A stretch of 45,381 bases of DNA from an uncultured Flavobacteriales bacterium (GTDB lineage: Bacteria > Bacteroidota > Bacteroidia > Flavobacteriales_E > Vicingaceae): contig CAJWVX010000008.1 of NCBI GenBank assembly GCA_913048175.1, forward strand, positions 1 to 45,381, given 5' to 3'. The notes beneath the pieces are model-generated. The model was not told the DNA's origin. It was given only the letters and a program-made list of their open reading frames with translations, and ran no database searches. Made by a program: the position numbers and the translations under genes. Below are positions 1-45,381 of the stretch, in pieces (within the stretch, counting starts at the first letter, position 1; each line of letters opens with the position of its first letter).

Positions 1-2
1 CT

Positions 3-455
3 TATTTGCTATCTATCATAGATGTTCATACTCGTAAGATATTAAAAGATTATTTTTCTTTTTCAATAAAGCAAGATAAAGTAATAACCTTTCTTGCAGA
101 GGTGTTTTTAGATTACCAATATCCTGACAATGTAGTTATTAGGAGTGATAATGGAAGTCAGTTTATTGCTAAAAGTGTTCGTGAATATCTTAGTCTAATA
201 GGCGTTCAACAGGAGTTTACACATGTTGCCACACCAGAAGAAAACGCACACATAGAGGCTTATCATGGCATACTAAAGAAAGAAGTTTTTACACGAGTGG
301 ATTATAGAACTTTTGGAGAAATTGAACAAATATTAAAAAGATATGTAATTTTCTACAATAATATTAGACTTCATGGCCTTTTGGGACGAATGACTCCAAT
401 GGAAAAATGGAAACAAGACAAACATTTAATTTTAATGAATAAATTAACAGCTTAA
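3..455 (+). CDS. IS3-family transposase OrfB, C-terminal part (cut by window edge)
   Basis: This is the catalytic half of an rve-type DDE transposase, the enzyme that cuts and joins the ends of an IS3-family element. Counting from the TTG at base 6, the catalytic triad is visible as D6 (in IIDVHTR), D48 (in RSDNGSQF) and E84 (in EENAHIEAYHG), which gives the DD(35)E spacing of the family. The frame remains open to the left edge, so the N-terminal helix-turn-helix part lies outside the window. The element's right end probably lies at base 500. The C-terminal part shows no internal stop, so the enzyme could be intact. The IS sits beside a decayed flavin-reductase gene, which fits a region undergoing decay. 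Confidence 0.9.
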   Translation, partial: YLLSIIDVHTRKILKDYFSFSIKQDKVITFLAEVFLDYQYPDNVVIRSDNGSQFIAKSVREYLSLIGVQQEFTHVATPEENAHIEAYHGILKKEVFTRVDYRTFGEIEQILKRYVIFYNNIRLHGLLGRMTPMEKWKQDKHLILMNKLTA

Positions 456-470
456 TTAATCATCGAATTT

Positions 471-500
471 TAGAATAACACTCTCGTTTAACGGGGGGCA
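471..500 (+). repeat. probable right terminal inverted repeat of the IS3-family element
   Basis: Sixteen bases after the transposase stop comes a stretch ending in CGTTTAACGGGGGGCA. Read inward it begins TGCCCCCCGTTAAACG, a TG...CA end with a C-run, as is common for IS3-family termini. The left end and any target duplication are outside the window, so the boundary at 500 is inferred from the terminal CA. Confidence 0.55.
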
Positions 501-610
501 AAACATCCACCACCCTCATTTGGGTTAACTCCGCAAGTAAAGCCTTCATTCTTATAGTAGGCTTTAAAACTGTTTTGTTTAATCTGATTTACCTTTCTAA
601 TTAACTCTAC

Positions 611-1103
611 TCAAAGACTAATATTAGAAATTTCATTGTTCACAAAATTATCATTAAAGTTTGGTAAGTAAAATGATTCCAAAACATCAGTTAGATTTCT
701 AGGAAATAGATCAAAAGCTAAATTAAGCAAATTTGCTTCTTCTCTTCCATCAGAAGGAGTTGTAAGCAATAGAATAGGTTTTTTAAACTACTTTTTTATT
801 AGGAGTTCTTGATAGGCAATCGTAACTATTTTTTAAGTTAAAATTATAAGAACCATTGTGTTCTGCTAAAGAAACAATTAATAAAACAGATTTATCAATT
901 TTATTTGCCAGTGCTACTATTTTACTCGGAATATAATGTCCAACTTTTTTATCATCAATATTGGTTTCAACTTCATAATAAATTAAGCTAATTTGCTCAA
1001 AATTTTATTTTTCAAATAACGGAGTTGCATAACTCGATAATTTTATGTTGATCGTATTAATACTATTCTTGCCAGAAAGTGCAACTATTTTCAGCTGTAC
1101 TAT
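611..1103 (-). pseudogene. decayed NADPH-dependent FMN reductase-type oxidoreductase
   Basis: Reading the minus strand, recognisable pieces of a flavodoxin-like NAD(P)H:FMN reductase appear in order: KIVALSGKNSINTINIKLSSYA, then IPSKIVALANKIDKSVLLIVSLAEHNGSY (split here as IPSKIVALANKID and SVLLIVSLAEHNGSY), then KPILLLTTPSDGREEANLLN and SFYLPNFNDNF. SLAEHNGSY is the typical flavin-binding stretch of this family. The gene is broken: no ATG is found (ATA stands near the expected start), there is a stop around 1005-1007, a stop plus frameshift around 783-788, and a stop at 611-613. After that stop the same frame continues towards the IS end. It lies directly downstream of the bacilliredoxin gene and was probably co-transcribed with it. 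The family assignment is fairly secure; the exact ends are not. Confidence 0.75.
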
Positions 1104-1114
1104 TTTTTATCCTA

Positions 1115-1450
1115 TTATAAATATGTTTCTATTTTATCAGGATCTATAGTGTGATGCGTAACCGTATAAATAGGTAATTCATTTTTTAACACAATTATTT
1201 GAGGAGATTGATGCTGTACATCTAATTTTGTAGCAATTAAATTAGAAATTGATCGATGACTCAATAAATCTAAATAATTAAAATCTGCCTTAGCTATTAA
1301 TTTATCATTTCCGTTTACTAATTTATCTTTGGCGTGAGCACTGATACCGCAGCTAACACTATCTTTAAATATTATCTGTGTTCGGGTATTTGATTTTTTT
1401 ATTATTAAATCAAGCTCTTCTTCTGATTTAAACTCTTTCCAATTATCCAT
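1115..1450 (-). CDS. monothiol bacilliredoxin BrxC/YtxJ family protein
   Basis: This is a 111-residue thioredoxin-fold protein of the YtxJ family. The family removes bacillithiol from S-bacillithiolated proteins in the cytoplasm. The motif SCGIS (C34) follows a strand QIIFKDS, matching the TCxIS-type active site of YtxJ/BrxC; only this one cysteine is present there, as expected for a monothiol type. The N-terminal WKEFKSEEELDLIIKKS is also typical. It starts at an ATG and the decayed flavin reductase follows it after about 12 bases. It implies that the host makes bacillithiol or a similar thiol; no biosynthesis genes are seen here. Confidence 0.8.
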   Translation of the reverse strand: MDNWKEFKSEEELDLIIKKSNTRTQIIFKDSVSCGISAHAKDKLVNGNDKLIAKADFNYLDLLSHRSISNLIATKLDVQHQSPQIIVLKNELPIYTVTHHTIDPDKIETYL

Positions 1451-1838
1451 AATCTATATTTATTAAGGTTGTTCGTTTATATTTGTTTATTGCAAGTAGT
1501 ACAGATATACTTTTTTTAGTGCTTATGAATAGTATTTACATCTTCATATACAATTTTACTAATAAAGCTTTCTTAAATATCACCTTCGAGTTTTAAATGT
1601 TTACCTTTTATGATAATAAATATTAGCATCTAATTAATGTTAAATTGTTTAGCCAATTTAATGTTATAATCTGATTTTTCAAGAAAATCACTTAGTCTTT
1701 ATTTTCAAAACTTAATTTTCCTAAAATGAGTAATAAAGATTTGTAAGGTTGCATAAATCCTTATAAAAATCGAGTATAATAAGTTCATCTTGTTTATGAT
1801 AAGTTTAAACTACTACTAGATTTCTTAATCTCATAATA
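1451..1838. other. intergenic stretch with possible decayed coding
   Basis: No intact gene is seen. On the minus strand, around 1620-1760, a short frame beginning MQPYKSLLLILGKLSFENKD is followed, after a stop and frame change, by residues resembling FLEKSDYNIKLAKQFNIN. This hints at a broken small gene of unknown kind. The remainder is A+T-rich sequence without clear signals. Confidence 0.3.
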
Positions 1839-2369
1839 TTATGCTAGGATATCTGAGTACATAGCTCTTAGTTTAGCAAGTTTTGGATCGATAACAACTC
1901 TACAATAGCCATTATCTGAATTTTCATTATAATAATCTTGATGTTCTTTATCTGCAATATGAAATTCTTTGGCTACAGATAATTCTGTAACTATTGAGTC
2001 AGAAAAATAATCTTTAACTTCTGAAAACACGTTTTCCGCAATATATTTTTGATTATTAGTATGATAGTAAATGACAGACCTATATTGCGTACCTCTATCT
2101 GCACCTTGTTTATTTAATTGAGTTGGGTCATGACTTGTCATAAATACAGTAATCAAATCATGATAACTGATTTCATCAGCGTCAAAAGTTACTTGAACTA
2201 CTTCTGCATGTCCAGTTTTTCCAGAACAGACTTCTCTGTATGTTGGTATTCCCGGAACTATTCCTCCAGTATAACCAGATGCTATTTTTTCAACCCCTTT
2301 TAATCGTTGTATTACTGCTTCGATACACCAAAAACAACCAGCTCCAAATGTTGCGATTTCAATTTTCAT
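1839..2369 (-). CDS. msrA: peptide methionine-(S)-S-oxide reductase MsrA
   Basis: MsrA reduces the S epimer of methionine sulfoxide in proteins and free methionine sulfoxide, using thioredoxin. The 176-residue length is typical. The active-site motif GAGCFWC is at residues 9-15 with catalytic C12. GVEKIASGYTGG, GHAEVVQVTFD, HDPTQLNKQGADRGTQYRS and the IADKEHQDYY stretch are all canonical. The gene starts 2 bases after the msrB stop, so the two are surely translated from one message and together repair both epimers. The ATG start puts the motif at the usual distance from the N-terminus, with no signal peptide, so it is cytoplasmic. Confidence 0.97.
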   Translation of the reverse strand: MKIEIATFGAGCFWCIEAVIQRLKGVEKIASGYTGGIVPGIPTYREVCSGKTGHAEVVQVTFDADEISYHDLITVFMTSHDPTQLNKQGADRGTQYRSVIYYHTNNQKYIAENVFSEVKDYFSDSIVTELSVAKEFHIADKEHQDYYNENSDNGYCRVVIDPKLAKLRAMYSDILA

Positions 2370-2371
2370 AA

Positions 2372-2821
2372 TTACTTTCTTTTTTTAATTAAGTGAATAG
2401 ATTCTGAATTAACACAATATCTGAGTCCGCTTGGTTCAGGTCCGTCCGGAAAAACATGTCCTAAATGGCCATCACAAGTATTACACATTGCTTCAACTCT
2501 TGTCATTCCAAAAGAGGAATCCTTGTGATATTTTATCGCATTTAAAACAATAGGTTCTGTAAAGCTTGGCCATCCACTTCCTGAGTCAAATTTAATAGTT
2601 GAGTCAAACAATAAGTTGTTACAACAAATACAGCTATATTCACCAGCATCGTGAGTACTACATAATGCACCTGAACCTGCTCTTTCAGTACCTTTTAAAC
2701 GAGCTATTCTAAACTGCTCTGGAGTTAATATAGTTTCCCATTCTGATTCAGTCTTTTCTATGCGTTCTAATGGTTCAGGACTTCCATTTTTTGCATATTT
2801 TAAAACATCATTCCAATTCAT
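2372..2821 (-). CDS. msrB: peptide methionine-(R)-S-oxide reductase MsrB
   Basis: MsrB reduces the R epimer of protein-bound methionine sulfoxide. In the 149-residue protein the zinc-site pairs C64/C67 (EYSCICC) and C113/C116 (MCNTC) are present. SGSGWPSF is at residues 80-87 and the catalytic cysteine is C136 in RYCVNS. C54 in GALCSTHD is a candidate resolving cysteine. There is no signal peptide. It is the first gene of the msrB-msrA pair, with msrA 2 bases downstream. Confidence 0.97.
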   Translation of the reverse strand: MNWNDVLKYAKNGSPEPLERIEKTESEWETILTPEQFRIARLKGTERAGSGALCSTHDAGEYSCICCNNLLFDSTIKFDSGSGWPSFTEPIVLNAIKYHKDSSFGMTRVEAMCNTCDGHLGHVFPDGPEPSGLRYCVNSESIHLIKKRK

Positions 2822-3047
2822 ATCTATCCTTTTAATCGTTAATAAAACTATTACTTATAGATTTTATTTTATCAAGCTGTTATTCCTCAATAAAATGATT
2901 TATTTATATAACATAAATGTTGCATACTTCAATTTTAATAATTCCGATACCTTTTCTATTTGATTTTACCATTTTAATATCTTGTCTATTGTACATCAAA
3001 AAATAAGAATCCTTTTTAACCTTATTTACAACATTTCAAATTGTAAA

Positions 3048-3272
3048 CTATCGGTTGATTATTGTCCTAGATAAAAAACTTTCCAAACTGTTTTTAAAAT
3101 TTGAATATTCCTCTTTAGGAATTTTAATTATTGAAAAAGTATGTGATCTGTAGTATATTATTCTAGTATAGAAAAATTCACTATCATGATTTAAAATGTA
3201 ATAAAATCGTTTATTAAAACTTGTAATTTTAAGCGTTAAAAATTTCTCAATGTTAATATTCTTTAGCATCAA
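3048..3272 (-). CDS. small hypothetical protein
   Basis: This is a 74-residue frame starting MMLKNINIEKFLTLKIT and rich in aromatic and basic residues. I do not recognise it. It lies alone in very A+T-rich DNA, where open frames of this length can occur by chance, and no clear promoter or ribosome site supports it. It could be a short orphan gene or a fragment of an older one. Confidence 0.35.
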   Translation of the reverse strand: MMLKNINIEKFLTLKITSFNKRFYYILNHDSEFFYTRIIYYRSHTFSIIKIPKEEYSNFKNSLESFLSRTIINR

Positions 3273-4062
3273 TAATTAGCTTATTACTATCACAATTATA
3301 CATTAATAAAGAAAGTTCATTATTCTTTGTTCTAATTTTAGAATATTAAAATTCTTTTTAGTTGTGTCAAAAAACTCAAACATTCAAGATTTTTTTCTGT
3401 AAATTTTAATATTAACTATTACCTTCTCAAAATTACACAAAAACGTTAAATTATTTAATTCAAAATTTGATTGTTTGAGTATGTTCTAAAAAATATTAAG
3501 AATTATTTTAATGATAAAGAGCATAAGACAATAGAAGATAGAATAAATCACAATACTTTTTAATTTTCTTTTTTAAAACCTAATGTACATTGTATATTTT
3601 CCTCGTAATTTTAAATATTACACAGCATCTGAATAAGTAAAGTTTTACCTATTCTATTTTAATTTTCCTCCTATTTATCGCTTTATGTAAGTGGTATTTC
3701 GCCTTGTAAAATTTAATAGAATTTTAGCTTTAGCACATCTTGCATATCATACAAAAGCTATGAATACCATTATAAAAAATTACAAAAGAAAAAAAAGAAG
3801 TTTAGATTTAAAGGTATCGAATTGTTATCTTAACAATTTCTCTTATCTAACTTCATAGTATAAATGTTTAAACTAAAGAAAGTAAAATATGAGTGGTTAA
3901 TTTCTAATAATGCATATTATAGATCAAGAATGTGTAAGGTCAAAATATTGCTATTGTACAGAGATTAAGTACAATGAAAGAACTTATACCGCTTCAATAA
4001 AAACAAAGCAAGTAGCTATAAATAATACAAGCTCTATTTACAAAGAATTATTTTCTAATAAC
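3273..4062. other. gene-free A+T-rich stretch
   Basis: About 790 bases of very A+T-rich sequence with no open frame that I can support on either strand. It probably belongs to the decayed zone on the left side of the window. The only signal is the promoter element just at its right end. Confidence 0.6.
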
Positions 4063-4070
4063 TATCTTTG
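4063..4070 (+). promoter_or_regulatory. Bacteroidota -7 promoter element
   Basis: TATCTTTG fits the TAnnTTTG consensus exactly. It lies 14 bases before the ATG at 4085, so the transcript would have a very short leader. No clear -33 TTG is seen. Confidence 0.45.
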
Positions 4071-4084
4071 CAAAAAATAAACAG

Positions 4085-4450
4085 ATGGCAAGTTACCTAA
4101 CAAACGTAGTATATAGCGACTCAGAAAATACATTGTATTGTGATGAAATTCAACTATTTAAAAGAAATAAGGAAGTAGTTGCAAAAATAGATTATTCTAG
4201 CAATGCTCAACTTAGGAAAAATACAAGCCGAATTAGGTTGAATTTTGAAGAGTTAATAGATAATATTGAAAATATTAAGGAGATAACTTGTGAAGGTCTA
4301 GATAAAAAAGTAAGTAGATATTTTAAATCTATAGATAGTGATCCAAAAAAACTGAGAAGGTTCTGTTTAATAGTTATTGGAGAGGAAGAATCTAAGTTTG
4401 AGTGTAATTTTACCCTATCAAATAATCAATTTAGAATTACAAGGAAATAA
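4085..4450 (+). CDS. hypothetical protein, 121 residues
   Basis: I do not recognise this protein. It is soluble, has no signal peptide or membrane segment, and starts MASYLTNVVYSDSENTLYCD. The N-terminal part looks like beta strands, residues 45-85 look helical (FEELIDNIENIKEIT), and it ends in strands (CNFTLSNNQFRITRK). A TAnnTTTG promoter element sits just upstream and an inverted repeat downstream, so it is probably expressed as a single-gene unit. It stands alone in gene-poor DNA and may be an acquired orphan. Confidence 0.6.
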   Translation: MASYLTNVVYSDSENTLYCDEIQLFKRNKEVVAKIDYSSNAQLRKNTSRIRLNFEELIDNIENIKEITCEGLDKKVSRYFKSIDSDPKKLRRFCLIVIGEEESKFECNFTLSNNQFRITRK

Positions 4451-4481
4451 GGTGGTTTATTATTAATTCTTGCAAACCTAT

Positions 4482-4516
4482 TTAGAATTTTGTTCCATTA
4501 ATTATTAAAATTCTAA
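4482..4516 (+). terminator. possible terminator hairpin after the 121-residue gene
   Basis: TTAGAATTTT and AAAATTCTAA form a perfect 10-bp inverted repeat separated by 15 bases, about 30 bases after the stop at 4450. The stem is A+T rich and no strong T-run follows, so the call is weak. Confidence 0.35.
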
Positions 4517-6342
4517 GCAGTGTAAATTTCTAGGTAGCAATTTTTAATAGCACAACTAATTATAGGCTACTTTAATGTTATAAGAATTAATCAGCAGTTC
4601 AGTTTAAAATTAAAAGCCTTCTACACTTATATTGCTGATAGCCAAATAGTTATTATTTTAATACTTATCATATATAAGATAAGAATACATTGATAATCAT
4701 TATAAGTAATATTTGGTTTTTATTATTTCATTAAAATAAATTGAATTCAGCATCAATAAAATTAACACTTCTTAAAATTCATAAACAATCTTACACCAAT
4801 TTTAAAATATGCTATTATTCACTGCTCATATTTTTTATTGAACTGTTCATGAACTCTTAGACTTTATTTAATCATGCCTTTTATTTTCGGAATATTCTTA
4901 ACTTTTAAGCTCTTTTTTAATAAAATGTTTATCATTTTAGCCTATTATTTTATTAAAAGTATTGTTGAAATATATTTCTTTTTATTTGTTCTTATAATTA
5001 TTTTATTCAGGAATTACTTTCCATTTTTGGGAACTAATTTGAATGAGTTTAATTTTTAAAATAACTGATTAACAAACGTTTAACTTTTTGGTTAACTAAT
5101 TGATCCTTTTTATTATAAAACCGTCTAAAATATTTCTTATGAAATCTAAAAATGAAAAATACCCTCGTAAAAGAAATTACAAATTCCAATATGACGCTTA
5201 AAAGGAAAATGAAAGTTCTTAAATTGTTAGATAGCGCATTTAGAGAATATTTGGGAGTAATTTACCTCTAAGATAAAGAACTTGAGCAGAAAGATATTTT
5301 AAATAGATCTTTATAATTTTAAATTGCAAATAAAATATTTTTAAAAGAAAATTAGGATTAATTATTTTGGTCAGATTATCAAAAAAGAAGTGCTTAAAAA
5401 TAATCAGAAGCTTAATATTGGCTTTGATCTTTCGCCAAGTATTTAATATTCCAAGTTAAAATAGATTGTCAGTTCATTGATAAGGAAATATTTATGAATA
5501 GGGTTTTTCTAACTCCCACCAAATTCATTTTCATATCCACCAGAAAAAATATAGAATCAATATCCTTGTTCTACATCAAATAGTTGTTTAAGGTTCAGTT
5601 TTATCAAACTGAGCTATGTGTTGTTTATTACCTTTAGTTTCTATAATATCACTATTCCTTTATGCATAAAGAATTACCTGTTCCTGCAGGTTGTAACTTC
5701 ATTCTCTACAAACTAAATAAAGCGATATCCAAACCATATTTTACATCTTTTTTAAAATTTTCAGATTAATGGATAGCAATCTCTATTTTATTGGTTAAAA
5801 TTTGACTTGGATATGTTAATTCATATTCTATAACATTACTGTTTAACACATTTATAACATACTACACTAGCTATTGTCCTATTATCAGAATGATAGTTAA
5901 ATCAGCTGCAGCATTCAACAACTTTGTTGCTTTATTATTACGAATTGCAAAGAACAACTTCATCTAATAGAAATATTCAGCTGCTAAGTGCTTTGGCAAA
6001 TATTAATAACACCATACAAAAGATACTTTGCAAGCATTCTTTAGAAAGTTTATTTTTTCTAATTCTAATAAATTTCTATTTTGAACTAATAAATTACTGT
6101 CTCTCTTTTGGGTTAATTCGCACAGTAATTTTTTATCAATAAAATCAGCATTCTTATTTTTGGCAATTTCTAACATACAATCTATTAATTTCACCTTCAT
6201 TAGATTTACTCTGAATACTTTAAAAAATTCTCATAATAAGAATTTTACTCTCAAATTGATCTTTAATTACGATACTTAAATATGCTAAATAGCTTTATTA
6301 CAATATTTTATGTTTTTGGATTAGTTTTTAATATATAATAAA
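4517..6342. other. gene-poor stretch with stop-interrupted coding remnants
   Basis: No intact gene is supported here. On the plus strand around 5140-5330, frames such as MKSKNEKYPRKRNYKFQYDA and KVLKLLDSAFREYLGVIYL are each cut by stops and frame changes. On the minus strand, from about 6200 down to 5400, a series of pieces occurs with stops between them: DCMLEIAKNKNADFIDKK, NVIEYELTYPSQILTNK, KKDVKYGLDIALFSL and GGYENEFGG. Their amino-acid make-up is protein-like, so they are probably remains of one or more dead genes. I cannot name the families. Confidence 0.4.
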
Positions 6343-6729
6343 ATGATGAGTTATCTAATAAAAATATTATCTCTCCTTATAGGATTTACATTTATTCTAT
6401 CTCCTATTAATATAAATGCTCAAATCAATGATCACAAGCTATTTGTTTATGGTAAAGTTTTGCAGGATGAAAAATCTGATATAATCATATTTAGAGAGGT
6501 AGATAATGAATGGAAAATTATAAGAACAATGAAATCAAGAACACGATATAATTTTGTTCTAAATTTAGAACACAAGCATTATGTGGTATTTCAAAGAAGA
6601 GATGGTTTAATAAAGGCTCTATACATAGATCAAAATAAAACTGGTAAATGGAAAATGAAATTTGATATTGTATTCTCCAGTTTTCCAGAAAAAGAAATAA
6701 ATTTACAAGATTTAATTTCAGTTAAATAA
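6343..6729 (+). CDS. small secreted protein of unknown function
   Basis: This 128-residue protein begins with a signal peptide (about residues 1-25, hydrophobic core ILSLLIGFTFILSP, cleavage probably after NINA). The mature part is about 100 residues of alternating short strands, beginning KLFVYGKVLQDEKSDIIIF, which recalls a small carboxypeptidase-regulatory-like or transthyretin-type beta fold; that is only an impression. ATG-ATG offers two starts, one codon apart. It stands alone between decayed regions. Location is probably periplasm or outer surface. Confidence 0.6.
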   Translation: MMSYLIKILSLLIGFTFILSPININAQINDHKLFVYGKVLQDEKSDIIIFREVDNEWKIIRTMKSRTRYNFVLNLEHKHYVVFQRRDGLIKALYIDQNKTGKWKMKFDIVFSSFPEKEINLQDLISVK

Positions 6730-7671
6730 TTATAAACTAATAAAATATTTATTAAAAAATGATTAGAGTTGCTCATACTTATAAAATTGATACTTCTTAC
6801 AATACCCAGTTATCATTGGTTCAATTAGATTTGAAAGTATTTTAATCTTGGATAGATGCTTTTTAACTAAATGATATACACTTTATATAACTATCTATTA
6901 ATTGTATATATATTAGGCTTTGCTATTTGGTTCAATTTAGAATTATAAAAAGCCTTATGATCTTTATATTGTTACAACACTTGTAATATATTTTATGTGT
7001 GTGCTCATTCTTAAACTTATTTTTATTTCCAGTAAATGGTCAAATCTTCTATATTAAATTCTTAGGCACCAATAGACTTAAGCTCTTTCCTTTTATAGGA
7101 TATCTGTTGGTCATCTTGAACTGATTCAGGAGTATCTAATCCCTTAAAAAAGTAGAAGCTATTTGATTTAATATTTTCGGGCTTTCAATGGATACAACAT
7201 GACCTCACAAATTGATTATTGACAGGACGCCTTTTTTTTGATTTGATGTAAATTTCTTAGCTGAACTCATAAAAATATTATCTTGGTCTACATTACTATT
7301 AAACATAGTCTGGTCAAATTCCTCTTGACATATTCTTTGATTAACTTGGAGAAAGGCTTGTATAACTAAACCATTTCAAATATTAAACGCTTGCCATTCG
7401 TTTACTATTTTTTAGAAAGATATAACGACTTAAACAATCGGTTTTTCTGGGTAGGACAATAAAACTAAACAAGGAGTAAAAGTCACGAAAAGATAAAATG
7501 TAAGTGAGGAATTCCCAACAAAAAGTAGTACAAATAGGTTAAGACTTATGCTGCATTTTTCAATTTGATAAATTCACTACCTCTCTTCCACTTTCACAAT
7601 GAAATACCTCTATATTAGCTTTAATTATTTCGAGATTAATAAAATGTTCTGCACATTTTTTATGCTACTAA
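6730..7671. other. non-coding stretch with a possible hydrolase remnant
   Basis: No intact gene is seen. On the minus strand near 7120-7200 the frame reads GHVVSIESPKILNQIASTF, which resembles the C-terminal end of an alpha/beta hydrolase, where a His near a (G)H..(x)E-P motif precedes the last helix. It is bounded by stops, and a further open piece (QAFLQVNQRICQEEFDQTMF) lies upstream. This suggests a dead hydrolase-like gene. No terminator for the heme operon was found here. Confidence 0.3.
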
Positions 7672-8664
7672 TTACAGTTCTTGAAATTCAAATGTTGGTG
7701 TTCCTTTTATTCCATTGCTATCATAAAAATCAATAAAATGAAATTTATAATATTTATCCTCTGTGCTCTTTATAATGTAATTTTTATCAATAAAAATTGT
7801 ATAGTTTCCAGAACTAAAGCTATACTCTTTCCAATTGTAACCTATCTTATTTATATCGCTATAAAAACTATACATCTCCTTATCCTCAAGAGTAATTAAA
7901 TCAAAATCTTTATCAAAAACTGCTGCAACCTCTACTTTATTTCGATTGCTCAAACAACCTGTAACTAAATATGGTGTAGGTGGGTTTCCTTCAAAAACAT
8001 GTGTATACTGCGAAAAGACTAAATCCCAACCGTCCTTTTCAGGTTGATGATAAACAATATTTCCGTCTAATGACAGAAATGAAAAATTAAAGGAATCGTT
8101 TTTAGAAATCGTTAAAGTGATCTCATTTGTGCCATCTAGATTGGAAAATTTAACAAGATATTCATCATTAGCTACTGATAAAAAAACAATCTTGCTAAAT
8201 CCTTGATGATCAACCTCGTCAAATCCTCTATCAACGACATAAACATGGTTTGTGCCTCTCCAGTCACCAATTTCCGTACTATCTAAATTTCCTGAAATTG
8301 CATCCCAACTAAAATTTAATCCTAAAGTGTCAGATACCGCAAAAAAATCATCTTGATAGGTATTGGCAACAAGCATCGCTTTAGCCGAGTTTAAAATTAC
8401 ACGGTAGCCATTCTCTGAAGCTTCAAAACCTAAATCCCATATTTTTTTTAAATTTTGCTTAACCATAGTATTGGTTTCTAAATCAAAAAATAACTGGTAA
8501 CGATAATCAGATTCCATTTTAACACTACTGGTTTGTACACTTCCAGGGTCATGAGCAGGTACGGGCAATTCTTCTTTCTCACAAGAACAAACAATACTTA
8601 TCATAAATACTACTGAGACAACTCGTAAAGCTATTTTTAGACGAGAACTAATTTGTTTTATCAT
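7672..8664 (-). CDS. HmuY-like heme-binding lipoprotein
   Basis: HmuY-family proteins are surface lipoproteins that bind heme and hand it to a TonB-dependent receptor. The 330-residue protein has a lipoprotein signal peptide ending IVCSC (likely lipidated C28, possibly C26). A beta-rich body follows in which KKIWDLGFEASENGYRVILN and KDGWDLVFSQYTHVFE are the paired W-D-L-x-F motifs characteristic of HmuY-like folds. It is the last gene of the heme operon and its start overlaps the end of the TonB receptor by 17 bases, so the two are translationally coupled and probably form a receptor pair at the outer membrane. It resembles the type IX secreted protein that opens the operon. Confidence 0.85.
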   Translation of the reverse strand: MIKQISSRLKIALRVVSVVFMISIVCSCEKEELPVPAHDPGSVQTSSVKMESDYRYQLFFDLETNTMVKQNLKKIWDLGFEASENGYRVILNSAKAMLVANTYQDDFFAVSDTLGLNFSWDAISGNLDSTEIGDWRGTNHVYVVDRGFDEVDHQGFSKIVFLSVANDEYLVKFSNLDGTNEITLTISKNDSFNFSFLSLDGNIVYHQPEKDGWDLVFSQYTHVFEGNPPTPYLVTGCLSNRNKVEVAAVFDKDFDLITLEDKEMYSFYSDINKIGYNWKEYSFSSGNYTIFIDKNYIIKSTEDKYYKFHFIDFYDSNGIKGTPTFEFQEL

Positions 8665-10888
8665 ATTGAAAATTAAAAGTCATTTTTAAAAAGTAAGTTC
8701 TTCCCATTGCCACTGGCGAGCTTCCAGAACCACTACTATGTACTGAACCTTGTGCAACTGAATTGACTGCTTTTACATCAAAAAGGTTTTTACTTCCTAA
8801 AGTAATTTTAACTCTTTTTTTCCAAAATTGCTTACCAACGGTTAAATCTGCAGTATGGTAAGATTCTATGTAAGTTTGAATAATTTCATCATTACTTCCT
8901 AAACCAAATCCAAGTAGTTGGCCGCTAAACTTGTAGAAAAAAGCAACAAACAATTGTTGTTTATAGAATTCGTAATTAATACTACTTTTTAGCTCTGGTG
9001 TATAACTAAATTTATCAATGTTATTTGTTTCTGATAAGAGGTTGTATCGTCCAATATATGAACCTCCAACAACAAATTTAAGATGGTTGAAAGAAATGTT
9101 ATTGTTAAGTTGAATTCCATGTGTTTGAAAATCTCCAATATTTACATAAGTGTATTGCGGCCCATAACTTTGAGCTAGCGTTATTAGATTTTCCATTTGA
9201 TTGTAAAACGAACTTAGTTCCGTTTTTAACACATAATTTTTTATGACTTTAGTATAGTTTGTTGATAGATTAAAATTATTTGATTGCTCTGCTTTTAAGG
9301 CTGTATTTCCTACAATGTTGTGATTGATATCTACAAAATTAAAATACAATTCTTTTAGTGATGGAGCTCTAAAACCTCTGGCATAAGATGCTCTGACGTT
9401 AAATTTTCCTAGAGTTTGCTTTAGGTTAATTGATGGGGTTACGGGCGCTTGATAATTAGTATTGTAAGCATACCTTACTCCAGGTCTAATAATGGTATTT
9501 TTAAATGGTTTATACTCAATGCTAGCATAACCAGCATAATCTGCCATTTGTTGTGTTTTATTTTCAATTCTAACTCCAAATGCTTCTTCAATATTAAAAT
9601 CTAACCCTATTTCATAATTAACTTTTACACTTTCTCTTGAGGTAGAGAAACTACTTCGAATAACCCACTGATTAAATTTGGTAGTATCTTGGTCTCCTGA
9701 ATTATCCGTTTGAATTTCTTCTAATGTGGTTAAATCCTTAAAAAAGGTATTTTTAATTCTTTTGTAATTATTATAAGCAATTGTTGCTTTTATACTTTTA
9801 TCCTTATCAATTTTTTTATTGATTATTAAAGAATTATCTATTCTTGTTGTGTAATAGTAATCATCAAAAGCATTTTCCCCATAAGGATTTCTTGGTAATC
9901 CCCTATTATTTATTTGCTCATCAAAGTAACCAATGGTATATTTAATGTTACCGTTTGTTAATTGATAGTTGTAATTCGCTTTTCCAAAAAACTGTTCTTT
10001 TGGTTTCCAACTTTTATAGCGAGTACTATCAGCTATTCTTTGGTTTTCTCCAAACAGTGCATCACCATTTACCCAGCCGTCAAAATAGTTTCTTCCTCCA
10101 GAAAAGGAAAGTGAATGATTATTATTTGAAAATGAAAGGTTAGCATCTAAATTATATTGACCAATGTTCTCTGTATAAGAATTAGCAACAATAGTTAACT
10201 TTTCACTATTGTTCGTTTTGGTAATTAAATTAATTACTCCTGCCAAAGCATTGGTTCCATAATTTACTGACATTGGACCTTCAATAATTTCTATTCGTTC
10301 TATATCATGCAAATTAATCTGGCTTAAATCTACATTGCCGTTTAAACGACCTACCACAGGAACTCCATCTATTAGTATTTTTACATTTTCGCCACGCATA
10401 CCTTGCAAAGTCATTCCTGAACCTAAAATGTTATCTTGGGTTAAACGAACATTCATTTCATTAGTCAATACATCCCTTAAGTTAACAGCTGCCATTTTTT
10501 CAATTTTATTTTTATCGATAATAGTTATTTTCTGAACTGCTTTCTCAGGACTATTCTCGGCATATTGCCCTGTTATTACAAATGAATTAAGGGTAACAAA
10601 ACCCTCTTTTAAAATGATATTAATTGGATGATTAGGAACTATCTTTTTTATCTTTTTAATAAAGCCAATAAAAGAAATTTCTATTGTTAAAACCTCTTTA
10701 TTTTGGAAATCAATACTTGCTTTTCCATCTAAATCGGATATTAAAAACTGCTTTGTTTCTTTAACCAAAATATGAGCGTTTGGAACTGCTTTTTTATCAC
10801 TATCCAAAATAGTAACTGTTGTTTTTTGACACAACACAACGGTATTAAAAAGCAAAAAGCTAAGTGCTATTAAAATTCTGATTTTCAC
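8648..10888 (-). CDS. TonB-dependent outer-membrane receptor, probably for heme (HmuR-like)
   Basis: This 746-residue receptor transports an iron source, most likely heme, across the outer membrane using TonB energy. It has a signal peptide (residues 1-20), a carboxypeptidase-regulatory-like domain (about 22-100), a plug domain (about 115-225; MRGENVKILIDGVPVVGRLNG, split as MRGENVKILIDG and VPVVGRLNG, and IERIEIIEGPMSVNYG), then a long beta-barrel. The plug's last strand reads AGVINLITK. The start is a GTG that abuts the TAG stop of the upstream DUF6686 gene. It lies in the operon of HmuY-like proteins behind a Fur-type operator, which argues for heme or a heme carrier as substrate. Other substrates cannot be excluded from sequence alone. 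Confidence 0.9.
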   Translation of the reverse strand: MKIRILIALSFLLFNTVVLCQKTTVTILDSDKKAVPNAHILVKETKQFLISDLDGKASIDFQNKEVLTIEISFIGFIKKIKKIVPNHPINIILKEGFVTLNSFVITGQYAENSPEKAVQKITIIDKNKIEKMAAVNLRDVLTNEMNVRLTQDNILGSGMTLQGMRGENVKILIDGVPVVGRLNGNVDLSQINLHDIERIEIIEGPMSVNYGTNALAGVINLITKTNNSEKLTIVANSYTENIGQYNLDANLSFSNNNHSLSFSGGRNYFDGWVNGDALFGENQRIADSTRYKSWKPKEQFFGKANYNYQLTNGNIKYTIGYFDEQINNRGLPRNPYGENAFDDYYYTTRIDNSLIINKKIDKDKSIKATIAYNNYKRIKNTFFKDLTTLEEIQTDNSGDQDTTKFNQWVIRSSFSTSRESVKVNYEIGLDFNIEEAFGVRIENKTQQMADYAGYASIEYKPFKNTIIRPGVRYAYNTNYQAPVTPSINLKQTLGKFNVRASYARGFRAPSLKELYFNFVDINHNIVGNTALKAEQSNNFNLSTNYTKVIKNYVLKTELSSFYNQMENLITLAQSYGPQYTYVNIGDFQTHGIQLNNNISFNHLKFVVGGSYIGRYNLLSETNNIDKFSYTPELKSSINYEFYKQQLFVAFFYKFSGQLLGFGLGSNDEIIQTYIESYHTADLTVGKQFWKKRVKITLGSKNLFDVKAVNSVAQGSVHSSGSGSSPVAMGRTYFLKMTFNFQYDKTN

Positions 10889-11227
10889 CTAAACAATTGT
10901 TAACTTATTTATAACCAACATAAGGGTTGAAAAGTTTAATAATTCAATGGTATCCTTAAGTTCCTGGTAAGAAAACAATAAGATTAAATTATCCTTATTG
11001 GTTCTAATTACATAATCTTTATTGTGACCGCCTTTTTCAATTTCATTTTTAAAATCTATTCTAACTTCATCAAAAAACAAATCAAAGTCAAAATACTCCT
11101 CTTCAGTAAATGAAATTAAAACGTTTCCTAATGTTAATTGTAAGTCATTACAGCAACTGCATTTAGCTATATTCCCAAAATCATTGTAGTGTAATACTCT
11201 CATTGGAGTTCTATTTTCTAACATCAT
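10889..11227 (-). CDS. DUF6686-like small protein with CxCC motif
   Basis: This is a 112-residue cytoplasmic protein. The N-terminal part carries CSCC (residues 23-26) followed by NDLQLTLGNVLISFTEEEYFDF, a pattern I associate with the Bacteroidota family DUF6686. The function is unknown. The cysteines could bind a metal or an Fe-S cluster, which is inference. Its ATG shares a base with the stop of the hemerythrin-like gene (TAATG) and its stop abuts the receptor's GTG, so it is tightly built into the heme operon. Confidence 0.65.
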   Translation of the reverse strand: MMLENRTPMRVLHYNDFGNIAKCSCCNDLQLTLGNVLISFTEEEYFDFDLFFDEVRIDFKNEIEKGGHNKDYVIRTNKDNLILLFSYQELKDTIELLNFSTLMLVINKLTIV

Positions 11228-11826
11228 TAATCCTTTTTAACAAAATCTGTTATTGCTTTCTCTATCTCTTTAACTTTTTTTACCAGTACATTATCTTCTA
11301 CCCAGCCATGTGTTTTTAATTCATTATCAAATTGGCATATTTGTTTTAGTAAAATATTGTAAACAGGATGATCCTTCAATGTATCTTGTTGTACCAATAA
11401 AAAGATTATTTCGGTTAAGTAACATTCATTATTTTCATGACTAGACACAAAATCAGAAATAGAATATTTGCTAAAGTGAATTAACAAAACAGTCTCCATT
11501 GAACTACTAATACTTGCTTTGTGTAAAACTTCGGAATATGGAAATATTGTTTTTTCTTCTATTGCGATATGATGTTTAAAATCTATTTGAAACTTTAAAA
11601 AAAGATTAAATAATGTTTTTAAGTCGTTGTTTTCATCAAAATACTTAACCAACATTAAAAAGTTTTGTTCAATTTTCGGTATAGATTGATTAATAAATCT
11701 TTTGTGTGAAACTTTTAAAAAATCGATTAAAATTTCGACCGAATATGCCTCAAAATTATTAACCTCTAACTCTTGTTTTCCAACCTCTTTTATTAAGTTG
11801 TTGTGATATAGTTTATTTGTATTCAT
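11227..11826 (-). CDS. hemerythrin-like (RIC/YtfE-type) di-iron protein
   Basis: Hemerythrin HHE-domain proteins hold a di-iron centre; the RIC (YtfE) branch repairs Fe-S clusters or handles iron under nitrosative or oxidative stress. The 199-residue protein keeps plausible ligands in order: H41, H85/H86 with E90/E91 (FKHHIAIEEKTIFPY), H130-E131 (SSHENN), and H173/E177 (KTHGWVEDNVL). There is no signal peptide, so it acts in the cytoplasm. It has no clear N-terminal ScdA domain, unlike full YtfE. In this operon it may store, sense or place iron released from heme. It follows the PepSY-flavodoxin gene by 20 bases. Confidence 0.75.
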   Translation of the reverse strand: MNTNKLYHNNLIKEVGKQELEVNNFEAYSVEILIDFLKVSHKRFINQSIPKIEQNFLMLVKYFDENNDLKTLFNLFLKFQIDFKHHIAIEEKTIFPYSEVLHKASISSSMETVLLIHFSKYSISDFVSSHENNECYLTEIIFLLVQQDTLKDHPVYNILLKQICQFDNELKTHGWVEDNVLVKKVKEIEKAITDFVKKD

Positions 11827-11846
11827 TTTATTTTTTTTACTAATTA

Positions 11847-13328
11847 TTAACTACTTAGAACATCATATTCTGTTATCTTAATATCAATTCCTGTCTTATC
11901 AGACCATAACCTAAACCATTTACTAAAGAGTATAAATGATCTATTATCAATATAAAATGATTTTATAAAAGGGGTACTATTTGTATTCTTTAGCGTTTTA
12001 GTTATATCTACTGCAAACTTGCAAAAATCTGGATATGCTTTTGAACCAAATCCAACAACAGAGTACCTCATATTTGAATTTTGTTTTATTGATTTTAATA
12101 ATTCCAAAAAAGTAGTTCCATTGCTTGGTGCTTCTCCTTGTCCATAAGTAGAAGTGAAAATTACCAAGTGCTCACATTTTTTAAAAAACTTATATTTATT
12201 CAGTTCAGTAATATAGACTTGCTCCCCCTTATCTTTTAATTGATGATAAAATGCATTGGCATACGCAATTGTATTACCATTTTCTGATCCGACTAAAACA
12301 ACATATTTACTTTTATCAGATTTGAAGCTATTTCGTAATTTATTTTTCTTTCTTTTTAAAGTCATTGCAAAACCTGAATAAACAAAAAATAATATATTAA
12401 TGCACGAAACAAAAAGAATAATAGACCATATTATACTCCCTTTTCCTGTATGAATATTAACATTTAGAGACTTTATAATAGAATTAAAACCGAGTTCTTT
12501 TGTACCAACTACTTTACCTGAATATTGATTAATTAATACTTTTTTATTTTTTAAATTGAGTGTATAAGTATCATCTATAGCATCAGAAAATGGAAAACTT
12601 AAAGAATTTATGTCTACCAATCTAGTTTTTTTGAAAATCGGAAAATATTTAGAATCGATAACAACATCTTTCTCTATATTTTCCGTAATAATTTGTTGTG
12701 ATTCTCTTTTTTCTAAATCAAAAAAATCAAATCTCAGTAGCGATAAATAAACTCCGGAAAGAGTTACAATTATAATTGGAATAAGTGAAATTCGCCCTGC
12801 AACAACATGATAATATTGGCTAAAATTTTCATAAACAATTTTAGAAAAAAATCTTTTAACACTTCCTTGACGTTTAATAATTAAACAAATTCCTGTTATG
12901 GCTATTAAAAACAAAAGGAATGAAGATAATCCTACAAAAAACCGACCAACCCCCTTTAAAAATAAAGAACGATGGAGATTAGTTATATAATTATAAAAGT
13001 TATTCTTTTCTATTTCAGGACCAAGATATTCCCCTGTTATTGGATTAATATATCCTGATATAAAATCACCTTTTTTAGAAATAGCATTAATAAAAACAAA
13101 CGCATTATAATCTGTTTTTAACTGGAGTACTTGATCATAATTTTGTTTTAAAACTTCAATTGTTTCTGTTAAATAAACAGTTTCTATTCCATCAATTTTG
13201 TAAGGATTTAATTTCTCTGAAATAGGTTCAAAAGCTAAAATTGATCCTGTAACAGAAGCAATTACAATGAAAACAGCAGCTGTAGATGCTAAGATAATGT
13301 GACTATATCGCCATATTGAAGTGGTCAT
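11847..13328 (-). CDS. PepSY membrane protein fused to a flavodoxin domain
   Basis: This is a probable inner-membrane reductase of 493 residues acting on iron or heme. Membrane segments lie near residues 10-32, 130-151, 177-197 and 300-323, the usual PepSY-associated layout, with periplasmic loops in between. A cytoplasmic flavodoxin domain follows: FMN-binding loops GSENGNT (347-353), STYGQGEAPSNG (393-404) and GFGSKAYPDFC (426-436). Many Bacteroidota relatives continue into a ferredoxin-NADP reductase domain; here the protein stops soon after flavodoxin with no frame continuing downstream. Electrons must therefore come from a separate reductase. The gene sits 4 bases after the DUF2271 gene, a common partner in iron-uptake loci. 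Confidence 0.88.
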   Translation of the reverse strand: MTTSIWRYSHIILASTAAVFIVIASVTGSILAFEPISEKLNPYKIDGIETVYLTETIEVLKQNYDQVLQLKTDYNAFVFINAISKKGDFISGYINPITGEYLGPEIEKNNFYNYITNLHRSLFLKGVGRFFVGLSSFLLFLIAITGICLIIKRQGSVKRFFSKIVYENFSQYYHVVAGRISLIPIIIVTLSGVYLSLLRFDFFDLEKRESQQIITENIEKDVVIDSKYFPIFKKTRLVDINSLSFPFSDAIDDTYTLNLKNKKVLINQYSGKVVGTKELGFNSIIKSLNVNIHTGKGSIIWSIILFVSCINILFFVYSGFAMTLKRKKNKLRNSFKSDKSKYVVLVGSENGNTIAYANAFYHQLKDKGEQVYITELNKYKFFKKCEHLVIFTSTYGQGEAPSNGTTFLELLKSIKQNSNMRYSVVGFGSKAYPDFCKFAVDITKTLKNTNSTPFIKSFYIDNRSFILFSKWFRLWSDKTGIDIKITEYDVLSS

Positions 13329-13332
13329 AATA

Positions 13333-13821
13333 CTAATTAATTGGAATTAACCGAACATAATTGATATAACCACTCCCCACTTTTTTACTACTTATAGATG
13401 TTGTAGTTAATTCAAATTCAACATCCATTTTGTGATATTCTTCATCTTCAACAGCTGTTTCAAATCGAATTTTATAACCTGAATTTATATTAGAATCGTC
13501 AATTTCAATAATATTAACGCCAGTTTTATTACCGGAAAGTGTAGCACCAGTAATACCATCTAAATCATATCTTTTCTTTCCATAATAATTCCACCAATTC
13601 GGAATATCAGAATACCAATCTTCATCTTTACCTAACACATAAAGTGTCTTTTCATATTGATTACTAGGGTTTATTAAGGATACAATTACATAAGCACCTT
13701 CTCCTTCGTAACTATTCATTTGAAGCATACATTTATACTTTTGTGCAGGTATTAAACCTTTAAATGAAGTCAATACAAAAATGCTTATAAATCCGATTAT
13801 TAATACTCTTCTCTTCAACAT
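13333..13821 (-). CDS. DUF2271 periplasmic protein
   Basis: This 162-residue protein has an N-terminal signal/anchor segment (about residues 4-20) and a mature beta-rich domain with features of DUF2271. These are KTLYVLGKDEDWYSDIPNWW and DGITGATLSG, the latter resembling the xDxxTGAT flavinylation-type motif seen in several flavin-linked periplasmic families. DUF2271 genes often sit beside PepSY reductases in iron and heme loci, as here. Function is not established; a role as a periplasmic partner of the PepSY-flavodoxin protein is inference. Confidence 0.75.
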   Translation of the reverse strand: MLKRRVLIIGFISIFVLTSFKGLIPAQKYKCMLQMNSYEGEGAYVIVSLINPSNQYEKTLYVLGKDEDWYSDIPNWWNYYGKKRYDLDGITGATLSGNKTGVNIIEIDDSNINSGYKIRFETAVEDEEYHKMDVEFELTTTSISSKKVGSGYINYVRLIPIN

Positions 13822-13827
13822 TAAAAA

Positions 13828-14724
13828 TTATTTTATAAATGAATCAATAACGTTATATATGCTGTCTTTTTCAGCATAATCATCAGAAAATAGGTGCTTG
13901 TAAAGTGCTTTATTGTCAACTTTTTCTGCTAATTCTAAATCTGTATTTCTTCCATATACTTCTTCCCACTTTATTCTAACCAAAGCCCATTTAGCTGTGT
14001 TATTAATCCACCAATCTGCAGCAGCTTTACATTTGCTATCCTCAACTTTTATATACGTGTTATATCCTTTTTCTTGTGCTAAAACTTTATCCTTTTCACC
14101 ATCAGTTCTAATCAATTTATCATTGTATTGATCGTGTACCCAACCTTCATTTGTTATCTCATGTCGGTTTCTTCTAAGGGTCACATTATAATCGTTTCTT
14201 TTGGTATACTCTCGTCTTGGTAAAGGAGCACTTGTCGTATTTTCCCAATAACTTTTTCCATCAATGTGCACCCAAGAACCACTTCCTTCATAACGAGGGC
14301 TATCATCTACTTGAAATACTTTTTGAGTCCATTGTCCTTTAACTTCTTTTTTAGACTTTGTTTCATAATTCCATTTGTTATCAGAACCATACATATAAAA
14401 AGAGGTATTTTGATACATCCAGTCTTGTCTCCAATGCTTAACCATGTAAGGGGCAGTTGGTTCACCTATTTGTAAAATGTGTTGAATTGAAACTTTATTT
14501 TTACTATCAACTATTAAACCTGCCCACTCTAAAGCTGTTTCATTTTTCATTTTAGACGGTTTATAGAGCGAGTCTTCACTGTAATTAAAGGTCTCAGAAA
14601 AATTAAAAGTTACTTCAAAGCATCCGCACATTTCTTTAATGGCTTTACTATCTTTAGTGTTTTGAGCATTTCCAAAAGAAGAAATAAGGAATAGTAATGT
14701 TAATATTTGGAGCCTTTTTTGCAT
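13828..14724 (-). CDS. DUF6607 family secreted protein
   Basis: This 298-residue protein has a signal peptide (about 1-20, ending FGNA). The mature N-terminus carries IKEMCGCFEVTFNFSETF with a C-x-C pair, and the body is rich in Trp, Tyr and charged residues (KHWRQDWMYQ, YWENTTSAPLPRREYTKR). I assign it to DUF6607, found in Bacteroidota; function unknown. Its place as second gene of a Fur-type heme operon suggests a periplasmic role in heme or iron handling, and the C-x-C pair could coordinate heme or metal, which is inference. It begins just after the internal terminator hairpin. Confidence 0.7.
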   Translation of the reverse strand: MQKRLQILTLLFLISSFGNAQNTKDSKAIKEMCGCFEVTFNFSETFNYSEDSLYKPSKMKNETALEWAGLIVDSKNKVSIQHILQIGEPTAPYMVKHWRQDWMYQNTSFYMYGSDNKWNYETKSKKEVKGQWTQKVFQVDDSPRYEGSGSWVHIDGKSYWENTTSAPLPRREYTKRNDYNVTLRRNRHEITNEGWVHDQYNDKLIRTDGEKDKVLAQEKGYNTYIKVEDSKCKAAADWWINNTAKWALVRIKWEEVYGRNTDLELAEKVDNKALYKHLFSDDYAEKDSIYNVIDSFIK

Positions 14725-14746
14725 TAATTTTATTTTTATGATTTTT

Positions 14747-14780
14747 AAAAAATTCCCTAGACTTCTGAAGAAGTCTAGGG
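14747..14780 (-). terminator. intrinsic terminator or attenuator inside the heme operon
   Basis: CCCTAGACTT and AAGTCTAGGG pair as a strong stem at 14755-14780 (up to 12 bp if the loop closes). In the minus direction the stem is followed by a T-run (A-run at 14747-14752 on the plus strand). It lies between the first and second gene of the operon, so it probably lowers transcription of the seven later genes. Confidence 0.85.
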
Positions 14781-14807
14781 AGTTTGTTATTGGAATTATT
14801 ATCGTTT

Positions 14808-16058
14808 TTATTGAATGATTATTTTTTGAGTTTTCCTACTATTTTCTGAAGTCAACATTAAAATATAGGTTCCTTTTGCTAAATGAGAAACATCTAATTC
14901 TTGTTGTGATAAGCCACTATTTGAAATTACATTTTTAGCTAGTAATTCTTTTCCCATTAAATCGTAAACAGATAGTTTACTTTCTTTTTCAGTACTAACA
15001 TAGGTTACATTTACAAAGTCTGATACTGGATTTGGAAAAACATTAAGAAGTTCACTTTTAACTAAATTTTCTTCTAGTCCTACAGAAAATACTTTTTCTT
15101 TAGTAAAGATGAAATCTCCTGTTGTGTTACCTCCAAAACCTGTGAAAATTATTTTATAAATATCGTCATTAGGAAGCTCTGCAAAGTATACTAAGCTATC
15201 AGTGATAACATAGCCAGGAGGAGAAAAGCTGTAAGACTTCCAATCCCATCCTATTTCATTTATTACAGAAACATAATTATGCCCTGAATGAGATAAATTG
15301 TTTACATCACCAACATTGTTAACTTGAGCAACAGTTACATCGCTATTTGTTAATACCCCTGTTACACCATAATTTGTTCCTCCACCCAAGATTGTTCTGT
15401 ATTTAGTAAACAACAAATCCCAAGTATTTGAAGCTGGCTCTCTATCTAATTCTTGATCATTCTGAATAGAATAATAGCCAAAGTTTTTACCTGTATAATT
15501 TGATTTATCAATTGTTGTATTAACAAGGTTTTGCCCATCTAAATCTGCATATTTAAATGAATAAACACCGCTAATTAGACTATTGATTATCAGCTTCTTA
15601 TAATCACCATTGGCAAGTTTTAAAATAAAAACTTTATCACCATCAACAAAATGAAAATTAATATCATAAGTACCCCAACCTAAATCAAATTGACCAGTGG
15701 GTGTAGTATTTTCAAAAGCACCTGTTGTCCAAGAAGTGTCTGAATTAACTAATTGATTAGTACTCCAATCAAAACCTGTTGTATCAACAGTGCCCCAATC
15801 ATTAATATCATTACTATATTTGTATAGTTCATCAAGCATTGCTCCATTAATACGAATAGTTGAAGTGCCAAACCCAACTCCATCTGATGCAAATGCTAAA
15901 TCCCAATCATCTCTTACAACAGATACTTTATTACCGTTGTCTAAGTTGTAATAATTTTCATTTGAATATCCAGCGTTTAATGAAACTGTATCTAATACTT
16001 GGCTATAAGAAAAGCCAACGCTAAAAAATGTGGCAATTAATAGTAAGTTTTTTTTCAT
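14808..16058 (-). CDS. HmuY-like secreted heme-binding protein with type IX sorting domain
   Basis: This is a 416-residue secreted protein. A signal peptide (about 1-19, GFSYSQ) leads into a HmuY-like body with paired motifs VVRDDWDLAFASDGVGFG and ASNTWDLLFTKYRTILGG, the W-D-L-x-F signature of the fold. The last 80 residues are a type IX secretion C-terminal domain: VFPNPVSDFVNVTY, LSVYDLMGKELL and GTYILMLTSENSRKTQKIII. It is therefore exported through the outer membrane and anchored or released, perhaps acting as a hemophore that feeds the TonB receptor. It is the first gene of the operon, next to the Fur-type operator, and is followed by a terminator hairpin, so it should be the most abundant product. 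Confidence 0.88.
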   Translation of the reverse strand: MKKNLLLIATFFSVGFSYSQVLDTVSLNAGYSNENYYNLDNGNKVSVVRDDWDLAFASDGVGFGTSTIRINGAMLDELYKYSNDINDWGTVDTTGFDWSTNQLVNSDTSWTTGAFENTTPTGQFDLGWGTYDINFHFVDGDKVFILKLANGDYKKLIINSLISGVYSFKYADLDGQNLVNTTIDKSNYTGKNFGYYSIQNDQELDREPASNTWDLLFTKYRTILGGGTNYGVTGVLTNSDVTVAQVNNVGDVNNLSHSGHNYVSVINEIGWDWKSYSFSPPGYVITDSLVYFAELPNDDIYKIIFTGFGGNTTGDFIFTKEKVFSVGLEENLVKSELLNVFPNPVSDFVNVTYVSTEKESKLSVYDLMGKELLAKNVISNSGLSQQELDVSHLAKGTYILMLTSENSRKTQKIIIQ

Positions 16059-16081
16059 ATCTATATTTTTAGTTTTTTTGC

Positions 16082-16104
16082 TTATTTAGAATCATTCTAA
16101 ATAA
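16082..16104. promoter_or_regulatory. Fur-type operator (perfect 23-bp palindrome)
   Basis: The core TTTAGAATCATTCTAAA is extended on both sides to a perfect 11-1-11 palindrome centred on C16093. The 1-base centre and 9-1-9 core have the geometry of Fur/PerR-family boxes. It lies just downstream of the -7 element, over the expected transcription start, so a bound repressor would block the heme operon when iron is plentiful. Confidence 0.8.
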
Positions 16105-16109
16105 CAACG

Positions 16110-16141
16110 CAAATATAAAGATAGATAGTATTACTAAACAA
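16110..16141 (-). promoter_or_regulatory. promoter of the heme operon
   Basis: On the minus strand TATATTTG (16117-16110) matches TAnnTTTG exactly, with TTG at 16141-16139 as the -33 element, 21 bases away. This is the Bacteroidota housekeeping promoter form. The palindromic operator starts 5 bases downstream. Confidence 0.75.
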
Positions 16142-17032
16142 TACCCTATATAAGGTATTACAACCTATATATCTAAATTACAATGTTTTAAAAATAATTA
16201 AATATAGATAATACCACATTTGTGGTATGAAAATTATGGTAAAATTAAAATAATTGAATGTTCCTAGCTCAAGTAAATAATATGAATTATTGAATCAAAT
16301 AAAACATATTAAAGAGTACTTAACTTCTTTAAAAAATACCTCAAATTATTAATTTCTTCCCTTCAGTTTAAATCTCATGTATTATCTAAATATCTAAACT
16401 AACATTACCTACTCTATCCTTTAATAATATTCTTTTAGCTGAAGCTATATATTACTTTATATAAATAGTATATATGAGTTGTCTAGTTTAATTGAATAGA
16501 AGATTTATTAGTAATTGTAAAAGATAAATATCAGAAATATGAATTGCAAACACATGCACTTTGATTTATTAAAATTTATTTGACCGAACTTATAAATAAA
16601 ATATATTAGAGTCAGGATAATAATATTATTGCATGGCTTTGACCTATATAAAATGAGCTTTATTAAAACTCTATGAAATAAATTGTAGAATAAAATCAAC
16701 CGCTTTACGCATAATGTCCTTAATAAGTTAAACTAATTATTTATAGACAAAAAGAGAGCATATTTTTATAACTTTTATTATAAATTATAATTTGTAAAAA
16801 TATACTTGTTTTACATAATTTAATCTCAAGTTAAAATATTAAATACCCTAGTTTAAATTATTAAATACGTGCTAACAATTTGAACTGATTTTTATATCAA
16901 AAGCTAAATTACAAGTCTGAAATGGTAGGAATTATATTTTTGTTGATTCAATAATTTTTTTAAATTCATCAACAAAATAATTTCGAATAATCTATCCATA
17001 ATTATAGATCATTTATTTTGAGTATTTCAAAA
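16142..17032. other. intergenic stretch between the heme operon and the TerB operon
   Basis: About 890 bases of A+T-rich DNA without a gene that I can support. A 63-residue minus-strand frame at 16508-16699 is low-complexity and looks accidental. Confidence 0.6.
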
Positions 17033-17059
17033 AAAATCCTCAACTGAAGTTGAGGATTT
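17033..17059 (-). terminator. terminator of the flotillin-AAA-TerB operon
   Basis: ATCCTCAAC and GTTGAGGAT pair around a TGAA loop. In the minus direction the stem is followed by a T-run of eight. It lies about 50 bases beyond the last TerB-like gene. Confidence 0.85.
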
Positions 17060-17107
17060 CTTCATCACTTTTTAAGATAATACATAATTTTTAAAGATTA
17101 TAAATCT

Positions 17108-17572
17108 TCATTTAAATTGATTCAACAACCTTTGAAACAGGCTTAATTTGGGCTGATAATTAGGATCATTTCGGACCACGAACAACTGAGCTTCGAATTT
17201 TTCAAGTCCAATAAATTTATTTACATTTTCTACCATGTAATCCATTAATCCAACTACCTCATTCAGTGGTAAACCTAAAGCTACTCCTAAATCTTTACCT
17301 AATTCGATTTCTTTTTCATGTGCCTCCAAATCCATCTTCATCATTATCAACATACGCCAATAATACTTCACCTTATCTTTTTCAGACTCTGGAGCAACAA
17401 CTGGAACATTGTCTAAATTCTTTTTCAACAACATTACTTTTGCATGATCTACACCCAAAGTATTGGTAAGCATTGAAATATTCATTTGCTCGTAATGATT
17501 CACCCTCCCATCTACTTGCGCCATTTTAATAAGCGATATGATTAAGGATGTTTTTTCGTCTAAGTCTTGCAT
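17108..17572 (-). CDS. TerB-like protein
   Basis: This is a 154-residue all-helical cytoplasmic protein of the TerB type. The first helix pair reads LIISLIKMAQVDGRVNHYEQ, the acidic D-G-R-x-x-x-x-E turn typical of TerB, where metal binding has been proposed. A second repeat lies around DLEAHEKEIELGKDLGVALG. TerB proteins occur in stress and phage-response operons as metal-linked membrane-side adaptors. It is the last gene of the operon, 19 bases after another TerB-like gene and just before the terminator. Its tail (about 125-154) is not part of the core fold. Confidence 0.75.
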   Translation of the reverse strand: MQDLDEKTSLIISLIKMAQVDGRVNHYEQMNISMLTNTLGVDHAKVMLLKKNLDNVPVVAPESEKDKVKYYWRMLIMMKMDLEAHEKEIELGKDLGVALGLPLNEVVGLMDYMVENVNKFIGLEKFEAQLFVVRNDPNYQPKLSLFQRLLNQFK

Positions 17573-17591
17573 ATATGTATTGTTAGATTAA

Positions 17592-17990
17592 TTATGACCC
17601 TACTATTTCAGCAATTTGTTTTGGAGTAATTACTTTATCCAAATTATCTTTTGTTATAGTAATTGCACGTTCAACTTGATCTTTTGAAAACCCTAACTTC
17701 TCTCCTAATTCTCTACTTAAATTTTCTTCTTCTTCATCAGCTTTTTGATCAATACTCATTAAAGTTAAAATATCATAAAACTGACGCGCTTTAACTTCTA
17801 CACTATCTGGAGTAACCTCTTTTACTGATTCAACATTTAATGCAATTTTATTAAAATCAGAGCTGTCTACTCCTAATTTTATCGCGATAGATTTAATGAA
17901 AATTACCTCATCCTGAACTAATTCTTTATCTGTTTTTGCTAATTTAATTAAATTGGCTACGTGTGTATGTTTCTCTTCTTTTGTCATCAT
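17592..17990 (-). CDS. TerB-like protein
   Basis: This 132-residue helical protein has a TerB-type start, HVANLIKLAKTDKELVQDE, in which the usual D-G-x acidic turn is D-K-E. A second half follows with LMSIDQKADEEEENLSRELG. It is related in pattern to the next gene but distinct in sequence, so the two are probably old duplicates. It lies 15 bases after the small membrane protein gene in the same operon as the giant AAA+ ATPase and flotillin. I infer an adaptor role for the ATPase or the membrane complex. Confidence 0.72.
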   Translation of the reverse strand: MMTKEEKHTHVANLIKLAKTDKELVQDEVIFIKSIAIKLGVDSSDFNKIALNVESVKEVTPDSVEVKARQFYDILTLMSIDQKADEEEENLSRELGEKLGFSKDQVERAITITKDNLDKVITPKQIAEIVGS

Positions 17991-18005
17991 ATCTACTTTT
18001 AAATG

Positions 18006-18158
18006 TTATTTTTTATTTGTTTTATATCTGTATCCTAAAAAAAAACCTACACCAAAAATTAAAACAATAAACCCTAACTTAAATGCGAAACGCATTATTA
18101 CTATTACTACTAGCAAAGCTAAAATCCACCCTATTATTTTTAGCACTTTGCTTGTCAT
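18006..18158 (-). CDS. 50-residue membrane protein
   Basis: This is a short gene between the TerB-like gene and the giant ATPase. The ATG at 18158 is 5 bases after the ATPase stop. It reads MTSKVLKIIGWILALLVVIV, then IMRFAFKLGFIVLIFGVGFF and LGYRYKTNKK. It has one long or two short membrane segments and basic ends. Its size, layout and pattern (SK start, hydrophobic stretch, FKL centre, aromatic/basic end YK) closely resemble the 51-residue product at 37670-37825 in the PspA operon. The function is unknown; it may tether a soluble partner such as the ATPase or PspA to the membrane. Confidence 0.75.
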   Translation of the reverse strand: MTSKVLKIIGWILALLVVIVIMRFAFKLGFIVLIFGVGFFLGYRYKTNKK

Positions 18159-18163
18159 TTGAT

Positions 18164-21100
18164 CTAATTATTTTTGCTTAACACCTCTTTAATTCCTAAT
18201 AAACCTTCAGATAAAGCTTCCATTTGAGACAATATCATAGTCATTTGATTTTGATCACCGAATCCTTTTAATTTTTGATTCTTTACAAAAGTATTTCTTA
18301 CCACATTCCAACGTTCAGTTTCTTCAGGTGTTATCCAATCAACCATTTCTTTAAACTTTAACAAATTAGATTCAGCACTAGTTGTTAAGGTTTGTGATTC
18401 GTTTTCGTAGCCACTCATTATTAAGGTTTGCAACTCTTCATCATTCATAATAGGAATAATTTTTTCTGCAATCTTATTCATATTTCTATAAGAACCTTGA
18501 AGTTTAAATGAGGGTTCAACTCGATATTGATCCTCCATAGCTGCAGAATGAATATACTGTTGGTTTACCTTTAAAATAACATCTCTTACAGTAATTAACT
18601 TTTGAAGTACTGAAACATAATCATTAACCTCTTGCGGAGTGTGAGATGATTCAAATTCTAAGCCTTCTTTATTACCTGTTTCAGCCAATTTAATAAGTGT
18701 GTACAAATCTTGCTGACTTTTACCAGAAAGCTTTCTTAATGTTGTATTAGAGGTTAAACAGTTTTCAATGTAACTCATTTCAAAAACATCTCCAGAGTCT
18801 CCAATAATATCTCCTAAATTGTAGATATCTGCTCTGTTGGCTAACATATCCGGAATTTGGAATTTATCACCACTCTCTGTGTAAGGATTACCAGCCATTA
18901 CCACACAAACCTTTTTACCTCTTAAGTCATACGTTTTTGTTTTCCCTTTATAAACACCTTCTATTTTTCGCTGTCCATCACACAATGAAATAAACTTTTG
19001 TAAAAACTCAGGATTACAATGTTGAATATCATCTAGGTAAACCATTACGTTATCCCCCATTTCGAAACCTAAATTTAGTTTCTCAATCTCTTCTCTGGCT
19101 CCTGCATTAGGTGCATCATTTGGATCTAAAGAAGTTACATCATGACCAAGTGAAGGTCCGTTTATCTTTAAAAAGATAATTCCTAAACGACTTGCAATGT
19201 ACTCCATTAAAGTAGTTTTACCATAACCAGGAGGAGAAATCAATAACAACATCCCCATTAAGTCTGTCCGTTTATTCTCGCCTGCAGAACCAATTTGCTT
19301 CGCTAAATTATCACCTATTAATGGCAAATACACCTTATTAATTAGCTGATTTCGGACAAAGGAATTCATCACCTTTGGCTTTAAGCCATCTAATTTTAAA
19401 TCTTCTTTATAATTTGAAATAAATTGTTTCTTCAGCTTATTAAACGTTCTAAATGCGGGAACATCTTTATTCGAAAAATCTGTTAATCGATTGAAAAATT
19501 CATGAAAATCGACTGTCAGTTTTTGCTTTTTAATGCTTGCATGTACTCCACTAAAACCAGTTAATTCTACTTTTAAATCTGTATTAATTAAGTGTTTTTT
19601 ACTCAACCCTACAGTATTAAGAACAATAGCTGCCTCACTTACCACATCAGTATATTGATTATCATACTCAATTACATAAGCCTGTAACCAACTTTTTGTA
19701 ATCACATATTTTTCTGTTGCATCAATTAAGCTATCAACGGATTCTTTATATGATTTTGTTTGCTTTTTATCCCCTAAATATTTATTAAACGATTCGCATA
19801 ACGCGAAAGCATTTTTACTAATACTAAACTTATCGTTAGTCGCTAATTCTTCAAACAGATACCTAGCAGCTTCTTTTAAATCAACCGAAGTAAATAGCTG
19901 TGTAACTTCATTAAAATCAATCAGTTTAGCTGTAATCGATTCTATTAATTCATCAAAAACATTAGTTTCAGGAAAGGCTTTCAGAACTGTTCCTGCACTT
20001 TTTAATTGCTTATCTAATAAACCCCTCTCTGCATCATCAATATGAAAATTCCAATAATACGCTGAGCAAGCTCTAGCCTCTGGAGAATATTTTAAAACAC
20101 CTCCCAAATGAGCCATTTTAACAATTTCTTTTATAATGATAGCTGCATCATTATCATGCACTCCTTTGGTATAACCTTCATCATATTTAGGAGCTATTGT
20201 TTTGGTAATAAAGTTTTTCCATTCTTCATCCGTCCAATTGTATGCGTTTGTTAGACCAAATTCTTTTTTACTAATAATTTCAATGTACAATTGAAACGCT
20301 AAATACTCAGAACGATAAGTTGTTTCATTTTCAGAAATTAACTGTTGTTTCCAAACATTTTGAGTAGTCAAGAAATCTGGATCTGTTATTTTTTCAAAAA
20401 AGTTGGTTCCAGTAATATGATAATACATTTCATTCCCTTTAGGAACAATAGTTAAATCTAGCGTTTGGTTATTTACGGAAAACTTATGCTGACCGAAAGA
20501 AATAATATTATCGCCATCAAATAACTCTGTTTTATCTCGCAATTGCCTAACAGCCTCTTCTTTAACTGTTTTTAATTTACTCTGAAGATCATCTGACTTT
20601 ACGGTATCTCCCAATACAATAAGTTCCTCCACAATATTCCGCAGCTTATCCACCATTAAATCAGATGCCATGTAACCGTTGATCTCTTCTAAATCAGACA
20701 TATCCTCTAATCTACTGGCAATTCCTTTTAATATTCTGTCTGCTGAAGCTTGTAGAGAAGTAGTTCGCTTATTCTTTTTCTCAATTAAACTTACTTTACG
20801 AGATTCGAAAGCATTGTAAACCTCATCTCTTTTCTCTGCTATCTTAGTAATGTATTCTTCAAATTCACTAAACTTCCCTTCTAACTCCTCCAGCTGAATC
20901 ATCAACTTTGTTAGGTATTCCTCGCACTTTTCTGCACTATCAGAAATATCTAAATAATTAGTCATTCCTTGACTAATCAATTTTAATTGAGAGTTAAAAA
21001 CCGCTTCACCCTCTACTAACTGAAGCTCTTTCCTCTTTCTCTTTATTACTGCATTGATTTGATTAAACCGAGCATATATGTCAGAGATATTATTAATGAT

Positions 21101-23050
21101 TTTAGTTGTTTGAGTCGCATCTTCTATTTTTAGATTACTCACAATCTCAATCAACAACTCTAACTCATGAGATGCTTTTATAACTTGCTCATTAAGCTGA
21201 TTAATCTCAACTACTTTTACCAGTTTTTCAACACTAACACTAAAACCTTCTATTTGATCAACGTAATATTTTAAAGCTTCTTTCTTTAATAAAAACTCAA
21301 CACACTTACCTGATAATTTATCATTCTGAACCGTTAATTCTGATTCGTATTTCTCTATCAATCCAAGATCTACATAGCGTAATTCTTTTAAAGAAATAAC
21401 TTGCCCTCTAACTGTTCTTAATTTGGCTAAAAGCTGAACAAAACTATCAATATGATTGAATTGTGTTCTTTTAATCTCAGAAGTAACCGCCTCAAATAAA
21501 GTTGTAATCTTCTCTTGTTCTTCTGTCGTATTTTTTTTAATCCCAACAACCTTATCAAACTCATCAATTGCACTAGATGCGGATGATTTTATATGATTTA
21601 GCGGTTCTTGTAAATTATGTGTCTCTTCTTTATCAATCCAATAATAAGAATCGAGTATATCTGTTGTCTTTTTAACAATATCAACATACAAGTTTGCATA
21701 CGAATCTTCTTTTGCAATAAGGTTCATCACCTCAAAACATTCAGCCATTGCTCTAACAATATCCTTGTTTCCAATTTTCATTAGAAAAGAATCACTTGTA
21801 TTAGATACCGAACTATCAGGGCCTTCATATGGTGTTTGCCAAATTTGAATAGCATGATGGTTTTGAGCCTCTTCTTCAGCTTTAAAATAACACAACTCTC
21901 CATTTTCAAAGAAAGAATAACCATGACAAATGGTAGGTGTAGTTATTTCTTGAGCAATAAGATTATAAGAAAGTAGCACATATGTTCCTAATGTATTGTT
22001 ATAAAAAATATATAAGAAGTCCTCTCCATTAGGAGAAGCAATGCTTTTTTGATAATGCATTGCTCCAGTATCTATATCAAATACTTTAGACTCTCCAGTT
22101 TGCAGATAATATCCTTTCGGAAAAATAACTCCATGGTCATCTGGCAAAAGCACACATGAATTCTCAATAGCATCTATTCTTAATGCTTCTTGTATCTTAC
22201 TATTATATATAATGTATCGGAACTTATCTTCTTTGTAAGGTTTTATCTTTAGGAAAATCATGTTTCCTACAACAGCATAAAAGATTTCTGCATCATCTAA
22301 TGTTTGATCAGGATAATCTACTGGTTCATTGTAAATTCCTTTCCCATCAGTTGTATTATCCTCTACCTTTATGGTTAAATCACCACCAACGGCCTCTACA
22401 AAAATTTGGTCTTCAATAGAAATATGAGGATGCAAACCATCTCGATACATATCTCTAACGGTTCTTTTCCAAGTAAATTCATACTGATTAGGAGATATTA
22501 CTTCATGATCACTTCTATTGTCAACATAGGTAATATTCTCATCATCTACTTTCCATTTAAAAACTTTGCAATCATTCTCTCCTTTACCAACCTTAAAGAC
22601 CATATATAAGTATGGCCCTATTTCTACAAATTTGGCAAACTGTGTATTCTTATAATACTTGTAAACATCATCAAAGTCTGACTGAAATTTTTCATCATTC
22701 AGTAAAGTATAATCCTCTTGATGAAATCCATGATCTTTATAGTGATAGACACTAAATACATCACTTAACTTTGTAATTGTTCTTAAACCGATATGTACGT
22801 TATATCCAAAAATAAAAAGATCTCCTACAGCAACCATATCGCTGGGAATACACTTATTTTCAGTCGTTACTCTTTCGGTAGTCAATAAGGTAGTTTCAAT
22901 CGCTCCAAACACCTCTTTTCTAGCGGTATTTAGTAAAGAAAGGTTTTCCCTAAGTTCATCCCCATGCTTATTCAGTCGATTACGAATAATTTCATAGGTC
23001 CCTTGTTCAAGTCCTTCTTTTTGATTGCTACTATTTTTTTCTTCTGACAT
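18164..23050 (-). CDS. giant MoxR-like AAA+ ATPase ("DNA repair ATPase" family)
   Basis: This 1628-residue cytoplasmic protein has, in order, a beta-rich N-terminal region (about 60-420), long helical and probably coiled-coil regions (about 500-830), a mixed middle region, and a C-terminal AAA+ module (about 1240-1540). Walker A is PPGYGKTT near 1276, Walker B is MVYLDDIQH near 1338 (D-D, not the usual D-E), and sensor-1 is VMAGNPYTESGDKF near 1385, followed by MLANRADIYNLGD as in MoxR-type ATPases. Relatives are often labelled DNA repair ATPase without proof. The flotillin operon context argues instead for a membrane-associated remodelling role. It is the centre of block A, with TerB-like and small membrane proteins directly downstream. 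Start is ATG; no signal peptide. Confidence 0.85.
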   Translation of the reverse strand: MSEEKNSSNQKEGLEQGTYEIIRNRLNKHGDELRENLSLLNTARKEVFGAIETTLLTTERVTTENKCIPSDMVAVGDLFIFGYNVHIGLRTITKLSDVFSVYHYKDHGFHQEDYTLLNDEKFQSDFDDVYKYYKNTQFAKFVEIGPYLYMVFKVGKGENDCKVFKWKVDDENITYVDNRSDHEVISPNQYEFTWKRTVRDMYRDGLHPHISIEDQIFVEAVGGDLTIKVEDNTTDGKGIYNEPVDYPDQTLDDAEIFYAVVGNMIFLKIKPYKEDKFRYIIYNSKIQEALRIDAIENSCVLLPDDHGVIFPKGYYLQTGESKVFDIDTGAMHYQKSIASPNGEDFLYIFYNNTLGTYVLLSYNLIAQEITTPTICHGYSFFENGELCYFKAEEEAQNHHAIQIWQTPYEGPDSSVSNTSDSFLMKIGNKDIVRAMAECFEVMNLIAKEDSYANLYVDIVKKTTDILDSYYWIDKEETHNLQEPLNHIKSSASSAIDEFDKVVGIKKNTTEEQEKITTLFEAVTSEIKRTQFNHIDSFVQLLAKLRTVRGQVISLKELRYVDLGLIEKYESELTVQNDKLSGKCVEFLLKKEALKYYVDQIEGFSVSVEKLVKVVEINQLNEQVIKASHELELLIEIVSNLKIEDATQTTKIINNISDIYARFNQINAVIKRKRKELQLVEGEAVFNSQLKLISQGMTNYLDISDSAEKCEEYLTKLMIQLEELEGKFSEFEEYITKIAEKRDEVYNAFESRKVSLIEKKNKRTTSLQASADRILKGIASRLEDMSDLEEINGYMASDLMVDKLRNIVEELIVLGDTVKSDDLQSKLKTVKEEAVRQLRDKTELFDGDNIISFGQHKFSVNNQTLDLTIVPKGNEMYYHITGTNFFEKITDPDFLTTQNVWKQQLISENETTYRSEYLAFQLYIEIISKKEFGLTNAYNWTDEEWKNFITKTIAPKYDEGYTKGVHDNDAAIIIKEIVKMAHLGGVLKYSPEARACSAYYWNFHIDDAERGLLDKQLKSAGTVLKAFPETNVFDELIESITAKLIDFNEVTQLFTSVDLKEAARYLFEELATNDKFSISKNAFALCESFNKYLGDKKQTKSYKESVDSLIDATEKYVITKSWLQAYVIEYDNQYTDVVSEAAIVLNTVGLSKKHLINTDLKVELTGFSGVHASIKKQKLTVDFHEFFNRLTDFSNKDVPAFRTFNKLKKQFISNYKEDLKLDGLKPKVMNSFVRNQLINKVYLPLIGDNLAKQIGSAGENKRTDLMGMLLLISPPGYGKTTLMEYIASRLGIIFLKINGPSLGHDVTSLDPNDAPNAGAREEIEKLNLGFEMGDNVMVYLDDIQHCNPEFLQKFISLCDGQRKIEGVYKGKTKTYDLRGKKVCVVMAGNPYTESGDKFQIPDMLANRADIYNLGDIIGDSGDVFEMSYIENCLTSNTTLRKLSGKSQQDLYTLIKLAETGNKEGLEFESSHTPQEVNDYVSVLQKLITVRDVILKVNQQYIHSAAMEDQYRVEPSFKLQGSYRNMNKIAEKIIPIMNDEELQTLIMSGYENESQTLTTSAESNLLKFKEMVDWITPEETERWNVVRNTFVKNQKLKGFGDQNQMTMILSQMEALSEGLLGIKEVLSKNN

Positions 23051-23074
23051 TTGTTTCTTCTAATAATCTAATTA

Positions 23075-23689
23075 TTATGAAAGTTTAATTCGAGAATTCG
23101 CTGCATATGCTGAATCTAATTCAACTAAAAGCTCCAAGGTATGAGTAAACAGTTCAAAAAGCTTTTTAATATCTTCCAAATCTTTCATTACCCAAGCACA
23201 TTCAAAATAGAGTTCATCTACTCCTTCAGGAAATGATTTTCCAAACCAACCATCATCACCTCTAACACTAAACAAAATATCGTTCTGATAGTTAATTAAC
23301 TGTTTCAGCTTTTTATCCTGCAAAAGCTTTTTAATTTTATCTTCGCTATTTGACTTTACAATGAACTTTTTATCAAAAAACGAATGGCCAATTTCTATAT
23401 CTTTCATTCCAAACACTTTCCCAATAGCCGCAAAGATACCCTCTTCATAAATTTTAAACCTAATGTTGTCTTGATTAACAAAAGGAGCTCTCATTCGAGT
23501 ATAGGTAGATCTTGAATCACCATGACTCACGGTATAAGTATCTAAAGTTAATTCCCATTGACCACTTTGAAATCTCAACGCATCTTTCCCAAAGATTCCT
23601 CCATTCTCAAATTGACCACCAATTTCATTAGCAACTTGTTGCCAAATTTCATCTTTCGATGGCCCAAAAATATCTCTTAGAAATCCCAT
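23075..23689 (-). CDS. conserved-looking protein of unknown function
   Basis: This 204-residue soluble protein begins MGFLRDIFGPSKDEIWQQVA, with an amphipathic N-terminus that could touch the membrane. The body alternates strands and helices (FQSGQWELTLDTYTVSHGDS; TYTRMRAPFV; DDGWFGKSFPEGVDELYF), and the last 50 residues are helical. I do not recognise the family. It is the gene immediately before the giant ATPase (24 bases apart) and after the flotillin, from which it is separated by a 190-base gap with a hairpin. Its position suggests that it works with the ATPase. Confidence 0.7.
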   Translation of the reverse strand: MGFLRDIFGPSKDEIWQQVANEIGGQFENGGIFGKDALRFQSGQWELTLDTYTVSHGDSRSTYTRMRAPFVNQDNIRFKIYEEGIFAAIGKVFGMKDIEIGHSFFDKKFIVKSNSEDKIKKLLQDKKLKQLINYQNDILFSVRGDDGWFGKSFPEGVDELYFECAWVMKDLEDIKKLFELFTHTLELLVELDSAYAANSRIKLS

Positions 23690-23834
23690 TTAGTTTTTAG
23701 TTGCTTTCTGTTGACAAAAAATAAGGTGATATTACTTCCTAACTATTTACTCCAAATCATTCTAATGTAATGGTAAATAGATTCTTATATTTCACTCCGT
23801 TACAATCGGAATCAAACTTTCGTACTAAAAGAGA

Positions 23835-23869
23835 TTTCTCATTTCAAAATATTAGTTTAAAATGAGAAA
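23835..23869 (-). terminator. possible hairpin between flotillin and the next gene
   Basis: TTTCTCATTT and AAATGAGAAA form a 10-bp inverted repeat with a 15-base loop, 11 bases beyond the flotillin stop. No strong T-run follows in the minus direction, so it may be a weak terminator or a message-end stabiliser. Confidence 0.4.
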
Positions 23870-23879
23870 CCTTTTTGTA

Positions 23880-26039
23880 TTACTTTTTAATTCCTAAACT
23901 ACTTGCTGTTAAATCTCCAATACCTGCAGATTGAACTGCAGAAAGTAAACCACTTAATACCCCTTGTGTTTTATCATCTTTGGCTTCTCTCATCATGTTA
24001 AAAATTAAAGCAGTAACAGATAAGTTTTTAAGATCATCTGAACTAATACCAAATTGATTAATCAAACTACTTATCTTTTCATTTAAAGAACCTCCCTCAA
24101 CACCGTCAAGTAATTGATTCTTTAAAGAGCTTAGCGTCTCACTATTATCCAACACTCTTTCTACTGCTTTACCATTAGAGATCGCTCCAATAATTTTATC
24201 GAAAAATACCGTTTCTCCGCCAACAATATCAATCTTAGCAGATTCTAATGCTGTAGAAATCACCTCCGCCTGAGCGTCTGCAATATCTTTTTGGATGTTT
24301 ATTTGAGCCATTTCAACTTGCATCTCTTTGTCTAATTTCAACTTAAACTCCTCATGCTCTTTCCCTACGCCATCTAATTGCTTCATTGCTTCCGCTTTCT
24401 TATGGATTCCTTCAGCCTCTACATCATATTTCTCTTTACTCACTATTGCTTCAGCCAATCCTTTTTTCTGATCCGCTGCGGCATGAGCTTCAGTAATTTC
24501 TGCTTTAGCTTTACCAATTTCAACATCTGCAACAGCTTGAGCATGAGACTTTGCTTCAATCCCCTTAGCCTCAGCTAATGCTTCAGACTCTATTACACTA
24601 GCTTCAGCATCCCCTTCTTTTTCTCTGGCTCCTGCTTTAGCTTCCAGCACTTGTGCTTCAGCAATACCATGAGCAGCCTCTCTTGCTGCTTCAGCATCTG
24701 CCATCACAATAATTGCTTCAGCACGTTTAATAGATGATTCTTGTTCTGCTTTAGCATCTATAATAATTTGCTCTGCTTTAAATGAAGCCGCTTGCTTTGC
24801 TGCTTCAGCAGATTTTATTTCTTGAACTAAGTTCGCTTCAGCTATTTCTTCCGCTTTAGTAATTGCTACTAATTTCTCTCTATCAGCTAGTGCTTGTGCT
24901 TTTGTATCTTTTATACTCTCCTCTTCTACAACAACTGTTTTTTCAATTGCTACTCTATCTCTAATTACTTCTTGAATGTTCTTTTTCTCAACTTCAATAG
25001 ACTTTTCTTTTGCTATCTGAGCTAGTGTTACAATTCTTTCTCTCTCAGTTACTTCAAGCAATCTATCTTTTTCAACTTTTTCTGTTTCTACCGCAGCGGT
25101 TCTTTCTTTATTTTTTGCTGCAACAATAACTTCTCTCTCCATGTTCTGTTCAGCAATCTGAACTTCTTCTTCAGTAATAATTCTTGCCTTTTCAGATTTC
25201 AACAGTTCCTCCTGCCTAACCTTAGCAACATCAGCCTCTTCTCTAGATACAATATTAGCTATCTCTCTTTTTTGTTGCTCTTCCTTTTCTGCCAACTGCT
25301 TCTCTAACTCTAAAATTGCTTCTCTAGCCTCAACATCTTGCTTCTTAATAACCTTCTGCTTATTTCTTTCAATAAGGTTAGATTGTATCTTTTGATTAGA
25401 TGTGATGTCAATAATTTTTTTAATCCCTTCTGCATCTAAAATATTATTTTCATCCATTTGAGTTAACGGAGTTTGCTCTAAATAATCAATAGCAGCATTA
25501 TCCAAAACATAACCATTTAACTCCGTTCCTACCTCCTCAAGAATTGAAGTTCTAAATTCATTTCTCTTATTGTATAAATCTACAAAGTCAAACTTCTTAC
25601 CAACTGTTTTTAGAGCTTCTGAAAATTTAGCTTCAAAAAGATTTGCTAACGCGTCCTTATCTGATGCTCTTGCACAACCTACAGATTCAGCTACTTTTAA
25701 AACATCTTCTGCTATTTCATTTATTCTTACAAAAAAAGCCACTTTTATATCAGCCCTCATGTTATCCTTACAAACTAATCCATCTTTCCCATTTCGTTCT
25801 ATCAGAATAGTTTTTAAGGATATGTCCATCATTTCCATCTTATTAAAAACAGGAACAATAACCTTACCGTTGAAAGAAACATTTGTTCCTCCAAAACCTG
25901 TTTTCACAATCGCTTGTCCTTTAGAAGCTTTTTTATACCATTTTGATACTAAAGCAAATATTCCTAATACAAAAACTACTACTACAACTACTAATACTCC
26001 AGCTCCATTAAAGAAGGTATCCATTACACTTAATAACAT
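23880..26039 (-). CDS. YqiK-like flotillin (SPFH-domain membrane scaffold)
   Basis: Flotillins assemble on the inner membrane and organise fluid microdomains. This 719-residue protein has one N-terminal membrane segment (about residues 12-33, GVLVVVVVVFVLGIFALVS), an SPFH/Band-7 domain (about 40-215; GQAIVKTGFGG, TQMDENNILDAEGIKKI) and a very long Glu/Ala-rich coiled coil (about 215-600) full of A-E-A repeats. A C-terminal domain (about 620-719) ends GISSDDLKNLSVTALIFNM then a Gly/Ser-containing tail. It is paired with a YqiJ-type OB-fold protein 5 bases upstream, as in the E. coli yqiJK operon. The partner supports the YqiK type. Confidence 0.92.
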   Translation of the reverse strand: MLLSVMDTFFNGAGVLVVVVVVFVLGIFALVSKWYKKASKGQAIVKTGFGGTNVSFNGKVIVPVFNKMEMMDISLKTILIERNGKDGLVCKDNMRADIKVAFFVRINEIAEDVLKVAESVGCARASDKDALANLFEAKFSEALKTVGKKFDFVDLYNKRNEFRTSILEEVGTELNGYVLDNAAIDYLEQTPLTQMDENNILDAEGIKKIIDITSNQKIQSNLIERNKQKVIKKQDVEAREAILELEKQLAEKEEQQKREIANIVSREEADVAKVRQEELLKSEKARIITEEEVQIAEQNMEREVIVAAKNKERTAAVETEKVEKDRLLEVTERERIVTLAQIAKEKSIEVEKKNIQEVIRDRVAIEKTVVVEEESIKDTKAQALADREKLVAITKAEEIAEANLVQEIKSAEAAKQAASFKAEQIIIDAKAEQESSIKRAEAIIVMADAEAAREAAHGIAEAQVLEAKAGAREKEGDAEASVIESEALAEAKGIEAKSHAQAVADVEIGKAKAEITEAHAAADQKKGLAEAIVSKEKYDVEAEGIHKKAEAMKQLDGVGKEHEEFKLKLDKEMQVEMAQINIQKDIADAQAEVISTALESAKIDIVGGETVFFDKIIGAISNGKAVERVLDNSETLSSLKNQLLDGVEGGSLNEKISSLINQFGISSDDLKNLSVTALIFNMMREAKDDKTQGVLSGLLSAVQSAGIGDLTASSLGIKK

Positions 26040-26044
26040 ATAAT

Positions 26045-26683
26045 TTAATTTATTGATTGATAAGATTCTACTATATAGTAGTTACTTTGTTTAATATAAT
26101 TTATCACTAAAATCTGTCCACCTTTCGTTACTGTACCTTTCTTTGTTTTTATATTAAGTAACAAGCTTGCTCCATCTACAACCACTTCTGCTTGACCTAA
26201 TTTATTAGGATCCGCAGATATCACAACCCTACCTGTAGAACCAAACAAATCATTAACAGATCGTCCTTTATCTTCTAATCCAGCAAATAGTTTAACAAAT
26301 GGTAAAGTAAGTGGCTTTGCAAGAAGTAGGCTCACAACGAAATTTGGAATCAGTAAGATTAAAGAAATAATAAATGTTGTGTTCCCAAAAAAATCATTAG
26401 CGACCAGAGATATAAGCCACATTGGCATTGCTAAAAAAGTAACAAATACCATAAATGGAACTTTATCAATATTGAAAAACATAAGAACATTATTAATCCA
26501 TGAAATAGACACTTCACTACCCCCATCAATATCTGAATTTATATCAGTATCGATATCTAAATCAAATGCGCTAATATCTAACGCTCCTAACATAACCAAT
26601 AACCAATAAAAAACTACAAAAATCAGCAATCCTGTTGGTACAATATTTGGCGCTGAAAAAGTTAATTCAAATAGTTCTTCCAT
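26045..26683 (-). CDS. YqiJ-like (DUF1449) membrane protein with OB-fold domain
   Basis: This 212-residue membrane partner of the flotillin has membrane segments near residues 15-35, 75-95 and 98-122. A soluble NfeD-like OB domain follows (about 138-210: LFGSTGRVVISADPNKLGQA, then KTKKGTVTKGGQILVIN). Between the first two segments is an acidic loop with an alternating D-I-D pattern (LDIDTDINSDIDGG), which could bind divalent cations; that is inference. It is the first gene of block A and divergent from the DUF3592-like gene at 27119. Confidence 0.82.
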   Translation of the reverse strand: MEELFELTFSAPNIVPTGLLIFVVFYWLLVMLGALDISAFDLDIDTDINSDIDGGSEVSISWINNVLMFFNIDKVPFMVFVTFLAMPMWLISLVANDFFGNTTFIISLILLIPNFVVSLLLAKPLTLPFVKLFAGLEDKGRSVNDLFGSTGRVVISADPNKLGQAEVVVDGASLLLNIKTKKGTVTKGGQILVINYIKQSNYYIVESYQSIN

Positions 26684-27069
26684 TTTTCAATTTACATTAC
26701 TTCTAATTTCAATAATTTGAGATTAACAAATACTACTCAATAAAAGAGTGAAAAGTAGATAATTTGCAATCTATTAAATATATATATCAAACCAGCAACT
26801 TATTAAATCTTTTTATTTAACGGTTATTAATTTCAGATTATTGGTCAATTATTTTTAATTAAAATCAACATAACCTTCACTCCTCCAAATTATCAGGAGC
26901 TTTAGATTCTTATCTTTATCCAATAAATACATTGATCTACATCTTTAAGATCATATCGTTTCTTCCTATTAAGTAAGTTTAATTGTCCTTTTCGCGAATA
27001 CAAAGACAATCTGAATATAGACTCTCGTATTAAAACTAAACTGAACTATTTTTCAGACACCATTATTCA
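26684..27069. other. divergent intergenic region of the flotillin operon and the aminopropyltransferase operon
   Basis: About 390 bases without a gene. It must carry the promoter of the minus-strand block A; TAGTATTTG on the minus strand, close to the YqiJ-like gene, is one base longer than TAnnTTTG and is only a weak candidate. The plus-strand element for block B lies at its right end. Confidence 0.5.
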
Positions 27070-27077
27070 TACTTTTG
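27070..27077 (+). promoter_or_regulatory. Bacteroidota -7 promoter element of block B
   Basis: TACTTTTG matches TAnnTTTG exactly and lies 42 bases before the ATG at 27119. The -33 element is not clear. Confidence 0.5.
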
Positions 27078-27118
27078 CAATTAATTAAAAACTAGAAAAT
27101 ATCACTTTCTAAATTCGA

Positions 27119-27892
27119 ATGACAACAATTAAAATACCTCTTAAAAACAAACTATTCTACATTTTCAATTCTCGATACACGTTAAGCGCTCTAGTCATTT
27201 TAACGATTTCTTCTTACTTTTTAACAGCCACTTATAATAGTATCGACTGGTTATCTCATCAAATTGAAGAGAATTCTCCACTAACAAAAGGTACTGTAAT
27301 AAATTATGAATACTGGAATGATGACTATTATCAAATCGACTACAGTTATCAAGTACCTGAAGGAAATGAAATTTATTACTGGCACTCTTTTGCTGAATTT
27401 CCTATTGCAATTGGCGAAGAGATAAGTATTGCTTATTTAAAGGATGAACCAACAGTAAGTATGATCAAAGGGTTAACGAATAGTGTTGTTGATCAACTAA
27501 CACTTACAGCAGCTTGTTTTTCATTTTTAATAGGATTTGTTGTTATTGGATTTGCAACATCTGATCAATTGTTTAAGCTATGGGTTTTAAATAATGGAAC
27601 TGTAACTGAAGGAACTCTTATCAAACGACACGTGACCATGCATAGAAGAAAACAAGCAGGTAAGCTTATACCTGTTTATAAATTCTTATTCGAGTTTAAA
27701 ACACATGAGACCAAAACGGTAAGAAAAATAATTGGTAGTACAAGAGTAAAGGAATTGACAGATGAGAAAATAGAACTACTCGTTTATCATAACGCTAAAC
27801 CAAAAAAATGTGTTTTAGTTGATGATTTTCCTGAACCTATTCATAGTATTATTAGAAAACAGGCTATTGAACAAAAAAAAATCCATCTTTAA
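27119..27892 (+). CDS. DUF3592-like membrane protein
   Basis: This 257-residue protein has two membrane segments (about 18-38 and 125-145), each followed by a small beta domain. The first reads LTKGTVINYEYWNDDYYQID with YSYQVPEGNEIYYWHSF, and the second TVTEGTLIKRHVTM with YKFLFEFKT and IELLVYHNAKPKKCVLVDDF. The G-T-V/L...Y-x-F...V-x-Y-x-x-x-x-P pattern is that of DUF3592-type domains, here in tandem. Function is unknown. It opens the plus-strand block with the aminopropyltransferase 62 bases downstream. Confidence 0.65.
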   Translation: MTTIKIPLKNKLFYIFNSRYTLSALVILTISSYFLTATYNSIDWLSHQIEENSPLTKGTVINYEYWNDDYYQIDYSYQVPEGNEIYYWHSFAEFPIAIGEEISIAYLKDEPTVSMIKGLTNSVVDQLTLTAACFSFLIGFVVIGFATSDQLFKLWVLNNGTVTEGTLIKRHVTMHRRKQAGKLIPVYKFLFEFKTHETKTVRKIIGSTRVKELTDEKIELLVYHNAKPKKCVLVDDFPEPIHSIIRKQAIEQKKIHL

Positions 27893-27954
27893 AAACAAAA
27901 ATAAATGATTAAATCGTTTTATTTTTATAATGTTGCAAGCCTAAATAGCTAAAA

Positions 27955-29496
27955 TTGAAAACCAATAAATCTCGCATACTCAAACTCGCTTTATTTGCCA
28001 CAGGACTTTCTGGTATTGTCGCGGAATACATTTTATCTACATTAGCTACCTATTTTTTAGGTGATTCCGTTTTTCAATGGACAATGATTCTATCTGTCAT
28101 GTTGTTTGCGATGGGAGTTGGTAGTAGAATAAGTACCAAATTTGACACTAAAATATTAGAGAAATTCTTGGTTGCAGAATTTTGTTTATCCCTCCTAACT
28201 TCAACAGCAGCTTTATCCACTTACTTTTTTATTGGAGTTACAGAATACATTGCTGTAATTATTTATGGATTTAGTATCGCTATTGGATTACTAATCGGAA
28301 TGGAAATACCTTTAGTAACAAGAATTAACGAAGAAAACGAAGATCTAAGAACCAACATTGCTGGTGTAATGGAAAACGACTACTACGGTAGTTTAATTGG
28401 AGGTTTATTTTTTGTTTTTGTAGGACTACCCTATTTAGGCCTTACGCACACTCCTTTTGTTTTAGGAGGAGTTAATTTTTTAGTTGCAATTGTTCTTTTC
28501 TTTCGACTTAGAAAACACATTACAAGATTCTACAGAAGAGTCTTTTCTGCCGTTATTCCTTTATTACTAATAATAATTTCATTTTTAAGTTACAATGCAG
28601 ATGAAATTGTGTTGTATGGAGAACAAAAACGCTATAATGATAAGGTAGTTTTTTCAGAACAAACTCGTTATCAAAAAATTACAATTACCCAATGGAAAGA
28701 GCATTATTGGCTTTATCTTAACGGAAGTAAACAATTGTGTACGTTTGATGAATGGCTCTATCACGAACCTTTGGTTCATCCTGTAATGCAATTAACAAAA
28801 GACCCTAGAAATGTATTGATATTAGGTGCTGGTGATGGATGTGCCATTCGCGAAGTATTAAAATATAAAGGTGTTGAAAAAATTACCATAGTAGATATTG
28901 ACCCAAAAATGACCGAAATAGGAAAGACCAATCCTATTTTTATCGAAATGAATGACAGCTCTTACTACGATCCTAAAGTAAAAGTAGTAAACCAAGATGC
29001 TTTTCAATTTTTAGAAGAAACAGATCAATTTTATGATGTAATGATTCTTGATTTTCCAGACCCTAAAAGCATTGATCTAAACCGTGTTTACACTAGAGAG
29101 TTTTACACGCTTTGTAACCGAAGACTAAGACCAATGGGACACATTGTAACTCAAGCAGTAAGTCCATACTACACAACTAAAGCTTTTCGATCTATCGAGA
29201 AAACATTAGGTGCTTCAGGTTTTGAAACCTTACCGATTCACAACCACGTTTATTCATTCGGAGAATGGGGCTGGGTAATTGGCTCTAAACACCTAGACAA
29301 ACCAACTATGAAAAACAAGTTATTAGAAATGGATTTTCAGGATTTAGATGTTCAATGGATTACCAACGAATCCATGAACTTAATGACTTCTTTTGGTAAA
29401 GATTTAAAAAATGCGGACAGTGTAAAAGTCAATACGGTACACACCCCTGTATTGTACCGTTATTATTTAGATGGAACCTGGGCTAAATTTTTATAA
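27955..29496 (+). CDS. membrane-fused polyamine aminopropyltransferase (spermidine synthase-like), copy 1
   Basis: This enzyme transfers aminopropyl from decarboxylated AdoMet to an amine. The N-terminal half (about 1-215) has six or seven membrane segments; the C-terminal half (about 220-513) is the spermidine-synthase methyltransferase-like fold. There, VLILGAGDGCAIREVLKY (near 290) binds the nucleotide, TIVDIDPKMTE holds the adenosine-binding acid, and VMILDFPDPKS carries the catalytic Asp region. The length and fusion match the COG4262 type. TTG at 27955 is the best start because the membrane segment begins just after it (MKTNKSRILKLALFATGLSG) and aligns with the paralogue at 32746-34275. 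The next gene starts 2 bases later. Confidence 0.88.
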   Translation: MKTNKSRILKLALFATGLSGIVAEYILSTLATYFLGDSVFQWTMILSVMLFAMGVGSRISTKFDTKILEKFLVAEFCLSLLTSTAALSTYFFIGVTEYIAVIIYGFSIAIGLLIGMEIPLVTRINEENEDLRTNIAGVMENDYYGSLIGGLFFVFVGLPYLGLTHTPFVLGGVNFLVAIVLFFRLRKHITRFYRRVFSAVIPLLLIIISFLSYNADEIVLYGEQKRYNDKVVFSEQTRYQKITITQWKEHYWLYLNGSKQLCTFDEWLYHEPLVHPVMQLTKDPRNVLILGAGDGCAIREVLKYKGVEKITIVDIDPKMTEIGKTNPIFIEMNDSSYYDPKVKVVNQDAFQFLEETDQFYDVMILDFPDPKSIDLNRVYTREFYTLCNRRLRPMGHIVTQAVSPYYTTKAFRSIEKTLGASGFETLPIHNHVYSFGEWGWVIGSKHLDKPTMKNKLLEMDFQDLDVQWITNESMNLMTSFGKDLKNADSVKVNTVHTPVLYRYYLDGTWAKFL

Positions 29497-29498
29497 TT

Positions 29499-30575
29499 GT
29501 GTGGTTATTTGGAAAATATAAAGACCTCTTCATCCTTTTTATTCCTGTATGGATAATCTGGATCGTCCTATTTTTACTTCCCAACAGTTTTCTACAAAAT
29601 GATGTACCTCTATGGGTTTGGGCTGTTTTTATTTTAGGTATTGATGTTACTCACGTTTGGAGCACCCTTTTTAGAACATATCTCGATAAGGAAGAATTCA
29701 AAAATCATAAAACCGTTCTAATTCTAGCTCCTATCATTGCTTTTATTTTACTATTCGGTATTGCTCGTGAGGCGATAACTTATTTTTGGCGAGTATTGGC
29801 TTATTTAGCCGTGTTTCATTTTATGAAACAACAATACGGGTTTTTAGCATTGTATACTGCTAAAGCTAAAATCAAACAACATCATCGTATTTTTAAGGAC
29901 AAATGGGTCTTGTATTTCAGTATGTTATACCCTGTTTTATTTTGGCATTTATCCGACCGAAATTTTGTTTGGTTCGTTGATGGCGATTTCCTTACTACAA
30001 CTTTTCAATTTTCATGGAGAATAATTTCTGAATCAGTTTATTGGTTAACGATGATTGGATGGTTGATTGAAGAAATTTTACTCGTTCAAAAAAAGGTAAA
30101 CACACTTTCTTATGGTCGTGTTTTATGGTTAATAACGACTCTATTTAACTGGTATTTAGGAATCGTTTACTTTAATTCTGACATTGCTTTTACACTTACT
30201 AATGTTGTAGCTCATGGCTTACCTTATTTAGCTTTAGTCATATTTTATCAAATTAAAAAGAATAGATTTAAAGGATTTTTAACACAAAAAAAAATGAGTT
30301 GGATAGTTATCAGTATTGTGACATTCTCTTTATTATTAGCCTTTACCGAAGAATATTTTTGGGATATGCTCATTAACAGAGAAAAGGATAGTTTTTTTAC
30401 TTCAATAGTCAATTACCCAATGGAATCGGTTGTTAATTCTAGTTGGCAAATTATTGCTCTAGTACTACTTTCTTTACCTCAGGTAACTCATTATATTTTA
30501 GATGGTTTTATCTGGAAAATGAATGACTCTAACCCACATTTAAAACACTTATTAATTTCTGATAAAAATGGATAG
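29499..30575 (+). CDS. polytopic membrane protein with conserved-looking histidines
   Basis: This 358-residue protein has about eight membrane segments and starts with GTG, 2 bases after the aminopropyltransferase stop. I do not recognise it. Histidines fall at or near membrane ends: H52 (DVTHVWST), H107 (AVFHFMKQQYGF), H239 (VVAHGLPYL) and H331 followed by D335 (VTHYILDGFIW). This spread recalls membrane di-iron enzymes such as desaturases or hydroxylases but lacks their HxxHH boxes, so that is only a suggestion. Its end overlaps the FAD oxidoreductase start by 8 bases, so the three genes are coupled. It may act on a lipid or on the aminopropylated product. Confidence 0.75.
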   Translation: MWLFGKYKDLFILFIPVWIIWIVLFLLPNSFLQNDVPLWVWAVFILGIDVTHVWSTLFRTYLDKEEFKNHKTVLILAPIIAFILLFGIAREAITYFWRVLAYLAVFHFMKQQYGFLALYTAKAKIKQHHRIFKDKWVLYFSMLYPVLFWHLSDRNFVWFVDGDFLTTTFQFSWRIISESVYWLTMIGWLIEEILLVQKKVNTLSYGRVLWLITTLFNWYLGIVYFNSDIAFTLTNVVAHGLPYLALVIFYQIKKNRFKGFLTQKKMSWIVISIVTFSLLLAFTEEYFWDMLINREKDSFFTSIVNYPMESVVNSSWQIIALVLLSLPQVTHYILDGFIWKMNDSNPHLKHLLISDKNG

Positions 30576-32076
30576 AAGATCGTTTCTTAAAGTGAGTGGT
30601 GGACTGATTTTATTATCGGCCTGTAAAAATGAATATTCATCTAAAGATGGATTACAACAAAGTGAATTTCCTATTCATATTGATTCCAATAGTGCTGTAG
30701 GTCATTTAGTTCGTTCAGCAATGGAATTGCCTATTTCGGAAAGTACCTCAATAGAAACATTAATTGTTGGAGGGGGAATTGCCGGACTAGCCGCTGCTTC
30801 TTCTCTAAGAACTAACGATTTTGTAGTTTGTGAATTAGACCCAACTTTAGGCGGGACTTCTGGAGCAATCAACATTAATGGAAGCCTATATTCTCAAGGA
30901 GCACATTATGATTTAGCTTATCCCAACAATTACGGGAAAGATGGGTTACAACTGTTAGAAAAATTGAATATCATTCAATTTAACGGAGTAAAAAGTTTAT
31001 GGGAATTTCAGGATAAACAATACTTAATTCCCTCAGATAAAGAAGAGGCATGTTATGATAATGGCGTAATGCGTTCTTCCATTTTAGCCAACAATGAATT
31101 AAAGCAAAACTTCTTAGCGCTGTTAAAAACATACGACAATCAGTTTCCTTTACCAAGTACTTCTATTCACTCTGACTTACATCACTTAGATCATCTTACT
31201 TTTTACGATTATCTCAACAAATACTTACCCATCGATTCTTATTTTATCGAAGCAATTGATTACCAAATGTTAGATGATTTAGGGGGGACATCCAACCAAA
31301 TTTCCGCTTTAGCAGGAATACACTACTACAAATGCAGACCTTATTACAATGGTGAAGATTTAGAATTATTTTCGCCTCAGCAAGGTAACTACTATTTCAT
31401 TCAAAAAATGGCTAAAAAAATTGCTACCAATAGTTTATTAACCAACCATCTTGTTTTTGGGATGAAACAACAAAACAAAAGTTGGTATATTGATGTTTAT
31501 GATACCAAACAAAAAATTAGAAAAGAATATGTGACCAACAATATTGTTTACGCTGGTCAAAAGCATGCACTCAAACACATCCACCCAGAATCTCATGCTT
31601 CTTTTAATGATGTTTCTTATGCCCCTTGGGTAGTTGTTAATATCGAATTAAATGAGAACGATTTAGATGGAAGCAAATGGCAAAACGATTTTCTTTCTCC
31701 GAATAGAACTTTCTTAGGTTTTGTTGACTCTAAGATTCAAGACAACAAAAATAGTAGAGTACTAACTGCTTATTATTGCTTCCCAGACATTCATCATTAC
31801 ATCGTTAAAAACTTTGAAGCTTCTGCTAAAGATTTAGTGCATGAAACAGTTTCAAATATCTCTTTGTACTACAAAAAAGATATTAGTAAATTTGTAAAAC
31901 AAGCACACATAAAACTTCTTGGTCATGCCATGCCAATTCCACAACCTGGTTACCTAACTAAAAAACGTACTCTTTTTAAAGACAACCTAGCATTTGCTGG
32001 TGTAGATACAGGAAGATTACCTTTAATGTTTGATGCGTTGGATTCTGGTATACAGGCTGGTAAAAAATCAAGTTAG
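30568..32076 (+). CDS. FAD-dependent amine-oxidase-type lipoprotein
   Basis: This 502-residue flavoprotein appears to be exported. The N-terminus MDRRSFLKVSGGLILLSAC has a twin-arginine motif (RRSFLK) and a lipobox ending at C19, consistent with folded export and lipid anchoring. The dinucleotide-binding motif is LIVGGGIAGLAAASSL (65-80), followed by the acidic residue region VVCELDPTLGGTSG. The C-terminal FAD contact FAGVDTGRLPLMFDALDSG is amine-oxidase-like. Beside an aminopropyltransferase it could oxidise a polyamine or related amine on the periplasmic side; the neighbourhood supports this but the substrate is not shown by sequence. It starts within the upstream gene (8-base overlap). Confidence 0.82.
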   Translation: MDRRSFLKVSGGLILLSACKNEYSSKDGLQQSEFPIHIDSNSAVGHLVRSAMELPISESTSIETLIVGGGIAGLAAASSLRTNDFVVCELDPTLGGTSGAININGSLYSQGAHYDLAYPNNYGKDGLQLLEKLNIIQFNGVKSLWEFQDKQYLIPSDKEEACYDNGVMRSSILANNELKQNFLALLKTYDNQFPLPSTSIHSDLHHLDHLTFYDYLNKYLPIDSYFIEAIDYQMLDDLGGTSNQISALAGIHYYKCRPYYNGEDLELFSPQQGNYYFIQKMAKKIATNSLLTNHLVFGMKQQNKSWYIDVYDTKQKIRKEYVTNNIVYAGQKHALKHIHPESHASFNDVSYAPWVVVNIELNENDLDGSKWQNDFLSPNRTFLGFVDSKIQDNKNSRVLTAYYCFPDIHHYIVKNFEASAKDLVHETVSNISLYYKKDISKFVKQAHIKLLGHAMPIPQPGYLTKKRTLFKDNLAFAGVDTGRLPLMFDALDSGIQAGKKSS

Positions 32077-32112
32077 AACAGAAAAAATGAAAATTAAGTC
32101 CAGATCAAAGTA

Positions 32113-32472
32113 TCACCTCAAATGTTTATGCTCATCAAACGTTTCTATAAAGCCATAATTTTTTCTACCAAAAGCCTCTATGATTTGTAATGCGTTTTTT
32201 TCATTTTTCAATAACGCAGACATACCATCTGTAACCTCTTTCTTTATCAACCCAAAGAAACTAGTTTTCTCTTTTGGGTAACTAAAGAACATTAAAATTT
32301 TATTTTCTAATGCATCATTTCTAACTACAATAAAACTTAGCTCATATTTGTTGTCCAAATTCATGATATTAAAACAAGGTGCTCCATACGACTGTTTAAC
32401 TTCAGGGTTATCATAAATCAAACTTGCTTTTTCAAAAGCGATTGACCAATCAACTTTAGTGAAAACAACCAC
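32113..32472 (-). CDS. hypothetical protein, 119 residues
   Basis: I do not recognise this small soluble protein. The frame begins at a GTG with a stop just upstream in the same frame. A 33-residue frame starting MKNTYKYNAYFPGDIEKSSV ends inside it in another frame, so the true gene may be longer at the N-terminus with a frameshift. The body alternates helix and strand (YELSFIVVRNDALENKILMF). It lies convergent to the FAD oxidoreductase. Confidence 0.5.
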   Translation of the reverse strand: MVVFTKVDWSIAFEKASLIYDNPEVKQSYGAPCFNIMNLDNKYELSFIVVRNDALENKILMFFSYPKEKTSFFGLIKKEVTDGMSALLKNEKNALQIIEAFGRKNYGFIETFDEHKHLR

Positions 32473-32745
32473 AATTTTTTAAAAAATTAATTTCGTTGAC
32501 TGATGATTTTTCTATATCGCCAGGGAAATAAGCATTGTATTTATATGTGTTTTTCATTTTTGAATAATTGATAACTATTGCATTATCTATTTCTTAAGCT
32601 ATACAATAAGGATAATTATTACTGAAGAGATTTACCCTCAGCCAAAAAGATGTTGCTAAATAAATTTATTTAATAAATACGTTTCTTAAGAAATAGCATT
32701 CAGTATATAACATACCGTTAAAATCAATTCAACATTTATGCTAGA

Positions 32746-34275
32746 CTAATACAAATCCCAATTACCATCCAAATAATACCTATAAAGGACTGGAGAATTA
32801 ATTGTATTTATTTCCACCCTAGAGGTATCAAATAATGGCAAGCCAAAAGAAGTTATTAAACTAATAGATTCATTATTTAACCACTTATTATTTAAGCCCT
32901 CATAAGAAGCTCTTTTCATTACATCAATCATTTGTTCCTTATTATAATGCTTACTCCCTACAATCCAACCCCACTCTCCTAATGTTAATACTTGATTGTG
33001 CATTTGAAGCGTTTCAAAGCCAGCTGATTCCATCGTTTTATTAATACAATAAAAGCCTCTAGTAGCATAATAAGGACTGCCAGCTTGTGTTATAATATGC
33101 CCGTTTGGTCTTAATAACCGGTTTGCCATCTGATAGAACTCTTGTGTATATAATTTATTGATTTCTAAATTTTTAGCATCTGGCAAATCCACTATTATCA
33201 AATCATAGAATAGCTCACTTTTTTCTAAAAAATTAAATCCATCTTCATTAACTATTTCAACCCTAAAATCATGAAGGGCAGAATCATTATACTGTAATAA
33301 ACCTTCAAATTCTAAACCTAAATTAGTCATCGCAGGATCTAAATCTACAATAGTAATATTATCAATACCTTCATATTTCAATAGTTCCTTTACATTAAAT
33401 CCATCTCCTCCTCCAATAACTAAAATATCCTTATGTTCAGGAGTTAAAGCCATTACAGGATGAACCATTGGTTCATGGTAAAGAAATTCATCAAAAGTAC
33501 TGAGTTGTTGATTTCCATTAATAAACAACCAATAATGTTCATTCCATTGAGTAATTACAATTTTTTGATATCTTGATTGTTCTTCATAAACGATTTTATC
33601 TTTATATCTTGCTTGTTCTCCGAAAAGAATAATCTCTTCTGAAAATAAGAAACCCAAACTTAAAAAAATCGAGATAGAAAGGATGGAAGTTATGATCCAT
33701 TTATCATATTCTAAGGTATCATCTTTGTATTTCCAAAATAATATAACGGCCACCACAAAATTTAGTAAACCAAACAGAAATGCGGTATTTGTTATTCCTA
33801 GATATGGTAGACCAAAAAAAGCAAATGACAATCCTCCAACTAAACTACCGATATAATCCCAAGACATTATGTTCGATATATTCTTCTCTAATGTTTCATG
33901 CGCCTCATTTAATCTTGTGGCTAATGGAATTTCAAAACCAATACAAAACCCAACCAACAATGCCAGGCCATATATCAAAATATGAATAAATTCACTTTTA
34001 GCAGCCAACGAATAAACGATTAATGGAGAAAAGCTAATCAGTAATGATAATGAGAATTCAACAACAAGAAAAGTTAATAATAAGCGTTTAACTACTATCC
34101 GGCTTACCTGACTTCCTATTCCCATAGAAAAAAGCATTATTGACAACACAACAGTCCATTGAACAATAGTATCCCCAATAAAATAAGAAGCTAAAGTGGA
34201 AAGAATAAACTCTGAGGTTAATCCAGAAATTCCTGTCGCAAATATTGCAATTTTTAACCAAAGTCCTTTATTCAT
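32746..34275 (-). CDS. membrane-fused polyamine aminopropyltransferase (spermidine synthase-like), copy 2
   Basis: This is a 509-residue paralogue of the enzyme at 27955-29496, strikingly similar along the whole length (compare the starts KIAIFATGISGLTSEFILST and KLALFATGLSGIVAEYILST). Membrane segments fill residues 1-215 and the catalytic fold the rest. LVIGGGDGFNVKELLKY (near 288), TIVDLDPAMTN and DLIIVDLPDAKN are the nucleotide and catalytic motifs; the usual D-P after the catalytic Asp is D-A here. It closes the nine-gene operon that also holds AdoMet decarboxylase, the enzyme that makes its co-substrate. It probably works on an amine or lipid head group at the inner membrane. Confidence 0.88.
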   Translation of the reverse strand: MNKGLWLKIAIFATGISGLTSEFILSTLASYFIGDTIVQWTVVLSIMLFSMGIGSQVSRIVVKRLLLTFLVVEFSLSLLISFSPLIVYSLAAKSEFIHILIYGLALLVGFCIGFEIPLATRLNEAHETLEKNISNIMSWDYIGSLVGGLSFAFFGLPYLGITNTAFLFGLLNFVVAVILFWKYKDDTLEYDKWIITSILSISIFLSLGFLFSEEIILFGEQARYKDKIVYEEQSRYQKIVITQWNEHYWLFINGNQQLSTFDEFLYHEPMVHPVMALTPEHKDILVIGGGDGFNVKELLKYEGIDNITIVDLDPAMTNLGLEFEGLLQYNDSALHDFRVEIVNEDGFNFLEKSELFYDLIIVDLPDAKNLEINKLYTQEFYQMANRLLRPNGHIITQAGSPYYATRGFYCINKTMESAGFETLQMHNQVLTLGEWGWIVGSKHYNKEQMIDVMKRASYEGLNNKWLNNESISLITSFGLPLFDTSRVEINTINSPVLYRYYLDGNWDLY

Positions 34276-34306
34276 TTGGATCTAAAATAAGAATAACTGC
34301 TAAAGC

Positions 34307-35182
34307 TTATGAAAAACTCATACAGATCAACATTGATCCTCCAATATATGAAAATGCTTCAATTATTGAAGCTCCAATATTCGGATTCTCTTGGTTAATA
34401 ATTTCATCTGTCAGTTTTCTTTTTGGAAGTAAAATTTTATCTGTTAATAACCTTGCTAGTGGCAACATTAATAAACCTACACCCGTTTCTAAAATAAGAT
34501 TCTCTCCAACCATTATCCAGTTGTCGGCATCCATTTGAGCGCCAAATCGGACTAAGTTTCCAATAGCTACAATTGCGCCTGCGAAACCTATTCCTACAGC
34601 AACATTATCTTTTTCAATATGCTCATGAATATCGTAAGGTGTAATTAAATTATAAATAATACCAACTAAAACAAGTGCTATTTGTGAAATAGCCCACAAG
34701 ACAAGAACTCCAATAAAATTATCTTGATTTTCTGCCAGTACGCCAAAAATAATTAAACCATTAGCAATACAAATAGCTCCTTCAATAACTCCAGTTCCAG
34801 CATTTTGATCTTCAATTATTTCTTTTTTTACGGAGAACTTTCTTAAAATTATCTTGTCAGAAATAAACATTGATGCATTCAATAATATAATCGATAACAT
34901 TCCATAAATAAAAATATCAATAATATTATCTACAATATGAGCTATACCATCCCCGGCATAAACACTAGAAATTGCAATAATCAATCCTGTATAATACCCT
35001 ACATTAGCTAAGGAAAAAGCTAAGTTGTCCTTTTCCACTAATTCATGATCCATGTCAATATCTCGATGAATTAATTGATATACTTTCTTTCCGATTAAGA
35101 AAAGTACAAAACTCACCAACAAGTATATTAATGCTGTAATCAGATTATCTAATGTTGCTAAAAAGTTAAATTGCATAGTCAT
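34307..35182 (-). CDS. tandem DUF350 membrane protein (YjfL-like)
   Basis: This 291-residue polytopic protein is made of two DUF350 repeats. Each repeat contains an E-K-D-N start and a glycine-rich membrane helix: EKDNLAFSLANVGYYTGLII and EKDNVAVGIGFAGAIVAIGN. E. coli YjfL carries a single DUF350 domain and sits in the yjfIJKLMC operon. Function is unknown; DUF350 proteins travel with PspA and glutathionylspermidine- or spermidine-synthase genes, which fits this operon. It lies 31 bases upstream of the aminopropyltransferase. Confidence 0.85.
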   Translation of the reverse strand: MTMQFNFLATLDNLITALIYLLVSFVLFLIGKKVYQLIHRDIDMDHELVEKDNLAFSLANVGYYTGLIIAISSVYAGDGIAHIVDNIIDIFIYGMLSIILLNASMFISDKIILRKFSVKKEIIEDQNAGTGVIEGAICIANGLIIFGVLAENQDNFIGVLVLWAISQIALVLVGIIYNLITPYDIHEHIEKDNVAVGIGFAGAIVAIGNLVRFGAQMDADNWIMVGENLILETGVGLLMLPLARLLTDKILLPKRKLTDEIINQENPNIGASIIEAFSYIGGSMLICMSFS

Positions 35183-35212
35183 TCTTTTTATTCGTTATAT
35201 GATAAGGCTAAA

Positions 35213-35914
35213 TTATTTCCCATAACCAAAGCCTCTTGATCGACCTCCAGTTCTACTTCGGGATGAAGACCATCCTGACTTAGTGGCTCTTCGTTGAAAG
35301 AAATTTGGTTTTGATTTTTTAGTCTGTGCGGAATTTGTTCCATACATAGTGCTACTTCCTGTTTTGGGTCCATAATAGCCTCTTCCACCATAATAGCCAC
35401 CAGAACTGTATGAATTGTAATGATTTCGGTAAACAGGTCGGTTACTCATTCCAAACATATGAGACATAAACATGTATTGTCCGTAAAATGCCCAAAAGCT
35501 ATTTCCGTTATTAGATCTCCATTCCCCATATTTTTTATTTCCTACATAACCATATCCTGGAGGAGATGCTGCTTTAGAAATTTTTCCTTCTCCGTTTTTT
35601 TCTAGGACAGTCATTCCTAAGTTATTTTCGTTTTTCCAGAAAAAATCTTTCTCAACTTCTTTCCATCCTGTAATTTCGGAATAAGGAGTTCCATCTTTCT
35701 TATTTCTAATTACTTTGTATAGATGTTTATAGGTTTTAAAAAAAGTTCCATCTACATCCATATCTTCAATGATAACAGAAAACGTAGCTTCGTTACTAAA
35801 TTCTGTAATGTAAGCATCTAGTGGCGATTTTTTAAATTCTCTACCTCCACACCCAATAAGAAACATACTGGTTAGAAAGATAGTACTTATTAAAACTGTT
35901 AAATTTATTCTCAT
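35213..35914 (-). CDS. lipoprotein with Gly/Tyr/Ser-rich tail
   Basis: This 233-residue protein has a lipoprotein signal (lipobox MFLIGC, C22). A mature domain with W-rich strands follows (ITGWKEVEKDFFWKNE, then EWRSNNGNSFWAFYGQYMFM). From about residue 160 to the end the tail is low complexity (YSSGGYYGGRGYYGPKTG, SSSRSRTGGRSRGFGYGK) and is basic. E. coli YjfM/YgiB (DUF1190) proteins, in the matching place of the yjf operon, also end in a Gly/Ser/Arg-rich tail, so this could be their functional counterpart; I cannot show homology. A sticky, aggregating or membrane-binding tail is inferred. Confidence 0.7.
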   Translation of the reverse strand: MRINLTVLISTIFLTSMFLIGCGGREFKKSPLDAYITEFSNEATFSVIIEDMDVDGTFFKTYKHLYKVIRNKKDGTPYSEITGWKEVEKDFFWKNENNLGMTVLEKNGEGKISKAASPPGYGYVGNKKYGEWRSNNGNSFWAFYGQYMFMSHMFGMSNRPVYRNHYNSYSSGGYYGGRGYYGPKTGSSTMYGTNSAQTKKSKPNFFQRRATKSGWSSSRSRTGGRSRGFGYGK

Positions 35915-35926
35915 TATTTATTTTTT

Positions 35927-36457
35927 TTATCGTGGAAGAATATTCGAAAACTCAAATTCTTTTACATATTTACCTTTTGCCGCTCCAAACTCTTCTTCTC
36001 CAAATCGGTCAATTGATAAAAGTTCCTTTGTTTCAGGATTTTCATACATCCAATTAACTAACTCTGAGTCTTCACTTTCTCCTTGTTCTTTATAAAGTCC
36101 CTGACTTGACTCTTTTCTAATAAATGTTTTATTCTCAAATACCAATTTATTAGGAGCCTCGTCTGTTGACTTAATTGAATTGACTAATCCAGAATCAATT
36201 TCAAATATATCCAACTTATTCCAAATAGAACAGATTAGTTTATCATCTTCTTCTATATTCAAATAGATAGTTTCATCTCCTGAATCAAGCAAGTATTCTT
36301 TAGAGTGAAAATTATTACCCCAATCATAGACGTACACTTTCTTTACCTCCCATGTTTTGATGAAATATTCCACCATAAATCCAACCTTCATATCATTTAC
36401 CGTGAAATCTATGTTGGCTTCCGTCTTATCACTTTTTAAAAAATCGAATATTCCCAT
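35927..36457 (-). CDS. DUF4178-like protein
   Basis: This 176-residue soluble beta-rich protein has no signal peptide. The pattern VNDMKVGFMVEYFIKTWEVK, then YVYDWGNN, then KEYLLDSGDETIYLNIEEDD and later LVNWMYENPETKELLSIDRF matches my expectation of DUF4178, a domain that accompanies PspA and DUF350 genes. The function is unknown. It lies 8 bases after the K+ channel gene and 12 before the lipoprotein gene. Confidence 0.7.
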   Translation of the reverse strand: MGIFDFLKSDKTEANIDFTVNDMKVGFMVEYFIKTWEVKKVYVYDWGNNFHSKEYLLDSGDETIYLNIEEDDKLICSIWNKLDIFEIDSGLVNSIKSTDEAPNKLVFENKTFIRKESSQGLYKEQGESEDSELVNWMYENPETKELLSIDRFGEEEFGAAKGKYVKEFEFSNILPR

Positions 36458-36465
36458 AGTATAAA

Positions 36466-37305
36466 TTAATTATGAATTTGTTGTCCGCATGTTTCACATT
36501 CAGGCTGGTCAATTTCTTTTTCGTTTGCAGCATTTACTTGATCTTCATTCGGATTTTCAATCGTTGTACCAAAACCATTAGCTAAAATACCGGCTGGAAG
36601 AGCGAAAAGGCCAACGCCTAAAATGGCCATAATTCCTGCCATCAATTTCCCGAAACCTGTTATCGGGTAAACGTCTCCATAACCCACAGTAGTTAAAGTG
36701 GCTACTCCCCACCACATGGTTGCCGGAATACTTGAAAAAGCTTCTGGCTGCACTTCATTTTCAATAAAATACATTAAACTAGATGAAATTACAAGCAGTG
36801 TTAAAACTGCAAATAAGGAGATCACTAATTCTTCTTTGGCTTGATAAATAACTCTTCTAATATGACTAAATGCTTTATTATATCTAGAAAGTTTTAAAAT
36901 TCTAAACAAGCGTAATATCCTTATACCTCTTACCACTCTTGAGTCAACAACAGCTAGCAAAGGAATGTAGGCAGGAACTACAGCTATTAAATCTACCAGA
37001 CTATAAAATGAAAATAAATACTTTAACCTTCCTTTAAATGGTGTTGAGTATTCTTTTTTTTCGGTGATAGACCATATTCGAATGAGATATTCAATACTAA
37101 AAATAGTGATTGAGAAATTTTCTATATAATTAAATAGAAGCCCATATTCTAATTTCATCCACTTAACAGACTCTAGAATAACAGCTAAGATATTCAACAA
37201 TATCAATACTATAATGAAGATATCTACCCTTCTACTCCAAGAGTCATCAGAATGTCCTTTTTCAAGAATTTCGTAAGAACGTTTTTTAAGAACTTGATAA
37301 CTCAT
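36466..37305 (-). CDS. voltage-gated potassium channel (six-segment type)
   Basis: This 279-residue inner-membrane ion channel has six membrane segments. The S4 sensor carries spaced arginines (R123, R126, R129, R132, R135, R141: VVRGIRILRLFRILKLSR). The K+ selectivity filter TTVGYGDVYP is at residues 205-214, between S5 and S6. The short C-tail ends with PECETCGQQIH, a CxxC pair that could sense redox state or bind zinc. The gene overlaps the end of the AdoMet decarboxylase gene by 20 bases, so the two are coupled. In a PspA operon a K+ channel suggests sensing or adjusting membrane potential. Confidence 0.92.
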   Translation of the reverse strand: MSYQVLKKRSYEILEKGHSDDSWSRRVDIFIIVLILLNILAVILESVKWMKLEYGLLFNYIENFSITIFSIEYLIRIWSITEKKEYSTPFKGRLKYLFSFYSLVDLIAVVPAYIPLLAVVDSRVVRGIRILRLFRILKLSRYNKAFSHIRRVIYQAKEELVISLFAVLTLLVISSSLMYFIENEVQPEAFSSIPATMWWGVATLTTVGYGDVYPITGFGKLMAGIMAILGVGLFALPAGILANGFGTTIENPNEDQVNAANEKEIDQPECETCGQQIHN

Positions 37306-37669
37306 TTTCTACAAATTTACTTTCTACAAACCCTCTTTCTATACTTTTATAAGCATGCTTTTTTGAATTTAAAATTTGCACTAAATGATCATAAGCTTTA
37401 TGATAATCCATTGACAAGTTACAAGTAAAAAAATCAACTGCAGCATAACCATGCTCAGGCCATGTATGAATAGCCAAATGACTCTCAGCAACAACAACAA
37501 CACCAGTAACACCCTGAGGTGAAAACTGGTGAAATATAGATTTTATTATTGTTGCATTTGACACTCTAGCTGCTTGATTCATCTCAACCTCCAATAACTT
37601 TAAATCATTTAGAATATCAGATGAACACTCACTAAATTCCATTAAAATATGTAACCCCAACTGCTTCAT
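37286..37669 (-). CDS. speD: S-adenosylmethionine decarboxylase (pyruvoyl type)
   Basis: This enzyme makes decarboxylated AdoMet, the aminopropyl donor. The 127-residue proenzyme is of the short bacterial/archaeal class. Key residues are in the exact places of the Thermotoga enzyme: self-cleavage between E62 and S63 (VVAESHLAIHTWPEHG), processing His H68 and the catalytic Cys C83 (DFFTCN). It is therefore likely active. The start ATG abuts the stop of the small membrane protein. Its presence beside two membrane-bound aminopropyltransferases, and no soluble SpeE, points to dcAdoMet use at the membrane. Confidence 0.95.
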   Translation of the reverse strand: MKQLGLHILMEFSECSSDILNDLKLLEVEMNQAARVSNATIIKSIFHQFSPQGVTGVVVVAESHLAIHTWPEHGYAAVDFFTCNLSMDYHKAYDHLVQILNSKKHAYKSIERGFVESKFVENELSSS

Positions 37670-37825
37670 TTATGTTTTCTCTTTAAAAAATTTATACCAA
37701 ATATAAATTCCTGCAAAAATTATAGCCAAAGGAACAAACAATTTTAAAGCTAGTTTAAACAACCACCATAAAACGACAAGCAAACCAATTACAAATATAA
37801 CGATAATGACTGTTTTCTTACTCAT
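37670..37825 (-). CDS. 51-residue membrane protein
   Basis: A short gene between PspA and SpeD. The ATG at 37825 is 5 bases after the PspA stop and the TAA abuts the SpeD start. The protein reads MSKKTVIIVIFVIGLLVVLW, then WLFKLALKLFVPLAIIFAGI and YIWYKFFKEKT. It has a basic N-terminus, one long or two short membrane segments, and a basic aromatic tail. It resembles the 50-residue product at 18006-18158 in layout and size. The function is unknown; it may anchor PspA or SpeD to the membrane. Confidence 0.75.
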   Translation of the reverse strand: MSKKTVIIVIFVIGLLVVLWWLFKLALKLFVPLAIIFAGIYIWYKFFKEKT

Positions 37826-37830
37826 GGTTA

Positions 37831-38550
37831 TTATTTAGAGCTATCGCCTTTACTTGCAGCCATTTTCGCCTTCAATTCAGCAAGACTATCTGATGCAGAA
37901 GCTCCAGAACCACCTATAGCACCATCGATTTCATCATCTAGTGATTTTGACTCATTAGCAATACTACCATAAGCATCAGAAAGAGCTTCTTCTTGCTCTA
38001 CTTTATCCTTCATTCTTTCCAATAATGAAATGGTATCTGAAGAATCAATAGCAGCCATTTGCTTATTTATATTCTTAGTTGCAGAAGCTACTTTTACTCT
38101 AGCTTTAAGCGTTTTCAACTCATTTTCCCAAGAACTAATCTTAGATCTTAAAGCTTTAACATTTACTCCTAATTTACTAACATTCTTTTCAAACTGTAAT
38201 TGCTGACCAGAAGCTCTTTCAACATGAGATTCACTCTCAGCCTTTTTATTTAAAGCTTCGCCTGCCAACCTATCAGCTTCGTCTGCTGAAAGCTGACCAC
38301 TTTCAGCTCTTTGAAGTAGCAACATCGCTTTCTTTTCATAATCTACAGCCTTATCTTTCTCTGTGTTAATTTCATTACGAGATCTAATCTCTAAAGCTTT
38401 AACTTCTGCCAACGCTTTCAAGCAATTTTCAAGATCTTTTTTCATATCTCTAATCCCTTGCTCCGTCATTTTAATTGGATCTTCTAACTTATCAACCACA
38501 GAGTTAGCTTCTGCTTTTCCTAACGTAAATAATCTTTTAAATAAACTCAT
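37831..38550 (-). CDS. PspA/IM30 (YjfJ-like) membrane-stress protein
   Basis: PspA-family proteins form ESCRT-III-like rods and cover damaged inner membrane. The 239-residue protein is almost all helix: an amphipathic N-terminus MSLFKRLFTLGKAEANSVVD, then EDPIKMTEQGIRDMKKDLEN, a family hallmark, then a long coiled coil, then a Gly/Ser/Ala-rich C-terminus. Its operon partners (YjfI-like upstream, DUF350 downstream) place it nearer to E. coli YjfJ than to the PspABC stress operon. It is 12 bases after the DUF2170 gene. Confidence 0.93.
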   Translation of the reverse strand: MSLFKRLFTLGKAEANSVVDKLEDPIKMTEQGIRDMKKDLENCLKALAEVKALEIRSRNEINTEKDKAVDYEKKAMLLLQRAESGQLSADEADRLAGEALNKKAESESHVERASGQQLQFEKNVSKLGVNVKALRSKISSWENELKTLKARVKVASATKNINKQMAAIDSSDTISLLERMKDKVEQEEALSDAYGSIANESKSLDDEIDGAIGGSGASASDSLAELKAKMAASKGDSSK

Positions 38551-38562
38551 TTTTATATCCTC

Positions 38563-38958
38563 CTAATTTTTTGAAAATTTGATTAATTCATTTGAATATT
38601 CTGACAACAACAAACTCAACGAGTTTAATGTTCCTTCTAATTCATTCCTATCTAAATTTGCTAATTGTAGCGTGTCTCTAAATATTACTTTCTTACCACT
38701 TTCATCTAAAACAAAAGCACCATGTATGATGTCTCTATTTTTTTTAAGTAAACTCTGAAACACATCTATAGATTCAGAGCCTATCTCCATTAAATACTGT
38801 TCCAATATTAAAATGGGATCAGCACACCCAATTGCACAATTTTTTATTCCTGAGGCTTCATCATTAATAATAATGATTTGATCCTCCTCAATTGTTGTTG
38901 TTATTGTATACCCTAGGTCTAAAACAAAGTCCTTAACCTTACTAAAGTTATCATTCAT
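38563..38958 (-). CDS. YjfI-like DUF2170 protein
   Basis: This 131-residue soluble protein has the DUF2170 signature stretch NRDIIHGAFVLDESGKKVIF and then RDTLQLANLDRNELEGTLNS, which is nearly the same in E. coli YjfI. The fold looks like a type III secretion chaperone-type alpha/beta sandwich, which is an impression. It is the first gene of the nine-gene operon, directly upstream of PspA as in the E. coli order yjfI-yjfJ. It is probably a PspA partner or regulator. Confidence 0.85.
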   Translation of the reverse strand: MNDNFSKVKDFVLDLGYTITTTIEEDQIIIINDEASGIKNCAIGCADPILILEQYLMEIGSESIDVFQSLLKKNRDIIHGAFVLDESGKKVIFRDTLQLANLDRNELEGTLNSLSLLLSEYSNELIKFSKN

Positions 38959-38988
38959 TGATTTTTAATTTTAATTATTAAAGTCATC

Positions 38989-38996
38989 CAAATGTA
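38989..38996 (-). promoter_or_regulatory. -7 promoter element of the PspA-SpeD operon
   Basis: TACATTTG on the minus strand matches TAnnTTTG and lies about 30 bases before the YjfI-like ATG. A short inverted repeat (GTAAT-AA-ATTAC, 38994-39005) overlaps it and could be an operator. No -33 TTG is clear, so an activator may be needed. Confidence 0.5.
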
Positions 38997-39102
38997 ATAA
39001 ATTACACTCGCTTTACATTCATATTTTTTGTTTTGAATTAATGTTATTTTTTCATGATTAATAATAATACTTTTATGTTTTGATCGATCATGTGAACAAA
39101 TG

Positions 39103-39141
39103 TAGCAATTATTTTATCAATTGCTAATATTTTTAGCAATT
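39103..39141. promoter_or_regulatory. triple AGCAATT repeat, likely operator of the XRE regulator
   Basis: Three half-sites lie in alternating orientation: TAGCAATT (39103-39110), AATTGCTAA (39119-39127) and TTAGCAATT (39133-39141). The second and third form a perfect 9-5-9 inverted repeat, the first and second an 8-8-8 one. They sit 55-93 bases upstream of the XRE gene and in the divergent region shared with the PspA-SpeD operon. Confidence 0.6.
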
Positions 39142-39195
39142 AATTTTAAGATGAGAACAATATTAGTATCTTCACACCTATACAATCAATAAAAT

Positions 39196-39864
39196 ATGTC
39201 AAAAATAGGCTCTAACATAAGGAAAATAAGATCTGTAAAAGCTTTAAGTCAAAATGACTTTGCACAACTTTTCAAGCTTACTCGCGCTAGTATTGGTGCA
39301 TATGAAGAAGGACGAGCTGAGCCAAAAATAGATGCTGCGATAGAAATTGCTAAATATTTTAGCATAACTCTTAGTGATATTTTCACCAAAGACTTAACAG
39401 TAAACCAACTCACCAAATTTAATATTCAAGAAATAATAGAAAATGAAGCTACAATTAAAAAGAAATCCATTCCATTTATAAACAACTCTAATTGGGACAG
39501 TTTTTTTAATGGAATAGATTTATCAAATGAAAAAAATACCATTGACTCTCCTCAAAACTTCATTAATGGTGAAATAGCCATTGAAATAACCAACCAAATA
39601 AACTCTGATTTTGACAATGGTACAATTGTTATTTGCAGCCCAATTAAGACTCCGACTGAAGATACAGCATACTTGTTAGTAACAAAGGAAAAAGCATCTA
39701 TCTCATCCTTAAGCGAAATAAAATCACTTTCAATAATAGAACCTAGAATCTATATTATTAATCAAAAAATAGAGAACCTTAGAAAAGGAAATTCAGACTC
39801 TCTAGAAAAACGTATTGAGAAACTAGAGAAGGAAATAAAAATAATAACGAACAAATTAAAATAG
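39196..39864 (+). CDS. XRE-family transcriptional regulator
   Basis: This 222-residue protein has an N-terminal helix-turn-helix (residues 5-62; LSQNDFAQLFKLTRASIGAY is the core). A middle domain of strands follows (GEIAIEITNQINSDFDNGTI, VICSPIKTPTEDTAYLLVTK), which resembles the LexA/S24-type C-terminal fold of many Bacteroidota XRE regulators but shows no Ser-Lys dyad that I can point to. A terminal coiled coil follows (SLEKRIEKLEKEIKIITNK), probably for dimerisation. Its stop TAG is directly followed by the nuclease ATG, so it heads the operon and likely represses it through the repeats just upstream. Confidence 0.85.
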   Translation: MSKIGSNIRKIRSVKALSQNDFAQLFKLTRASIGAYEEGRAEPKIDAAIEIAKYFSITLSDIFTKDLTVNQLTKFNIQEIIENEATIKKKSIPFINNSNWDSFFNGIDLSNEKNTIDSPQNFINGEIAIEITNQINSDFDNGTIVICSPIKTPTEDTAYLLVTKEKASISSLSEIKSLSIIEPRIYIINQKIENLRKGNSDSLEKRIEKLEKEIKIITNKLK

Positions 39865-40548
39865 ATGGAAGAAGTAATCGAATTAATAAAGGAATCTATA
39901 ACTGATCACGTATTAATAAGTAGTGAGAAAAAAGGTATCAAACAATTAATATCTTCTAAAAAATTTAATAAAAGAGAAATGGACTTTTTAAGAAGTCAAA
40001 TTTTCGATATTGCAAAAAACAACCAAGAAGAGCTATCAAAAGGTAGTTTACTAGAATGGATAGAGAATATAAATAAATTAACACTCACCAATACGGACAC
40101 TAACAAAAACAGTTCTTACGCTTATTTTAGTCCAGGAAACACTTGCCGAAACGCAATTATCCAACAAATAAAATTAGCTACAGAATCTTTAAAAATCTGT
40201 GTATTCACTATTAGTGATAATGAGATCTCTAAAGAAATTATATCGGCTTACAAAAAAGGAATTAATGTTAAAATAATTTCTGATAATGACAAAAGCTTTG
40301 ATTTAGGTTCTGATATCGAACAAATGGCAAATAGCGGAGTTGACACCAAAATAGACAACAGCCCCAGCCATATGCACCACAAGTTTTGTATTATAGACAA
40401 AGACACTTTAATTACAGGAAGTTACAATTGGACAAGAAGTGCTGCTGAACGAAACCAAGAGAACATACTCATAAACAAAGAGCCTCAAATAATTAAAAGC
40501 TATCTGAAAGAGTTTGATAAACTATGGAAAGAACTAGATAAATATTAA
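39865..40548 (+). CDS. phospholipase-D-type nuclease (single HKD motif)
   Basis: This 227-residue protein has an N-terminal helical part (1-80) and a C-terminal PLD domain. The single HKD motif is HHKFCIID (H171, K173, D178) followed by GSYNWT (185-190) and E200 in the N-x-E-N pattern, the order found in Nuc-type endonucleases, which pair as dimers to complete the active site. The stretch GNTCRNAIIQQIKLATESLK before the first strand is also typical. Nuc-like proteins cut DNA or RNA, and relatives act in restriction and defence operons. No signal peptide is seen, so it is cytoplasmic, unlike secreted Nuc. It abuts the XRE gene. Confidence 0.88.
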   Translation: MEEVIELIKESITDHVLISSEKKGIKQLISSKKFNKREMDFLRSQIFDIAKNNQEELSKGSLLEWIENINKLTLTNTDTNKNSSYAYFSPGNTCRNAIIQQIKLATESLKICVFTISDNEISKEIISAYKKGINVKIISDNDKSFDLGSDIEQMANSGVDTKIDNSPSHMHHKFCIIDKDTLITGSYNWTRSAAERNQENILINKEPQIIKSYLKEFDKLWKELDKY

Positions 40549-40568
40549 ACATCAATAACAAAATAAAA

Positions 40569-40955
40569 ATGACTGAAAAAGAAAAATTGTATGATGCTTT
40601 TGGCGAACTAATTTATGCTGTAGCTAAAGCTGATGGAGAAATACAAAAAGAAGAGATAGAAGCATTAAAGAGTGTTTTAGAAAACAACCATGGAGCAAAA
40701 GAAATTAATTGGTCTTTTAATTATGAAATTTCAAAAGACCACTCTATTTATGAGGCTTATTCTAAAGCAATAAATATTTGCAAAGAATATGGCCCAAGTA
40801 AAGAGTATCTCGAATTAATAAATATTTTAGAAAAAGTTGCACAATCAAGCAACGGAATCGACAATAATGAACAAAACATAATAGATAACTTAAGAAAGGA
40901 TTTAACTGATCGCTTTAAGAAAGACTTAGAAGACCTTAACCTTTTAAAAAAATAG
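40569..40955 (+). CDS. TerB-like protein of the helicase operon
   Basis: This 128-residue helical protein has the TerB-type turn DAFGELIYAVAKADGEIQKE (D-G-E-I...E). A second half follows in which LINILEKVAQSSNGIDNNEQ repeats the pattern (N-G-I-D...E). The acidic turns could bind metal. It lies 20 bases after the nuclease gene and 12 before the helicase gene, so it is an integral part of this operon. TerB domains occur as sensors or adaptors in several conflict-type operons. It is the third TerB-like protein of the window. Confidence 0.75.
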   Translation: MTEKEKLYDAFGELIYAVAKADGEIQKEEIEALKSVLENNHGAKEINWSFNYEISKDHSIYEAYSKAINICKEYGPSKEYLELINILEKVAQSSNGIDNNEQNIIDNLRKDLTDRFKKDLEDLNLLKK

Positions 40956-40967
40956 CTAATCAATTCA

Positions 40968-43736
40968 ATGTCCACTCTCAAAAATATCATTTCATACTAC
41001 AAAGATTGCTTTGAAGACGAAAATAAAGGTGGAGGCATCTGGAACTTTTTTACAACAAAAGTTGAACATCGATACCTTATCCCCAATATAGAAGAACATA
41101 TTACTGGTTTTTTACCCTACACACCAATTCTGAATAAAAATGCTGATGCTTTAAGCAACGAAATAGCATACTATAAAAAAGAGAAAGAAATTATTTACGC
41201 TACGTTATTCATATTAGGGAAATACACCAATATGAATGGAAAAAAAATGCGATTAATAGCTCCTGTCATTATCTATGACTGTGAAATAATTAACGAAAAC
41301 GGATACTCTTACGCTCAAGCTGACTTTAAATCTAGCTCTATAAACCCGGCTGTTTTAAGCACTATAAAATCTCAAAACCCAAAATTTGATGAGAACAAAT
41401 TTTTAGAAAAATTTCCTAAAGGAGAGATAACATCTGCTAAAAGCGGAATAATAGCAAAATTACTTGACACTGCTTTTACAGATATTGATACTACAAGAAT
41501 TGTAGATTACCCCAAAAATTACTCACAAACTAAGATTACCAACTTTTTTAAAAAGAACACATTTAAAGATTCGTACCAACTAGTTCCTTCATCAGGAATA
41601 GGAATATTAAAGAAATCGACACACACAAGAAGCATCCTTAATGAGCTTAATATTTTATCCGAAAAAGAGACCAATTTTTCTAAACCACTCGAATCAATTT
41701 TCATCAAAGGAAGTACTCAAAAAATTCAATCAAAAACCACCCAAATAAACCCTCCATCCTCACTTAGTATTCCACAAGAAAATGTTTTAAGAACAGCAAA
41801 TTCGTTTAATATATCTATGGTAATTGGTCCGCCAGGAACTGGAAAATCATTTACTATTGCCAACCTTGCCATTGACCAAATGAGCAAAAACAAAAGCGTT
41901 TTAATTGCCTCTAAAAATGATGGAGCAGTAAATGTAATTGAAGACAAAATAAAAAAATTAGTAGACAATAAGGTAAACTGTTTTAGAGGTGGAAAAAACT
42001 CACATAAAAAAGAACTGAAAAACCGCTTACAATTTCTACTGTCAAGAAACAGTATTAGTGAAAGTCGCCAATACAAAAAAGATAATAAGAGCATACTCGA
42101 ATTAGATTTTAACCAAAGAAAAAAAGACCTTAATGCTATAAATAGTGAACTTAAGTCTATCGAAAAATTGTTTTCAGAAAAAGAAATAATTGAACTAGAC
42201 AGAGGATTTAAAATACATGAAAACGAAATTTCGCCTAACCTCTTAAATAAAATATCAACATACTTTATTAAAGTTGGAATAAAGCTATCCAACAACATAG
42301 ACATAGTATATTTAATAAAAATATATACCGAATTAATAGAAAAACACAAAGAGGAAACAAAAAAATACATTATCGATCTTCATGAATTTAAGATCCACTC
42401 AGCAATTGTTGAAAACAGAATTATTTTAAAAAACTTTCTACAATCTCTCAGAGCTTCACACTCCGCAAGACAAGACAGATATTTTGATAGCATAGACTTT
42501 AAAGCTTTATTTAATGTATTCCCAATATGGCTAACAACTACTAAAGATATTGGAGAAATACTCCCTCTTAAAAAAGAACTTTTTGACGTTTTGATTATTG
42601 ATGAAGCATCTCAATGCGACATCGCAACATGCATACCTCTTATCCACAGAGCAAAAGAAATTATTATTGTTGGAGATCCCAAACAACTCAATCATATTTC
42701 TTTTCTATCCAAAATAAGACAACTTCAACTTCAAAAGAAATACAATCTTCCAGAAGAAATGGAGGCCCTTTTAGATTATCGAAATACAAGCATTTTAGAC
42801 CTTACCGAAATGACTATAGCTGATCAAGTTCAGGTTAATTTTTTAGACGAACATTATAGGAGTAAGCCTGAGATTATAGCCTTTAGCAATCAGAATTATT
42901 ATTTTAACGAACTAAAAATAATGACTGATCATCCAAACTTAGAACACAACAATCTAAAATGGAATAAAACGAATGGAATAAGAACTAACAAAGGAATCAA
43001 CAACGAGGAAGCTAACACCATTATTAACCACATAAAAAACATTATAAAACAAGAAGAAACACTTCCTCTTGAAAATAAAAGTACAATAGGAATACTTTCT
43101 CCTTTTAGAGCTCAAGTAAACCACATTATATCTTTAATTGAGAGAGAGATAAGTCTAAAACAATATGGCGACCACAACATACTTATCGGTACTGCACACA
43201 GTTTTCAGGGTGAAGAAAAAGACGTTATGCTCCTTTCTTTTGTGGTAGATAACGAATCTCACCCCTCCTCTTTTCACTTCCTAACTCAAGAGGATGTTTT
43301 TAACGTAAGTATTACAAGAGCTAAGAACGAACAACACCTATTCACCTCATTCAACACTAACGAACTCTCACTAAATCATACATTAAGAAAGTATTTTGAA
43401 TCTATTGACATCTTTAAAAGGAAACAACATTTCTTACCCAATACAAAAGATCTTTTTTGTAAAGAGATAATTGAATACATTAACTCCCTAAAAGTAAACA
43501 CCAAAATAGCTTACAGTACTGCCGGAATTACAATAGATTTAGTAGCTATTTTAGAGACTAAAGTTATTGGGTTTGATTTACTTGGCTATCCTGGTCCTTT
43601 TGAGAAAGCAATAAGCCTAAATAAGTACAAAATACTACAAAGAGCAAAAATTAAGCTAATACCAATTACTTACTCTGCCTGGACTTTCAAAAATGAAGAC
43701 ACCAAAAATACCATCAAAATTACATTGGAACTTTAA
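40968..43736 (+). CDS. SF1 (Upf1/Dna2-like) helicase with C-terminal nuclease-like domain
   Basis: This 922-residue protein has motif I GPPGTGKS (287-294), motif II IIDEASQ (D545, E546), motif III VGDPKQL (near 568), motif IV-like LDEHYRSKPEI and motif VI NVSITRAKNEQ, with GTAHSFQGEEKD as motif V. This is the COG1112 layout. The N-terminal 280 residues hold a domain I do not recognise, and residues 370-480 between motifs Ia and II are helical. The C-terminal 90 residues contain TIDLVAILETKVIGFDLLGY (D857, E863, K865), a PD-(D/E)xK-like arrangement. It would unwind or cut DNA or RNA. It is the last and largest gene of the XRE-PLD-TerB operon. Confidence 0.88.
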   Translation: MSTLKNIISYYKDCFEDENKGGGIWNFFTTKVEHRYLIPNIEEHITGFLPYTPILNKNADALSNEIAYYKKEKEIIYATLFILGKYTNMNGKKMRLIAPVIIYDCEIINENGYSYAQADFKSSSINPAVLSTIKSQNPKFDENKFLEKFPKGEITSAKSGIIAKLLDTAFTDIDTTRIVDYPKNYSQTKITNFFKKNTFKDSYQLVPSSGIGILKKSTHTRSILNELNILSEKETNFSKPLESIFIKGSTQKIQSKTTQINPPSSLSIPQENVLRTANSFNISMVIGPPGTGKSFTIANLAIDQMSKNKSVLIASKNDGAVNVIEDKIKKLVDNKVNCFRGGKNSHKKELKNRLQFLLSRNSISESRQYKKDNKSILELDFNQRKKDLNAINSELKSIEKLFSEKEIIELDRGFKIHENEISPNLLNKISTYFIKVGIKLSNNIDIVYLIKIYTELIEKHKEETKKYIIDLHEFKIHSAIVENRIILKNFLQSLRASHSARQDRYFDSIDFKALFNVFPIWLTTTKDIGEILPLKKELFDVLIIDEASQCDIATCIPLIHRAKEIIIVGDPKQLNHISFLSKIRQLQLQKKYNLPEEMEALLDYRNTSILDLTEMTIADQVQVNFLDEHYRSKPEIIAFSNQNYYFNELKIMTDHPNLEHNNLKWNKTNGIRTNKGINNEEANTIINHIKNIIKQEETLPLENKSTIGILSPFRAQVNHIISLIEREISLKQYGDHNILIGTAHSFQGEEKDVMLLSFVVDNESHPSSFHFLTQEDVFNVSITRAKNEQHLFTSFNTNELSLNHTLRKYFESIDIFKRKQHFLPNTKDLFCKEIIEYINSLKVNTKIAYSTAGITIDLVAILETKVIGFDLLGYPGPFEKAISLNKYKILQRAKIKLIPITYSAWTFKNEDTKNTIKITLEL

Positions 43737-43765
43737 TCCAAACTAACAATTACCTACTAATGATA

Positions 43766-44347
43766 TTAGACTTTTTTACGACTAAATAAAAAACCTAAGC
43801 CACCTCCAATAATACCTCCTAAAATGTGAGCAAACTGAGAGATATTGTCCGCATTAAAACTATTTAAAACCTCTCCTCCAATATAAATTAAAACGATAAA
43901 GATAAAGGTTAAGGGAATTTCTTTTTGCTTCATATTAACAACTGATGAAAGCACAATAAACATAAACACAATACCACTAGCCCCAATAATACCACTATCA
44001 AATAACAGCACGTTTAAAAGACCAGTAACAAAGGCGGTAAAAAGTGTCATTAAAGTTAAAAGTTTTGTACCATATTTCTCTTCTAAAATTGGTCCTAACA
44101 TTAACAATAACAAAATATTACCTATAAAATGTTGAAAATCAGCATGACAAAGAGTGTAGCTTATTAATTGGTAAAATTCTATAATGTTCAAACTCGAAGA
44201 AAGACCGAAAAAATTATTTATTAAACCTCCAGTTAACATATTTAAAAGTAGTACAGCAAGAGAAAGTAAACAAAAAGTTAGTGTAAATTTTGCATTATAC
44301 TTCACTCTCCAATTACCACTATCTATTAAATTTCTTCTATTCTCCAT
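43766..44347 (-). CDS. rhomboid-family intramembrane serine protease
   Basis: This 193-residue protein has about six membrane segments. The catalytic Ser is S124 in GASG and the His is H174 in FAHILGG; H73/N77 in HADFQHFIGN form the usual oxyanion region. It cleaves membrane proteins inside the bilayer. The first 20 residues are soluble and basic. It converges with the helicase gene (29 bases apart) and appears to be a single-gene unit. Substrate unknown; a role in the membrane systems next door is possible but not supported by orientation. Confidence 0.9.
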   Translation of the reverse strand: MENRRNLIDSGNWRVKYNAKFTLTFCLLSLAVLLLNMLTGGLINNFFGLSSSLNIIEFYQLISYTLCHADFQHFIGNILLLLMLGPILEEKYGTKLLTLMTLFTAFVTGLLNVLLFDSGIIGASGIVFMFIVLSSVVNMKQKEIPLTFIFIVLIYIGGEVLNSFNADNISQFAHILGGIIGGGLGFLFSRKKV

Positions 44348-44681
44348 TAGTGCTATTTTATATTATCTAATGACTAAAATACTTATAATATTGTCCTAAT
44401 TAAAAAAATAGAAAACAATCACTATTTAATAATTATTTATATAAAAAATAACTACTTTACTATTTCATGAATTCTTTAAGATTATTTCAATTTAGATAAA
44501 TTCTGAGAAAATATTATTTCATCCAAAAAATAAACAAAACCATGTTTATTAGTCGAATTATAGTTGTATTGATTGATAATTTAACCTTTAATTATAATTG
44601 GCATTTTGAAGCTATTTAAAGATTTAAAAGTGTTTGAAAATTCAACATCTGATTTACATATAACCATATTTGTAAACGGTT
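44348..44681. other. intergenic stretch
   Basis: About 330 A+T-rich bases. I see no gene, hairpin with T-run or other signal that I can support. Confidence 0.5.
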
Positions 44682-45116
44682 TTATTTTAAGGTATAAAAC
44701 TTCTTTGTGCTCTGTCCGATAAGTGTTAAAAACATACATTTTTTAGCATGTTTTTTTATACGCTCTAATTGAAGACTGCTTTTAGCAAAAAAACCTACTT
44801 CATCTATAATAATATTTGAACTTGGAGAGACATCCTTCAAAAAATCATCAATAGTGTCTAAGTGATTGTTTTTACCTTCAGTTTTCCTAATAATTAAAAA
44901 CTTAATATTTAAACATTTATTTTGATTGTGTAAATCTGAAATTTTCACCTTTTTAGATTTCCCAAAAAGACTATACTGATTAATTACTGGTTCAACAAGA
45001 CCTACTATATAAAAAGTATCACAGCCCAAATATTCATTGGTGTCAATTTGGTTAGGAACGAAATAAAGGCTGTTACTTGAACCAACTGGAGAAAAATACT
45101 CTTGTATATTATTCAT
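44682..45116 (-). CDS. hypothetical protein, 144 residues
   Basis: I do not recognise this soluble protein. It looks alpha/beta: strands such as CDTFYIVGLVEP, LNIKFLIIRKTEG, SSNIIIDEVGFF and KCMFLTLIGQST could be the core of a Rossmann-like fold. IIIDEVGFF resembles a Walker B, but no Walker A is present in this frame or in the short upstream gene. Its start overlaps the upstream gene's stop by 4 bases (ATGA type), so the two form a pair. Confidence 0.5.
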   Translation of the reverse strand: MNNIQEYFSPVGSSNSLYFVPNQIDTNEYLGCDTFYIVGLVEPVINQYSLFGKSKKVKISDLHNQNKCLNIKFLIIRKTEGKNNHLDTIDDFLKDVSPSSNIIIDEVGFFAKSSLQLERIKKHAKKCMFLTLIGQSTKKFYTLK

Positions 45117-45340
45117 GCTATTCTATTTTTTGTAGTAGCCAAACTGACTGTTTTTATAAACCTATTTATTGTTTTAAGGTTAAAAAAAACAAAAGTATAT
45201 TTCTTTTTGAAGAAGCTATGTATTACATGTAATTTATTTAGAAGTGTTAAGTTAATTGGATAAAATAATAGTTCTTCTATATACAACAGGGCAAACTCAT
45301 ACTTTTTCTTTTTCAAGGTTAGATCTAAAAAAACACTCAT
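45113..45340 (-). CDS. small hypothetical protein, 75 residues
   Basis: This is a Lys/Phe/Leu-rich short protein starting MSVFLDLTLKKKKYEFALLY. It is translationally coupled to the next gene by a 4-base overlap, which argues that it is real. I recognise no family. Its start is about 40 bases from the window edge, so the promoter may be outside. Confidence 0.45.
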   Translation of the reverse strand: MSVFLDLTLKKKKYEFALLYIEELLFYPINLTLLNKLHVIHSFFKKKYTFVFFNLKTINRFIKTVSLATTKNRIA

Positions 45341-45381
45341 TAAGTGTACTTTTTATAGCTTTTGTCAGTTCGAGTGTTTCG

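What the first reader, a model, noticed from the sequence alone, without database searches (positions are those of the whole stretch)
39196..43736. XRE-PLD nuclease-TerB-SF1 helicase operon: candidate anti-phage or DNA-processing system
Seen: four co-directional genes with gaps of 0, 20 and 12 bases, a DNA-binding regulator first, then a Nuc-type single-HKD nuclease, a TerB-like protein and a COG1112-type helicase with a possible D...E-x-K nuclease tail. Known: Mokosh defence pairs a COG1112 helicase with a PLD protein, but its helicase also has a kinase domain, which I do not see here. TerB is not a standard Mokosh part. Inference: a TerB-containing relative of Mokosh, self-controlled by the XRE protein, or a new type.
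Basis: partly seen in the sequence, partly recalled or inferred. Interest (0 to 1): 0.85.

Follow-up and report, generated by a model that had tools for sequence, protein, structure and literature searches.

The report
Nuclease-helicase cassette in a PspA locus
A regulator, a nuclease-type protein, a TerB protein and a helicase sit together not as a free-standing unit but as a swappable add-on beside a bacterial envelope-stress (PspA) locus, which suggests a testable link between membrane-damage sensing and nucleic-acid attack.

Summary
The four genes are real, at the stated coordinates and gaps. The unit was drawn wrongly. XRE is the divergent partner of a CesT/Tir (YbjN)-PspA pair in 18 of 29 non-window loci found with it. 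Six loci of the window's PspA type go from XRE straight to the same rhomboid gene: empty sites. The window's XRE is chimeric: its HTH is 79-83% identical to empty-site XREs, residues 111-190 61% identical to an XRE of another PspA locus type in the same genus, which precedes the same PLD gene. PLD follows XRE in 7 of 26 other loci, the helicase in 2, with a 35-residue remnant in a third. The only other four-gene operon found (G342) has a helicase that is not the window's sister (AU p 0.005) and a TerB of another subfamily, so the set was probably assembled twice. It fails tested Mokosh features (kinase, fusion), though PLD plus Upf1-like helicase may work alike. The helicase tail has a nuclease-like predicted fold without the lysine of E-x-K. 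Most likely: an envelope-stress-controlled nucleic-acid-processing, possibly anti-phage, module. Regulation and activity are untested.

The parts
32746..38550 (-). PspA operon of the polyamine type: spermine synthase 32746-34275, DUF350 34307-35182, unnamed 35213-35914, DUF4178 35927-36457, ion channel 36466-37305, AdoMet decarboxylase 37286-37669, PspA 37831-38550
   Evidence: Pfam; gene content resembles the second CesT/Tir-PspA operon group described in PMC11237479 section 19 (passages read)
38563..38958 (-). CesT/Tir-like (YbjN-related) partner of PspA, PF22550
   Evidence: Pfam 2.9e-53
39119..39141 (.). putative XRE operator, inverted repeat AATTGCTAA-N5-TTAGCAATT
   Evidence: half-site TTAGCAA/TTGCTAA: 31 sites in 19 of 27 XRE-YbjN intergenic regions, 300 shuffles mean 3.05, maximum 10
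39196..39864 (+). XRE regulator, chimeric: HTH half like the empty-site XREs, C-terminal half like the G016 XRE that precedes a PLD gene; change-over about 39410-39430
39865..40548 (+). PLD-family protein, single HKD, with a conserved N-terminal region of about 90 aa; nearest solved structures mitochondrial cardiolipin hydrolase (MitoPLD/Zucchini), then Nuc
40569..40955 (+). TerB-like protein, subfamily A (only other member seen among the loci held: L070, beside a helicase of the same family)
40968..43736 (+). Upf1/SETX-like SF1 helicase with N-terminal beta-rich part, helical insertion and C-terminal PD-(D/E)XK-like predicted fold without the lysine
43766..44347 (-). rhomboid-family gene, right-hand boundary of the empty site
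   Evidence: Pfam 2.3e-18; the next gene after XRE in L143, L146, L147, L148, L171, L172

Best explanation
PLD-TerB-helicase (39865-43736) is an accessory effector cassette of a CesT/Tir-PspA envelope-stress locus. It is carried behind that locus's divergent XRE regulator; in the window it arrived with the regulator's C-terminal (sensor) half, while the HTH stayed of the resident type (shown by comparison). Inferred mechanism: the XRE protein represses both arms from the shared intergenic region until its C-terminal domain meets a signal. On release, PspA and its partners shore up the membrane, while the PLD protein and the Upf1-like helicase, with TerB as adaptor to the sub-membrane complex, unwind and cut foreign or damaged nucleic acid near the membrane. 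That would work like a split, membrane-linked Mokosh and serve anti-phage or anti-plasmid defence. Steps shown: gene order, empty sites, chimera, remnant, different sources of the parts in two operons, intact HKD and Walker motifs. Steps inferred: repression, signal, activity, complex, phage effect.
For: XRE adjacent to YbjN-PspA in 18 of 29 non-window loci and in a Hymenobacter plasmid. Empty sites in 6 loci. Chimeric XRE. PLD after XRE in 7 of 26 other loci, helicase in 2 of 26 plus a remnant in L144. Helicases of the two four-gene operons are not sisters (AU p 0.005), the three XRE-linked helicases are not one clade (p 1.27e-5), and the TerB proteins are of different subfamilies. Shared half-site in the intergenic regions. 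A PLD gene in some Proteobacterial CesT/Tir-PspA operons is in print (PMC11237479, passage).
Against: The full four-gene order was found only twice, window and G342 (L011; L068 is the same contig). The helicase is usually without XRE: XRE beside it in 2 of 80 genome-contig loci (at least 10 of them hold under 1.5 kb upstream), 1 of 6 non-window class hits (one cut by a contig end) and 0 of 7 in another family (1.5 kb flanks). One polyamine-type locus, L160, has other genes after XRE, not rhomboid. S24 matched 7 of 24 XREs and not the window's; the window XRE model was too poor to use (pLDDT 41.7). 8 of 27 intergenic regions lack the half-site. No expression, binding or phage data exist here.
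Confidence: 0.45

Rival explanations
1. Free-standing new anti-phage system of four genes with XRE as its dedicated regulator.
For: Tight co-directional spacing; same order in G342; patchy distribution.
Against: XRE and its YbjN-PspA neighbour occur without the other genes, empty sites keep XRE; PLD follows XRE without TerB and helicase in 6 of 26 other loci.
Confidence: 0.15
2. Membrane-lipid module: the PLD protein is a cardiolipin or phospholipid hydrolase serving PspA membrane repair, and the helicase is a loosely associated passenger.
For: Best solved relatives of PLD are mitochondrial cardiolipin hydrolase, 2e-27, ahead of Nuc 6.5e-17; PLD is the XRE partner seen most often among those I labelled (7 of 26), and in Vibrio (L023) it lies between a DUF3686 AAA ATPase and TelA.
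Against: The same superfamily includes the nucleases Nuc and NucT, and two operons hold a helicase and a TerB gene from different sources.
Confidence: 0.2
3. Split type II Mokosh: helicase and PLD as separate chains.
For: Helicase matches MkoC 5e-49 and PLD matches the C-terminal part of MkoC 2.9e-10.
Against: 28 of 28 helicases of this family match PDC-S37, MkoC and MkoA at E<=1e-10, so the match is not specific; PLD scores best with DrmC; no fusion, no kinase.
Confidence: 0.1
4. Ordinary RNA or DNA metabolism genes that drifted next to a PspA locus by chance.
For: Helicase mostly without XRE, PLD or TerB beside it.
Against: The helicase family is found at the same spot in three loci from different branches, plus a remnant at the same spot in a fourth.
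Confidence: 0.1

Closest known systems
CesT/Tir-PspA operons (PMC11237479; abstract and found passages seen)
   Same: Gene content of the minus-strand arm resembles the published second group (spermine synthase, DUF350, DUF4178); PLD is reported there in some Proteobacteria with the band-7/flotillin and AAA group.
   Different: XRE, helicase, TerB and nuclease have 0 occurrences in that main text (supplements not seen); the divergent XRE and the PLD-TerB-helicase slot are additions from this work.
Mokosh
   Same: Helicase plus PLD protein; Mokosh proteins are said to have domain homology to the piRNA pathway and to degrade viral transcripts (PMC11291487, passages seen).
   Different: No kinase, no fusion, TerB and PspA context present; sequence match not specific.
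Shango (PMC10250203, passages seen)
   Same: TerB-like protein together with a helicase in an operon with anti-phage activity.
   Different: Its three listed genes are TerB-like, ATPase and DEAD/DEAH helicase; PLD is not among them.
Zucchini/PLD6 with Armitage/MOV10L1 (recalled)
   Same: PLD nearest to MitoPLD in solved structures and a helicase of the Upf1 group.
   Different: None of the four genes is an Argonaute or PIWI protein; the functional tie is analogy only.

Membership tests
   No kinase family at E<=1 in Pfam
Mokosh type I | separate PLD protein MkoB beside it (recalled) | tested here: inconclusive
   PLD protein present; MkoB match 3.2e-7 over part of the profile, DrmC better at 1.1e-12
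Mokosh type II | single chain MkoC with helicase and C-terminal PLD (recalled; the PLD matches MkoC 948-1118 of 1136) | tested here: not met
   Two chains; helicase ends in a PD-(D/E)XK-like unit
Shango | TerB, ATPase and DEAD/DEAH helicase (PMC10250203) | tested here: not met
   TerB present, no separate ATPase in the operon, helicase is SF1 Upf1-like
CesT/Tir-PspA operon, polyamine group | CesT/Tir-PspA pair with spermine synthase, DUF350, DUF4178 | tested here: met
CesT/Tir-PspA locus with divergent XRE | XRE with conserved HTH divergent from YbjN-PspA | tested here: met
PD-(D/E)XK nuclease (helicase tail) | D and (D/E)-x-K on the beta hairpin (recalled) | tested here: inconclusive
   Predicted fold order and two invariant Asp present, lysine position L/V/I; the tail was not compared with nucleases on its own
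LexA/CI-type S24 regulator | S24 domain | tested here: not met
   S24 matched 7 of 24 XREs at E<=0.01, not the window's; the window model was unusable
any defence system | protects against phage | not testable with these tools
   needs plating assays

The most novel reading that the evidence does not exclude
A bacterial envelope-stress locus carries a membrane-linked nucleic-acid immunity arm, PLD plus Upf1-like helicase, that parallels Zucchini with Armitage/MOV10L1 at the mitochondrial surface: PspA and its CesT/Tir partner report phage entry or membrane breach, and the XRE protein, whose sensor half travels with the effector while its HTH stays with the local operator, releases the arm. The four-gene set was assembled at least twice from different parts.
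Probability: 0.22. Interest if true: 0.85.

Novelty: new variant of a known kind. Interest (0 to 1): 0.6.

Why it matters
PspA was named for phage infection but is mostly studied as a membrane-repair protein (recalled). A regulator-and-effector slot that repeatedly receives PLD, TerB and a Upf1-like helicase would tie envelope-stress sensing to nucleic-acid attack, and would make testable why PLD enzymes recur in PspA operons. The chimeric regulator also shows how such a slot could be reloaded without losing control by the resident operator.

Tried and rejected
Rejected or weak: (1) Mokosh membership by PADLOC score: not specific, since 28 of 28 helicases of A4 match PDC-S37, MkoC and MkoA. 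(2) Defence-island link: of 160 neighbour ORFs listed (148 printed), 122 were scanned with PADLOC; 58 families matched at E<=1e-5, the most frequent 2 members each, 25 families shown, no control set, so this decides nothing. Clusters of recurrent neighbours looked like ordinary genes by eye. (3) Viral contigs: 5 pattern matches, none confirmed. Phages: 6 records with partial matches. Plasmids: 1 of 431 records covers 80% of the helicase, Persicobacter; no PLD, TerB or XRE beside it by BLAST with window queries. (5) The XRE model was too poor for a fold search. (6) Shared direct repeats at the cassette ends: only an 11-base match. (7) Assembly artefact behind the chimera: thought unlikely, because two joins would be needed and the right flank is again the expected rhomboid gene, but reads were not available. 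(8) Literature: at least 4 of TerB, phospholipase D, SF1 helicase, XRE family, operon: 0 papers; at least 5 of TerB, helicase, nuclease, tellurite, TelA, PspA: 0 papers; at least 3 of PspA, phospholipase D, flotillin, phage defense: 4 papers, of which only PMC11237479 was opened. Only open-licence PMC papers are held, so this is weak evidence of absence in print.
Full report
Observation. Pfam names are HTH_3, PLDc_2, TerB and AAA_11/AAA_12. The PLD protein keeps a full HKD motif, and the helicase keeps GPPGTGKS and DEAS (read from the sequence). PADLOC gives partial matches to DrmC, MkoC and MkoB for PLD, and to MkoC, PDC-S37 and MkoA for the helicase. The NCBIfam matches of the helicase and of PLD lie far below their cut-offs.

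Distribution. The helicase was found in 1 of 46 genomes of the window's family at E<=1e-40 (the order gave the same 46), in 7 of 395 of the class at E<=1e-70, window included, and in 7 of 349 of another family. A genome-contig scan with a core fragment confirmed 573 relatives and kept the best 80. In those 80 loci the scan with window and G342 proteins labelled a helicase ORF in 78; XRE lies beside it in 2 (L032, L068), TerB in 2 (L068, L070), PLD in 1 (L068). At least 10 of the 80 hold less than 1.5 kb upstream of the helicase, so some neighbours may be missed; one of them is L030, the window helicase's nearest relative. L068 is the same contig as the G342 locus L011. By record titles the 80 come from Bacteroidota, Gammaproteobacteria, Verrucomicrobia, Planctomycetes, Acidobacteria and a few others. 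None of the 7 in the second family has XRE, PLD or TerB within the 1.5 kb flanks held.

The neighbour that matters. In the window, XRE is divergent from a CesT/Tir-like gene (PF22550, 2.9e-53) and PspA (2.4e-46). The rest of that arm is AdoMet decarboxylase, ion channel, DUF4178, an unnamed gene, DUF350 and spermine synthase. This resembles the second group of CesT/Tir-PspA operons described in PMC11237479 (passages read). A search with XRE in 295 class genomes hit 30, window included. Of the 29 non-window loci held, 18 have XRE divergent from YbjN and PspA; the 11 weakest do not, within their 1.5 kb flanks. A Hymenobacter plasmid shows a LexA-family gene divergent from a Tir-chaperone gene, PspA and DUF1449 (its own annotation). 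The CesT/Tir gene is in only 4 of 46 genomes of the window's family, so the whole locus is accessory there.

Two operon types. Besides the polyamine type, many XRE-YbjN-PspA loci have relatives of window genes 26045-26683, 23880-26039 and 18164-23050 behind PspA. Window 18164-23050 is a DUF3686 AAA protein, 3.2e-186; the other two have no Pfam match. I call them YqiJ-like and flotillin-like only because they stand where PMC11237479 puts such genes in its first group.

Empty sites. I fetched wider stretches and labelled them by phmmer with window proteins. Six loci, L143, L146, L147, L148, L171 and L172, have the polyamine-type arm as far as their contigs reach (L147, L171 and L172 without the ion channel), XRE, and then the rhomboid gene that in the window follows the helicase. 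The gaps measured are 177, -4, -8 and 7 bases in L143, L146, L147 and L148. A seventh polyamine-type locus, L160, has two other genes after XRE. The cassette is therefore 39865-43736 and XRE is part of the resident locus. Of the 29 non-window stretches I dropped three (L142, L155, L170: XRE cut or not called). In the other 26, PLD follows XRE in 7 (L011, L141, L145, L157, L169, L173, L174), and the helicase occurs in 2 (L011 with PLD and TerB; L032 directly). In L144, a genome of the same family, a stretch matching helicase residues 882-916 at 49% lies about 46 bases after the XRE stop: I read it as a deletion scar. Some of the 26 are near relatives (L147 with L171, L151 with L152).

Chimeric regulator. 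XRE residues 1-66 are 79-83% identical to the six empty-site XREs and 59% to that of L141, a locus of the other type with XRE-PLD in a genome of the same genus. Residues 111-190 are 4-15% identical to the empty-site XREs and 61% to L141. At sites where the two differ, window matches switch from one to the other near residue 73 (17:0 then 5:64 for L146 against L141). Fisher p for four empty-site rows against L141 lies between 1.9e-11 and 6.6e-14; against L145 and L169 between 9.7e-5 and 1.2e-8. The cut at residue 73 was chosen. DNA windows change over near 39410-39430. My reading, inferred: recombination between two XRE paralogues kept the resident HTH and brought in a sensor half with its PLD. 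The window also carries genes of the other operon type without a second CesT/Tir-PspA pair at 17108-26683, which would fit an exchange inside one genome.

Operator. The XRE-YbjN intergenic region holds AATTGCTAA-N5-TTAGCAATT at 39119-39141. The half-site occurs 31 times in 19 of 27 such regions, against a mean of 3.05 and a maximum of 10 in 300 dinucleotide shuffles. The half-site was chosen from the window, some loci are near relatives, and 8 regions lack it, among them L143 and L146, two empty sites with close HTHs.

Probably assembled twice. In a 24-row helicase tree (24 of the 80 rows, LG+G4, short search) the helicases of window, L011 and L032 held together cost 96.3 log-likelihood units, AU p 1.27e-5. 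By pairs: window with L011 p 0.005, window with L032 p 1.4e-4, L011 with L032 p 0.0498, so the last pair is hardly rejected. The window TerB is related to the TerB beside a helicase in L070 (1.6e-34) but not detectably to the TerB of L011 (E about 1); the L070 helicase is not the window's sister either (p 0.0006). L011's TerB is related to one behind a DUF3686-type gene in L153 (7e-20) and to two window genes at 17108-17572 and 17592-17990 (1.7e-29, 1.1e-25). Both subfamilies match Pfam TerB (L070 below the cut-off). So the two XRE-PLD-TerB-helicase operons were probably put together from different parts; gene replacement or rapid divergence of TerB is not excluded.

What the proteins may do. 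In solved structures the PLD protein is nearest to mitochondrial cardiolipin hydrolase (MitoPLD/Zucchini), 2e-27, then Nuc 6.5e-17 and NucT 1.9e-9. The helicase profile matches SEN1, SMUBP-2 and UPF1, and the model (pLDDT 86.9) matches SETX and UPF1. Its last 90 residues have the order of a PD-(D/E)XK fold (recalled) with invariant D857 and D870 in 28 of 28 rows but no lysine, so activity there is open. XRE C-terminal domains match S24 in 7 of 24 cases, not in the window; a sensor role is inferred. The tie of Mokosh to the piRNA pathway by domain homology is in print (PMC11291487, passage). TerB is listed as a domain of Shango and Bunzi (PMC10952713, passage). Zucchini with Armitage/MOV10L1 as membrane-linked partners is recalled. 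In a Vibrio megaplasmid (L023) a PLD of the same subfamily lies between a DUF3686 protein and TelA, with a relative of the flotillin-like gene, but window PspA and CesT/Tir queries found no match in the 16.7 kb held.

Against my reading. Only two full operons are known. The helicase is mostly without these partners. No defence-island link was shown, and that test lacked a control. PLD may act on lipids. Nothing here shows regulation or phage protection.

Verdict. New variant of a known kind; interest 0.6.

Noticed in passing
window 17108-26683 (-): Genes of the other CesT/Tir-PspA operon type without a second CesT/Tir-PspA pair: 26045-26683 (YqiJ-like by position only), 23880-26039 (flotillin-like by position only), DUF3686 AAA protein 18164-23050, and two TerB genes 17592-17990 and 17108-17572.
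   Followed up: partly
window 27955-34275: Two spermine-synthase-domain genes (27955-29496 + and 32746-34275 -) with 29499-32076 between them; L147, L171 and L172 show a similar arrangement.
   Followed up: no
L023 3111-9752; L024 3124-7995: Vibrio campbellii megaplasmid: DUF3686 AAA protein, PLD of the same subfamily and TelA in a row. Photobacterium megaplasmid L024 has a relative of the same AAA protein; its neighbours were not scanned.
   Followed up: partly
L081 5531-8236; L182: Helicase genes split into two ORFs or holding a TGA stop: some copies look decayed.
   Followed up: no
L072, L074, L078, L096 (Aquimarina), 8260-9168: The helicase is followed, with a 4-base overlap, by a conserved gene of about 302 aa of unknown kind in all four loci.
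   Followed up: no
L019, L020, L021: The PLD subfamily with its N-terminal region also occurs away from XRE; in L020 and L021 it sits next to a glycoside-hydrolase-like and an MGMT-like gene (names by eye).
   Followed up: no
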